NCBI RefSeq assembly: GCF_029867415.1
Contig: NW_026705179.1
Span: 1 to 64,000, forward strand
From: Vicia villosa
Lineage: Eukaryota > Streptophyta > Magnoliopsida > Fabales > Fabaceae
Direction: 5' to 3'
DNA: 64,000 bases
The translations under genes were made by a program, and so were the position numbers. Positions 1 to 64,000 of this stretch are shown here, piece by piece. Position 1 is the first letter of the stretch. The number at the start of each line of letters is the position of its first letter. Below the pieces are notes generated by a model, which did no database searches, was not told the DNA's origin, and saw only the letters and a program-made list of their open reading frames with translations.

Positions 1-529
1 GACTATGTGTCCTAGGATCAATCTAGTCGATCCTGCGAGTAACCAAATCATATTTATTATAGTTTGGAAGACTAGCGGTTGTTTACCGGAAATCACCGTA
101 AACAAGGGGTAAGTGGCTCGTTCTTGAACTTTGTCATTTAAGCATCAATTTTAACATTTCTTGATATCAGATTACTTGTTTTTATGCATTGAATAAAAGC
201 CTTAAGGTTATAGGCATTAATTGTACATATTTGTCATTTAATTTAAATTTGAAGTTTTAGGGTTCTTCACGTTTTCTGGAAAATTAATGAGTTACAGTTA
301 ATTTAAATGCATGATTGATACATGGCTGGAATTGTGGTTAAAAGTGCTACAACTTTCATGTTTAAAATTTTGAAAATGATTGAGTTTTGATGAAGATACG
401 ATTTCTAGAAAATTATAGTCTTGAGGTTGAAGATGAAGTTCATCTTCTAAACATAAGGACTTGCTTTATAATATTTTAAATTTTTTGCGTTTTAGAACTT
501 GACTACATCGTTACCGTAGTGGTTGAAGC

Positions 530-600
530 GGGTGATTTAAGTCTTTCCTTGCCTATGGTGTGGGTTCGAATCCCCCCTTTTGCCATTTTGTGTTTTATTT
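530..600 (+). other. tRNA-like box B segment in L1
   Basis: GGTTCGAATCCC at about 563-574 is a good match to the RNA polymerase III internal box B of tRNA genes. It sits in a module also seen in the other Ogre-type LTRs here. No cloverleaf or complete tRNA can be drawn, so this is not called as a tRNA gene. Confidence 0.4.
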
Positions 601-664
601 GATTTTCTAAATGCTTCTGGCTTGTTTTGATATTTTAATAAATGGACTGACTCTTTTAACACCA

Positions 665-745
665 TGGGCGCTTGGCCCAGTGGAAAGTCTTTTGAGCTGT
701 AAGGTAGAGGGTGTGGGTTCTAGCCTTGCCAGGTACAAACCCTTT
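665..745 (+). other. Second tRNA-like (box A/box B) segment in L1
   Basis: A box A-like TTGGCCCAGTGGAAAG (about 674-689) is followed about 35 bases later by a degenerate box B (GGGTTCTAGCC, about 714). The order and spacing resemble a tRNA-derived module, but no acceptor stem is evident. Confidence 0.35.
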
Positions 746-1390
746 TTTTACCACTTGTTTATTTCACCTTTTTTAATAACTTTGATATTTATTTTTAAAT
801 AGTAAAATTAATCATTTTGACCTGAAATTTTACATACTCTTTATTTACCTTGTATATTTCATGAATATAATTTGAAATCCAAAAATATTTATTATTTTAA
901 AATTAAATCAAAAACAAGTATTTATTTGTTTTAAAAGACTTTTAAATCAATTTCTCTTTTAATATTTTCACCAAGTAACTTGTATATACTTTTGTGTGAA
1001 CCAATTAGGGTTAGGGCAAGCTCCCCTTGAGAGTATTAAGATGTTCCCTTAATTAATTCCCTTAGGGTTTTTGTTTTAATAAACTTTTAAATAATTATGT
1101 TTAGGTATACATAAAACCCTAAAACCCTAATCCATGATTCCTTCATCTTTTGATCCCAATGCAATACCATGTTAATATAACTTGTTGCTATGATCACTCC
1201 TTGTTCATATACTTGTACATATACTTGTAGACTTACATCCTTGTACATTTATACTTTGGTTATGTTATTATATTTGTATATATACATTGTTTACTAACCC
1301 CACATGCATGAGACATTTATCCACCATCACATCATATTCATTCATACATGAAATGATCTTGAGATATGTCATCCTTTTATTCATCAAACT

Positions 1391-2629
1391 TGAAGGTGTT
1401 TTCATGTTGGCTACATTTGTGGTAAAACATACCTGGTTGATATTGTGTTATGTAGGCTGCATATGTGTTAAGATAATACAGGTTTTCCGTTGGATGTCAT
1501 GTTGGATGTCATGATATCGATATCTAACAGCATAGGCTGTTATATTTTTCTCTTACAAGTTATGTTATGTTTCCTTATTTATCTCGGGCTATATCTTAGG
1601 AAATTAACAATTATGAGCTGATTGTATATCAGTAAGAGACCAAGTAATTGGGCATGTTTTTAGCACCTTGAATTTTGGAAATTAGTTTCATATTGTGGAG
1701 ATATTCTAGGAGCTAATGATTGAAGTCCTAACTTTAAGGAGAATATCTTGGAATGTTTTTAGCAAGCTGCCTTGGGGAATATCGTAGAGATCTTTTAGCA
1801 ACAGGTTGTTTTGATTTGGTTCTCAACGACATATTAAAGCTTATAAATTTGTTTGTTGAGATATTTTAGGAAACTTGATATTGTTTCCAAGATTTAATGA
1901 GTTATTTTCTACAACAATGAGCTTACGGATTTACAAGATATTGGGCAGAAGAATTCTGCTGATTTGTAAGAGCAAATAAAGATGTGATTGAAGGCCCAAG
2001 TCCAGTTGGGAATAGGTTATAAATAGGAAGCTTTGTAACCTAGTTAGTAAGCTAGCCGAGTATTGACAAGATGTAGTTTTTAGGGTTAGCCGTGTAAGTG
2101 AACCACCTGGGTTGTGGGATGGTCACTGATTTGTGCCTCGAAACCTGTAGGTAAGAAGTTTATTTTACTCACTCAGAAGCTGTAAAACAATGAGTGTAGT
2201 TTTGTTCTTGAAGAAAGCTTGTAAGTAACTCCAAGTTATATTTGCTTGTGTATTTAGAATGTTGGTAATTAGGCCTTCGATGTAGTGGCTGAGTTGTTGA
2301 CTGCTAGACATCATTGCTATGATTGGGAGTGGAATGGAGATATTGCATATCTAGGGAGAACCTAGGTAGAGGGGTCATTGGGTAGTGATTAAGTGAGGAG
2401 TTGTAAACTGGTAGTTTAGCTCTGAATTGATACTGCTAATAGTGGACTTCATCCCTGGCTTGGTATGCCCCCAGAGTAGGTTGATTGAACCGATCTGGAT
2501 GAACAATTTTGTTATGTTCTTTATTTTCTACACTGTGTTATGTATTCCTACTTTGTCTGCTTTCTTAGTGTCAGATCAGATGTCTTGACATCACTTGTGA
2601 CATCCTGAGTCTGTCATACCAGAATTTCA
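1391..2629 (+). mobile_element. Solo LTR of the Copia-E family
   Basis: A 1239-bp block in + orientation matches the reverse complement of the three Copia-E LTRs at 12056-21649 along its length. It has the same start pattern (TG..GGTGTTTTCATG), the same middle (the block around 2290-2480) and the same end (CATACCAGAATTTCA). It is flanked by a perfect 5-bp direct repeat, AAACT (1386-1390 and 2630-2634). No internal region or second LTR is present, so it is a solo LTR left by LTR-LTR recombination. It is clearly more diverged than the tandem copies, hence older. It lies inside L1. Confidence 0.88.
2018..2026 (+). promoter_or_regulatory. TATA box of the solo LTR
   Basis: TATAAATAG at the position equivalent to the TATA box of the Copia-E LTRs. 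It marks the U3/R region. Confidence 0.55.
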
Positions 2630-2705
2630 AAACTTTTATCTTTGAGTTTACACCTTGATATTGTTGAAATCACCCTTGATTGTATCCATGATACACATGT
2701 TATCA

Positions 2706-2730
2706 CTCACACACACACACACACACACAC
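2706..2730. repeat. (CA)n microsatellite
   Basis: About twelve CA units within the L1 LTR, just right of the solo LTR. Confidence 0.9.
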
Positions 2731-3559
2731 TACTTGAGATATTTATCATGAATGATTGCTTAAGATGTTTCCTAAAACTCCAGAGGAATTGGAATGTTAT
2801 TGACTAAAATTGTCAAGGTACTCACTCTCTTTTCCAAACGCTTTTACTTTGTGCTTAGTATTATTAAAGCTTTTCACCCCCTTGTTTTGGAAATGGTTTT
2901 GTATTGTTAAAGCTCAACCTTTTAAATCAACCCTTGATTTTGTATTGTTAAAGCTCAACCAACCTCTTTTTTTAAACTCTAGTCTTGTATTGTTAAAGTT
3001 TGGATCCTTTTAAAACATGTTAAGTATTGTTAAAGCTTAGCATTTTAAAAAACCCGTTAAGTATTGTTAAAGCTCAACACCCATAATATTTTTCCTATTG
3101 GCTCTTTTATTTTCCTTTTAAGAGGAACTACAAAAGCTATGACTTCCATATTGTTTAAGGGGTATGTGGGCCTAAGATGCGATGACTTATCGAGCTCACT
3201 TTTAAAATCTTTTTTTCTCATTCTCCTACTTTATTTAAACAAAAACACCAAAAACAGTTTTATGACAATAACAATGATAATATATATTTCAAAAAGGTTC
3301 CTATAGAGTACCGTAGATGTGAAGGGTGATAATACCTTCCCCTTGCATAACCAACCCTCGTACCTAAATCTCTGATAAGTTTATTAGTTATTTTGATTTT
3401 AAAAACTTATGTGGGTTTTATTTCACTCTTTCTCCCATTTCAATTGGAAACAATAAAGCGAGGTGGAGACTCTGTTAAAATATCTGAGTTAAGTCAACCA
3501 ATGGCTCTAGTCTCACAAATTTCACCGCTACAATAGGGATAGATTTGTCATGATTCTTC

Positions 3560-4040
3560 ATTTTTTCGGTTAATCATACCTTCAAAATTAAAACCATCGT
3601 TCTTCTTCAGATACTTCTTTTGAACCAAAGTGGGTTATTCAAATTTGGGAGGACATCCAACCTTACCATCAGCCTTCCCTTCAATAAGACCTTCTTTATT
3701 AAGTCTAAAACCATTCTCAAGATATGATTCAAACTCCTGAGGCCGATGTTGGACCATCTATTCTGACATCTTATTTAGCCTTTCCTCTTCATACATATTA
3801 TCTTTATCAATCCCAAGATCTTGCGAACCCCTGATGTCTTCCTCATATATGACCATCTTCATGAGAACTTCATTACCTTTGTTGGTGTCACCAACTTTGA
3901 TTTTGTAGAAGTTCATCCATGAGTATTTCCTTAGTACCACTTCCTCTTGACCAAGATTGGTAAATTTCCTTAAGCCTTTGATTCTTCCCTTTGCTCTATT
4001 GTCGTGGGCTGACTTATCTCTAGCGATGTGTCTGTCATCC
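3560..4040 (-). pseudogene. Unrecognised decayed coding stretch
   Basis: A minus-strand frame is open from 4066 to 3758 (about 102 codons) and can be followed leftward with isolated stops to about 3590. The predicted peptide is charged, with segments such as KGRIKGLRKFTNLGQEE and EGKADGKVGCPPKF. Part of it (KGRIKGL after a DKS block) is faintly like the protease-proximal region of a copia pol, which would fit the host of Gypsy-A being Copia-D, but the rest does not match that reading. It lies between the right end of L1 and the truncated end of Gypsy-A. I do not recognise the gene and assign no function. Confidence 0.3.
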
Positions 4041-4130
4041 TGTTTACCTTGGATTTTGGCAAACAACCGCTAGTCTCTTATTGAAGGTTACTTTGCAGAA
4101 TCGACTAGTGAATCCTAATACTTTACTTTA
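4041..4130 (-). repeat. Remnant of the Gypsy-A 3' LTR
   Basis: About 90 bases starting TGTTTACCTTGGATTTTGG match the start (plus-strand view) of the Gypsy-A 5' LTR at 23994-24085, with scattered differences. This is the last part of the LTR in element orientation. The rest of the 3' LTR is missing. Confidence 0.7.
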
Positions 4131-4905
4131 CATACCCGAAGGGTCCCATTTTTCTTTATCACAGGCACAATTGTAACACCCCGATATCCGCTACACGCAT
4201 CAACCGTGTCGGCCAACCGAGCATGTCACCAGCTTAATCAATAATCCCCCTAGGTCCGCTTATCGGCTGCCCAAGAAATATTGTTTTTGCCTCCCGCAGG
4301 AATCGAACCACGTACCTAGGGGTTAAGTACGTATTCATAGCAATTCCTACTACTTATTGAGCTACAACTCAAGTGGTAGTTGGATTTGCTATGAATACGT
4401 ACTTAACCCTTAGGTACGTGGTTCGATTCCTGCGAGAAGCAAAAACAATATTTCCTGGGCAGCCGGTAAGTGGACCTAGCGGGGATTATTGATTAAGCTA
4501 GTGACATGCTCGGTTGGCCGACACGGTTGATGCGTGTAGCGGATATCAGAGTGTTACAACAATACTTTCTAACAATTCGACATACCTTGCAGTTCATTGA
4601 ACTTGCTTTTTAGAAGCCTTTTAGTCTCTAGCTTGATTTTTTCCATTATCTCGGGGGCGAACCTCCATGGATTTTGCTTGACCGGATTTTTGCCGAGTCA
4701 CATGGGTAATTGGTGTTCTTTGACGTTTTGACTAAAACCAAAAATCTCATTATAGTCCCAGGTAAAATAGTCTTTGTATTCTTTTAAAAGTTCAACTAAC
4801 TTTACCTTCATCTCGAACCCAATCTTCGCACTTATATAGGTTGGTCTTTTGGATTCCCTATTCCCGTGATCCACTTCCTCAAGGGGGTCATGAGCTTGCA
4901 CTCTA
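4128..4905 (-). pseudogene. Gypsy-A reverse transcriptase, N-terminal fragment
   Basis: The minus strand encodes a Ty3/gypsy RT N-terminal region: VQAHDPLEEVD, KRPTYISAKI, LVELLKEYKDYFTWDY, then, after a nonsense codon close to 4697, NPWRFAPEIMEKIKLETKRLL. After the foldback insertion (4172-4558) the frame resumes with IVPVIKKNGTLRVC, the segment just before the first RT palm motif. The fragment ends there, so the catalytic YxDD region is absent. The right boundary is the start of the Copia-A 5' LTR. It cannot be functional. Confidence 0.75.
4172..4558. mobile_element. 387-bp foldback element with TG...CA ends
   Basis: An almost complete inverted repeat. The left arm begins TGTAACACCCCGATATCCGC and the right arm ends with its near reverse complement, finishing GTGTTACA. 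The arms are about 185 bases each and meet near 4365 in TTGAGCTACAACTCAA. A perfect 5-bp duplication, ACAAT, flanks it (4167-4171 and 4559-4563). Each arm carries a box B-like GGTTCGATTCC and, on the left arm read in reverse, a box A-like TAGCTCAATAAGTAG. It is inserted in the RT of Gypsy-A. TG/CA ends with a 5-bp duplication are LTR-retroelement hallmarks, while the palindrome is typical of foldback DNA elements. Confidence 0.8.
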
Positions 4906-5841
4906 AAACTGGCATGCATTTTGTTAAAACAAACTCAGCAGGATCATGTTGAAGAGAATGCAATTTATTGATTTCAACATGTCGAACAAGATGTCTCAAC
5001 ATGTCTGGTTTGACATCTTAACTGCAGAAGCTGATATTTCAACTAGATCGCGTTTTTAATTGCTATAGTATCTTATGTTCAACTACAGAATATTCTGGAT
5101 GAATCAATTAGTTGATGTGTTATCGAAGATTGACTCAAATCAAGAGATTTCCACACTTTCTATAATTGGAGATAATTTAGGATAGAAGACCTAGTTTCTT
5201 GGAGAACAAGTAGCAGATTTTGGGCAGCCTCTTTGCTGCATTTTTGAAACCCAGTACAGTCAAGTTTAATCCTATTAATAGAAGGGTTGTAACCTAGTTT
5301 TATTTGGAACTGGTATTTGTATTTTTAGGGTTCTAGGAATCCATATTTTAGTTGTAAGTTCCGTTTTTCATTCACAAACCTGTTGGTGTTGAATGTTTAA
5401 TCTCCGAAGCTTTTAAGCAATGGGAGTTTGTGTCAATTCTCATAAGCTGTGAAGTACTGAGAGTTGTGTGTCTTGGAAGAGTGTCTTCCATGTTTTGTTT
5501 ATTGTATAGTTTGTCACAGGGGTTCTGTGATTAAAGGGATTTGAGGAGGGCCTCATACCTAGGGGGTCTTAGGTAGAAGTCATAGGAAGGGTAGTGATTA
5601 AGTAAGAAGTGTGAACGGGGAGTTTGACTTTGATTTGATACTATCAAATATTGGTTTCATCCCTGTCTGTGTAGCCCTCAAAGTAGGAAGTTTGTTTCCG
5701 AATTGGGTCAACATATCGCTGTGTTCTTTACTTTATACACTATTTTACCTGCTATCATATACTTGTTCATAACTGTTACAATGCTCAGATATTGTGTCGA
5801 GACATCTCATTCAACATCTTATATCTGATACCAAAATTTCA
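4897..5841 (+). repeat. Copia-A 5' LTR
   Basis: Matches the 3' LTR at 9657-10614 from GGCATGCATT to the end (..GATACCAAAATTTCA). The first approximately 15 bases are altered, so the exact start is uncertain by a few bases. The TATA region reads TATTAATAG, a degraded form of the TATAAATAG of the 3' copy. Confidence 0.85.
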
Positions 5842-5843
5842 AT

Positions 5844-5855
5844 TGGTATCAGAGC
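5844..5855 (+). other. Primer-binding site of Copia-A
   Basis: TGGTATCAGAGC two bases after the LTR end. This is the plant initiator tRNA-Met complement usual for Ty1/copia elements. Confidence 0.85.
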
Positions 5856-5909
5856 AAGCATCCTGCTCTGCATCTGGGTGAGATCTAAGAGAAGATACTT
5901 TTTGTTGCT

Positions 5910-7679
5910 ATGTACAAGGAAGGAGGTTTTGTGAACAGACGACCTGTTCTGATTGGGAACAACTATGACTACTGGAAACCTCGCATGAAGGCATTCCTAA
6001 AATATCTTGATAGCAAGGCATGGAAAGCTGTTGTGAAAGGATGGAAACATCTTGTTATTTTGGACGCAAATAAATAGCCCACCTCTACTTTGAAGCTTGA
6101 AGGAGATTGGGATGATAAAGAGGACATGCTCGCTCTCGGCAATTTTGAAGCCTTGAATGCTATATTCAACGGTGTTGACAGGAACATCTTTAGATTAGTG
6201 AATACATGTGAAGTAGCTAAGGATTCGTGGGAAATTCTCAAAACTGCCCATGAAGGAACATCCAAAGTGAAGATGTCAAGACTTCAGTTGCTCATCACAC
6301 AATTTTTGAACCTGAGGATGAAGGAGGATGAGAGTATTCATGACTTTCACATGAATGTCCTTGAGATAGCTAATGCATCCAGCGCATTGGCAGAAAAGAT
6401 GTCAGAAGATAAACTCGTGAGAAAGATGCTCAAGTCTCTCACCAAGAGATTTGACATGAAAGTCACAGCCATAGAAGAAGCTCAAGACATCAACCAATTA
6501 AAATTGAATGAGCTAGTTGGATCTCTTCTGATGTTTGAATTGACCATCAATGAAGGATCTGAAAAGAAGAAAAAAAGCATAGCTTTTGTAGCCAATTCTG
6601 AAGACGAGAAGGTGGAAGGTGATCTGAATATAGATGAAGAAATGTCCAATGATGTAGCTCTGCTTGGAAAACAATTCAACAGAGTAATGAAACAGTTAGG
6701 AAGGAACCAAATATCAAATGTCCAGAACAACTCGTCTGACTCTAGAAGAAGGAAAGATGAAGAAGTGTACAACCAAGGGAAGGGTGTACGGTGTTTTGAA
6801 TGTGAAGGGTATGGTCACATCAAATATGAAGGCCCTACATTTCTGAAGAAACAGAAGAAGGGGTTGTTTGCAACTTAGTCTGATGAGAACTTTGAGAGTG
6901 ACTCTGAAGAGGAGACTGCCAAGCATGTGAGAGGCTTGACTGGCAGGTACATGTCTGACGAAGAGAACAAGAAGGATGGAACAAAGAACCTCCTATCTTC
7001 TGCTAAGGATTCTGATGAAGAAAGTGAGATTCTAAGTTCAAAGTTTCATGATATGTTTCTATTAATAGAGAGATCAAGTATTGGTTCCAATGAGAAAATT
7101 GAATCTAGAAGACAACCTATTATAGGCAAACAATCAGAAACTAAGGAGTTTCGACCAAGGTCAAATCTGAAGATGTCAAGACATATGCCTCAACATCGAA
7201 AGTCATCACAAAAAAGGTACAACAATCCTCCTCATAAGCTCGTGCAATGTAATCACTGTAGAAGTTTTGGTCACTCAAGAACCTCATGTTATAAATTGAT
7301 TGGATATCCCAAACGTGTGTTGCCCCGTCGAGGGAAACGTGATAATTCTGACATGAAGGAAAAGAAAGCCACTTCTCGTGGAACATATGTAAAAACTATG
7401 TTGTATGACATGAGCCATACCAAGTATAAGAGAGAATCCATGTGTATGAAGGCTGAAGGGTCCAGTGGAAAGAATGATGTTGATACAGTGTCCGACAACC
7501 TTTCGAAGGTCGGCATTAGGAGCTATGCAAGGAAGAATCCTGAGGATATTCAATCTATATATCGTGGGATTCAAAAAGAAGAGATTTGTAGTTCAACCAG
7601 GTCTAAAGGGTTGATAAACTCCACAAATATGGTCTTCATTGACTTTGTCAGAGAAGAGAACACCCTAAGACAATTGTAG
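5910..7679 (+). pseudogene. gag: Copia-A gag (broken)
   Basis: Copia Gag polyprotein, the capsid and nucleocapsid precursor that packages element RNA. The frame starts at ATG 5910 (MYKEGGFVNRRPVLIGNNYD, with the YDYWK signature of copia gag). It runs through the UBN2-type capsid segment (TAHEGTSKVKMSRLQLL) to a zinc knuckle, CFECEGYGHIKYEG, whose final cysteine is replaced by glycine. A second, complete knuckle (CNHCRSFGHSRTSC) follows at about 7248-7289. All pieces are in one frame. In-frame stops occur at 6075 (TAG) and 6876 (TAG, where the family has a tryptophan: a TGG to TAG change). The frame closes at 7677. Non-functional as read. Confidence 0.85.
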
Positions 7680-9126
7680 TCCCAATTGCTGTGAGTAATG
7701 CTGAAGAGTCTTCAACATCTGAACCTGACATAAAAAACTCAAGAGAAATTGCTGAAGTCGAAGAAACTCAGTTAGCTGTCAAAGAATCAGTTTTAGAAAT
7801 AATAGATGATAACTCTCTAGAAGAAAGGATAGAAGATCTTAGTCAAGAAGCTGTCACCACAAGGAAAACTTTGTCAAGCACAAGTTATGTTAAAAATTAT
7901 GTGGATGAAGTTGTGACTAGTAAACTCAGGATTAATGATCTGGAAGCTGAATTGAGTCAGCACAAGAGGGTTAAGGCTTGGAATCTGACTCCAGAATATG
8001 ATGAGATGCATGTCATAAGCAATCAAGACCTTGCATCCAAGGATAAGGGAAGTCTTGTTGCAGTGGAGAATCCTCATGACGAAGGACTTGATTTTGGTGA
8101 GAACCAAGGTTTAATGGCCTGCGATATAATGTTGACTGAATCACAAGTCAATCATGAACATAGATAGAAGGGAGTCGAAAAGATGTCGGAAGGAATGATC
8201 CAACATCTAGTGAAACAAGTGCAGATGGGTTGTGATATGAGTTTTGTGAAAGGAGTAGCTCACTCTCTAGAAGAGCAAGATGAACGGATAGAAGACTCAA
8301 CTCCTCTTTGCCAAAGCAGATATGCAAAAGATGCTGTGTGGAGACTATGTCTGGAAAATAACAGCCATCAAGAAGTTTTTGTCTTCATTTTCCTAAAGTT
8401 CTCTAAAGATGAAGAAGTAAGAAGTATTTATCAGAATCTGTACCACAACATGTCTAAAAGGTTTCCATATCTCTCTGTAAACAGATCACATATGTTCTTT
8501 ACAATATGTGGTTGTGTTAAAAGTCCAGAAGAAAAGAAGATGTATCACCGGAATCAAGTCAAAGGCGTTCTGAAGACAGTACTAAGTTCAGACAAAGTAC
8601 TATATTCAGGGTCAACTCTGGTAGAATTTCATGGTGAAAATCATACTAGAAGTGCGGCAGATAGAAGTCACACCTCCTGGCTTAGTGAAGAGCAAGACTG
8701 TGACTCCATGAATAAAGGTGCATGTATTCAACAGGTGATGTATAATAAGAATGTCCCATCAAATGTTGGGACATTGTCATTTGAAAACTCAAGTGCTCTT
8801 AATATTTCCAATAATCCTAGTCAATCTAGGGTGATCAAGCACATGAATAAAGGACATCAACTCAGCATTGGTACTGAGAAGGTCAGGCTGGGAACACTAG
8901 AAGATGATACTTTAATAGAGGGTAATACTGCAAGAGAGCTTGCTGATGGTCTTCCTAATGCTCATCTCAGGGGAGAACCTGGGGTCTGCATCCCCGAAGA
9001 ATTATAGCAATTACTCCAGGAGTTGCATCTACTAATGAAGAAGCTAAAGATGCTGCTCAACAGGGTACAGTCTCTGCTGGTACCACTCAAGAAGATGGAG
9101 TGTTTGTTGTTGGTGTTGGTACATGA
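7680..9126 (+). pseudogene. Copia-A unrecognised coding block in place of pol
   Basis: After the gag frame closes at 7679, a frame offset by one (VVPIAVSNAEESSTSEP from about 7676) continues to 9007 with one stop (8165). It then appears to shift once more and ends at a TGA near 9125. The first 160 codons are acidic and helical (EERIEDLSQEAV, INDLEAELSQHKR). The second part is different (KDAVWRLCLENNSHQEVF, SIYQNLYHNMSKRFPYLSV). I see no protease DSG, integrase HHCC/DDE or RT YVDD motif. It could be a diverged gag tail, an env-like ORF or captured host sequence. No function is assigned. Confidence 0.45.
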
Positions 9127-9643
9127 ATGTTGGTCGTGTAATTTTGTTTGGATCGGCTCTATGATCCTTTTTATTTTGGTTTAAGATTTTGTAAGGGTTA
9201 AACGGCTAATACATTTTATTTTTTTGTTGCTTTGGATCTTAGGTCCCTATTCCTTTCTGCAATTGTCACTTTATGGCTAAAAAGGGGGGGTAGTAGTAGT
9301 TTCGTTTCATTTTTTTGTTTTGCCTTAGATGTCTGGTTTTGGGCTGTGTCTTTCTTTTAGGTAGTTTTTGGATTGTTAGAGACATTTATTTTCTGGGTTG
9401 GGTAGTTAGTTGCATAGTTTAAGTTAGTGTTGTGTCAAGGGGGAGAGTCCTTGTTGTTCTCTCTTCTGTGTCGTGTCGTGTCGTGTTAAGGAGGAGTTAT
9501 TCTCTCTTTCTAGTGTGTGTGTGTTGGTAACTTTTGAGGGGGAGCTGTTCTGAAAGTTCTACTTTATGCTAACCCCTAGTGCTTTGTTTTCCGCTGCTGT
9601 ATTTCTGCTGACAGGTTTATTGGTTATTTTAGCCAAAATGTGC
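9127..9643 (+). other. Copia-A 3' untranslated region with repeated polypurine-like tracts
   Basis: T- and G-rich non-coding sequence. Besides the true polypurine tract it holds AAAAAGGGGGGGTAG (about 9280), CAAGGGGGAGAG (about 9438) and GAGGGGGAGCTG (about 9537), plus a short TGTCG pentamer repeat near 9466-9485. No gene is seen. Confidence 0.5.
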
Positions 9644-9656
9644 AAAAGGGGGAGAT
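9644..9656 (+). other. Polypurine tract of Copia-A
   Basis: AAAAGGGGGAGAT immediately precedes the TGTTG start of the 3' LTR. It is the plus-strand DNA primer site. Confidence 0.8.
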
Positions 9657-10614
9657 TGTTGTTTCTCTAAATATGGCATGCATTTTTTTAAAAACAAACT
9701 CAGCAGGATCATGTTGAAGAGAACGCGGTTTACTATTTCAACATGTCGAACAAGATGTCTCAACATGTCTGGTTTGACATCTTAACTGCAGGAGCTGATA
9801 TTTCAAGTGGATTGTGTTTTTAATTGCTACAATATCTTATGTTCAGCTACAAAATATTCTGGATGAATCAATTAGCTGATGTGTTATCCAAGATTGACTC
9901 AAATCAAGAGATTTCCACACTTTCTATAATTGGAGATAATTTAGAAAAGTTTGGATTGAAGACCTAGTTTCTTGGAGAACAAGTAGCATATTTTGGGCAG
10001 CCTCTTTGCCGCGTTTTTGAAGCCCAGTCTAGTCAAGTTTAATCCTATAAATAGAAGGGCTTTAACCTAGTTTTATTTGGAACTGATATTTGTATTTTTA
10101 GGGTTCTAGGAATCCTTAATTTGGTTGTAAGTTCCTTTTTTCATTCACAAAACTGTAGGTGTTAAATATTTGATCTCTGAAGCTTTTAAGCAATGGGAGT
10201 ATGTGTCAATTCTCATAAGCTGTGAAGTATTGAGAGTTGTGTGTCTTGGAAGAGTGTCTTCCGTGTTTTGTTTATTGTGAAGTTTGTCACAGGGGTTATG
10301 TGATTAAAGGGATTTGAGGAGGGCCTCATACCTATGGGGTATTAGGTAGAAGTTATAGGAAGGGTAGTGATTAAGTGAGAAGTGTGAACGGGGAGTTTGA
10401 CTTCAAATTGATACTATTGAATATTGGTATCATCCCGGGCTTGGTAGCCCCCAATGTAGGAAGGTTGTTTCCGAACTGGGTCGACATATTGTTGTGTTCT
10501 TTACTTTCTGCACTATTTTACCTACTGTCATATACTTGTTCATAACTGTTACAGTGCTCAGATATTGTGTCGTGACATCTCATTCGACATCTTATATCTG
10601 ATACCAGAATTTCA
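9657..10614 (+). repeat. Copia-A 3' LTR
   Basis: 958 bp, beginning TGTTGTTTCTC and ending CCAGAATTTCA. It contains a TATAAATAG promoter box at 10046-10054. It is related in layout to the Copia-E LTRs (for example the block near 10360-10450), so both belong to one copia lineage. Confidence 0.88.
10046..10054 (+). promoter_or_regulatory. TATA box in Copia-A 3' LTR
   Basis: TATAAATAG followed by GAAGGGC, as in other LTR promoters in the window. Confidence 0.55.
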
Positions 10615-12055
10615 TTTATCATCATATATGCAGTCGAACATAGGATTTTCTGTATCTTCACCATGTCCTTGTGGGCCATTCTCGTTATTCTCGACTATGG
10701 CCTCCAAATCCAGCTCTTGTACTTTTTCGGCCTCCAAGGCCGCTTTAACTCTATTTTCAGCCAAGTAGGCAGAAATTCAAGCCAAATACATTGACTCAGC
10801 AGTTGTTGCTATCGACTACTGTCCACCCTGAATGTGGATTTTCTGCCTTTAATGGGTCATCTGGATTCAAATACTGGGATATACTCTCGTCTGGGGAGTA
10901 AACCTCTTGCGCCTCATAACAAGGCGCCACATTAGATAGGTGTTGGTCGAAGTGTTTTCGTCCAACTTTGTTGACATAAGCTTTATAATAACTTTGGTTA
11001 GCTTCGATATTTTCCACAATGCCGTCTTGCCGCCAAATAACAATCCTCTAGTTAAGAGTGGATGGGACTGCGCCAATACCATGTATCCATTCTCTCCCCA
11101 ACAAGAGGTTAAAGTTTTCTTTTGAAGTAATCACCATAAATATAGTTGACCTGGTAGTGGTACCGACAGCCAAATCCACTTGTATAACCCCAAGTATATA
11201 ACTAGTTTTCCCTTCATTGTTAGAGAGAACCATGTTGTGAGGCTTTAGATCTCTGTCAGACTTACCTAATTTCAGAAGTAGCGAATGAGACATCAAGTTC
11301 AGAGCAGCCCCACAATTGACAAAGACTTTGTTAACAACCATACCATCTACCTTAGCCCTGATGAAAAGTGATTTTAGATGATACATCATTCCATGGTCTG
11401 GCATTTCAAAAATAGCCCTTTGTTCTTCGACTACACCATTACCCATCACATAGTAACATAATGGTTTCTCATTAGTTGCCTCATCTTGGACAAAATCATC
11501 TTCGGCTTCCGAGACTTCTCACACCCTAACATACTCTGCAGGTAAGACTAAAATAATCCCACAATCAATTATCAGTTCATCAGAATCAACATTGAAATTA
11601 TCATCAACCAGTTCCTCATCAGGTCCAGATTTATATTCAGGTTCTTTTCCAGAATTTTGGGTATTTTCTGGAGTATCCTCATGAATGCCTTTATTTCTCC
11701 CAAGAAGTGTTATTCCTGTAGCCAGACGCTCGTTGGCTATCTTTTTCTGCTCTTCATTCAACTTCCTAGAATAGGGCTTCTTCTTGGAAGACAACTCAAA
11801 GTTATTATAGTTGTAAGTAGACCCCTCTTTCCAAGCTTTTTGGTTCCTCTGATAGCGTCTCCATTGTGTCCTTGTCATGGGATTTTTTCCTTTGTAGTTT
11901 GGGGACACACAACATAACCTTTCGACCTTTAACCACTCTTTAGATTTTCAGCACTTGCTTCTAACTCTAGTATTTTCCATTTCAGGCGCTTTCCACCTTG
12001 ATGGTTGACAGGTTGGATCCACTTCCCTTGAGTAGCGTCTGATGGGGGACAGAAG
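10615..12055 (-). pseudogene. Gypsy-A gag-pol linker and aspartic protease
   Basis: Minus strand. The segment MSPNYKGKNPMTRTQWRRYQ (from 11908) is the characteristic linker before the protease in Tat-like elements. The protease region (11449-11048) has PDHGMMYHLKSLFIRAKV, then VNKVFVNCGAALNLM where the family has VDGGA: the catalytic aspartate is replaced by asparagine (near 11316). LLLGREWIHGIGAVPS follows. The same frame continues past a stop near 11047 into NIEANQSYYKAYVNKVGRKHFDQ (11017-10796). The right boundary is the Copia-E insertion, the left boundary the Copia-A 3' LTR. Inactive because of stops and the lost active-site residue. Confidence 0.8.
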
Positions 12056-13297
12056 TGAAATTCTGGTAAGACAGACCCCAGATGTCATATACGATGTTGT
12101 GACATCTGGTCTGTCATCAGCTTGGCTGAGGCAGTACATACAGATCCCTCAATTATTTATTACATCTAACATCCAGAAGTCTGGAAGTGTTGGGATCCCA
12201 TATCAGTTCAGTTAACATTAACAAATCTGCTTAGCAGAGATTCTGTGTTAGCACAGTCATTAAATCACACACTGATGTCGTGCACGATGTTATGACATCC
12301 AAACTGAACTTACAAATAAACAATGCAGAAACATAAACAACACAACAGAATTGTTCACCCAGTTCGGTTCAATCAACCTACTCTGGGGGCATACCAAGCC
12401 AGGGATGAAGTCCACTATTAGCAGTATCAATTCAGAGCTAAACTCCCAGTTTACAACTCCTCACTTAATCACTACCCAATGACCCTTCTACCTAGGTTCT
12501 CCCTAGATATGGAATATCTCCATTCCACTCCCAATCATAGCAATGATGTCTAGCAGTCAACAACTCAGCCACTGCATCGACGGCTTAATTACCAACATTC
12601 AAAGCACACAAATAAACATATCTTAGAGTTGCTTCAAAGCTTCCTCCAAGCACACAACTCCACTCATTGCTTTACAACTTCTGAGTGAATAAAACAAACC
12701 TCTTACCTACAGGCTTCGAGGCACAAATCAGTGACCTTCCCACAAACCGGGAGGTTCACCTACACGGCTAACCCTAATGGTTACATCTTTCTAAACGACG
12801 GCTAGCTTAGTAAACTAGGTTACAAAGTTTCCTATTTATAACCTATTCCCAACTGGACTTGGGCTTACAACCGCATCATTATTTGCTGTTACAAATCACA
12901 GAAAACTTTCTGCTAAAAACAAGGTCTTCAATCATAAGTTTCCTAATTTATCTTCATAATTGGAAACTGCATAATTCTCCAATATTCTAATCTTGATTCT
13001 CTTGATCTCTAAACCTGCGCCACATAGGATTGCATAATATTCCATAGAATATCTTGATGTTGTACCTGTTCTGCATAAATCACAGCAAACAGTATTCTTC
13101 ACTTCAATTCTTCACAGCAAACAGTACACTGATGTCATGACATCGAGCATGACATCCAACTCACAGCATGTATTAGCTTACACAACCAGAACTTGGATAA
13201 CCTTTAACACTATACACCACATACCATGACCTTAGTCAAGACAACAAAATACACATGAATGTTTTACCACAAAATGCAGCCAATCAAAACATCTACA
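12056..13297 (-). repeat. Copia-E LTR 1 (3' LTR of the tandem)
   Basis: Plus-strand ends are TGAAATTCTGGTAAG and CATCTACA. In element orientation it starts TGTAGATG and ends CAGAATTTCA. The polypurine tract abuts it on the right. Confidence 0.93.
12832..12840 (-). promoter_or_regulatory. TATA box, Copia-E LTR 1
   Basis: TATAAATAG on the minus strand. Equivalent boxes lie at 17008-17016 and 21184-21192. Confidence 0.6.
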
Positions 13298-13312
13298 ATC
13301 TCCCCCTTTGGC
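13298..13312 (-). other. Polypurine tract of Copia-E, first unit
   Basis: Minus-strand GCCAAAGGGGGAGAT directly before the LTR start. The second-unit copy is at 17474-17488. Confidence 0.8.
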
Positions 13313-15770
13313 AAATTTTTGGCTAAAACATCTTGTCATCACAGCAGCACAAAAACAACTAGCAAACTACCAGTTATGCAGAATTGCTAAAGCACATCAA
13401 AACATCAGACCTGCTGAATAAGTTCCACAAGCTACACTACCACATACCATGAATAGAAATAACTTGTTCAATATGATCTGGGGTGACAATCTCTTCTCCC
13501 CCTGTTTGGCCATAAATGTTGCCAAAGCAACGTACAGCTCCCCCTTAAAAGTTACTCTGCATGACATGACCACGACACACACAAAAAAACACCATCTGAT
13601 AATCTTTAGATACCACTTCGCCACCAGCTTGATTAGAATACAGTAAGTCACCCACAATGGGAGATCTATATTACAAGATGCACTCTTTCATAGATAGCTC
13701 ATAACTTCTACCACAAGCTCCAAGAGGTGAATAGAAAACACCTCCTTTTTGTCTTCAACTTATTACTCTTCTGCCCAAAAGTAATTTGTCTAAGACTATC
13801 CTCAAGAATAATCAGCTGCCATATGTTGATTATCTTGATCCTTCGAACCCACTTCTGAGATGAACCAAATGTCAACACATTGTGTTTTAACATCTAGCTG
13901 TTGAATTCAGCTCCTTCTTCTGCCACTTGAAAGAACTTCCTCCCTTTACAGAACCAGAGTTCAATGCTCTCATAGACCTGATTGTGAAACCAAGTTTGAG
14001 TACGCAACCTCCATCCTGCAGTTATGCAGTTATGTCATCCAAGCTCACACTTTTATGAATCCCTGCTTCTTTTCCAACAACATCAGACACTCTGATGCAT
14101 GAGTCATCAGAAGGACTAGTTAGAGACTAATCCTCTAGCTGTACCAAGGATGCCACTTCCTTGAGCAAAGCTATTTCCATGATGTCAAGAATACTGCCAC
14201 TTGTTCTTGACTTCACAGTGTGCATTAGCCAATGCACTTCCTTACCTAGATCAGAAATAAACTGATCCAAGTAACCACCATCAAGATTATGATGTCTTCT
14301 TCTTCTTGTGCACTCCAAAGCTGAACATGTTTCTTGCCAGGAAACTTTTTTCAGTGATCATATGCTTCTGCTGCCACCAAAGAGATAGATCTTAAAACAA
14401 TTGCACTATCCTTCCTATACATGGTCTTGAAGAAGAGATGTTCCAACATCTTTAAGAACATCAGTTATCTTGAACTTCCAAGGATAATCAATTAAATACT
14501 TGTACTTTGCATAAATAACAATTGATCTTAAATCCTTTCCCAGTTAGATTCACCCTTAGGAAAGAGAGAGATGAATCTTTCCTTACAAATGTGTCACACA
14601 ACAACCAGAACCCATGTGACACCGTTCAATAGCCAACTAAACACAAGGCTGAATCAGACGTGGGGAGGTTAACCAAATCTCCCCCTCAAACAAGCAATCA
14701 TGGAAACTCCACACAGCTTATCCATGCATTGTACATAAAAGTCTCATTATACAACACCCCTACTAGAGGCAACTAACTCCATGAGTTATACCTATACATA
14801 CTTCATACACCAGTTGAGGATACTATACTTACATAAACCATGGTTAACAGAGATACCATGCAGCGGAAAACAACTAAAATTTATCCTCAATAAACCTCAG
14901 GCCTAAAACAATAACCTTTGCATCAGTCAGCTACACATCATTCATGATTAAGGGATAATATATGCCATATCTCAACAAGGTTTCTGGAACAGATTCACTT
15001 ATGACATAACTCCTGAAAATACCTCAGATTCCACACAGTAATCTGACTCCCTTGAATCATCACACAATATTCAAAACCATATTTCACTATGCACGATACA
15101 CAGTATTCAGTTTTCAACACTAACTGTTCTATGGTTAAGAAAACAATTCACACATCTGGCTCCTTTGATCAAAAGGACATACCAGATACAAGCTCATCTT
15201 TGGATTTTCATAGAGGTCTTGAAAAGAAAACCTGAATGAATCCTTTCACTTACACTGAGCTCTTCTTCCAACTCCCATAAGCTTATGCCTGAAATAAACT
15301 AACATTTGGGATGGAAGGTTCAATTGATTGTATTCTGACCAATCAACACAAAAAGCAGATGTCTCCTCTTCCAGATCAGGAGTAGGTTCCAAACAAATGT
15401 ACTCACACTACATAAGTTTAGCACCAGAACATCTGTTCTTCAACTGGTAGCTGCATACCAGTATGCCATCAATTCCTTCTTCTTGGAACACATAATTCTT
15501 GACAATCTTGAAGATCATCAAACAACTTTGCAGATGAATATGAGGAACACTGATCATTTGAACTTCTTCAACCTCAATAACCATGCCTTTATGAGTGGAC
15601 TTGAGAAAAGATTTCAAGTATCTTTGACACTTGTACTAAAGTTGAGAACAATCTGCTACAAATTCTGTTGAAAACCATATAACCCTAGAGATCTTCTTTC
15701 AAAGATAGGATTATGCATCAGATGCTATGCAGCAGAAAATAGCCATATATCAACAGAGATTACACAATGC

Positions 15771-16196
15771 TTACTCCCAGAACCAGTTGTAAGCATGACA
15801 TCCAAGAATTGCAGCTGAGCAATTCAACAATATGCTTGTTTCTTCTTCAAGCAACACAACAAGACCTAACCAATATTCTGACCAGAAAGAAACAGATAAG
15901 CACAAAGAATACCTTATCATTAACTTCACTCCCGCATGAAGGTTTTGACAATCTTCTTCTCTGTACCCTGCTATATGCTGAATAAAACACCCCAAATTCT
16001 TCACTCTCGCACGAATCATTTGGATATCAGTAACACCATCTTCCCTTGCCAAGAGAATACACCTGTTATGGTCAGTTTGGTCCAGTCTACCACACATAGG
16101 TCCATCCTCCACTTCTAGGGACCATTCAATATGAACATGAATGTTCAAACAATCAACTACCTCCAACAACCAGAAAGTATCTCCCATGGATCTCAT
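15771..16196 (-). CDS. Unrecognised 141-aa ORF of Copia-E, unit 1
   Basis: The only sizeable ORF in the element. It starts 22 bases downstream of the primer-binding site in element orientation and ends at 15771. The peptide begins MRSMGDTFWLLEVVDCLNIH and contains several cysteines and a hydrophobic stretch (YSLCLSVSFWSEYWLGLVVLL, about residues 95-115). It has no similarity I recognise to gag or pol. The copy in unit 2 (19947-20372) differs by one residue (R to G in MIRARVKNLG). Its position where gag would begin makes it the only candidate product, but it may be a chance frame; no function is assigned. Confidence 0.3.
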   Translation of the reverse strand: MRSMGDTFWLLEVVDCLNIHVHIEWSLEVEDGPMCGRLDQTDHNRCILLAREDGVTDIQMIRARVKNLGCFIQHIAGYREEDCQNLHAGVKLMIRYSLCLSVSFWSEYWLGLVVLLEEETSILLNCSAAILGCHAYNWFWE

Positions 16197-16217
16197 CCAG
16201 AAACAGACAGGATGCCT

Positions 16218-16229
16218 GCTCTGATACCA
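16218..16229 (-). other. Primer-binding site of Copia-E, unit 1
   Basis: Minus-strand TGGTATCAGAGC two bases inside the LTR end. The unit 2 copy is at 20394-20405. Confidence 0.85.
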
Positions 16230-16231
16230 AT

Positions 16232-17473
16232 TGAAATTCTAGTAAGACAGACCCCAGATGTCATATACGATGTTGTGACATCTGGTCTGTCATCAGCTTG
16301 GCTGAGGCAGTACATACAGATCCCTCAATTATTTATTACATCTAACATCCAGAAGTCTGGAAGTGTTGGGATCCCATATCAGTTCAGTTAACATTAACAA
16401 ATCTGCTTAGCAGAGATTCTGTGTTAGCACAGTCATTAAATCACACACTGATGTCGTGCACGATGTTATGACATCCAAACTGAACTTACAAATAAACAAT
16501 GCAGAAACATAAACAACACAACAGAATTGTTCACCCATTTCGGTTCAATCAACCTACTCTGGGGGCATACCAAGCCAGGGATGAAGTCCACTATTAGCAG
16601 TATCAATTCAGAGCTAAACTCCCAGTTTACAACTCCTCACTTAATCACTACCCAATGACCCTTCTACCTAGGTTCTCCCTAGATATGGAATATCTCCATT
16701 CCACTCCCAATCATAGCAATGATGTCTAGCAGTCAACAACTCAGCCACTGCATCGACGGCTTAATTACCAACATTCAAAGCACACAAATAAACATATCTT
16801 AGAGTTGCTTCAAAGCTTCCTCCAAGCACACAACTCCACTCATTGCTTTACAACTTCTGAGTGAATAAAACAAACCTCTTACCTACAGGCTTCGAGGCAC
16901 AAATCAGTGACCTTCCCACAAACCGGGAGGTTCACCTACACGGCTAACCCTAATGGTTACATCTTTCTAAACGACGGCTAGCTTAGTAAACTAGGTTACA
17001 AAGTTTCCTATTTATAACCTATTCCCAACTGGACTTGGGCTTACAACCGCATCATTATTTGCTGTTACAAATCACAGAAAACTTTCTGCTAAAAACAAGG
17101 TCTTCAATCATAAGTTTCCTAATTTATCTTCATAATTGGAAACTGCATAATTCTCCAATATTCTAATCTTGATTCTCTTGATCTCTAAACCTGCGCCACA
17201 TAGGATTGCATAATATTCCATAGAATATCTTGATGTTGTACCTGTTCTGCATAAATCACAGCAAACAGTATTCTTCACTTCAATTCTTCACAGCAAACAG
17301 TACACTGATGTCATGACATCGAGCATGACATCCAACTCACAGCATGTATTAGCTTACACAACCAGAACTTGGATAACCTTTAACACTATACACCACATAC
17401 CATGACCTTAGTCAAGACAACAAAATACACATGAATGTTTTACCACAAAATGCAGCCAATCAAAACATCTACA
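16232..17473 (-). repeat. Copia-E LTR 2 (shared central LTR)
   Basis: 1242 bp. It serves as 5' LTR for unit 1 and 3' LTR for unit 2. It has ATTCTAGTAAG near its left end where LTR 1 and LTR 3 have ATTCTGGTAAG. With LTR 3 it shares CCCATTTCGG where LTR 1 has CCCAGTTCGG. Confidence 0.93.
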
Positions 17474-20407
17474 ATCTCCCCCTTTGGCAAATTTTTGGCT
17501 AAAACATCTTGTCATCACAGCAGCACAAAAACAACTAGCAAACTACCAGTTATGCAGAATTGCTAAAGCACATCAAAACATCAGACCTGCTGAATAAGTT
17601 CCACAAGCTACACTACCACATACCATGAATAGAAATAACTTGTTCAATATGATCTGGGGTGACAATCTCTTCTCCCCCTGTTTGGCCATAAATGTTGCCA
17701 AAGCAACGTACAGCTCCCCCTTAAAAGTTACTCTGCATGACATGACCACGACACACACAAAAAAACACCATCTGATAATCTTTAGATACCACTTCGCCAC
17801 CAGCTTGATTAGAATACAATAAGTCACCCACAATGGGAGATCTATATTACAAGATGCACTCTTTCATAGATAGCTCATAACTTCTACCACAAGCTCCAAG
17901 AGGTGAATAGAAAACACCTCCTTTTTGTCTTCAACTTATTACTCTTCTGCCCAAAAGTAATTTGTCTAAGACTATCCTCAAGAATAATCAGCTGCCATAT
18001 GTTGATTATCTTGATCCTTCGAACCCACTTCTGAGATGAACCAAATGTCAACACATTGTGTTTTAACATCTAGCTGTTGAATTCAGCTCCTTCTTCTGCC
18101 ACTTGAAAGAACTTCCTCCCTTTACAGAACCAGAGTTCAATGCTCTCATAGACCTGATTGTGAAACCAAGTTTGAGTACGCAACCTCCATCCTGCAGTTA
18201 TGCAGTTATGTCATCCAAGCTCACACTTTTATGAATCCCTGCTTCTTTTCCAACAACATCAGACACTCTGATGCATGAGTCATCAGAAGGACTAGTTAGA
18301 GACTAATCCTCTAGCTGTACCAAGGATGCCACTTCCTTGAGCAAAGCTATTTCCATGATGTCAAGAATACTGCCACTTGTTCTTGACTTCACAGTGTGCA
18401 TTAGCCAATGCACTTCCTTACCTAGATCAGAAATAAACTGATCCAAGTAACCACCATCAAGATTATGATGTCTTCTTCTTCTTGTGCACTCCAAAGCTGA
18501 ACATGTTTCTTGCCAGGAAACTTTTTTCAGTGATCATATGCTTCTGCTGCCACCAAAGAGATAGATCTTAAAACAATTGCACTATCCTTCCTATACATGG
18601 TCTTGAAGAAGAGATGTTCCAACATCTTTAAGAACATCAGTTATCTTGAACTTCCAAGGATAATCAATTAAATACTTGTACTTTGCATAAATAACAATTG
18701 ATCTTAAATCCTTTCCCAGTTAGATTCACCCTTAGGAAAGAGAGAGATGAATCTTTCCTTACAAATGTGTCACACAACAACCAGAACCCATGTGACACCG
18801 TTCAATAGCCAACTAAACACAAGGCTGAATCAGACGTGGGGAGGTTAACCAAATCTCCCCCTCAAACAAGCAATCATGGAAACTCCACACAGCTTATCCA
18901 TGCATTGTACATAAAAGTCTCATTATACAACACCCCTACTAGAGGCAACTAACTCCATGAGTTATACCTATACATACTTCATACACCAGTTGAGGATACT
19001 ATACTTACATAAACCATGGTTAACAGAGATACCATGCAGCGGAAAACAACTAAAATTTATCCTCAATAAACCTCAGGCCTAAAACAATAACCTTTGCATC
19101 AGTCAGCTACACATCATTCATGATTAAGGGATAATATATGCCATATCTCAACAAGGTTTCTGGAACAGATTCACTTATGACATAACTCCTGAAAATACCT
19201 CAGATTCCACACAGTAATCTGACTCCCTTGAATCATCACACAATATTCAAAACCATATTTCACTATGCACGATACACAGTATTCAGTTTTCAACACTAAC
19301 TGTTCTATGGTTAAGAAAACAATTCACACATCTGGCTCCTTTGATCAAAAGGACATACCAGATACAAGCTCATCTTTGGATTTTCATAGAGGTCTTGAAA
19401 AGAAAACCTGAATGAATCCTTTCACTTACACTGAGCTCTTCTTCCAACTCCCATAAGCTTATGCCTGAAATAAACTAACATTTGGGATGGAAGGTTCAAT
19501 TGATTGTATTCTGACCAATCAACACAAAAAGCAGATGTCTCCTCTTCCAGATCAGGAGTAGGTTCCAAACAAATGTACTCACACTACATAAGTTTAGCAC
19601 CAGAACATCTGTTCTTCAACTGGTAGCTGCATACCAGTATGCCATCAATTCCTTCTTCTTGGAACACATAATTCTTGACAATCTTGAAGATCATCAAACA
19701 ACTTTGCAGATGAATATGAGGAACACTGATCATTTGAACCTCTTCAACCTCAATAACCATGCCTTTATGAGTGGACTTGAGAAAAGATTTCAAGTATCTT
19801 TGACACTTGTACTAAAGTTGAGAACAATCTGCTACAAATTCTGTTGAAAACCATATAACCCTAGAGATCTTCTTTCAAAGATAGGATTATGCATCAGATG
19901 CTATGCAGCAGAAAATAGCCATATATCAACAGAGATTACACAATGCTTACTCCCAGAACCAGTTGTAAGCATGACATCCAAGAATTGCAGCTGAGCAATT
20001 CAACAATATGCTTGTTTCTTCTTCAAGCAACACAACAAGACCTAACCAATATTCTGACCAGAAAGAAACAGATAAGCACAAAGAATACCTTATCATTAAC
20101 TTCACTCCCGCATGAAGGTTTTGACAATCTTCTTCTCTGTACCCTGCTATATGCTGAATAAAACACCCCAAATTCTTCACTCCCGCACGAATCATTTGGA
20201 TATCAGTAACACCATCTTCCCTTGCCAAGAGAATACACCTGTTATGGTCAGTTTGGTCCAGTCTTCCACACATAGGTCCATCCTCCACTTCTAGGGACCA
20301 TTCAATATGAACATGAATGTTCAAACAATCAACTACCTCCAACAACCAGAAAGTATCTCCCATGGATCTCATCCAGAAACAGACAGGATGCCTGCTCTGA
20401 TACCAAT
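17474..20407 (-). other. Copia-E internal region, unit 2
   Basis: 2934 bp, same length as unit 1. Single-base differences from unit 1 are seen near 17819, 19740, 20183 and 20266. It contains the polypurine tract at its left end and the primer-binding site at 20394-20405. No gag/pol. Confidence 0.85.
19947..20372 (-). CDS. Unrecognised 141-aa ORF of Copia-E, unit 2
   Basis: Second copy of the primer-site-proximal ORF, full length and open, with one amino-acid difference from the unit 1 copy. As for unit 1, no family is recognised. Retention of both frames is weak evidence because the two units are nearly identical in DNA. Confidence 0.3.
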   Translation of the reverse strand: MRSMGDTFWLLEVVDCLNIHVHIEWSLEVEDGPMCGRLDQTDHNRCILLAREDGVTDIQMIRAGVKNLGCFIQHIAGYREEDCQNLHAGVKLMIRYSLCLSVSFWSEYWLGLVVLLEEETSILLNCSAAILGCHAYNWFWE

Positions 20408-21649
20408 TGAAATTCTGGTAAGACAGACCCCAGATGTCATATACGATGTTGTGACATCTGGTCTGTCATCAGCTTGGCTGAGGCAGTACATACAGATCCC
20501 TCAATTATTTATTACATCTAACATCCAGAAGTCTGGAAGTGTTAGGATCCCATATCAGTTCAGTTAACATTAACAAATCTGCTTAGCAGAGATTCTGTGT
20601 TAGCACAGTCATTAAATCACACACTGATGTCGTGCACGATGTTATGACATCCAAACTGAACTTACAAATAAACAATGCAGAAACATAAACAACACAACAG
20701 AATTGTTCACCCATTTCGGTTCAATCAACCTACTCTGGGGGCATACCAAGCCAGGGATGAAGTCCACTATTAGCAGTATCAATTCAGAGCTAAACTCCCA
20801 GTTTACAACTCCTCACTTAATCACTACCCAATGACCCTTCTACCTAGGTTCTCCCTAGATATGGAATATCTCCATTCCACTCCCAATCATAGCAATGATG
20901 TCTAGCAGTCAACAACTCATCCACTGCATCGACGGCTTAATTACCAACATTCAAAGCACACAAATAAACATATCTTAGAGTTGCTTCAAAGCTTCCTCCA
21001 AGCACACAACTCCACTCATTGCTTTACAACTTCTGAGTGAATAAAACAAACCTCTTACCTACAGGCTTCGAGGCACAAATCAGTGACCTTCCCACAAACC
21101 GGGAGGTTCACCTACACGACTAACCCTAATGGTTACATCTTTCTAAACGACGGCTAGCTTAGTAAACTAGGTTACAAAGTTTCCTATTTATAACCTATTC
21201 CCAACTGGACTTGGGCTTACAACCGCATCATTATTTGCTGTTACAAATCACAGAAAACTTTCTGCTAAAAACAAGGTCTTCAATCATAAGTTTCCTAATT
21301 TATCTTCATAATTGGAAACTGCATAATTCTCCAATATTCTAATCTTGATTCTCTTGATCTCTAAACCTGCGCCACATAGGATTGCATAATATTCCATAGA
21401 ATATCTTGATGTTGTACCTGTTCTGCATAAATCACAGCAAACAGTATTCTTCACTTCAATTCTTCACAGCAAACAGTACACTGATGTCATGACATCGAGC
21501 ATGACATCCAACTCACAGCATGTATTAGCTTACACAACCAGAACTTGCATAACCTTTAACACTATACACCACATACCATGACCTTAGTCAAGACAACAAA
21601 ATACACATGAATGTTTTACCACAAAATGCAGCCAATCAAAACATCTACA
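20408..21649 (-). repeat. Copia-E LTR 3 (5' LTR of the tandem)
   Basis: 1242 bp, abutting the right-hand AGAAG duplication. Private differences include GTTAGGATCC (others GTTGGGATCC), CTCATCCACTG (others CTCAGCCACTG), CACGACTAACC (others CACGGCTAACC) and ACTTGCATAACC (others ACTTGGATAACC). Confidence 0.93.
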
Positions 21650-23859
21650 AGAAGGTTCTCTGTCCAGGCTTCTCAAAATACTTCCTATACTCATCACTCC
21701 GACGACTATTACTTCCTTTCTCAATTATGAACTGATGAGCTTTCCCATGGCGAGGATCATACCTAACTCTCTTAGCAGCCTCCGCGTCGAACACAACGTC
21801 ACACCTTGGACAGAGGCCGACCTGAGAGTTTTTCTTCTCACATCTTTCCAAAAAATTCAATAGTCATTCGTCAGTTCAAGGGTACACAAAACTTAGGGCC
21901 CTGTTGTCACCAGCAATATTTCACATTCCTGTTCCATCTTCACCGAGACCTTCATTAGTCTCGACCATCATAATCTCCAAAGGCTCAGCATAATTTGCCT
22001 CTCCCACTAGCAATGGGTCAATATTGATTTGCATGGAAGATTTTGGCTTTTCACCAAACTGGAGCTTGCCTTCCTTCAGAGATTTTTGCATCAAATCCCT
22101 AAAAAGAACACATTGAGATGTTTTATGACCAAAAAAATTATGAAATTTACAAAACCCTCTCTTTTTTTCTGCTCTAATGGAGGATTTTTTTAGTCCTGGG
22201 GGCACTATGGTTTTCCCGTTGCTCAATAATAGGTTGAATATCTCGTCGCATTTAGTTGTGTCAACTGTGTATGTTCTATTAACAAACTTTTCATTTTTGT
22301 TATTCTCTACGGGATTTTTCCATTTGATGGCTTGACCACTTTACAAACGTAAGAAGGCCTCGACTTTAATTTTGCCATATTGACCTCACTTTCGTCATGG
22401 ACACTTTAGTGATCAGAATAAAACTCATCAGTTGCTACATAGGCCACTTTTTCTTTCCTATGATACTTATTTACTCTTTCCTTTTCAGCCTTCAAACGTT
22501 CGACCTGGCAGACTCTGTCTGCTAATTGTGCCATATCTCTAAGGTACTGGGTGTCTAGTTTCTTCCTAATGGAATAATCTAAACCTCCAGCAGCCATCTG
22601 GACTAACTCATGTTCAAGGATCTGTGTGAAGCATCTTGTCTTCATCAATCTGAACCTGTTCAAGTAATCGTCCATCGACTAAGCGACCTTTCATCTTACA
22701 CTTGCTAATTCTTTAAGGCTGATCTTTGACTGGACCATATAAAATTGTTCATGGAATAATCTTTCTAATTAGTTCCATGATTGTACTGATTGTGGAGGCA
22801 AAGTTGTGAACCATGTGAAAGCATTCTTCGTCAAAGATTTTGGAAAATATTTCATTTTCAGATTTTCATTATTTGATATGACACCTGCTTCGGTCTGAAA
22901 CCTTGCAACATGTTTGACCGTTGATTCACCTATTTCGCCAGCAAATTTGGTAAACTTTGGGACTTTCCAACCCCTAGGTAATTCAGTCTGTCTAACATAC
23001 TCCGACAATAGAGATACAAAGTTTGGCCTATGAAGCCCTAAGTTAAGGCCGTTTTTAGTCAAGATTTGTTCGACTACGTTGGATATGTTGTGATAACCCC
23101 CATATTGGTTTAGTTGGACATTCCTAAGGACTTGGTCTGCGTCTTGATTATGTTTCACAATCCTTGGGATGTGCTGCTCTATACGTTCTTCTTTGTCCCT
23201 ATTTGGAATCTGTTGTTGGTTATCCTATGTAACCCTATTCTTTGGCATTTCACCAAGCCTCACGTTTAAGATTTATGGCGTCGGCCTTGTTTGAATTTGT
23301 GGGGTGCCAAAGAAATTAGCTATTCTAGCCATTTGACCAACCAACATCTCATAACTTTGATTGGTATTATTGATCATGGGACTGAAGATAGTCCCAATTT
23401 GTTGTGTTAAGGAATTCACCATTTCATGGTTACTTTCGTCCATTTGTTGCCTAATCGACAACATAGACGTCTTTTTTAGTGAGGGTGATGATTGGTGAAT
23501 GTACCTTACTCTCGTTGGTCGATTATCTGGGTTTGAGGAAGTGCCAGTGACCATCATGTTATCAGAATAAGTTGATGGGTTAGATTGTAATCCTGCCATC
23601 ATTGACTAAGGCATACTGTAAGGGTAAAAGGCAATGGGTGGTATCGTTCCCCCTTGAAATAACGACCTTGCAAGATTCAGCGGCGACCGCCCTAGATTTA
23701 CTGGCGACGATGCATTGGCCGCCGTCGAGCAAGGGGTGGTTGTTGTCCTAATTAGGGACAAAACCGTCGAATTTTGAGACACTATGCACATTGGTGCAAC
23801 ATCTAAATTTGAATTATTATTTGAGGGGGATTGGAAGTGTTTGTATTTGTATTAGACAT
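21650..23859 (-). pseudogene. gag: Gypsy-A gag (broken)
   Basis: Ty3/gypsy Gag of the Tat-like type on the minus strand. A likely start ATG is at 23859 (MSNTNTNTSNPPQ), followed by an early stop and frame change. The capsid core lies at 23158-22769 (LPRGWKVPKFTKFAGEIGES, then NENLKMKYFPKSLTKNAFTW). Next is FRLMKTRCFTQILEHELVQM (22675-22406), then after a frameshift a knuckle-like CKFHNFFGHKTSQC segment (22226-21921), then CPRCDVVFDAEAAKR. Stops near 23604, 23270, 22767, 22404 and 21919 and at least two frameshifts make it non-functional. The left end is cut by Copia-E; the frame would continue at 12055. Confidence 0.82.
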
Positions 23860-23972
23860 TTTGGTTAATTGTCTACCACTTCTCAATTTCATTCATAATC
23901 AAAGCACTATAGATGTTCTATGGTTACACTAAAAGAATAATTTTTGGTCAATTAACAACATTAGCACAAAGG

Positions 23973-23990
23973 GTCCCACCAGGTGTGCCA
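23973..23990 (-). other. Primer-binding site of Gypsy-A
   Basis: Minus-strand TGGCACACCTGGTGGGAC, three bases inside the LTR end. It begins with the TGG complementary to a tRNA CCA end. The matching tRNA is not identified here. Confidence 0.7.
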
Positions 23991-23993
23991 ATC

Positions 23994-24748
23994 TGTTTAC
24001 CTTGGATTTTGGGAAAAAACCTCTAGTGTCTTATTAAAGGTTACTTTATAGAATCGACTAGTGAATCGTAAGACTTTATTGTGCTAGAATGCGTTTCGTA
24101 GTAGTTTTGCTTATACTTAATCAATAACAGGATAAAATTTTGAAGCAAGTAAATTGGAACACAAGAACACAACTTGAAGAAAATGCAGAAACTTAAAAGT
24201 AAAATAAACTATTAAAGTAAAGTAAATACATTGCATGGAAAATAAATGGTACGCATACATACATTCTCAATGATAACGCTCGTTTCTAACTTTCTGACCT
24301 AGAGATTAGAGTTTTTCTTGAACAATGTAAAAATGCGGACCTTTCAAACTACAAACGATACTACTTATATAGACATTCTAACTAGTAACTCTCCTAACGG
24401 TCGACTAAGCATGGACCACCACGTGTCCATAACATGCAGCCTTCGCCTACGTGTACTTAGAAAAAACTGTCTGACCTTATCCACTAGCTTTAACTTCGAC
24501 CAATCTCAGACTGTCAAATCAATTAAGTTTCTTGAAGTTTTTCCTTCTAAGTATAAAACACCTATAGAACTTCGACCGTCTCTTTACCCTGTCGAAGGTC
24601 CTTCGACCAGAGATCTCCTCTGGGCCATTCTGACATATAACTCGGTCAACAATTTCGAATTGGTATTTCAACACTGGTCCTGGACACTATATGCTCACAT
24701 GTGCTTAAATCTTATTATGAATAGGGTAGTCGAAATTCAGGGGTAACA
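23994..24748 (-). repeat. Gypsy-A 5' LTR
   Basis: 755 bp. In element orientation it begins TGTTACCCCTGAATTTCG and ends CAAGGTAAACA. A minus-strand TATATAAG lies at 24364-24371. The last approximately 90 bp recur at 4041-4130. The outer end is inferred from the TG and lacks a matching duplication. Confidence 0.7.
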
Positions 24749-24829
24749 TACCCCAGTGTTATAATACCAACCTCTACTTAAAGAACATTTATGTTATGTA
24801 TTAGCTAAGGAGCTAGTTGATGTAGCATT

Positions 24830-26436
24830 GAGTTTCCACTTACCCTTAGTATAGACCTTTTTGCGTCCTCTGATATTTAGATTTAGCAGTTCATAACAAT
24901 AATTCCTTATGTCCATATTTACCACAATAGTGACATATCAACAGTTGTTTCTTATTATAACTTTGATGAGTTGACACATGTTGAGCACGATGATGTGACA
25001 ATTGGTGTTACATCAAAAACTTAGTCTTTTAATCAGGTATACCACTTTTCTCTGAGGAAATATTCATCTCTTTCATGGTTGTCTCAAGATCTATCCTCTT
25101 TGTATCACTAAACATCTCTCTGGACTCCATCATTCCATCAAGTAAATTTGAACTATTTTTCAATTTACTTTCAATATGTATCAAGTTTTCCTGTTTGGAT
25201 TTTAGTGAAGAAACCTCGTTTTCTACACTTGTGATGGTTGATGCAAGCTCTTTTGTTTTGTTGTGAAGATCACCTATGATTTTCTTATATTTGGCTATTT
25301 AAACTTTAAAGCATGCTTCTTCCCATTTGGTGTGCAATAATCTGAATGATGTATCAATTTCTTCTTTAGACATGTCTTCACCAGTGCACTCATCTTCAGG
25401 TTCAAATATACCATAATAAGCCATAACATTATTTTCATTTTCTTACTCCCTTTCATCATCAGAACAAATGTTGGATACTCCCTTTATTCGTCTCTTCAAA
25501 AAGGTCAGACATTCTTCTTTAATATGTCCGAAACCTCCACATTCAAAGTACCGAGTACCCCTGCTATCACCTGATGTGTCTTCACTTCTACCTTTGTTCT
25601 CGGGACTGATGTTAGACTTCTTCTCTTTGACATTTTTCCTCCACTTTCTGCTCAGATACTTCAAGGAAATGTTGAAAATTTCCCCAAGTAGAACTATCGC
25701 ATATAACTTGCTCTCCTCTTTATATTCATGACTTTCTTCCTCCTGAGTGTTGGAAACAAAGGCTATTCCTTTGTTCTTGTTTTTACCCATGTCATTGATA
25801 GATATCTCTAAGGTTTGTAAGGAACCAATGAGTTCATCAACTTTGATGCTGCTAAAGTCCTGAGCTTCTTCAATAGCAGTCACTTTCGTTTCAAACCTCT
25901 AAGACACGGATCTAAGAATTTTATGGCAAGCTTTTGTTCATACATATTTTCTCCTAAGGCAGAGGAACTGTTGGAAATATCACGTAATCTGATGCAAAAT
26001 TCATACATAGACTTATCTTTATTAGTCCTAAGGATCTCAAACAAGGTGGTAATGAGTTGTAGCCTTGACATACGAACTATGGATGTGACTCATGTGCAGT
26101 TTTGAATATCTCCCATGCTTCTTTGGCCTCTGATCATGTGTTGATCATTCTGAACATATTCTTGTCCGCACCATTAAAAATAACATTCAAATCCTTGGAA
26201 TTTCCTAGAGCTTTAACATCTTCATCATCAGGCGTCTAATCAAATTTTGGTTTCAAACTTGTTGTACCATCTTCAGAAGTAACCACTAGATGTCTCCATC
26301 CTTTTATCATGGCTTTCCATGCTTTGTTGTTCATGGATTTGAGAAATACAATCACCATTGACTTCCAATGATCATAATTGGTGCCATCCAAAACATGTGG
26401 TTTGTTGACTAATCCTCCATATTTCATTGTCGCCAT
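24830..26436 (-). pseudogene. gag: Copia-D gag (broken)
   Basis: Minus strand. It starts at 26436 (MATMKYGGLVNKPHVLDGTN, then YDHWKSMVIVFL). It continues as MSRLQLITTLFEILRTNKDKS (26071) and MTAIEEAQDFSSIKVDELIG (25883), then a first zinc knuckle FECGGFGHIKEEC whose leading cysteine is tyrosine (near 25545). Further left is a second knuckle, CHYCGKYGHKELLL, lacking the last cysteine (about 24893-24934). Several stops and frame changes break it. The two-knuckle layout equals that of Copia-A gag. Cut at the left by Gypsy-A. Confidence 0.72.
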
Positions 26437-26500
26437 TTGAGTAGAGTTTATCTTCCCTGTAGCTCACCCAACAAGCTAGGGTGCCTATTCAGATGCCAAT

Positions 26501-26699
26501 TGAAATTATGTTCGTCAAGGGACAAATGTCTCACGTGATGTCCTAGAACCTGGTTCAACAAGTTAATCTAGAGCCATCACACATAACAAGTACAAGAAGA
26601 TGGAGTAGAAAAACAGTAAATGACACAACTAATTGGTAACCTAGTTCGGTGAAACTACACCTATGTGTGGGGGGTTGAGTCCACTGTAAGAACAAGAAA
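26501..26699 (-). repeat. Copia-D 5' LTR fragment
   Basis: Begins (plus view) TGAAATTATGTTCGTC after the primer-binding region. About 200 bp remain before the Copia-C LTR begins. Confidence 0.65.
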
Positions 26700-27635
26700 T
26701 GTTCTGATCAATATTCTTAGTTTTGATGATAACATTATATATGAATTTTGTATAAGAGAATGTGGTACTCTAATTATTCACGTTTTCCATTTCAGTAAAA
26801 GTATAAAAGAGTATGCACAAAATCAGTGCTCAGAGGCTCTGACCCAGAAGTTCTGGAGTGATTCATCAGAACATGGTCTGGAAGACATCAGAAGATAGTC
26901 CTGCAGAATTAGAACATGATCTGGAAAGCATTAGAAGATGGCAGTCAGAAGTAAAGCTGTGAAGATCTAATGGTATCACGCTCAAAGCACTTCTAAAGTC
27001 TGAAGACAGAAGTTGCATCTGCACCAAGGCTGAAGACTCTGATATTCAAATGTTCATTTTACATATTCTGAGTCCAGAAGCAAGTACAAGATGAAAAGGC
27101 TATAACGTCAAATCTCTGACTGACAAAAGGAACGTTAGAAGCTACAAAAGGCAAAGTCAGTAAAAGCAGACGAAACATGGCTCGAGGTAGTTGACAAAAG
27201 AGTGAAACATTAAATGCAGCAGTGTACTATTCACACAAAGCATTAAATGCTCTCAACAGTCACTTTTCCTCAGCGCCTATATATAGAAATTTTGATTCAG
27301 AAACAGCAACGAACTCTTGCGCAAAAGAACCAAAACGCTGTCAAACTGAAATCACACCAAAGCAAAGAAGAACTTCATCTTCAACCTCACAACTTTGTAA
27401 TATCTTAGTGAGTGTTAGAACTTAAATTTAAGAGAAAAATCACTCTGTGATTATAGCTTATTAAGAAGCATTTGAATCTCTTGTAATATTTATTTTACAT
27501 TGATTGTAAAAGGATTTCCTAGAGTGATCAAGTTGTGATCTCTAGACTCTAGAAGACTTAGAGGGTATCTAAGTGGAGAACCATTGTAATCAGTTTGATT
27601 AGTGGACTAAATCCTCAGTTGAGTTAAATCACCTT
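26700..27635 (+). repeat. Copia-C 5' LTR, first part
   Basis: Starts TGTTCTGATCAATATTC, typical of SIRE-like LTRs. It contains TATATATAG at 27278-27286. It breaks at the ACCTT duplication flanking L2. Confidence 0.72.
27278..27286 (+). promoter_or_regulatory. TATA box of Copia-C LTR
   Basis: TATATATAG preceded by a GC-containing stretch, in the usual U3 position. Confidence 0.5.
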
Positions 27636-28376
27636 TGTCATACCCCAAAATTTGCCCATATCATTTCATCTTCAAGGGCTCAAGGCTCAAGGGTTTATTC
27701 AGTCAACATTCTCCTAATCGAGGGCCTCCTAAACTAGGGTTTGCAATTTATCAAAAATTTTGAATCTCGAAGGCCTCAAATGGATCTCAAGGTGTCTCAT
27801 ATGTCTAAAGGTATCTCTATGTCAATTATCAAGCTTCTATACCAAGGATTGCGCACTCAATGGCTCAGATCATCGATAATCGACTATACTGACCTAAAAG
27901 TCAACATTAGTCAAAATACAGTCAAACATCAATATTTTTGGTCAACATCAAGTATGTAAGGCTATACCCATCATTTGATCAAAGGTTGATCATGATCCAC
28001 TAATAAAAACTTGGAAATGAACAAAGACAAGGTTCAAATTAGGGTTTTTTAAAGGAGAAAGTCAACTCAACTTTGACTGGTCATAACTTTCACATGGAGC
28101 ATCAAAAATTTCCCAACTAAAGCCTATTTTGAAGGAAATTTGATTCTCTACAACTTTATCTATCACAAGCCAAGGCCAGAAATGCTTCATTTGGGAGATA
28201 TGGTGCAAAAGATTACAGGTCCTCAAAAAAGGTCAACAAAAACATCTTTTAGGTCAAAGCTCATAACTTGAGCACGGAAACTTCAATGGAGATGAAACAA
28301 AAGAGAGTGTTTATAAGACTCTTTGAGCTTTCTAAAGAGTCCAAGAACACTTTCATATGTCAAAAATTGGGCAAGA

Positions 28377-29916
28377 TGTGAATACAAGATTACACTCAAA
28401 GATGTTTTTGATTCATGGCAAACTCAAATAAGCATTCAAACAACAAGACGGAAGCAGAAAACTTAAAGAAAAGCAAGCATTGATCTCTCATAGGTCAACC
28501 CATTATGTTTATATGTTTATAGGTTGCCTCAACACAAGCAAAACAAGAAGAATGCAGAAAAACAGCAGTTAGGTCGACCTACCATCAACCCAGGTCGACC
28601 TAAAATGGAGAAAAATTCATATATCCCTGCTAGGTCGACTCACACATCATTTAGGTCGACCTAAATTGATGAATTCTACATACCAGCCTGTTAGGTCGAC
28701 CTACACATCAACTAGGTCGACCTAATCTGTGAAAATGTCCCCAGAATGCATCAGAAGAGGATTCTGGTCGACCTACTCCTTCAACAGGTCGACCTAACTG
28801 GGAGCAAAATTCTGCAAGCTCTGTTAGGTCGACCTAAGCACTACAAGTGGTCGACCTAACTGATCAAGAAAGTTCAAAAATCAGTTTTTCTTGGTTCTAA
28901 CTGTTATGCAATCATATATATTGTGCAAGGGTAATTATTCAAGCAACACCAACGACTGAAAGATACACAAACGCTTCTCATCTTCGTTCTTCATCATCTC
29001 CAACACAATTACACATAATCATTCTTGCGTTGCGGGTTAGTGATGAGTTCGATAACGTCCATGGAACGGAATTGAAGATTCCTAGTGGGTGAAGGTTTGT
29101 GGGGTTTGTTGGTGAATAAAATCTGCGGGTTTTGTCCTCCACGACGGGTGGTTCTTGGGGGTTTTTATCAAGAGGCGTTCATTGAGGATTCGGCTGAGTG
29201 TAACGATTGAGGAACGGGGAGTTCAAGGAATCAAGACACTGCAGAAGGGAATCAAAGTGAAGCTCTTGGATAACCTTGATCTGGCTCAAGATTAAGGGGG
29301 AAGAAGATTCAAAGGATCGACATAATTGGTTTATCGTTTATCGCTTTGTTATCTTCTTTGTATATACTACTTTCAACATTAATGAAAGATTACCCAATTT
29401 CAATTTGGAATTGGGGGCAGACGTAGTCGTAGCGAGGACGATCGACGAACTGCCTAAACAAATATCGTGTTCTTGTCGCTTTTACTTTCTCTTTTACTTT
29501 CTGTTCATAATTGGTTATAAGTGCAAAATTGATCAACGACTCAAGTGTTAAAATTGTGAATTAAAGTTCTGCACAAACATCACAATTCACCACAACTTGA
29601 ATCACTATCAATTTGAACGTATCACCAAGTGTTTGTGTTTTTGCTTAATCCAATCTTACTGCATTGCAAATCAAAGTTGTCAATCTAGAAGTTAATTGGT
29701 TTTCAGTTGTTAAACGTATTGGTTAGCCATCATATTACTTCACCATCAATTCCACTTACTTTTTGGTTTTGAAACACATACGACCTTTGCAATAGCGGTC
29801 CGGAATAGACGCAAGTCGATTCAGAACCGCTTTCGCTCGAGTCAGTAGAAAAATCCGTAAAAACTTAGTGAGATCTATTCACCCCCCCCTCTAGATCTTT
29901 AGGCCAGCGTCTAACA
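28377..29916 (+). repeat. Copia-B 5' LTR
   Basis: Starts TGTGAATACAAGATTAC and ends CAGCGTCTAACA. It contains ten GTCGAC-centred palindromes (28570-28857), an AT-rich TATATATTG near 28914-28922 as probable TATA region, and a C-run close to 29881-29889. A 91-codon frame in its right half is considered chance. Confidence 0.93.
28570..28857. repeat. Phased array of ten TAGGTCGACCTA palindromes (5' LTR)
   Basis: Cores GTCGAC start at 28573, 28594, 28634, 28655, 28695, 28716, 28767, 28788, 28828 and 28850. Steps are 21, 40, 21, 40, 21, 51, 21, 40 and 22. Flanks are mostly TAG/CTA, giving 10-12 bp perfect palindromes; the third copy is degenerate on one side. Confidence 0.92.
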
Positions 29917-29917
29917 A

Positions 29918-29931
29918 GTGGCATCAAGAGC
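29918..29931 (+). other. Primer-binding site of Copia-B
   Basis: GTGGCATCAAGAGC immediately after the LTR end. It resembles the initiator-Met type site with one extra A and a C for T. Assigned by position. Confidence 0.6.
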
Positions 29932-29971
29932 TCTGGTTTATTCCGTGCTACGTGAAACACTTATTGGAAAG

Positions 29972-31711
29972 ATGGCTTCCGGACCTAAAGGGGCTCATAA
30001 TAGAGCTCCAGTTTTCAACGGAGAAAACTACGGCTATTGGAAGGATTGTATGTGTGTCCATATCAATGAAATTGATAGGAACATCTGGACAGCTATTGTC
30101 AATGGTCCATTTCAGATCACCATGACAAATGCAGCTGGTGCAGTTGTTCCAAAACCAGAAGATACTTGGAATGCTGAAGATGAAAAGAAATATGCATACG
30201 ATTGGAAAGCGAGAAACATTCTAATCTCAGCTCTAGGAGTTGATGAATACTATCGCGTTTCCCATTGTAGATCAGCTAAAGCTATGTGGGACACATTGCA
30301 AGTTGCCCACGAGGGAACGGATGATGTCAAACTAGCTAGGATCAATACGTTAACTCAAGAGTTCGAACTTTTCCACATGGAAGATGGTGAAACCATCGAA
30401 AGCATGCAGAAAAGATTCGTTCACCTGAAAAATCGATTAAATTCTCTTGATAGACCTGTTTCCAATGCAGTTGCTACTAACAAAATCTTAAGGTGTTTGA
30501 ACAGGGAATGGCAGCCCAAAGTTACAGCAATTAAGGAAGCAAATGATCTCAACACTTTAGACATTACCACTCTCTTTGGTAAACTAGAGGAACATGAACA
30601 GCATCTTAAATGCCTTGACATGCATGAGAAGAGGACAAAGAAAGAAAAGAACATGGAGAAAGAGGTAGAGAAGAAGTCAATAGCTCTAAAAGCTTCGAGC
30701 TCCAAGACCTCAAAACGAGAGCCAAAGGATAGTGACACAAGTGATGACGAAGACTCCGATGATGAGGAAATGGGACTGTTTGTGCGAAGATACAACAAAT
30801 ATCTAAAGAAAAATGGAGCAAAACATTCCGACAAAGGATTGATCAACTATAGAAAGCAATCAAACATGTTCAAACAAGATGACGACAACAAAGGAAAGAT
30901 CAAAGGTCTTTGCTTCAATTGTGGGAAAGCCGGTCACTACAAACCGGATTGTCCATACCTTAAGAAAGAAAAGGAGAAGAACCAAAGCAAAGGTCATAAC
31001 AAATCTAAAAGAGCTTACATAGCATGGGAAAGTGATTCATCTAGTGAAAGCTCGTCAAGCGATGAAGAAGAATCAGCAAACCTATGTTTCATGGCTCATC
31101 AAAACAAGAAAAAGAAAGCTGTAAGTCATCTTAAACCTGAACTCGTAGATAAGGTATCTCATTCTCAACTAAAACTTGCCTTTGAAGAATTACATAGAGA
31201 TGCAATTAAAGCTTTCAAACTTTTGGCCTCAAATAAGAAAATATTTTCATATCTTGAATCAAAAGTTGAGAAAACCGAAAGGGATATGGAAGCTTTAAAA
31301 CAATCTATGCTAGACATTCAAAAGGACAAAGTTGAAATAGATCCTACATCATGGTTTGGTTGTGAGACATGTCACATTTGGCAAAAAGAAGTAAGAGATC
31401 TAAAAGCCAAGTTAGACAAGGCTCTACAACCAAAAGTGACTTTTGCAGTTGATCCAAACAAGTTCAAAAGATCGTATACTCCTTTATATAGTAAATACAC
31501 TTTTGTACCAAAAGTATCAACTAGCAAAACTCCATATTCTCATCATATTACCTGTCATTATTGTTGCAAAAAGGGACATACCATTGAAAAATGCAAATTT
31601 AGGAGAATTTTAGTTCCTAAAGGAGTATTTCAATGGTTGCCTAAGTGCAACAAATTGTGTACTCACTACCAAGGACCCAATGAAAATTGGGGACCTCCCT
31701 CTTTAAATTAA
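29972..31711 (+). CDS. gag: Copia-B Gag
   Basis: 579-residue copia Gag. The start is the ATG at 29972 ([24 protein letters not shown] signature); a frame-continuous GTG at 29918 lies in the primer-binding site and is not credible. The capsid (UBN2-type) region spans about residues 30-220, with [17 protein letters not shown] and [15 protein letters not shown] lysine/acid-rich linker follows, then zinc knuckle 1, [14 protein letters not shown], at residue 314. A helical stretch (about 395-470) and zinc knuckle 2, [14 protein letters not shown], at residue 528 complete it. No stops. It overlaps the start of the pol frame (31687), which is offset by -1; the family normally reads through, so the frame change may be a mutation or a programmed shift. 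Confidence 0.9.
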
Positions 31712-34440
31712 TCTTGCAGGAAAAGTGTCTTGACATTGCCGAAAGGTTGTGGTTCCTTGATAGCGGATGTTCAAGACACATGACTGGAGACCTATCTCTT
31801 TTCGTTGAGTTTCAAGCAAAGAAAAAGGGGTATGTCACCTATGGAGATAACAATCGGGGAGCCATACTTGGTAAAGGAAGTGTAGGTAACCCTTCGACCA
31901 CTACTATAACTGATGTGCTGCTAGTAGAAGGTCTTAAACATAATCTTTTAAGTATAAGTCAATTGTGCGACAAAGATTTTAAAGTAATGTTTACAAATTC
32001 TGGATGCACAATAGAACATACTAAGAAAAGAGACATTATGTTTAAGGGCTTAAGAGTAAACAACATCTACATGCTAAACTTGGATGAGGTATCTAAGTCT
32101 AGTACCAAATGTCTAGTTGCTCTAGGCGATGACTCATGGCTTTGGCATAGACGTCTCGCCCACATAAACTTTGACTTACTAAATAAAGTTGTCTCAAAAG
32201 ATTTAGTAATCGGCTTACCCAAAATGAAGTTTTCAAAAGATCATCTATGTGATGCTTGTCAAAAGGGAAAGCAAACAAAAATCTCTTTTAAATCAAAGAA
32301 CGTGGTTTCAAACGCGATTAGTACAGCATGTTATGTTTTGAATAGGATAACAATACGCCCTATACTGAACAAAACTCCCTATGAATTACTAAAGGGTAGA
32401 AAACCAAATGTATCTCATCTCCATGTATTCGGTTGCAAGTGTTTTGTTTTGAACAATGGTAAGGATAATCTTGGCAAATTCGATGCTAAAGCTGATGAGG
32501 GCATATTCCTTGGTTACTCACAATCTAGCAAAGCATATCGAATATATAATAAGAGATTACTTATAGTAGAAGAGTCAGTACACGTTTCTTTTGATGAATC
32601 TTATGCAAAATATGTCGAGAAAGGTCTTTCATTTAATGGTGCAGGCCCATTCACTGAAGACATTGTCAAGGATAAGGAAGATGAGGATGAAAGTATTGTA
32701 AAGAAAGATGCTGAGAGAGAGAAAGATGAGTCTCACAATGAAAATGAAAAAGAAAGCATCTCAAACAATGAAGAACTTCCCAAGGCCTGGACAAACGTGA
32801 AAGACCATCCAATTGACAATATAATAGGAGACATCTCAAGGGGCGTTACAACACGCTCAAAGATAAGTAACTTCTGCCATCATTTTGCTTTTGTTTCACA
32901 AGTTGAGCCGAAAAACGCTAAGGATGCATTACTTGATGAGCATTGGCTAATGGCCATGCAAGAAGAATTAAACCAATTTAAACGGAATGATGTTTGGGAC
33001 TTAGTCCCTCATCCGGGAGATCATCAAGTAATAGGCACTAGATGGGTTTTTCGGAACAAACTTGATGAAAACGGTGTTATTACTAGAAACAAAGCTAGAT
33101 TAGTTGCCCAAGGTTACAATCAAGAGGAAGGTATCGATTATGAAGAGACATACGCTCCTGTAGCACGTCTCGAAGCTATTCGCCTCTTACTTGCTTATGC
33201 TTGTTCTAAAGACTTCAAACTATTCCAAATGGATGTTAAGAGTGCCTTTCTAAATGGCTATATAAATGAAGAAGTCTATGTTGCTCAGCCACCCGGCTTT
33301 GAGAATTACATGTATCCAACTCATGTTTATAAGCTGAAACGTGCTCTATACGGTCTTAAACAAGCCCCTCGGGCTTGGTACGAACGTTTGAGCAAATTTC
33401 TCCTTAGTCAAGGGTACTCTAGAGGTAAAGTTGATACTACTCTCTTTATTAAAAGAAAAGATAAGGATATTCTCTTAGTCCAAATTTATGTAGATGATAT
33501 TATATTTGGGTCCACTAATGCAAAACTTGTCAAAGACTTTTCTAAGCTTATGCAGAGTGAATTTGAGATGAGTCTCATGGGTGAGCTAAATTTCTTCCTT
33601 GGCCTACAAATCAAGCAACTCAGTCATAGAACGTTTGTGAATCAAACTAAATATTGTACGGAGCTGCTCAAAAGATTTGGAATGAGTGAAGCAAAGGAAA
33701 TTGACACACCTATGGCAACAAATACAAATCTAGACAAAGATGAGAAAGGTAAAGAGGTTGACGTGAAATTATACCGAGGTATGATAGGTTCACTATTGTA
33801 TCTTACTGCCTCAAGACCAGACATTATGTTTAGTGTGTGTATGTGTGCAAGATATCAATCTTGTCCAAAAGAATCTCACTTGAAAGCTGTCAAAAGAATT
33901 CTGCGATACTTACGTGGAACTACTACATATGGCCTATGGTATCCAAAAGGAAATGAGTGTCATTTGGTAGGATTCTCCGATTCAGATTTTGCTGGCTGCA
34001 AATCCGATAGAAAAAGCACTAGTGGAACGTGTCATCTATTCTCAAACTCATTAATAAGTTGGCATAGTAAGAAACAAGTATCGGTTGCATTATCCACTGC
34101 TGAGGCAGAATATGTAGCTGCTGGAAGCTGCTGTGCACAAATATTATGGCTCAAGCAACAACTTCTTGACTTTGGTATTAAGCTTGATCACATACCTATC
34201 ATGTGCGACAACACAAGCGCCATAAACTTGAGTAAAAATCCTGTCTTACACTCACGTACCAAACATATTGAAATAAGGCATCACTTTCTACGAGATCATG
34301 TAGAGAAAGGAGACGTTACTTTTGAACATGTAGAAAGCAAGAAGCAACTAGCTGACATCTTCACCAAACCTCTAGCAACGGAGCAATATTTCAACATTCG
34401 TAGGGAATTAGGGATACTCGATATCTCTAATTTGGGCTAA
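31687..34440 (+). CDS. pol: Copia-B Pol, integrase core deleted
   Basis: 917-codon open frame. The protease motif [11 protein letters not shown] has its catalytic Asp at residue 25. The GAG-pre-integrase/zinc region follows ([18 protein letters not shown]). At about 32310 the sequence jumps from FKSKNVVS to [10 protein letters not shown], so the integrase catalytic core with its D,D,E residues is missing without loss of frame. RT is complete: [30 protein letters not shown] and YVDD at residues 601-604. RNase H has [20 protein letters not shown] and [13 protein letters not shown], and ends ..[11 protein letters not shown]. The first ATG (31687) is in the gag overlap, so translation probably depends on gag. 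Copying RNA to DNA looks possible; integration would need integrase in trans. Confidence 0.9.
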
Positions 34441-34928
34441 TTACGTTTGTTTTCTCTTAATATTATTTCTTTACTTTATGTATATATCTATTTGTCTTGC
34501 TAACATTTTTCTTAGCGTAAAGGTAGTTCATCATCAAGCCAGGCGTCATATTGAAAAAGCGGTAACGTAATTGTTGTTCACTTCCAAAAATATTATTGAT
34601 ACTATAATATGCTATCAATTAACATGCTTATAGTGACTTCATGCATAAAAACTGCTCCTGCTCACATATGTGTCTCATTCTATCATTAACTACCTTTTAC
34701 CTACTATACTGTACATGCTAGCATTATTATCTATGGTTCTCTTGTTACTCTCCTATTCTCCTGTTTTCTCTTTTTGATGTTGACAAAGGGGGAGATAGAT
34801 GCTGGATGTACGGGGGAGCTTTGTTGAGAGATTGCCCTGTTGAGAGATAGATGCTGGATGTACGGGGGAGCTCTGTTGAGTCTTTATCATTTACTACCAA
34901 AGCTTAGACGAATGGTTTGCCATCATCA
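34441..34928 (+). other. Copia-B 3' untranslated region with 52-bp tandem repeat
   Basis: T-rich non-coding region. The segment GATAGATGCTGGATGTACGG occurs twice, about 52 bases apart (near 34795 and 34847), each followed by a GGGGGAGCT tract. No env-like ORF is present. Confidence 0.6.
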
Positions 34929-34941
34929 AAAAGGGGGAGTA
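34929..34941 (+). other. Polypurine tract of Copia-B
   Basis: AAAAAGGGGGAGTA-type tract directly before the 3' LTR. Confidence 0.8.
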
Positions 34942-36481
34942 TGTGAATACAAGATTACACTCAAAGATGTTTTTGATTCATGGCAAACTCAAATAAGCAT
35001 TCAAACAACAAGACGGAAGCAGAAAACTTAAAGAAAAGCAAGCATTGATCTCTCATAGGTCAACCCATTATGTTTATATGTTTATAGGTTGCCTCAACAC
35101 AAGCAAAACAAGAAGAATGCAGAAAAACAGCAGTTAGGTCGACCTACCATCAACCCAGGTCGACCTAAAATGGAGAAAAATTCATATATCCCTGCTAGGT
35201 CGACTCACACATCATTTAGGTCGACCTAAATTGATGAATTCTACATACCAGCCTGTTAGGTCGACCTACACATCAACTAGGTCGACCTAATCTGTGAAAA
35301 TGTCCCCAGAATGCATCAGAAGAGGATTCTGGTCGACCTACTCCTTCAACAGGTCGACCTAACTGGGAGCAAAATTCTGCAAGCTCTGTTAGGTCGACCT
35401 AAGCACTACAAGTGGTCGACCTAACTGATCAAGAAAGTTCAAAAATCAGTTTTTCTTGGTTCTAACTGTTATGCAATCATATATATTGTGCAAGGGTAAT
35501 TATTCAAGCAACACCAACGACTGAAAGATACACAAACGCTTCTCATCTTCGTTCTTCATCATCTCCAACACAATTACACATAATCATTCTTGCGTTGCGG
35601 GTTAGTGATGAGTTCGATAACGTCCATGGAACGGAATTGAAGATTCCTAGTGGGTGAAGGTTTGTGGGGTTTGTTGGTGAATAAAACCTGCGGGTTTTGT
35701 CCTCCACGACGGGTGGTTCTTGGGGGTTTTTATCAAGAGGCGTTCATTGAGGATTCGGCTGAGTGTAACGATTGAGGAACGGGGAGTTCAAGGAATCAAG
35801 ACACTGCAGAAGGGAATCAAAGTGAAGCTCTTGGATAACCTTGATCTGGCTCAAGATTAAGGGGGAAGAAGATTCAAAGGATCGACATAATTGGTTTATC
35901 GTTTATCGCTTTGTTATCTTCTTTGTATATACTACTTTCAACATTAATGAAAGATTACCCAATTTCAATTTGGAATTGGGGGCAGACGTAGTCGTAGCGA
36001 GGACGATCGACGAACTGCCTAAACAAATATCGTGTTCTTGTCGCTTTTACTTTCTCTTTTACTTTCTGTTCATAATTGGTTATAAGTGCAAAATTGATCA
36101 ACGACTCAAGTGTTAAAATTGTGAATTAAAGTTCTGCACAAACATCACAATTCACCACAACTTGAATCACTATCAATTTGAACGTATCACCAAGTGTTTG
36201 TGTTTTTGCTTAATCCAATCTTACTGCATTGCAAATCAAAGTTGTCAATCTAGAAGTTAATTGGTTTTCAGTTGTTAAACGTATTGGTTAGCCATCATAT
36301 TACTTCACCATCAATTCCACTTACTTTTTGGTTTTGAAACACATACGACCTTTGCAATAGCGGTCCGGAATAGACGCAAGTCGATTCAGAACCGCTTTCG
36401 CTCGAGTCAGTAGAAAAATCCGTAAAAACTTAGTGAGATCTATTCACCCCCCCCTCTAGATCTTTAGGCCAGCGTCTAACA
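34942..36481 (+). repeat. Copia-B 3' LTR
   Basis: 1540 bp, near-identical to the 5' LTR. The palindrome array recurs at 35135-35422, shifted by 6565. Confidence 0.93.
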
Positions 36482-36486
36482 CAAGA

Positions 36487-38918
36487 TACAAGTTGTACAA
36501 GTTAGGCGATTTTGAGGAAATGCATAAGATGCAAAGTGAGCAAGTTTGATTATTTTGACTAATGGACCTATAAATTTCAATTCTCCACGTGTTCCCAAGC
36601 TCAAGAAAGGCCCATTAATCATATGAATTTTATTTCATGATTTTTATTTTATTTATATTTGATTTTATTTATACAAAATCAAATTAAATCAAAATAAAAT
36701 CACGATTAAATAAGATAAATTTTATGATCCATGTACCAAATATTCAATCAATCCAAATTCAATCCAATGATCAAGATTAAATGGAAATATGCATAAAATA
36801 GCATGGGGTTTAAAATTAGAAAGATTTGATAGAAAATCTTCTTTCAATTTTTATGCAACTAATGGATTGATTATTTCTTAAGATTGTAACCCTAATCCTA
36901 TCACATATATATGCTGAACACATCACAAGAGGAGGGGGGACGAAAATTGGCCTAGGGGGGCTAGGGTTTATGAGTTCAAGTTTACACATAAACTTGGATT
37001 TTTGGAGATCTTAGGGGAGACTTCCTCAGAGCCAGTTGACGATTGAATCTCGTTCTGGAGGTAAGTACAGGTAAGAAACATCACTTGTAGGGCCCCATGC
37101 ATCTTACGTTGCTGTATATATGTTCATACTTTTGAAAAAAAACCATGATCATCGTTTTCTTACTTAAAGGTCGTTTCAATCAAAACTAACATCGCTAATG
37201 AGTTTGTATGGTGTTTTGGAGTCAATTTGACCATTCACTCGCAAATTTTGGTGACCGGACATGGAAGTGCCATTGTTAGGGCTAGGAAGAAAGATGATTT
37301 GGTTTCCATGTTACGAGCCGTTTTAGATCTCGAGACCACCACCATGGAACTCGCAGGCCCCAATATAGGTGATCTGGGTTATTCTTTTTGCGTTTTATTT
37401 CGTTTTCGCAGGATTTGGAATCGTGACTCGTCGGAGAAGACGACGGCGTGTTACTGTTCCGACGGCCTTGTTTCTTCTGACTCGTTTGACCAAACGCATG
37501 GAAACTGGCTACTGGTCCATTCAAATTTCTGCCTGCGCGTGCAAGAAGAGGATTGGAGGGTCAACGAACAGACTCGCTCTCTCTCTCTCTGTCATTGGCT
37601 GATGCAACACCAACTGGGGCCCAGCGCGTGGATTGTTTGACTCTCCCCACTTATCCATATATCCTGATATTTGTTTTAATCAAGGAATTTTTATATTGAC
37701 TAATAGTGCTGGTTTACATGGCAAAGACAGACAAGCGTTGTGTTGGAAGAAGGGGGTTCGAACCCCAGTGAGGCCATTTAATTTTTTGCAGCATTTTCTC
37801 ACATGAAATACAGGGAATCCCACCATACATCCTTAGTTCTATGCCACAGGATCTCTCTACAATCTAGATCTAACGTAAGCAAGGCTGAAGGTGCACCATG
37901 GGGTCTCAGAGGTGTACCACACAAGATTATTACCAGGTTTCTTTATATTTTTTACATATATTATTTATACAAATTTTTTAATTATATATATTAATATGCA
38001 TATATTTTAATTTTGTTAATTAGGGTTAAATAATAAAATTAGGATTAGACTAGGGTTTAGGATTTCCTCCCGATTATTTCGATTATATCGATTTAATTAT
38101 TTAATTAATTTTATTAATAAAAATCACAAAAAACCTTATAAAGGTTATAAGTATTTAGGGTTTGCCCAATCCTATTACCATTTGGGTAAAAATATTAATT
38201 TAATTAATGCTTGAATAATTCTCTCCTCGACCCGACTAAAGCTATTAGTCGCATTAGACGAGAGATAAAAAATATATAAAAATTAAAATATATTTAATTT
38301 GCTGCCCGCGACGATCAATCTATCGATCTGAGTAACCAGCAATGCCCCATTAATCCGTTAGCTATACTGACCAAATCCATTGTTCATCGCATCTAACGGT
38401 GTCATATCAAATCAGGGTTGTACGCCCAAATCTAAAACATTCTCAAACACTTCAAATCAAACTACGGATTTTCATCCTTACGGATTTTCATTCTTTTCAA
38501 TCAGGCAATTCAAAATGCCTTTCAAATCACAACTTCTAAAACTACAACGATAGGCCATTCAAAAAGCCTTCAAACAACCTCATACTAATTCAAAGGCGTA
38601 CAACCCTGTGCCCGAACTACGTTGACTCTGATTCTCCCTAAGGAGATACGTAGGCACTTGGATAACCAAGGCGAGTCCCCCTCCCTAAAATCTCAATTTC
38701 TCCCCTATTCAATTCCTTAGCTATTAGACCTCGATATTTTAGCCATAAACTTGACCCTTAGATTCAAAGCCAATAGGAAAGGGTTGAGGGTGCCTAACAC
38801 CTTCCCTCGACCCGATTATAGTAACTTACCCCGATCTCTTAATTGCGTATGGTTTCCTATTCGCCCTTCAGAATAGGTGGCGACTCTAAATCTTTATTTT
38901 TTAGGGCAGGTTGCTACA
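36487..38918 (+). repeat. L2, right part of the solo LTR
   Basis: Resumes L2 after Copia-B. Contents in order: AT-rich segment, TATATATG near 36906, splice-donor-like GGTAAGTACAGG near 37060, GC-richer stretch with a short CT repeat (37574-37590), tRNA-like segment, AT-rich block (37930-38300), then the conserved Ogre-type end. Frames of 137 and 77 codons near 37230-37640 lack any domain and overlap each other. Confidence 0.85.
37720..37790 (+). other. tRNA-like segment in L2
   Basis: GGTTCGAACCCC at 37755-37766 is a near-perfect box B, preceded by TTTACATGGCAAAGAC at box A distance. No full tRNA fold is visible. It is comparable to the segments in L1, L4 and L5. Confidence 0.45.
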
Positions 38919-38923
38919 ACCTT

Positions 38924-39066
38924 GTCAGGGGTGGCCTGGAGTAGTTTAGTTAACAACGAACCAGGATAAAAATAATTGAGTGATTTATTTTTATCTACCA
39001 TTTTTGAAGTTACACTTATTCAACCCACCCCCCCCCCCCCCTTTCTAAGTGTTTTTCACTCCTTCA
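38924..39066 (+). repeat. Copia-C 5' LTR, last part
   Basis: Follows the ACCTT duplication and ends CTCCTTCA. It contains a 14-base C-run at about 39028-39041, as seen before the primer site in SIRE-like LTRs. Confidence 0.75.
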
Positions 39067-39068
39067 AT

Positions 39069-39080
39069 TGGCATCAGAGC
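39069..39080 (+). other. Primer-binding site of Copia-C
   Basis: TGGCATCAGAGC two bases after the LTR end. One base differs from the initiator-Met complement. Confidence 0.8.
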
Positions 39081-39142
39081 GCCGGTTCTAGGTGCAAACA
39101 CTTAACCGTGTTAGAGAAAAGATTCAGGGAGAAAAACACAAA

Positions 39143-40933
39143 ATGGTTGAAACAACAACTACTCCAAATTCTCCTGAGCAAAACAACAATGGTAACAATG
39201 GAAGTAGTAGCTTCAATGGTTACAATAGACCACCAGTCTTTGATGGTGAAAACTTTGAATACTGGAAAGATAGACTTGAAAGTTACTTTCTATGTCAAGA
39301 TGGTGATCTATGGGATTTAGTGTTGGATGGTTACAAATATCCTATGAAAGCTCAAGTAGTCAAGCTTACTAGACAAACTATGAGTGATGACCAAAAGAAA
39401 GAATTCAGGAATCATCACAAATCAAGAACTATATTGTTAAATGATATTTCTCATGTTGAGTATGAGAAAATAACAAATAGAGAAATAGCTCATGATATTT
39501 TTGAATCTCTAAAGATGACTCATGAGGGAAATGCTCAAATAAAGGAGACAAAGGCTCTGGCTCTCATCCAGAAGTATGAAGCTTTCAAGATGGAAGATGA
39601 TGAGAATAATGAAGCAATGTTTTCAAGATTCCAGACTCTGACTGCTGGATTGAGAGTGTTATATAAAGGCTACACCAAAGCTGATCATGTAAAGAAGATT
39701 ATCAGAAGCTTACCCAGAAGATGGAGACCCATGGTGACTGCCTTCAAGATTGCCAAGAATCTGAATGAGGTGTCTCTTGAAGAGCTGATAAGTGCCTTAA
39801 GAAGTCATGAGATTGAGCTAGATGCAAATGAGCCTCAGAAGAAAGGTAAGTCAATTGCTTTAAAATCTAAAAATAAAAACTGTGCTAACGTGTTTCAGGC
39901 AGAAGAAGAAGAATATGACTCGTCAGAGTCAGAAGAAGAAGAAGATGAATTATCTCTCCTATCCAGAAGAGTAAATAAACTCTGGAAGAGCAAGCAGAGA
40001 AGATTCAAGAACTTTAAGAGGCCTGAAAAGGTAGAATCTTCTGAACACAGAAGATCTAGAAAAAAGAAGGTAACGTGCTATGAATGCAAAGAACCTGGAC
40101 ACTACAAGAATGAATGTCCAAAGCTTCAGAGGGAAAAGCCCAGAAAGAAATTTGAAAAGAAGAAAGGCATGATGGCTACATGGGATGACTCTGATTCATC
40201 TGATCAAGAGTCAGACTCTGAAGATGAGCAAGCCAACATAGCAATCATGGTAATAGTTGACACTGGTGAAGAATCTACTTCTGATTCAGACTCTAATGAG
40301 GTATTTTCTGAACTCACTAGAGAAGATTTAGTTTTCATCTTATCAGAACTTCTGGAAGTCAAGAGTCAACTTAGTATCAAATACAAAAATCTCAAAAAGC
40401 TCTTTGAATCGGAAACTAAGAAACTTGAAATAGAAAACTCTGAACTAAAGGAAAAAGTTTTAAAATTGTCTAAAGATGTTGAAACATCTTCAAGTTCATA
40501 AAAGTATATTCCAAGCACTAACAATATTCTGAAAGAATATGACTTGAGCTTCAGAAAGTTCTTATGTAGAGGTATAGGCAGAAGTCAGCTAGCCTCTATG
40601 ATTTATGCTGTAAGTGGAAACAAGAGAATAGGTATAGGCGTTGAGGAAGAAACCCCATATAAACTTGAACCTGTTGATGAGATGATTATCAATTACAAAC
40701 CTTTGTATGAACAGTTCAAGTATGGTCACTCTCATGATATCAAGCACACATCACACTCTAAGAGTTTCCACATAAAACACACAAAGAAATATGTTGTTGC
40801 ACATTCTGGTATATCTTATGTGAAATCTCAGTTCAATCAGAACTTCAGAAGGACTAACCCCAAAGGACCCAAAATAATGTGGATACCTAAGGATAAGATA
40901 ATTCCTGCTGCAGATCTCCTTCACGGCTCATAA
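39143..40933 (+). pseudogene. gag: Copia-C gag (two in-frame stops)
   Basis: SIRE-like Gag. The ATG at 39143 begins MVETTTTPNSPEQNN; the upstream in-frame GTG at 39092 is not used by this family. Capsid: FDGENFEYWKDRLESYFLCQ, MTHEGNAQIKETKALAL, MVTAFKIAKNLNEVSLEELI. The zinc knuckle CYECKEPGHYKNEC is at residue 312, followed by an acidic stretch and a helical tail. TAA at 40499 interrupts, and the same frame resumes as NNILKEYDLSFRKFLCRGIG through YKPLYEQFKYGHSHDIKHTS and GPKIMWIPKDKII to a second TAA at 40931. In related elements this region joins directly to pol, so both stops are probably decay. Confidence 0.85.
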
Positions 40934-40940
40934 GAAAAAC

Positions 40941-43468
40941 ATGTCATGGTACCTGGACTCTAGATGCTCACGTCACATGACTGGAAGAAGGTATATGTTC
41001 CAAAGCCTAGAACTTATATCTGCTGGAGAAGTAAAGTTTGGAAGGAATCAGAAGGGAAAAATCATTGGCTCAGGAACCATATGCTTTGGTAATTCTCCCT
41101 CTATAACTAATGTTCTTTTAGTAGATGGATTAGCTCATAACTTATTGTCCATAAGTCAATTAAGTGACAATGGTTATGACATAATCTTTAATCAAAAGTC
41201 TTGTAAAGCTATAAGTCATAAGGATGGCTCAATCCTATTTACAGGCAAGAGAAAGAACAACATTTATAAGATTGATCTTTCAGATCTTAAGAACCAAAAG
41301 GTTACTTGCCTTATGTCTGTTAACGAAGAGCAGTGGGTCTGGCACAGAAGATTATGTCATGCTAGTTAGAGAAAGATTTCTAAGATTAACAAGCTTAATT
41401 TGGTTAGAGGACTCCCTAATCTGAAATATAAATCAGATGCTCTTTGTGAAGCATGTCAGAAAGGGAAGTTTTCAAAACCTACGCTTAAATCTAAAAATGT
41501 TGTCTCTTCCTCTAAGCCTTTAGAACTTCTGCACATTGATCTATTTGGCCCAGTAAAAACAGCATCAATCAGAGGAAAGAAATATGGATTGGTCATTGTA
41601 GACGACTATAGAAGATGGACTTGGGTAAAGTTCTTAAAACACAAGGATGAGTCACATTCTGTGTTCTTTGACTTCTGTAATCAGATCCAATCTGAAAAGG
41701 AATGTAAAATCATAAATGTCAGAAGTGATCATGGTGGTGAATTTGAGAACAGATTCTATGAAATTTATTTCATAGAAAATGGTATTGCCCATGATTTCTC
41801 TTGTCCTAGAACTCCACAGCAAAATGGAGCTGTAGAACGAAAGAATAGGACTCTACAAGAAATGGCCAGAACCATGATCAATGAGACTAATATAGATAAG
41901 CATTTCTAGGTAGAAGCAATTAACATAGCTTGTTATATTCAGAATAGAATCTCCATAAGACCTATTCTAAATAAGACTCCTTATGAATTGTGGAAGAACA
42001 GAAAGCCCAACATTTCTTATTTCCATCCATTTGGATGAGTCTGTTATATTCTGAATACTAAAGATCATCTGAATAAGTTTGATTCCAAAGCTCAGAAGTG
42101 TTTCCGTCTTGGATATTATGAACGCTCTAAAGGCTACAGAGTATACAATATTGAAACTCTGGTAGTTGAGGAATAAATCAATATCAGATTTGATGATAAG
42201 CTTGGCATTGAAAAGCCAAAGCAGTTTGAGAATTTTGCAGATATAGATATATCTAACTCATATCATGAAGAACCCAAGGGAAAGGATGATGCAGAAGATC
42301 AAGTTGCAGCATCTTTAGAGAATCTCAGAATATCTGAAGAGCAAACACGCAGAAGATCTCTTAGACTCAACTCTGCTCATCTAGAAGATGTTATTATTGG
42401 AAAGAAAGATGATCCCATCAGAACAAGAGCATTCCTAAAGAACAATGTAGAATGTTAATTTGGTTTAGTGTCTTTGTTTGTGCCAACTTCTGTTGATCAA
42501 GCTCTGGAAGATGCTGACTGGATAATTGCTATGCAAGAAGAGTTAAATCAATTTACAAGGAATGATGTTTGAGATTTGGTCCCAAACCTTGGTATGAAAG
42601 ATTAAGTTCTTTCCTTTTGGATAATGGTTTCACAAGAGGAAAAGTAGACACAACTCTCTTCTGTAAAACCTATAAAAAGGATATGCTAATTTGTCAAATT
42701 TATGTTGATGATATTATTTTTGGAACATCTAATGCTACACTTGGAAATGAGTTTGCTAAGTCTATGCAGGAAGAATTTGAGATGAGCATGATGGGAGAAC
42801 TCAAGTATTTCCTAGGCATTCAGATAAATCAAACTTCTGAAGGAACTTATGTTCATCAGACGAAGTATGTCAAAGAGCTTCTGAAGAAGTTCAATCTGTC
42901 TGAAAGCAAAGAAGCAAAAACTCCAATACATCCAACTTGCGTATTAGGTAAGGATGAGGTAAGCAAGAAGGTAGATCAGAAGATCCACAGAGGTATGATA
43001 GGATCTCTTCTATATCTAACTGCTTCTAGACCTGATATTTTATTCAGTGTATGCATGTGTGCTAGATTCCAATCAGATCCTAGAGAATATCACTTAACTG
43101 TTGTTAAGAGAATTCTAAGGTATGTGAAAGGTACTACTAATGTTGGTTTAGTCTACAGAAGATCTGAAGAATACAACTTAGTAGGATATTATGATGCTAA
43201 TTACGCTGGAGATAGAGTTGAAAGGAAAAGGACTTCTGGAAGCTGTCAGTTTCTAGGAAGTAACCTAATCTCCTGGTACAGCAAGAAGCAAGCAACAATT
43301 GCACTCTCTACCACAGAAGCAGAATACGTAGCTGCTGCTGGATGTAGTACACATATGCTCTGGACGAAAATTCAGCTAGAAGACTATCAGATATATGAGA
43401 GTAACATTCCTATTTTTTGTGATAATACTTCTGCTATTTGTTTATCTAAGAATCCTATTGTAATACGG
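40941..43468 (+). pseudogene. pol: Copia-C pol (stops, RT deletion, truncated RNase H)
   Basis: Protease: LDSRCSRHMTG, where the catalytic DSG is DSR. Integrase: HRRLCHAS, CEACQKGK, then LLHIDLFGP, NVRSDHGGEFEN and NGAVERKNRT carry the D, D and E residues. In-frame stops lie at 41367, 41907, 42036, 42174, 42456 and 42570; the one at 41907 replaces a tryptophan. At about 42580 a deletion joins DLVP directly to PWYERLSSFLL in another frame, removing the N-terminal half of RT including the first catalytic aspartate. [26 protein letters not shown] and RNase H (STTEAEYVAA, CDNTSAICLSKNP) follow. It ends at 43468 where L3 begins. Non-functional. Confidence 0.88.
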
Positions 43469-43870
43469 TGAACTGAATTTTTTGAAATGTGCGGATAGCA
43501 AGAGTCGCTACCGACTTTTATTTTATCCAAATTAAAGAAAGGCAAAAAGAACAGTGATAACACGATTTTATATCGTATATTTAGCCTGAAATCCATAGAT
43601 ATTTATAGCATTTTCCGTTTATTATGTTGATTTATTATGATATTACGCGAGTTTTTGCTTTGTTTCAGGTTTTACACTCTTATTATGACTATTTGTGAAA
43701 AAGAGAAGAAATGGAGCTAAAACGACCTCTATTTATGCCTAAATGATGAAGAATGGGTGCTGAAGTAAAAAGGGAGTGCAAATAAGGCCCAAGTCTGCTG
43801 AAAGAGACCCAAAGACCCAATGAAGCAATCCAGCCCACGAAGGAAAGAAGCCCAAACCATACAAGCAAGT

Positions 43871-44011
43871 GGAGACGCACGTCTCCACGTCTCAATGGAC
43901 ACATCAGCAAAAGGGAGACGCACGTCTCCAGTCCCCTACATTCTCTCCACTTGAGACGCACGTCTCAAGTCTTCAACGAAGTCCCCAAAAAAGGCGGAGA
44001 CGCACGTCTCC
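43871..44011. repeat. Four palindromes GAGACGCACGTCTC in the Gypsy-C 5' LTR
   Basis: At 43871-43886, 43914-43929, 43952-43967 and 43996-44011. Each has 7-base arms around a CA centre; the third has T/A in place of the outer G/C pair. The 3' LTR carries the same set near 56115-56255. Confidence 0.9.
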
Positions 44012-44068
44012 GAGTCCAAGTCTGTTGGAAGCTCCTCTTTTCACGCAAAGCAACTTCAAAGCCTTGCC

Positions 44069-44077
44069 TATAAATAG
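44069..44077 (+). promoter_or_regulatory. TATA box of Gypsy-C 5' LTR
   Basis: TATAAATAG followed by AGGCAGCC. The 3' LTR copy is at 56313-56321. Confidence 0.65.
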
Positions 44078-45257
44078 AGGCAGCCACTTCACTTCAATCT
44101 GTCCGATTTCCTGCTAACGAAGTGCTGCCGAAATTGTACCGTGCATTATATTCTGCCTTCCTTTAATTCAAACAGTTATTTTCTCACAACGATTTCTACA
44201 CCGGAAATTGTTGTGAACCTTTTATAAATCTAGCCTTACGTTAGATTTATCGCATTTTATTTCCTTGTTTTATTTTCCGTCCGTTTAAATTCCGAAGAAC
44301 GATCCAGCCAACCTGTGGTGGAAGTTCAGTACTCGAAGATTCCGTTTCAATTTATTTAATTCAGGTTTAATATTTACTGCCTTTATTTATATATTTACTT
44401 GCATGATATATTATATGCCAATTAACATGCCTTTTATTATAAGCCAAATTAATTCATGCATGCTTAACTGTATTAATATGCCTGGCTAAATTACTAAGGT
44501 ATCGGTATGTAAAGTAAGTTAACCGTAGGGATCCGAAATAAATTGGCTTAATTATGTTTTGTTAATTATCACCTGTTTTTGGTTTGTATGTCTAATTTAA
44601 TTAGTAAGTCTTAAAATCAATAGAGCGAAAGTTTGAGATCTTAAGACGGTCATTAGTTTTAAGGATGGCGAAAGCGTATTAAAACTAATTGGAACTTATT
44701 TATTTTCAAAAATTGTTTTTACACCCGAGCGGGATGGCGAAAGCGTACGTTAGGGATATTAGCATGTTCCGAGTCAACAGAGCGAAAGTTTGAGATTAGG
44801 AGATTTAAATAGATAACAACTTCATAAAACAGGCATTTTATTAATTACGTTGTTTCCAAAAAGCTTTTCTAAAATCTAATGGGATGGCGAAAGCGTACAT
44901 TAGGATTAGGATAGTAATCTAAATCAACAGAGCGAAAGTTTGAGACGAGGATTTTTAAACAATTGAATTAGTAAAGATTTTTAATTAAATTATGCAAAAG
45001 CCAATGGACCTTCGGATCACCTTAAGTTAAACGAAATACATGCTGATATCTGTCTTTTATTATATTCTTTATTTCTCACAATCACTTTCCCTTAGGAACA
45101 ATCGAAATATTAGTAGCCCTAGCTTTACATAGTAACCTTAGATAACGGTAGATCGATTCATAGTCCCTGTGGATTCGATATCTTTTAAAACTACACGACA
45201 CGACTGTGCACTTGCAGTCATCAGATTTATAGACACGTAAAGTCGCAATCAAGTTTT

Positions 45258-45275
45258 TGGCGCCGTTGCCGGGGA
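45258..45275 (+). other. Primer-binding site of Gypsy-C
   Basis: TGGCGCCGTTGCCGGGGA, the site characteristic of Athila-type elements (tRNA-Asp type), six bases after the LTR end. Confidence 0.92.
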
Positions 45276-45353
45276 CTATTTAAGTCGATATCGTAACTCA
45301 CTGTTACACCGTAGAGACTAGGGAAATTCTTTCCTTTCTTTCTGAACGATTGT

Positions 45354-46757
45354 ATGCCAAATACTCGTTCACAAGGAGGAGATTTAATACAACGAATTAA
45401 CGAGATCGAACGTTTCATTAACGTCAAACGTCGAGCTCGCAATCTTCCCGAAGTAGCACCAATTCCGATTAATCAGGAATTGACTTTTACTGATCAAATT
45501 AATCAAATCACCCCAAAGTTAGAGATGGCTGCTCTTCGTCCTCTTAGAGACTATGTCGCTCCTTCGCGCGCTGAACCGCATTCAAGTATCGCACCACCTG
45601 CGATTGAAGCAAACAATTTCGAACTGAAACCTTCGTTGGTCCAAGCTGTTCAACAGAATCAATTCTCTGGAAGCCCTGCAGACGACCCTAACCTCCATTT
45701 ATCTGTGTTCGTGCAATACGCCGACACTGTCAAAGCTAACAACGTTAGTTCCGAAGCTATTCGATTACGTCTCTTTCCTTTCTCCTTGAGAGATAGAGCT
45801 AGAGCGTGGCTTCAATCCCTGCCTTCTAATTCCATAACTACATGGGACGAATTGAAGAGAGTATTCTTAGCGAGATACTTTCCGCCTAGCAAAACTGCTA
45901 TGCTCAGAGGTCAAATCAACGGATTTACCCAGAAAGATAATGAATCACTCTTCGAAGCTTGGGAACGTTACAAGGACATGCTTAGACTATGCCCTCATCA
46001 TGGACTCGAACCATGGCTGATCATCCATACTTTCTATGGTGGTCTCTTATATAACACTAAAATGACTATAGATGCCGCTGCTGGCGGAGCATTAATGGAC
46101 AAACCCCATGATGAAGCATATAACCTCATAGAGAACATGGCACAAAACCATTACCAATGGGTTGGAGAATGAGCCGCTCTAGAGAAAGCCCAAACCAAAG
46201 GAGGAATGTACGAAATAAGTGGTATAGACCGCGTTAACGCTAAAGTAGACGCTTTAACTCAGAAGATCGAGAACTTAACCATCACTCCTTCAGCCACCGC
46301 TGCTTCTGTAACACCTAACTGCGAGATTTGTGGATTGACTGGACACGCAGTTGCCGAATGTCAACTCTTGACTGGAGTCCCATCTGATCAAGTAAACTAT
46401 GCTCAAGGAAACCCTTATTCTAACACGTACAACCCTGGATGGAAAACCCACCCGAACTTTTCATATAAAAACAACAACGCGTTGTACGCGCCTGGACAAG
46501 CACCTGCTGTGCCACCTGGCTACCAAAAAGCACCTGTAGCTGCTCAAAACACCCCTAGGAAGTCAAACCTAGAAATCATGATGGAGAACTTTATAGCTTC
46601 CCAACAACAAACCAATAAGGACTTCCTAAATCAAAACATCCACAATAGCGAGCAACTAAAACAACTATCGAACAAAGTAGATGCCTTAGCTACGCATAAC
46701 AAGATGCTAGAAACTCAAATCTCACAAGTAGCTCAACAACAAGCACCTACAACCTAA
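45354..46757 (+). pseudogene. gag: Gypsy-C gag (one stop, frameshift to pol)
   Basis: Athila-type Gag. The ATG at 45354 begins MPNTRSQGGDLIQRINEIER. The capsid core includes DPNLHLSVFVQYADTVK, IRLRLFPFSLRDRARAWL, TTWDELKRVFLARYFP and KDNESLFEAWERYKDMLRLC (about residues 110-220). TGA at 46170 interrupts, probably from CGA. The same frame resumes with ALEKAQTKGGMYEISGIDRV, and a zinc knuckle CEICGLTGHAVAEC follows near 46320. The frame ends at 46755 in APTT. Sequence normally following in one protein ([14 protein letters not shown]) lies in the next frame from about 46756, so a one-base shift separates gag from pol. A proline/glutamine-rich linker precedes that junction. Confidence 0.88.
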
Positions 46758-46842
46758 TCCTAAAGGACATGCGAACGCGATAACACTACGAAGTGGAACA
46801 AATTACGATGGACCCATTGATCCTAGAACTCAAAACGCACCC

Positions 46843-49800
46843 ATGTCACAACAAGAGCCAAAGGAAACCCAAAAGACATCAACCGATGATCAAACCGCTA
46901 AGGCCAATGAGAGCAACAACGAAGTGGAACCTGAAAAGGAAAAACCTTACGTTCCACCACCACCTTATAAGCCACCAATTCCTTACCCTCAGAGATTAGC
47001 TAAATCAAAAACCGAAGCGCAATTTAAAAGATTTGTAGAACTTCTGAAACAATTAAATATAACCATACCGTTCACAGAAGCCATAACTGAAATGCCTTCA
47101 TACGCTAAATTCCTAAAAGAAATCCTGTCAAACAAAAAGAAACTCGAGGATAACGAAACTGTAACGCTTACCGCTGAATGTAGCGCTATCATCCAAAACA
47201 ACATGCCTCCAAAACTGAAAGATCCTGGTAGTTTCTCTATAACCTGCGTAATAGGAAAAACCATCATAGAGAAAGCCCTGCGCGATTTAGGAGCCAGTGT
47301 TAGTTTGATGCCTCTTTCAACCTGTAAGAAACTAAATCTGGGTGAGCTTAAAGCAACGAGAATGTCTCTTCAATTAGCTGACCGTTCAGTCAAATACCCT
47401 GTAGGAATTTTAGAAAATATTCCTGTTCGTGTAGGTCAATTCTACATCCCAACTGATTTCATCATTATGGATATCCAAGAAGATTCTAACATCCTGATCA
47501 TATTAGGAAAACCATTCTTAGCAACCGCTGGTGCAATCATAGACGTCAAGCGAGGAAAGCTTAATTTCGAAGTAGGAGAAGAGAAAATAGAATTTATACT
47601 CTCCCAATTCCTAAAAGCACCCTCTATAATTGACACATGCTGCTCTGCCGACATAATCGACGAGTGTGTTAATGAAATAAAATCCGAACCAAATAAGGAA
47701 ACTGAGATCCTAAAAGTTCCTATACCGCCAATCTTTGAAGATGACAACTGGCGTGGGGAATATCAAGATGACCATCTGAGTGAATGTCTAGCCTTAACTC
47801 CTGATCCTATACCTGGACCGAAGAAACCTGCTATAGAACTGAAAACACTGCCTACCGATCTTAGATACGAATTCCTAGACGAAGAACGTAACCGACCAGT
47901 TATAGTTAACGCTGACTTAGGACAAACCGAGACTGTAAAATTACTTACTGTCCTGAGAAAATACCCAACCGTTTTAGGATATAACATATCAGATTTGAAA
48001 GGAATAAGTCCTTCTCTCTGTATGCACCGCATTATGCTCGAAGACGATTGTAAAACCTCTAGAGAACATCAAAGGCGTATAAATCCTATTATGAGCGATG
48101 TGGTTAAAAAGGAAATCCAAAAACTGCTAGAAGCCGGAATAATATATCCTATATCCGATAGTAAATGGGTTAGCCCTGTTCATGTCGTACCAAAGAAAGG
48201 AGGAGTTACTGTAATCACTAACGCAAAAGGCGAATCTGTAGCGCAACGTACCCAAACTGGATGGAGAATGTGCATTGACTATAGGAAGCTAAACAAAGCT
48301 ACCCGAAAAGACCATTTCCCTTTACCTTTCATAGATCAAATGCTCGAACGCCTAGCTAAACACTCACATTTCTGTTATCTGGATGGATACTCCGGATTTT
48401 TCCAAATTCCTATCCACCCTGACGACCAAGAGAAGACCATATTTACCTGTCCTTATGGTACATTCGCTTATAGACGAATGCCCTTTGGGCTTTGCAATGC
48501 ACCCGCGACCTTCCAAAGATGCATGATGGCAATATTTGCCGACTTCCTAGATGGAATAATGGAGGTCTTTATGGACGACTTCTCTGTCTGTGGAGGAAGT
48601 TTTGAAACTTGTTTAGAGAACCTTGAATTGGTACTTAAACGATGCGTAAGCGTAAACCTAGTCCTTAATTGGGAAAAGTGCCACTTCATGGTTCGACAAG
48701 GAATTGTGCTTGGACACATCGTATCTGATAGAGGGATCGAAGTAGATAAAGCCAAAATCGAAATTATCGAAAACCTTCAACCTCCCAAAACTGTTAGAGA
48801 AATAAGAAGTTTTCTAGGACACGCTGGTTTTTACCGATGCTTCATTAAGGATTTCTCTAAAATAACCAAACCCTTAACTGAATTACTAATGAAAGACGCC
48901 GAATTTATTTTTACCGATAAATGCACTGAAGCATTTCATACGCTTAAACGAGCATTAATCTCTGCGCCAATTATGCAACCTCCCGACTGGAATGAGCCTT
49001 TCGAAATAATGTGTGACGCTAGTGATTATGCTGTAGGAGCCGTTCTAGGGCAAAGAAAAGATAAGAAACTACATGTCATATATTATGCGAGTAGAACCCT
49101 AGACGAAGCTCAAATGAATTATGCCACGACAGAAAAAGAATTACTAGCTGTCGTATTCGCATTAGACAAGTTCCGTTCTTACCTGGTAGGAGCCAAAATA
49201 ATCATATACACTGACCACGCTGCCATTAGGTACCTCCTAACCAAGAAAGACGCCAAACCGAGATTGTTGAGATGGATCCTGTTATTACAAGAGTTCGACT
49301 TGGAAATTAAAGATAAAAAGGGAACTGAAAATGTCGTAGCAGATCACCTCTCCCGATTGGAAAATCTGAAACCCGAACAAGTACCAATTGACGATGATTT
49401 CCCTTATGAAAGACTCATCGCTCAGTTAGAAGCCAATGAATTCGAACCATACCATCCAAACGCTGAAACCAACAAATTAGCAGAAATAGCTTTAGCCCGC
49501 TCTGACACACCTTGGTATGCAGATTTCGTAAACTACCTAGCTGCTGGTGTGCTTCCTCCTGACCTAAGTTACCAACAGAAGAAGAAATTCTTCCATGACC
49601 TAAAACATTACTATTGGGACGATCCACTCCTGTTCAAAAGAGGCCCCGATGGAATCTTTAGACGTTGTGTACCCGAGGAAGAAATAGGAAGTATAATAAC
49701 ACACTGCCATTCTGCACCGTGTGGAGGACACCATAGCACATCTAGAACCTGCGCCAAAATCCTTCAATCTGGACTCTTCTGGCCCAACCTGTGGAAAGAT

Positions 49801-50811
49801 GTTTATTTTGCTGTACTAAACTGTGATAGATGCCAACGAACCGGAAACATTTCGAGACTCGATGAAATGCCTCAAAAGGGCATTCTGGAAGTAGAAATAT
49901 TTGAAGTCTGGGGAATAGACTTTATGGGTCCGTTTCCGTCATCGTTTGGAAATCAATATATACTCGTAGCCGTCGATTACGTTTCAAAATGGATAGAAGC
50001 TATCGCTTCTCCTACAAACGATACACGAGTAGTTATCAAACTCTTCAAAAACGTCATCTTTCCTAGGTTCGGTGTGCCTAGACTGGTAATTAGTGATGGT
50101 GGTTCCCATTTCATTTCAAGAATACTTGAGAAACTCCTTCGAAAATATGGAGTAAATCATCGAATAGCTACACCATACCATCCACAAACAAGCGGACAAG
50201 TAGAAGTATCTAACCGCGAAATAAAACAAATATTGGAGAAAACTGTTGCTATATCTAGAAAAGATTGGTCAACCAAGCTAAATGAAGCTTTATGGGCTTA
50301 TAGAACAGCTTTCAAAACTCCAATAGGAACTACCCCATTCAAACTCGTTTATGGAAAATCATGCCACCTCCCGGTAGAGTTAGAACATAAAGCCTATTGG
50401 GCCATTAAGAACTTAAACCTAAACTACACTGCCGCTGGTGAGAAACGACTTCTAGACATAAACGAATTAGAAGAACTTAGACAAGACGCTTATGAAAACG
50501 CCAAAATCTATAAAGAGAGAACGAAAAAATGGCACGACAAGCGTATATCTAGGAAAAAATTTAGCATAGGCGATAAAGTACTTTTGTTTAATTCTAGACT
50601 AAAATTATTTCCTGGGAAGTTACGACCTAGATGGTCTAGCCCTTTCGAAATAACTAACATATTTCCGAGTGGAGCGATTGAAATCAAAGGAGAAACCGTC
50701 AAACCTTTTGTCGTAAATGGGCAACGTCTTAAGTATTACCATCATCTCGAACACGATGAAAACATCGAACTTTTTAAACTTGACGAGCTGCCCGCTCATT
50801 CGAAAAAATAG
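46843..50811 (+). CDS. pol: Gypsy-C Pol: protease, RT, RNase H, integrase
   Basis: 1322 codons from the first ATG; the open frame reaches back to about 46756 (gag tail [12 protein letters not shown]). Aspartic protease: [19 protein letters not shown], catalytic D148. [13 protein letters not shown] from residue 476, [31 protein letters not shown], and FMDD at residues 576-579. RNase [16 protein letters not shown] (D725), [27 protein letters not shown] (D791), ADHLSRLE. Integrase: zinc-binding region about residues 955-1000 ending CDRCQ, then GIDFMGP (D1026), ISDGGSHF (D1085) and [11 protein letters not shown] (E1121), a D,58,D,35,E arrangement. No chromodomain. All catalytic residues I can check are present, so the enzyme set may be functional, though gag is broken. 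Confidence 0.95.
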
Positions 50812-51181
50812 TTTTCTATTTTTAAAATCGTCGAGCTTACGACATAAAACAAAGCGCTTGGTGGGAGACAACCCACAATTATTTTTATTTCTTTTACTAT
50901 TTTATTTTTATTTTATTTTAAATTTTTAATTTTCGATTCTATTTTGAATTATTTTAGTTTTTCTACATCTTTATATTTTTCCTACATTTTATAATAATTA
51001 CTATAATTATAACTGCTATCTTAAATCGAGAAAATATTTCCTTTTTATAATTATATTTATTATTATAACTTGTTACTTAATTTTATTTCATTTTTTATTT
51101 TATTTTTAAATCAACACTAGCCTAGTTCTAACTTAATCTTAATATTTTCAACTTCTAGGTTTTTCTTAACTACTAACTAAG
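50812..51181 (+). other. Pol-to-ORF3 spacer with conserved hairpin
   Basis: AT-rich spacer. A perfect small hairpin GTGGG-AGACAA-CCCAC lies at 50861-50876, in a context (AAAGCGCTTGGTGGGAGACA) that I recall as typical just after pol in Athila-type elements. No ORF of note. Confidence 0.5.
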
Positions 51182-52570
51182 ATGCAAGAAGTCGATAATA
51201 TGGAAGTTGTGTTCCGTGGTAGAGGACAAGAAGCAAGATTTGATAAGCTGGCTGAAAGACAAATGGATTTGACTTGCTACCCTCACCAACCGACTATGGT
51301 AAGACTTGGTATCGAAGAAAGCGTTCTACACCTGCTAAACCAAATTGGTTGGACTGGCTCTCACTTGTTCCGCAAGTTTAGCACCTACCGGAAGCTCACT
51401 CTGGAATTCTTGAGCTCCCTGACCTATCTTCCTAACTGTGGACAAGGACTGAGAAAAGGAGTCATTCTCTTTAGACTCTTCGGTATGGAATTTAACTTTT
51501 GCATCCGAGATTTTGCTGAAATGCTAGAGCTACCTCATGGATCAGATGCATACACCCAAGTAGCTGAAGACAGCCTTGCATACTGGGAGTTGGAACGATA
51601 TTGGGGCAAGATCACTGGAAACGACAACCCTGAAGAAAACGAATTCCAATCTGAGAACATCCATAACCCCGCTTTCCGATACTTCCATAAGATCATTTCT
51701 CACTACATCTTTGGTAAACCCGATAATGTCACTGAAGCTTCTAGAGAAGAGTTATTCATCATGTTCTACTCCTCTCAGAATCGCCCGGTCAATGCCATCG
51801 CATTCATGCTAACAAACTTCGAGCGCATCACGCAAGACGAAGTTTCACCTATTAGGATCGGCGGATTTGTCACTATGATTGCTAATGCTATAGGAATGAG
51901 AGTACCTTTGCTTAGATTGACACCTCTTGGTTCCCACAATTCTATGGACATTCACTTCTGCTTTAACCGAGGTATCATCGGTAACCTTGGACCTGATCAA
52001 TTTGATTTACTCATTGATAACAAAGTATTGGATCAGTTCACCTTACCGAGTCCAAGGACGAGTGTGCACAACCCTGCTAACTGGCTTTACTATGGTCAAA
52101 TTCCTGAGAGAGAACCCTCACCTGAAACCCCTCAAGCTTATGAACATTTTGATGAGGAAATGCACGTATCAGAATCTGAGCCTGACACACCTCCTGGATA
52201 CTATGACCCTAATCCTGAAGATGAACCCATTCCTAATTATGAACCTCTTTCTGAAGATGAACCTATACCCGAGTATGAGCCTGAGACTCCTTCTGAAGAT
52301 TCAGTTGATGACTACACTATTGATATGACTGATGTCGAGCTCGAGCAACAACAACCCGCTGCATCCACCACATCAGTGAACCAAAGAATGCCTAATCGGA
52401 GCACACACGAGCAAGCCATCACTGCACTGCAACAAGATGTACAACATGTGCGCAACGAGCTACACACTTTGCAAATGCACTTCTTCGATTTCATCGACAC
52501 CGTCAATGCTCAATTCGACAAAGTTTTCAAACACATTTATTCTAATGTGCACAACAATAAACGTGGCTAG
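51182..52570 (+). CDS. Gypsy-C accessory ORF3, ATHILA ORF-1-like
   Basis: 462 residues, open from ATG 51182. It resembles the ATHILA ORF-1 protein family, of unknown function and sometimes discussed as env-like because of its place after pol. The N-terminal two thirds is globular, with KLTLEFLSSLTYLPNCGQGL, LFRLFGMEFNFCIRDFAEML, NPAFRYFHKIISHYIFGK (from residue 162) and REELFIMFYSSQNRPVNAIA. Then comes an acidic proline-rich linker with repeated EDEPIPxYEP units (about 325-375) and a C-terminal coiled coil (ITALQQDVQHVRNELHTLQM). No signal peptide or membrane segment is evident, which argues against an envelope role. Related to ORF4 downstream. Confidence 0.82.
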   Translation: MQEVDNMEVVFRGRGQEARFDKLAERQMDLTCYPHQPTMVRLGIEESVLHLLNQIGWTGSHLFRKFSTYRKLTLEFLSSLTYLPNCGQGLRKGVILFRLFGMEFNFCIRDFAEMLELPHGSDAYTQVAEDSLAYWELERYWGKITGNDNPEENEFQSENIHNPAFRYFHKIISHYIFGKPDNVTEASREELFIMFYSSQNRPVNAIAFMLTNFERITQDEVSPIRIGGFVTMIANAIGMRVPLLRLTPLGSHNSMDIHFCFNRGIIGNLGPDQFDLLIDNKVLDQFTLPSPRTSVHNPANWLYYGQIPEREPSPETPQAYEHFDEEMHVSESEPDTPPGYYDPNPEDEPIPNYEPLSEDEPIPEYEPETPSEDSVDDYTIDMTDVELEQQQPAASTTSVNQRMPNRSTHEQAITALQQDVQHVRNELHTLQMHFFDFIDTVNAQFDKVFKHIYSNVHNNKRG

Positions 52571-53373
52571 ATGTTACCGTTTAGATTATTAGATTTTATT
52601 TCTAGTTTTAGCAATTTTTAGTTCCTACTTTAGAATTTTAAATTTTCTGCACTTTTAAATTCCGTTTCTGTCAACACTCAGTACCAGTTTTAATTCCAAA
52701 TGCATTATTTTATTCATTACTGCTACTGTGTTATACTGCATTACTATTAACTGCCATATATTCCTGGTTACCATTATTTTTGCTGTTTATAGTATGAAAC
52801 AATGACACTGTTCTGAACTATTATTCTATCCTTAATGTTATCTGTCAGAACCTGTCTTGACCATTGCATGCATGGAGATCACCTCCCTAAGCTAGGAGAC
52901 GCACGTCTCCACCTCTGTGGGACCAGACCTCAGCATGCAAAGGACAGGAGACGCACGTCTCCATGCCCTGTCCCCCAGCAGACTGACTGCCTGAGACGCG
53001 CGTCTCCCAAGGCCAGCAGTCTGCACCATTTGACCACGCAGAAGACCATCTTTACTCCCCATTTTGAATTTTGAATTTGAATTTCAAAATTCATCATTCA
53101 ATCTTCTTCATTCTTCCCATTATTTCTTCCATTTAAACACCATTAACCTCATTCATCCCCCATCATTCACCTCTTAACTCTTCATCATTTCCCATTCTTC
53201 TATTCCATTCAAACTTCAAACACCACCATAATTTCATTTTAATTCTCCATTAACCACACCATTTTCAAACCTCACTATAAAACCACACCACCACCACTCT
53301 TATTTTTCACAACCTTCATACCATTTTTTTCTACCCTTCTACTATCCATTCTATTTTTCTTTCTAAACTCACC
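52571..53373 (+). other. Spacer between accessory ORFs with three palindromes
   Basis: Non-coding, T-rich then C-rich. It carries three palindromes of the LTR type: 52895-52910, 52947-52962 and 52993-53006, the last as GAGACGCGCGTCTC, a perfect 14-bp palindrome. The last 250 bases are rich in CAT/CAC triplets upstream of ORF4. Confidence 0.7.
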
Positions 53374-54735
53374 ATACCTCCACGTTCAATCATCCGTAGT
53401 GTGCGTCTAGAGAGGCCACCTCCTAACCTTTCAAATACTATCTTTCGAGAGGATGACAACGATGCTCAAAGAACCAAATACCTTACATTCTATGAACGTT
53501 CGGTTATTCCCACAAAATTTGTGAACATCGAATGTCTAGAAACTCTGGGTCTCATTGATGGTGTCACCCGTTTACTAACTAAATCTAGCCTACACCATCT
53601 TTGTACCGAACCGGTACCAACTTATGAGCCGCTCTTCTTGGAGTTCTTGAGTTCTTTCAACTACGACACTCCTTCTGATCAACCTCTCTCAACCGGTAGC
53701 ATCCAATTTCGGATGTTCAACCGTGAATATACTCTGGATCAAGATGTCGTGGCTACGTACTTGCATTTTAATAATGCACCAAATGCTCTCCGCACAATTT
53801 TTTAAGAACTAAATGGTCGTTCATGGGAAGAACATGCTTTCGACCTCTGGTTCAACCTCACTGGCGAAGTTCCTACTGGTTGGAGGGCTCTACATGCTTC
53901 TCACATTCAAAACCCCGCTATACGTTATTTTCAGCGTGTTTTGGGTCATACTATTTTTGCGAGATCCAACAACCATAAGGTAAATCAGCATGAATTATTT
54001 TTCCTTTATTGTGCGCTAAACAACATCCGTTTCAATGCCGCACCTTTTATGCTCCAACACATCCAAAGCTGCGTCAACGCCCCTGCTACAAACCCCTTTC
54101 TGTTTGGCGGTATTATTACTTCCTTGGCCTGTGCCTTAGGTCTTGGTGATGAACTCATCTCACTCTCTCATCTCATGATGCCTGCTCAATCACTCGACCT
54201 CACTTATTGCCGTGACTCCCACTTGGTTTCACCCCGCCATGATGGCCGATACACTTTGGTCGTCAACAAAGTTCTGATTCCTTATGTCGTCCTTCCATGC
54301 CCAGAAAGAATCAACATCCGTTATGTTCAGCGTTGGAGGCTTATTGAAGACAATCCTCAAAACAACCAACCTGAACATCCTAATGAACCTATGGATGCAA
54401 ATGAAGAAGAACTCAACCAAGGGCAAGCTGATGTCAACCAACCTCCTCAACACAACCCTCCGCTTATCACTCTTGATGCCATGTATGCTGCAATTCAACG
54501 ACAAGACCAACTTTTTCAAGCTATGCAGACAAACCAAAATGAAACACTGAGGCTTATTCGAGAGATGCAACAAGAGCACCGTGACTATGCTATTAGGAAC
54601 GAAGGCCAATACACTGAAATTGCTACACAGTTGAATGATCTCTACATTCGTGTAGATGGCTCTCCTACTGATAGACGTCGTCGTGTTCGTACAAGAGGCG
54701 CAAGCAGTTCTCACAACCGCAACACTGAGGAGTAG
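53374..54735 (+). pseudogene. Gypsy-C accessory ORF4, second ATHILA ORF-1-like frame (one stop)
   Basis: One frame from 53374 to 54735 interrupted only by TAA at 53803. The likely ancestral start at 53374 now reads ATA (followed by PPRSIIRSV); no other good ATG is near, and the first GTG is at 53401. Shared layout with ORF3: EPLFLEFLSSFNYDTPS, IQFRMFNREYTLDQDVVATY, NPAIRYFQRVLGHTIFARS, HELFFLYCALNNIRFNAAPF, then an acidic Pro/Asn/Gln linker and a coiled coil (MYAAIQRQDQLFQAMQTNQN, LRLIREMQQEHRDYA). The basic tail has RRRRVRTRG. Function unknown. Lost start and stop suggest it is inactive in this copy. Confidence 0.8.
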
Positions 54736-55783
54736 TTCTCATGCATTGAGGACACTGCATCATTTATGTCTGGGGGAGTCGTATTACTTGCTTTAGTGTT
54801 ATTTCCTTTTAGTTTATTTCCCTTCTTTAAGTTTCATTTCCCTTCCTTGTAATGTTTTTCTAATTCAATAAAGAATATTTATGGAATTTCAAGTCTTATC
54901 TTTATAATCCCGTAGTTATTTCAATTTCTTCCATTTTCTTGAGCCATAACAAAATTTTTGCTTCTAAACGATAAACGCAAACCCCGCACGTTTGAGAAAT
55001 ACGAAGCTACTCAAACACTCAACGCATAGAAATTGAATCAAGTCAATATCCTTATTGTCCCAACACTCTAAAACCCCCAAGTATGCGTAACCGATTTGAA
55101 TACCCTTTATACCGAAACCATCGACTTTAATTTTTGAAGTAACCCTCAGTAGTTTATTCTAGCAGTCGACACCGTCTTAGATACAAACTACGCAGAGAGT
55201 CGATGAATATAAGTGTATGATCCTCATAATAATAATTATGTGCTTAACCGTAACAAGAAATGTGCCTACTAAGTAAGGTGATCCTCAGAAGATCATTTAA
55301 CCTAACGGTCGCAAATCTCAAATGCAAGAGAATTTAAAACTCATTGTTGATTGGTTCAGAAGTCATCTGGTACTGAACTTGGTAGGAGGGACTATTGTCC
55401 GATTCCCCACAATCTATAAATGAGCGCTAAGGAGTATACCACATAATTGTGCCAGAACTCCATAAGAAGGATCATAGTCACTAACCGACTACTCTGCTAT
55501 GTGCGTGTCAAGATAATGGGCTTAATGTGATTGCGCGCGAATGAAAAGGGTAAAACATGATGACGAGTCAAGGATAAGCTATAATGGCATGATTCGGATT
55601 GGTATGCATACTGGGAGTTGTCTAGTGTCGCTACTATAAGTTTATTGCTAAGATCTGCATCATTATTTTCAAACAAAAACATTATGTAGTTGAGTATGAC
55701 CGAACGACGTGGTGGAAGCGTATTTCATTTCGCTGTCCTCCTGTCTTTACCTTATTATTTTGCTTGAGGACAAGCAAAGGTTC
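54736..55783 (+). other. Gypsy-C 3' untranslated region
   Basis: About 1 kb without a credible ORF. An early TCTGGGGGAGTCG tract (54769) resembles a polypurine tract. Polyadenylation-like AATAAAGAAT is near 54868. The region ends with TTGAGGACAAGCAAAGG, the usual Athila lead-in to the polypurine tract. Confidence 0.6.
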
Positions 55784-55798
55784 AAGTCTGGGGGAATT
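55784..55798 (+). other. Polypurine tract of Gypsy-C
   Basis: AGTCTGGGGGAATT directly before the 3' LTR TGATAACACG. Confidence 0.85.
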
Positions 55799-57513
55799 TG
55801 ATAACACGATTTTATATCGTATATTTAGCCTGAAATCCATAGATATTTATAGCATTTTCCGTTTATTATGTTGATTTATTATGATATTACGCGAGTTTTT
55901 GCTTTGTTTCAGGTTTTACACTCTTATTATGACTATTTGTGAAAAAGAGAAGAAATGGAGCTAAAACAACCTCTATTTATGCCTAAATGATGAAGAATGG
56001 GTGCTGAAGTAAAAAGGGAGTGCAAATAAGGCCCAAGTCTGCTGAAAGAGACCCAAAGACCCAATGAAGCAATCCAGCCCACGAAGGAAAGCAGCCCAAA
56101 CCATACAAGCAAGTGGAGACGCACGTCTCCACGTCTCAATGGACACGTCAGCAAAAGGGAGACGCACGTCTCCAGTCCCCTACATTCTCTCCACTTGAGA
56201 CGCACGTCTCAAGTCTTCAACGAAGTCCCCAAAAAAGGCGGAGACGCACGTCTCCGAGTCCAAGTCTGTTGGAAGCTCCTCTTTTCACGCAAAGCAACTT
56301 CAAAGCCTCGCCTATAAATAGAGGCAGCCACTTCACTTCAATCTGTCCGATTTCCTGCTAACGAAGTGCTGCCGAAATTGTACCGTGCATTATATTCTGC
56401 CTTCCTTTAATTCAAACAGTTATTTTCTCACAACGATTTCTACACCGGAAATTGTTGTGAACCTTTTATAAATCTAGCCTTACGTTAGATTTATCGCATT
56501 TTATTTTCCTTGTTTTATTTTCCGTCCGTTTAAATTCCGAAGAACGATCCAGCCAACCTGTGGTGGAAGTTCAGTACTCGAAGATTCCGTTTCAATTTAT
56601 TTAATTCAGGTTTAATATTTACTGCCTTTATTTATATATTTATTTGCATGATATATTATATGCCAATTAACATGCCTTTTATTATAAGCCAAATTAATTC
56701 ATGCATGCTTAACTGTAGTAATATGTCTGGCTAAATTACTAAGGTATCGGTATGTAAAGTAAGTTAACCGTAGGGATCCGAAATAAATTGGCTTAATTAT
56801 GTTTTGTTAATTATCACCTGTTTTTGGTTTGTAGGTCTAATTTAATTAGTAAGTCTTAAAATCAATAGAACGAAAGTTTGAGATCTTAAGATGGTCAAAG
56901 GTTAAAATCAATAGAGCGAAAGTTTGAGATCTTTAACTGGATAGTAGACATAGGACATTAGTTTTAAGGATGGCGAAAGCGTATTAAAACTAATTGGAAC
57001 TTATTTATTTTCAAAAATTGTTTTTACACCCGAGCGGGATGGCGAAAGCGTACGTTAGGGATATTAGCATGTTCCGAGTCAACAGAGCGAAAGTTTGAGA
57101 TTAGGAGATTTAAATAGATAACAACTTCATAAAACAGGCATTTTATTAATTACGTTGTTTCCAAAAAGCTTTTCTAAAATCTAAATCAACAGAGCGAAAG
57201 TTTGAGACGAGGATTTTTAACCAATTGAATTAGTAAAGATTTTTAATTAAATTATGCAAAAGCCAATGGACCTTCGGATCACCTTAAGTTAAACGAAATA
57301 CATGCTGATATCTGTCTTTTATTATATTCTTTATTTCTCACAATCACTTTCCCTTAGGTACAATCGAAATATTAGTAGCCCTAGCTTTACATAGTAACCT
57401 TAGATAACGGTAGATCGATTCATAGTCCCTGTGGCTTCGATATCTTTTAAAACTACACGACACGATTGTGCACTTGCAATCATCAGATTTATAGACACGT
57501 AAAGTCGCGATCA
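55799..57513 (+). repeat. Gypsy-C 3' LTR
   Basis: 1715 bp, ending AAGTCGCGATCA. Relative to the 5' LTR it has an extra motif unit near 56890-56955 and lacks the unit around 44880-44925. TATAAATAG is at 56313-56321 and the palindromes at 56115-56255. Confidence 0.95.
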
Positions 57514-59980
57514 AACAGAAAAAAACCTTTAAAAGAAATTTTGAGTTTGGGGGGTAATTTATACAAAGGGAAGGTGTAAGGCACCCTTTGCATCCATGGT
57601 TTTCCATGGGCTCTTAATTGCTTAGCTCACTTTGAAATATTTGAAAATGTTTAGAAATGAAATAAGACTTTAGCTTGTAAATAAGCGTAGCCTTTTTGAA
57701 GGTTTTTGAGAAAAGAGTAGAAAAGGATTTAAACCAGAGCTAGCAATTAGGAGGTAATTACCTTAACATTGTAAAAGAGTTCTTTTATCCTTTCAGGGCT
57801 ATCCATACCATAGGAGGGTAGGAAGTCCTTTTATTTGGAGGTTGAAGGGTCGTCGAAATAATCGTTCGCCACAAGACCGTCCCTTCCATAAAGAGGGCAG
57901 GTAGTCTAACGGAAGGATAGAATAGTCATTTTAGGCAACCAAAGAGGACACCTCAGCAATCGAAAGGGACTATCGCATCATATTATAGGCAACTTAGAGG
58001 GACGAGATCATATAACCGAAGGCAACATCGTAGGGACTTATGATCTTTAGTAATGAGAATGAACTGAGGGCAACATTTGCTGAGGCATCCTCGGAATCTG
58101 AGGGACTTTACTATTCTATAATGAGAAAAAACAACAAGGCAACAGGCAACAGGCAACAAGCAACAAGAGGGATTACCATAAAAGGTGTGTGGGTGCACAA
58201 TCACGTGGTTGATTCAGATATATTATCTTGTAAATTAGTTATTCTAATTCTGTTCATAGTTGCACTCCCTAAATTACTAACCACGCAGTTATAATGCAAA
58301 GCATAACAGTTTAAGTGCCTTCAAGGCCACATAATACAAACCAGGAGCAGTTACAAAATATATAGCCATGGGGAAGGGGGAAAGAGAAATAATATAACCC
58401 AATAAAACAATAGGTTAAATACAAGTAATAATATCGGAGAAATTAAAGGAGAATGAGTTTTAGGGTCACCGAAGGTTTGAGCTTCAATCAGTTGGTTAAC
58501 CCTGAAAATCAATGAATGAAAAATAGAAGGGGTGAGTGTAGGAGTAATTCATTGACTTTTGAAGTAAACCCTATTTTGGGCAAAAAGGAAAAATAAAATG
58601 TAAAATAATATTAAATAAAATCAGAAACTTAGCTTTTCGATTTGGTATGGCGCGTGTCTGAGGATCTTGGTTAACCCTGAAAAGTCAAACACAAAAAAGA
58701 GAAATTTTAGTGCATGAGTGATCTAATGACAAACCTCGCAAACCCTGATTAGGGCACAAGTTAACCATGGTTAATATAATAAAACCTAAATTAATTAATT
58801 ATTGGTTTTCAACCTAATTAATTAAATTGACAAAAATATGCTTTCGATTAAATTATCTAACCATAATAAGTAATTTAATCAATTAAAAGATACATTAAAC
58901 TAATTAAATAATTAAACAACTAAATTAATTTAATCAATTAACCAAATAAAAAATATTATTAATAACTAAATCAAATTAATTATTTATAAAATAAATATTA
59001 TCAAAATAAATGATTTTATGAAAAATAGGAAAATTTAAAGGAAATTTTATTTAAGAGAAGATATAAAAGAAATTTTATTAATTAAACAAATAAACAATAT
59101 ATAAAAATAGTTATTGAATAAATAAAAATAAAAAAATTGGAAATCTTAGCTTGAGATCCAGTGTGGCGAGGTTGTGTAGGACTATGGTGTAACTGCATGC
59201 TCATAAGCGCTGGATGGGATGGCATAAAGATCTGACGGTTGGCAAGACGAGATGCATCATACGCGTGTGAACCAACGCGCACGGGATCCACCAACAATTC
59301 AAACCTCTGCGCGCGCATGAGCGGACCAATGAGGGGACGACACGTCTGCGTCTTCTACCTCCTTCCGTCGTCTAAACTTGCGCAGGCTTTTACCTACGGA
59401 TTCCAAGCGTAGCCATAGCCCCTGCACTCCAGAAAATCTTGTACGCGAAATAAAAATAAAAGGCAAAGCCATGGATCGATTTGTATCATCCATACGAATC
59501 TATTGGTACCTGTTTCAAGCTCAAATCGTGACTAATTTAGGAAACCCTAATTCGGAGCTTTGAAGCTCGTTAATGGCGAAACCGTATACCTACGTTCAAA
59601 CTCAACCAAACTATCCAGAAAGATCGCAATTATCATTATGAACATAAATTTGCATTTGAATCATGCTAAATGTGCATGAATTATTAGGATCGAGTTTGAA
59701 AAAGTGTGAACAAACCGTGAGCTTCTGGAAACGATTCTGGATGCTTCAAGGTGCGATAATGATTGGAAACTGTTCAGTGGTGATCCAGGAATGTATTGGA
59801 AGCTTCAATCCCTATTGAAAGTCTCTGCAAACTGAAATTCGAATTCACAATTTCCTTGTATTTTGAAAGCTCTCCTTATGGTTTCTGGCTGCAAGAACTC
59901 GTCCCCAAGGGTTTGGTTAGGTTATTCTTATATAATAGATGAGGTTAGGTCAATAAAATTGCAAGGAATCTTGGTGAATC
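57514..59980 (-). repeat. L3, right part
   Basis: Continues the minus-strand Ogre-type LTR after Gypsy-C. The conserved end block is followed by a moderately G/A-rich segment (57750-58180), two similar sentences around 58470-58510 and 58640-58690 (both with GGTTAACCCTGAAAA), and a strongly AT-rich block (58780-59110). A GC-richer stretch near 59150-59420 precedes the presumed promoter. Nothing coding is seen. Confidence 0.7.
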
Positions 59981-61313
59981 TGTAGCAACCTGCCCTTAAA
60001 ATTAAAATTTAGAGTCGCCACCTATTCTACCAGGGTGAATAGGAAACCCTACGAAGTATAAAGATTCAGGGTAAGATTACTATAATCAGGTCGAGGGAAG
60101 GTGTTTGGCACCCTCAACCCTTTCCTAAGGTTTGCATCTTAAAGTAAAGGTTTGTGGCTAAGCATAAAGAAAGGTGACAGAAAGTTAATAGGGTAAATGA
60201 TTAGATTTGAACTTAATGAGAATTTTAGGGAAGGGGACTCGCCTTGTTGCCAAGTGCCTACGTATCTCCTTAGGGAGAATCGGAGTCAACGTAGTTCGGG
60301 GTAGGGTTGAACGCCTTAGATTTTAATATGAGGTTGTTTTGAAGGTATTTTGAGTTACCTTATCGATGTTTTGAAATGCAAAGTTCGCAAGGTATTTTGA
60401 ATTACCTTATCGTAGTTTTGAAAATCGCAGTATTGAAGAGATGAGGTTTTGAGTGTTTTAAGTGGCGTACAACCCTGGTTTAATATGTTACCGTTAGTTG
60501 CGATGATCAATATATTTGATCATTATAGTTAACGGATTAGATAAAGTATTGCTAACCATTTTGACTGATAGATACGATCGTCACGAATAGCAAATGAGGT
60601 GTATTTTAATTTTGCGTAATTAAATTTTGAGTTTTATCATTATCTCTCATAACCCATAGATTTGGTTATTACATGACAACGAATTTCATCATTTGTGTTT
60701 CATTATTTTATTTCTTGTCAATGCGGTCATTAGGTATGATCGGATCGAGGAGAAAATTAGCCAATAACTAGTTAAATTAGAATTAGTATTAACAAATTAG
60801 TTAATGTTTTTGCCAAATGGCCAATGGGATTGTGCAAACCCTAATGCATTGATAAATTTCTAGGGTTTGTGTGCCTTTTAACAATTAAACATTAAATAAA
60901 TTAAATCGAATAATCGAATAATCGGGAGTTAATCCTAAAACCTAATCATGGCCCAAATCCTAATTTATCCTAAATCCTAATAAAGTAAATTAATAAGAAT
61001 AAATATAATAACCAATTAATATTTAATCCAAATAAAAATAAATAAAAAAATATGATAAAACCTGGTTTTGGTTGCATGTGGCATCTCCTTTAGAGTGTAT
61101 GGTGAACCTGCCTATTCCTGGGCGTTAGATCTGAATTATAAGAGATCTGATGGTGCATGGCTTTGGATGTATTATAGTCTTGTGTTGAAGCAACACGCTG
61201 GAACATGAAGGGAATAATGACCAAAATAACAACACAGACCCAGGGATCGAACCCAGGTCATTATAGTAACCAGAACTTCTCCTTTGCCAATTATGCTGCG
61301 CTTAATTACTGAT
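59981..61313 (-). mobile_element. L4: Ogre-type LTR fragment, same family as L2
   Basis: Begins (plus view) TGTAGCAACCTGCCC, the reverse complement of the L2 end, with the matching GAGTCGCCACCTATTC and GGTGTTTGGCACCCTCAACC blocks. Read in reverse, the segment 60465-60600 matches L2 around 38290-38425 (for example CAGGGTTGTACGCC). It is cut at 61313 by L5. No coding domain. Confidence 0.8.
61220..61312 (-). other. tRNA-like segment in L4
   Basis: Read on the minus strand: box A-like TAATTGGCAAAGG, then box B GGGTTCGATCCCTGG (about 61242-61256). No complete tRNA. Confidence 0.45.
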
Positions 61314-62852
61314 TGTCATACCCTAATTTTTGACCCCCCTGAGATGACATATCTTCAAGATTTTCATCAGGTCAAAACAAGTACCCAGAGCAGTCACTTC
61401 TTCATCTGGCATTTAATCAAGGATGTTCAAAGACAAGAAAACTCAGGCAAACGATCAATCAGTAGAAGGATTAGTCTCTAACATAATCATAGGACTCAAT
61501 AGCTTCATTTTTTCACCTATGATTGATTAGACACCTAGTCCTCTGAGTACAGATTTACTCAGGTCACCAGACTAGGGTTTTTGAGCCTATCAAGGACTAA
61601 AATCAGGGATCACCTCTGGGAAACCCTAAAAAGCCCAGGGGATCATTCAAAAACATCAATCATCTTCAAATAGCTCATATAACAAGATCCACTGGACATT
61701 ACACCTCAATTCAAGATCCATAGTCACCAATTTCATCTGGTCGACAAGTAGGGTTTTTGACCTAATTCACCAGGATAGTTGACTTTTAATCAGGGCGTGG
61801 ATCCAAAACTCAAGATATGATTCAAGAACCTCTACTACCTCAATATAACCCATTTACATCACTCATTTGAGGAGAAGATCTTGATTCTACACAAAAGTCC
61901 AAAATCTCACTTTATTTGGAAAAAGTCAACTATATGGGATCACCTTTGACTTTTAAGATTTTTGGTCAAACCATGACTTTAAAAGATCAAAATCATCAAT
62001 ATATGGATATTAAATTCATTTGACCAAAGAAATTCAAGAAGAATCATCAAGGAGCAAAAAGTCGGGAATTAGGGTTTTTGAGGGCATTGTGGGAACTCAA
62101 AATTTCACCTACACAACTCAAAAAACTTCCAACATGAAAGTTGTAGATCTTGCAAAATAAAACAACATCTTACATAGGAACTTTTTTCAAAAGATCAACC
62201 ATTTAAGAGTTTTGGAAATTTTGAAGTTTTAGGTCATAAACACTTAGAAAATTTTCTAAGTGTTTTAACCTAGTTTTCTTCCAACTTTGGCCTCATTTTT
62301 CACAAATTTGCCAAAGGATTCTGAAGAAACTCCAAACTAATGATTTGAAGTAGATGTTTAGGGCTTTCCAAATTGTGTTCAACCTTCTCCAAATTCATTT
62401 TGAGCTAGGAGTTATGCTTGTTCAAAGTTGGCCTCATGAAGTGAAATTATAGGTCATGCATCATTTTTGAACTTTGCAATTTTGTGCACATGACCTCAAT
62501 TATGGATGCTACACGACCCATAACACATCTGAAAACATGCCATGCATTCATTTTTACCATGCCATGATAATTGAGGAAGATTCCTAAAACAAGAACATGT
62601 GATTATGTAATGATTACATTTGAGAATTTATGGCAAATTGATGAATCACCCAAGGAATCTTCTCACCAACCAATTAGAGCTCACTTTGCATCTGAAATGT
62701 TCCCTAAGATCAGATAGAATCAATGGATAGGGAGCTGGCTCGAAAATGCAATGATCACACTTGGATATTCTTTGAAATTTCTTCATGGCTAAGAAACCAA
62801 ATTCACTTCACTAAGCAAGCTCACTCTCTCAATCAGTACTGAATCATTTGCC

Positions 62853-62861
62853 TATAAATAG
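62853..62861 (+). promoter_or_regulatory. TATA box of L5
   Basis: TATAAATAG followed by GAGAGTATACC. The strongest promoter-like site among the Ogre-type LTRs here. Confidence 0.55.
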
Positions 62862-63799
62862 GAGAGTATACCTCATTAGAAAAACACACCAAAGCAACCA
62901 TATTCCTTGCTTTCTCTTTCTCTTCTCATGCTTATGGTTTTTCAAAGTTCTTTGGCAAGAAGAATCGTTTTCTTCAAACCAGAGCTTATCTTTGGAAAGT
63001 AAGCATTCTAACATCTCAAAGGGGTTCATTTGAGGTGATCCAAGCACCTGGATCACTTCTGTAAGTGGAGGAACGCCATTGTTTCTCTCACTTTGGAGCT
63101 GTTGCAGTTGGAGGTCCACAGAGCAATTCAGAAGGCTCCAAGCATGGTTAAGCATCCAGGCACGTTCCATAAAAGGTAGTGGAGCTATCCAGATGGTCGC
63201 AGCTCATATGTAACTCAAGAATCATCACTCTCCATGTCCACTTGAAGCTCAAATCGAGGGAGGTCCATAGAGCAATTCAGGAGAATTGAAGTTACAATAA
63301 GCATTCAGTTAGCATCACTGAGTCCCAAGGAAGCTTTTGGGATCATTCATACAAGCCTAGGTGCTCTCTACCATCCTCACGACCTCCATTTTCAGCGGTA
63401 AGTTTCTGAACTCCACCTCTTTAATTTAAGCACTCTTTGTGGTAAAGCTCGATTCTATCTTGTTCAGCATCATCAGAGGATTGAAAACCCTCTATCATCA
63501 TTCATTTATTCATCTTGTGCATCATTTTATTTTAAAATTAGGGTTTATATGTTCTTCGTGTTCATGATGAAATTCGTTAGTTACACTTAGAATAAATGAA
63601 TTTTGAGCCCATGATCATGTTCCTTGTCCAAAAACGAGTGAGATTGATGTTTACATCATGCCATTTAGTTGAGAAATCAGAGAGTTAGGAATTTGAAAAT
63701 CTGAATCTCGAGGAAGAAGATGAACATGGCGCGCGCAAAATTTGAATCTTCTGGCTTGTTTTAAAATATATTATGTTGGATGCGTGTGAATAACCAACT

Positions 63800-63882
63800 G
63801 CGCGCGTAGCCCAGATGGTGGGAGTTTTGGCCAATGACTTGGAGGGCGCGAGTTCAAGCCCTCTAGGTGACAAAACCATTTT
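63800..63882 (+). other. tRNA-like segment in L5
   Basis: Box A-like TAGCCCAGATGGTGGG (about 63807-63822) and degenerate box B GAGTTCAAGCCCTC (about 63850-63863), about 30 bases apart. It is in the same place in the LTR as the segments in L1, L2 and L4. Confidence 0.45.
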
Positions 63883-64000
63883 TTTTATCACCTTTTCCAC
63901 TTAATTTCTTCACAACTTTAACCAATTAGTTAACCTATCAAATTAGCTCCTTTTTAATTCATTTTTTATGCACTTATTGATTAATATATATATTTTATAA

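Follow-up and report, generated by a model that had tools for sequence, protein, structure and literature searches.

A palindromic box with a GTCGAC core is repeated ten times upstream of a probable TATA box in the long terminal repeat (LTR) of a recently inserted copia element of Vicia villosa, and the steps between the boxes cluster near whole multiples of about 10.2 bp. The element lies in a stretch of 64,000 nucleotides (contig NW_026705179.1, positions 1 to 64,000; here called the window). Related arrays of the same genome show the same clusters of spacing, the boxes are better conserved than the spacers between them, and two relatives of the element carry a second array outside the LTR. 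With somewhat better than an even chance in our estimate, the array is a U3 enhancer on which a dimeric host factor would bind along one face of the DNA, with the spacing under selection.

The element and its palindrome array

The element occupies positions 28377-36481 of the plus strand, with a 5′ LTR of 1540 bp and TG...CA ends at 28377-29916 and a 3′ LTR at 34942-36481, flanked by the target site duplication CAAGA (28372-28376 and 36482-36486). The two LTRs differ at a single position (29122 T, 35687 C), and this one mismatch together with the duplication on both sides bears out the assignment to a young copia LTR in the preliminary description. A gag open reading frame (ORF) at 29918-31711 (first ATG at 29972; PF14223, PF00098) is followed on the same strand by a pol ORF at 31687-34440 (PF07727, PF13976, PF22936, PF25597), in which the domain search gave no match to the integrase core PF00665. 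Compared with the relative P0043, 135 residues are missing from pol, with 93-94% identity on both sides. The lack of an integrase core in an element that inserted recently suggests that it was perhaps mobilised by other copies. Among the named pol relatives are proteins of Trifolium repens, Cajanus cajan and Glycine soja, in keeping with a legume host.

Several sequence marks identify the element as a Ty1/copia insertion of the Sirevirus type. The terminal polypurine tract AGGGGGAG (34932-34939, plus strand) starts 10 bp 5′ of the 3′ LTR, an extra upstream tract AGGGGGAG (34787-34794, plus strand) gives two copies in the linker, and the poly-C integrase signal CACCCCCCCCTCTAG is located just before the LTR end. 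An inverted repeat surrounds the junction of the polypurine tract and the 3′ LTR (local score 14; 1000 shuffles gave a mean of 7.6 and a maximum of 14, equal to the observed score). The two tracts are fewer than those of described Sireviruses, for which the available part of PMC2829016 gives four linker copies on average and 3-5 in the rows of its Table 2. According to the same part of that source, the Sirevirus junction reads CA/ATTGG or AGTGG with the primer binding site TATCAGAGC, and AT lies between polypurine tract and LTR. In our element AGTGG is present, but TATCAGAGC is replaced by CATCAAGAGC and AT by TA, i.e., the tRNA-binding site and the attachment dinucleotide deviate from the Sirevirus form.

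The ten boxes, of the type TTAGGTCGACCTAA, span positions 28569-28859 on the plus strand of the 5′ LTR. Their GTCGAC cores start at 28573, 28594, 28634, 28655, 28695, 28716, 28767, 28788, 28828, and 28850, giving steps of 21, 40, 21, 40, 21, 51, 21, 40, and 22 bp, exactly as first described, and an identical array is present on the plus strand of the 3′ LTR at 35134-35424 (cores 35138-35420); the two do not differ anywhere in 28560-28870. Together the two arrays hold 20 of the 24 GTCGAC sites of the window, where 4.16 were expected and the largest number in 100 shuffles was 10, and no GTCGAC was found in the internal part of the element between them. When the window was scanned for short palindromes present at least four times in 400 bp, only the copia array and an array in an Athila LTR were returned; shuffled controls, 20 per arm length for two arm lengths, returned none. 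Viewed as 14-mers, the boxes pair at 4 to 7 of their 7 arm positions. Each of the 10 CpG dinucleotides of 28560-28870 falls inside a box; the 155 nt of spacer contain none, compared to 5.8 expected by shuffling and about 3 expected at the CpG level of the window (chance of zero, 4%).

A probable TATA box, TATATAT, was found on the plus strand at 28915-28921, 55 bp past the last 14-base box, so that the array precedes the probable TATA region, in agreement with the preliminary description. Of five LTR arrays, four had TATA 57, 57, 55, and 56 bp beyond the last 10-base box, counted from where this box ends; the fifth contained no TATA[AT]A match. Upstream of the array, AGGTCAACCC (28492-28501) and AGGTTGCC (28521-28528) were called by eye as relics against subfamily A2 (see below), one locus of which (L114) has an intact box pair in the matching sequence. 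The segment 28492-28528 (plus strand) probably holds the remnants of a lost box pair.

The second array returned by the scan belongs to an Athila element (43555-57513) with a gypsy pol and ATHILA domains (Ty3/gypsy) and a target site duplication AACAG identified by eye, in which a CpG-containing palindrome array is located just before the TATA box of each LTR. Four GAGACGCACGTCTC palindromes lie at 43871-44011 on the plus strand of the 5′ LTR, with TATA at 44069, 57 bp past the array, and the other GAGACGCACGTCTC array lies at 56115-56255. The boxes are separated by steps of 43, 38, and 44 bp and are unphased (0.44); one of them carries a symmetric outer change that preserves the palindrome. 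The literature search yielded no title naming Athila palindrome arrays among the matches listed. The window also contains a minus-strand Sirevirus-like element (12053-21650) made up of three LTRs and two internal regions that repeat with a period of 4176 bp at 99.8% identity, a second Sirevirus-like element (4901-10614; LTRs 91% identical) with three AGGGGGAG and without a palindrome array, and gag-pol remains of another copia element (39221-43489), whose pol is at most 60% identical to that of the young element and which abut the Athila insertion.

Spacing and conservation of related arrays

In the preliminary description the steps had been taken to lie near multiples of 10-10.5 bp, and the array had been considered not to be a simple tandem repeat. 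The latter view was abandoned, as Tandem Repeats Finder reported a 61-bp period with 76% matches at 28570-28725 and the spacers aligned better than shuffled ones (the score was reached by 59 of 2000 shuffles for the short and by 6 of 2000 for the long spacers). The array is therefore a degenerate 61-bp tandem repeat, and its spacings amount to few independent facts. Free DNA usually has about 10.5 bp per turn. The phase coherence of the window steps peaked at a period of 10.23 bp (R 0.956) and was only 0.21 at 10.5 bp, where the drift along the array sums to most of one turn; we consequently rejected 10.5 bp as the helical period and retained the claim of near-multiples for about 10.2 bp. The observed phasing was matched by 0 of 20,000 draws of independent spacings, by 1.3% when a tandem origin was granted, and by 6.7% when only a single indel was left free. 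From the window array alone, the helical claim is weak.

Relatives were sought in the window's own genome (2.03 Gb), where counts are lower bounds and TAGGTCGACCTAA occurred 14,776 times on one strand, compared to 20 times for the control. Two non-random sets of loci were used, namely 26 loci on contig C1 chosen by an exact 13-mer (L094-L119) and 20 loci chosen by an off-phase pair (L125-L144); L106, with 3 boxes, and L117, with 1 box, were left out of the tests. The arrays were grouped into LTR group A with the subfamilies A1 and A2, LTR group C, and array B, which lies outside the LTR. Subfamily A1, which includes the window's element, has the steps 21, 40, 21, 40, 21, 51, 21, 40, and 22, whereas A2 has 21, 50, 21, 40, 21, 51, 21, 51, and 22. 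In group C and array B the steps within pairs were 21-22 bp and the longer ones 29-30, 40-42, or 50-52 bp, with the exceptions of 20 and 33, both in one array; other copies of array B also had 39 and one 19. Over A, C, and B the long steps were thus 20, 29-30, 33, 40-42, and 50-52 bp, and those of 29-30, 40-42, and 50-52 bp recurred in different order between arrays.

Array B was found in the A2 elements L120 and L121, where seven boxes with steps of 21, 51, 21, 39-41, 21, and 42 bp are located in the interval between pol and another ORF (415 or 241 residues), whose sole domain match was PF20167, below its cut-off.

The phasing test was performed on six arrays (A1, A2, B, C122, C123, and C124). 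For their 25 long steps V was 0.877 and for the 14 steps distinct within each array V was 0.865, neither value being reached in any of 20,000 uniform draws; with the strictest collapse, into five length clusters, 501 of 20,000 draws (2.5%) reached the observed value. Genome-wide, GGTCGACC pairs 28-58 bp apart numbered at least 16,765 (control, 6), and the 50 listed were all at 29, 39-42, or 50-51 bp. The valleys between these values were sparsely occupied, with at least 11 pairs at 33-37 bp (control, 4) and at least 59 at 43-48 bp (control, 0); together the valleys cover 11 of 31 possible values with at least 70 pairs. Since few masters gave rise to the copies and the LTR groups share ancestry, these counts are not independent. 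Of the 59 pairs at 43-48 bp, 50 were listed, 33 of them at 43 bp, 11 at 44 bp, 1 at 45 bp, 4 at 46 bp, and 1 at 48 bp. The 20 loci picked for an off-phase pair contained 145 steps of 12-60 bp, among which 73 were at 21-22, 19 at 40-41, and 21 at 50-52 bp; the remainder comprised 29-30 (three), 12 (seven), 54 (three), 58-59 (two), and other odd values.

When both strands were compared, the LTRs of groups A and C aligned with 80-90% identity over about 0.7-1.1 kb downstream, the U3 parts only piecewise. As these LTRs are alignable, the groups share ancestry, and their spacings are not independent draws. Array B and the D locus (L134) gave only short matches of 34-113 bp to group A. The relatives thus agree in part with the proposal that spacing is kept modulo one turn while spacers diverge: the clusters and the diverged spacers are found, but the period is about 10.2 rather than 10.5 bp, ancestry is shared, some loci include off-phase steps, and the Athila array is unphased. 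The related arrays strengthen the helical reading beyond the window alone, and shared ancestry limits the spacing inference, with 2.5% in the strictest test.

Some loci differ in the make-up of their arrays. L134 (G000:C6:3188600-3190300) has the same box in a clearer 61-bp tandem array, and L140 (G000:C1:224872600-224874300) has it in 12-bp steps; both loci match the arrays presented here in short stretches only. L124 (G000:C1:19542500-19550500) is an LTR with a 15-box array that is 90% identical to the window LTR downstream of the array; the different number of array units despite the similar downstream LTR may have arisen by recombination.

That the palindrome is kept while the spacers differ, as proposed at the outset, is supported by the 3′ half of the array, where the window and eight A2 copies differed at 3 of 384 box sites but at 108 of 664 spacer sites (16%), four of the five spacers being compared, those of equal length. 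Pairwise differences per site were 0.0083 for boxes versus 0.0892 for spacers within A1 (9 arrays including the window) and 0.0094 versus 0.0784 within A2 (8 arrays), all with at least 8 exact cores; the choice of loci by an exact 13-mer, an exact box pair, and exact cores inflates the conservation of the boxes in these figures. A single A1-A2 alignment gave differences at 2 of 80 box and 47 of 203 spacer sites, and the comparison of the 3′ half is preferred to it because this alignment probably joins box pairs that are not counterparts. In the 3′ half, A1 and A2 differ by indels of +4, +8, and -1 bp, a net change of +11 bp, all in one spacer and in 8 of 8 A2 copies; in the flanks the indels are of 1-5 bp.

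Proposed origin and function of the array

The array would have originated by duplication of a two-box unit of 61 bp. Under the enhancer reading, each box would be bound by a dimeric host transcription factor, with selection maintaining the box and box-to-box distances close to whole turns (about 10.2 bp each). The 21-bp pairs would correspond to two turns and the larger steps to three, four, or five turns, placing the dimers on one face, where they could cooperate and activate transcription from the downstream TATA box.

It is possible, though we think it rather unlikely, that the spacing was inherited without selection through amplification of a single ancestral array with units of 61 and 72 bp, leaving other indels scant time or few opportunities to arise. 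The 61-bp tandem repeat with its homologous spacers, the alignment of groups A and C at 80-90% over 0.7-1.1 kb, and the 1.3% and 6.7% obtained for the window once its tandem origin was granted or a single indel was free all favour inheritance. It explains less readily that A1 and A2 spacers have come to differ at 16% of sites and that the flanks have small indels, yet the array changed by a net +11 bp, and that the 29-30, 40-42, and 50-52 bp steps stand in different orders among arrays. We regard it as improbable that the phased boxes instead set the rotational position of a U3 nucleosome: the best period of 10.23 bp is close to that of nucleosomal DNA, but the boxes are specific 8-10-mers, unlike the short AT/GC steps that are expected for nucleosome positioning.

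The boxes could also pair in the transcript, as a structure or as a source of silencing small RNAs, and such an RNA structure had been considered possible from the start. The fold of the 311 nt is strong (-123.6 kcal/mol, z -9.1), 11 of 286 windows of 110 nt fell below -40, and the LTR palindromes of maize Sireviruses are small-RNA hotspots according to the accessible parts of PMC10760457 and PMC5311732. When the boxes were held fixed and the spacers shuffled, however, the mean fold was still -116.5 and 10 of 200 shuffles were as good. As the boxes alone give most of the fold, RNA structure was rejected as the chief explanation of the array; pairing predicts neither a spacing by turns of 10.2 bp nor a fixed TATA distance, and we consider an RNA feature unlikely. 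Small RNAs produced over palindromes of this kind might reflect a reaction of the host to the array. The bound factor might be an R2R3-MYB protein, each box being formed by two half sites of the AC-element type, ACCTA(A/C), in inverted orientation, loosely as in the MYB-regulated Tto1 LTR. ACCTA[AC] occurs 13 times in the 311-bp array, compared to 0.41 expected from its density in the window, and AC elements are MYB targets (PMC5467005, from the part available), and NtMYB2 is the activator of the Tto1 element (PMC6762207, likewise in part). Across 79 boxes of eight arrays, however, ACCTA[AC] was present in 49 right arms and its complement in 30 left arms, as counted with a box finder that favours the core GTCGAC, and some arrays are almost devoid of it (C122, 1 of 9 right arms). 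Being strong in the window and weak across arrays, MYB AC elements were rejected as the conserved part, and we give a MYB factor little chance.

Returning to the enhancer reading, we tentatively propose a generalisation that we hold with clearly less than even confidence: Sirevirus-type elements would possess a helically phased multi-dimer enhancer in which the palindrome and the number of turns are selected and length changes by whole turns (about 10-11 bp or the 61-bp unit), the same rule applying to the array in the LTR and to that between pol and the ORF, and Athila having its own array at a similar TATA distance. The 2010 description of palindrome clusters in Sirevirus LTRs named no binding factor; if the reading is true, whole-turn spacing with diverging spacers would reflect cooperative binding on one face of the DNA. 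The thousands of box pairs in one genome would then allow enhancer spacing to be studied as in a natural mutagenesis experiment, and the putative factor could be sought with the box as a ready bait.

Comparison with known palindrome arrays and LTR elements

Searches with the array sequences gave the following results. In viral contigs, TTAGGTCGACCTAA was found in 56 stretches and a three-box pattern in 18, none of them similar to the element; the same holds true for the 11 stretches with a two-box pattern in prokaryote genomes. No pol relatives were found in viral contigs, and the LTR had no match in plasmids. A literature search for the 12-mer TAGGTCGACCTA returned no plant paper, judging by title, and one for GGTCGACC with retrotransposon and LTR returned PMC2829016 as the only relevant paper among the matches listed, the others being judged by title; the match of PMC6712407 to GGTCGACC is a primer.

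In tobacco Tto1, a 13-bp LTR element is the target of the activator NtMYB2 (PMC6762207 and PMC4108030, in the parts available), and the present box resembles it as a short, putatively regulatory element in a copia LTR. The ACCTA of the present box is not kept across arrays and is a candidate MYB site only. The maize Sirevirus palindromes (Bousios et al. 2016, as reported in the available parts of PMC10760457 and PMC5311732) likewise form clusters in the regulatory region of the LTR, but the palindrome there is CACCGGACNNNGTCCGGTG (PMC10760457).

The closest counterpart is provided by the palindromic repeated motif (RM) boxes that Bousios et al. (2010) reported upstream of TATA in Sirevirus LTRs. 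In the available portion of that paper (PMC2829016), RM boxes are present in at least 8 copies and cluster from 200-400 bp into the LTR, in its upper half; 12 of 13 published RMs have a CGG-CCG core, and the RM cluster forms a CpG island. The array described here is similarly composed of ten copies of a palindrome, beginning about 190 and ending about 480 bp into the LTR with TATA 55 bp further on, and the Vitis RM CGGTCGACCG has GGTCGACC in common with our box. Unlike the RMs, the box is AGGTCGACCT, with AGG..CCT in place of CGG..CCG, and its array is not a CpG island (GC 0.40-0.47 and CpG observed/expected 0.52-0.65 in 200-bp windows over the array). Extra RM copies are described in the linker of ENV-bearing elements and as absent from ENV-less linkers, and the location of the arrays in L120 and L121 agrees with these ENV-associated boxes, the ORF here matching PF20167 below its cut-off only. 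The same portion reports RMs as Sirevirus-specific relative to classic Ty1/copia elements, whereas the Athila array of the window belongs to a Ty3/gypsy element. Helical spacing is absent from the RM description as far as that portion goes. Based on these sequence comparisons, the array matches the Sirevirus RM-box kind except for two traits, the core and the CpG island. Palindrome clusters of this kind were already known; the spacing rule may be new.
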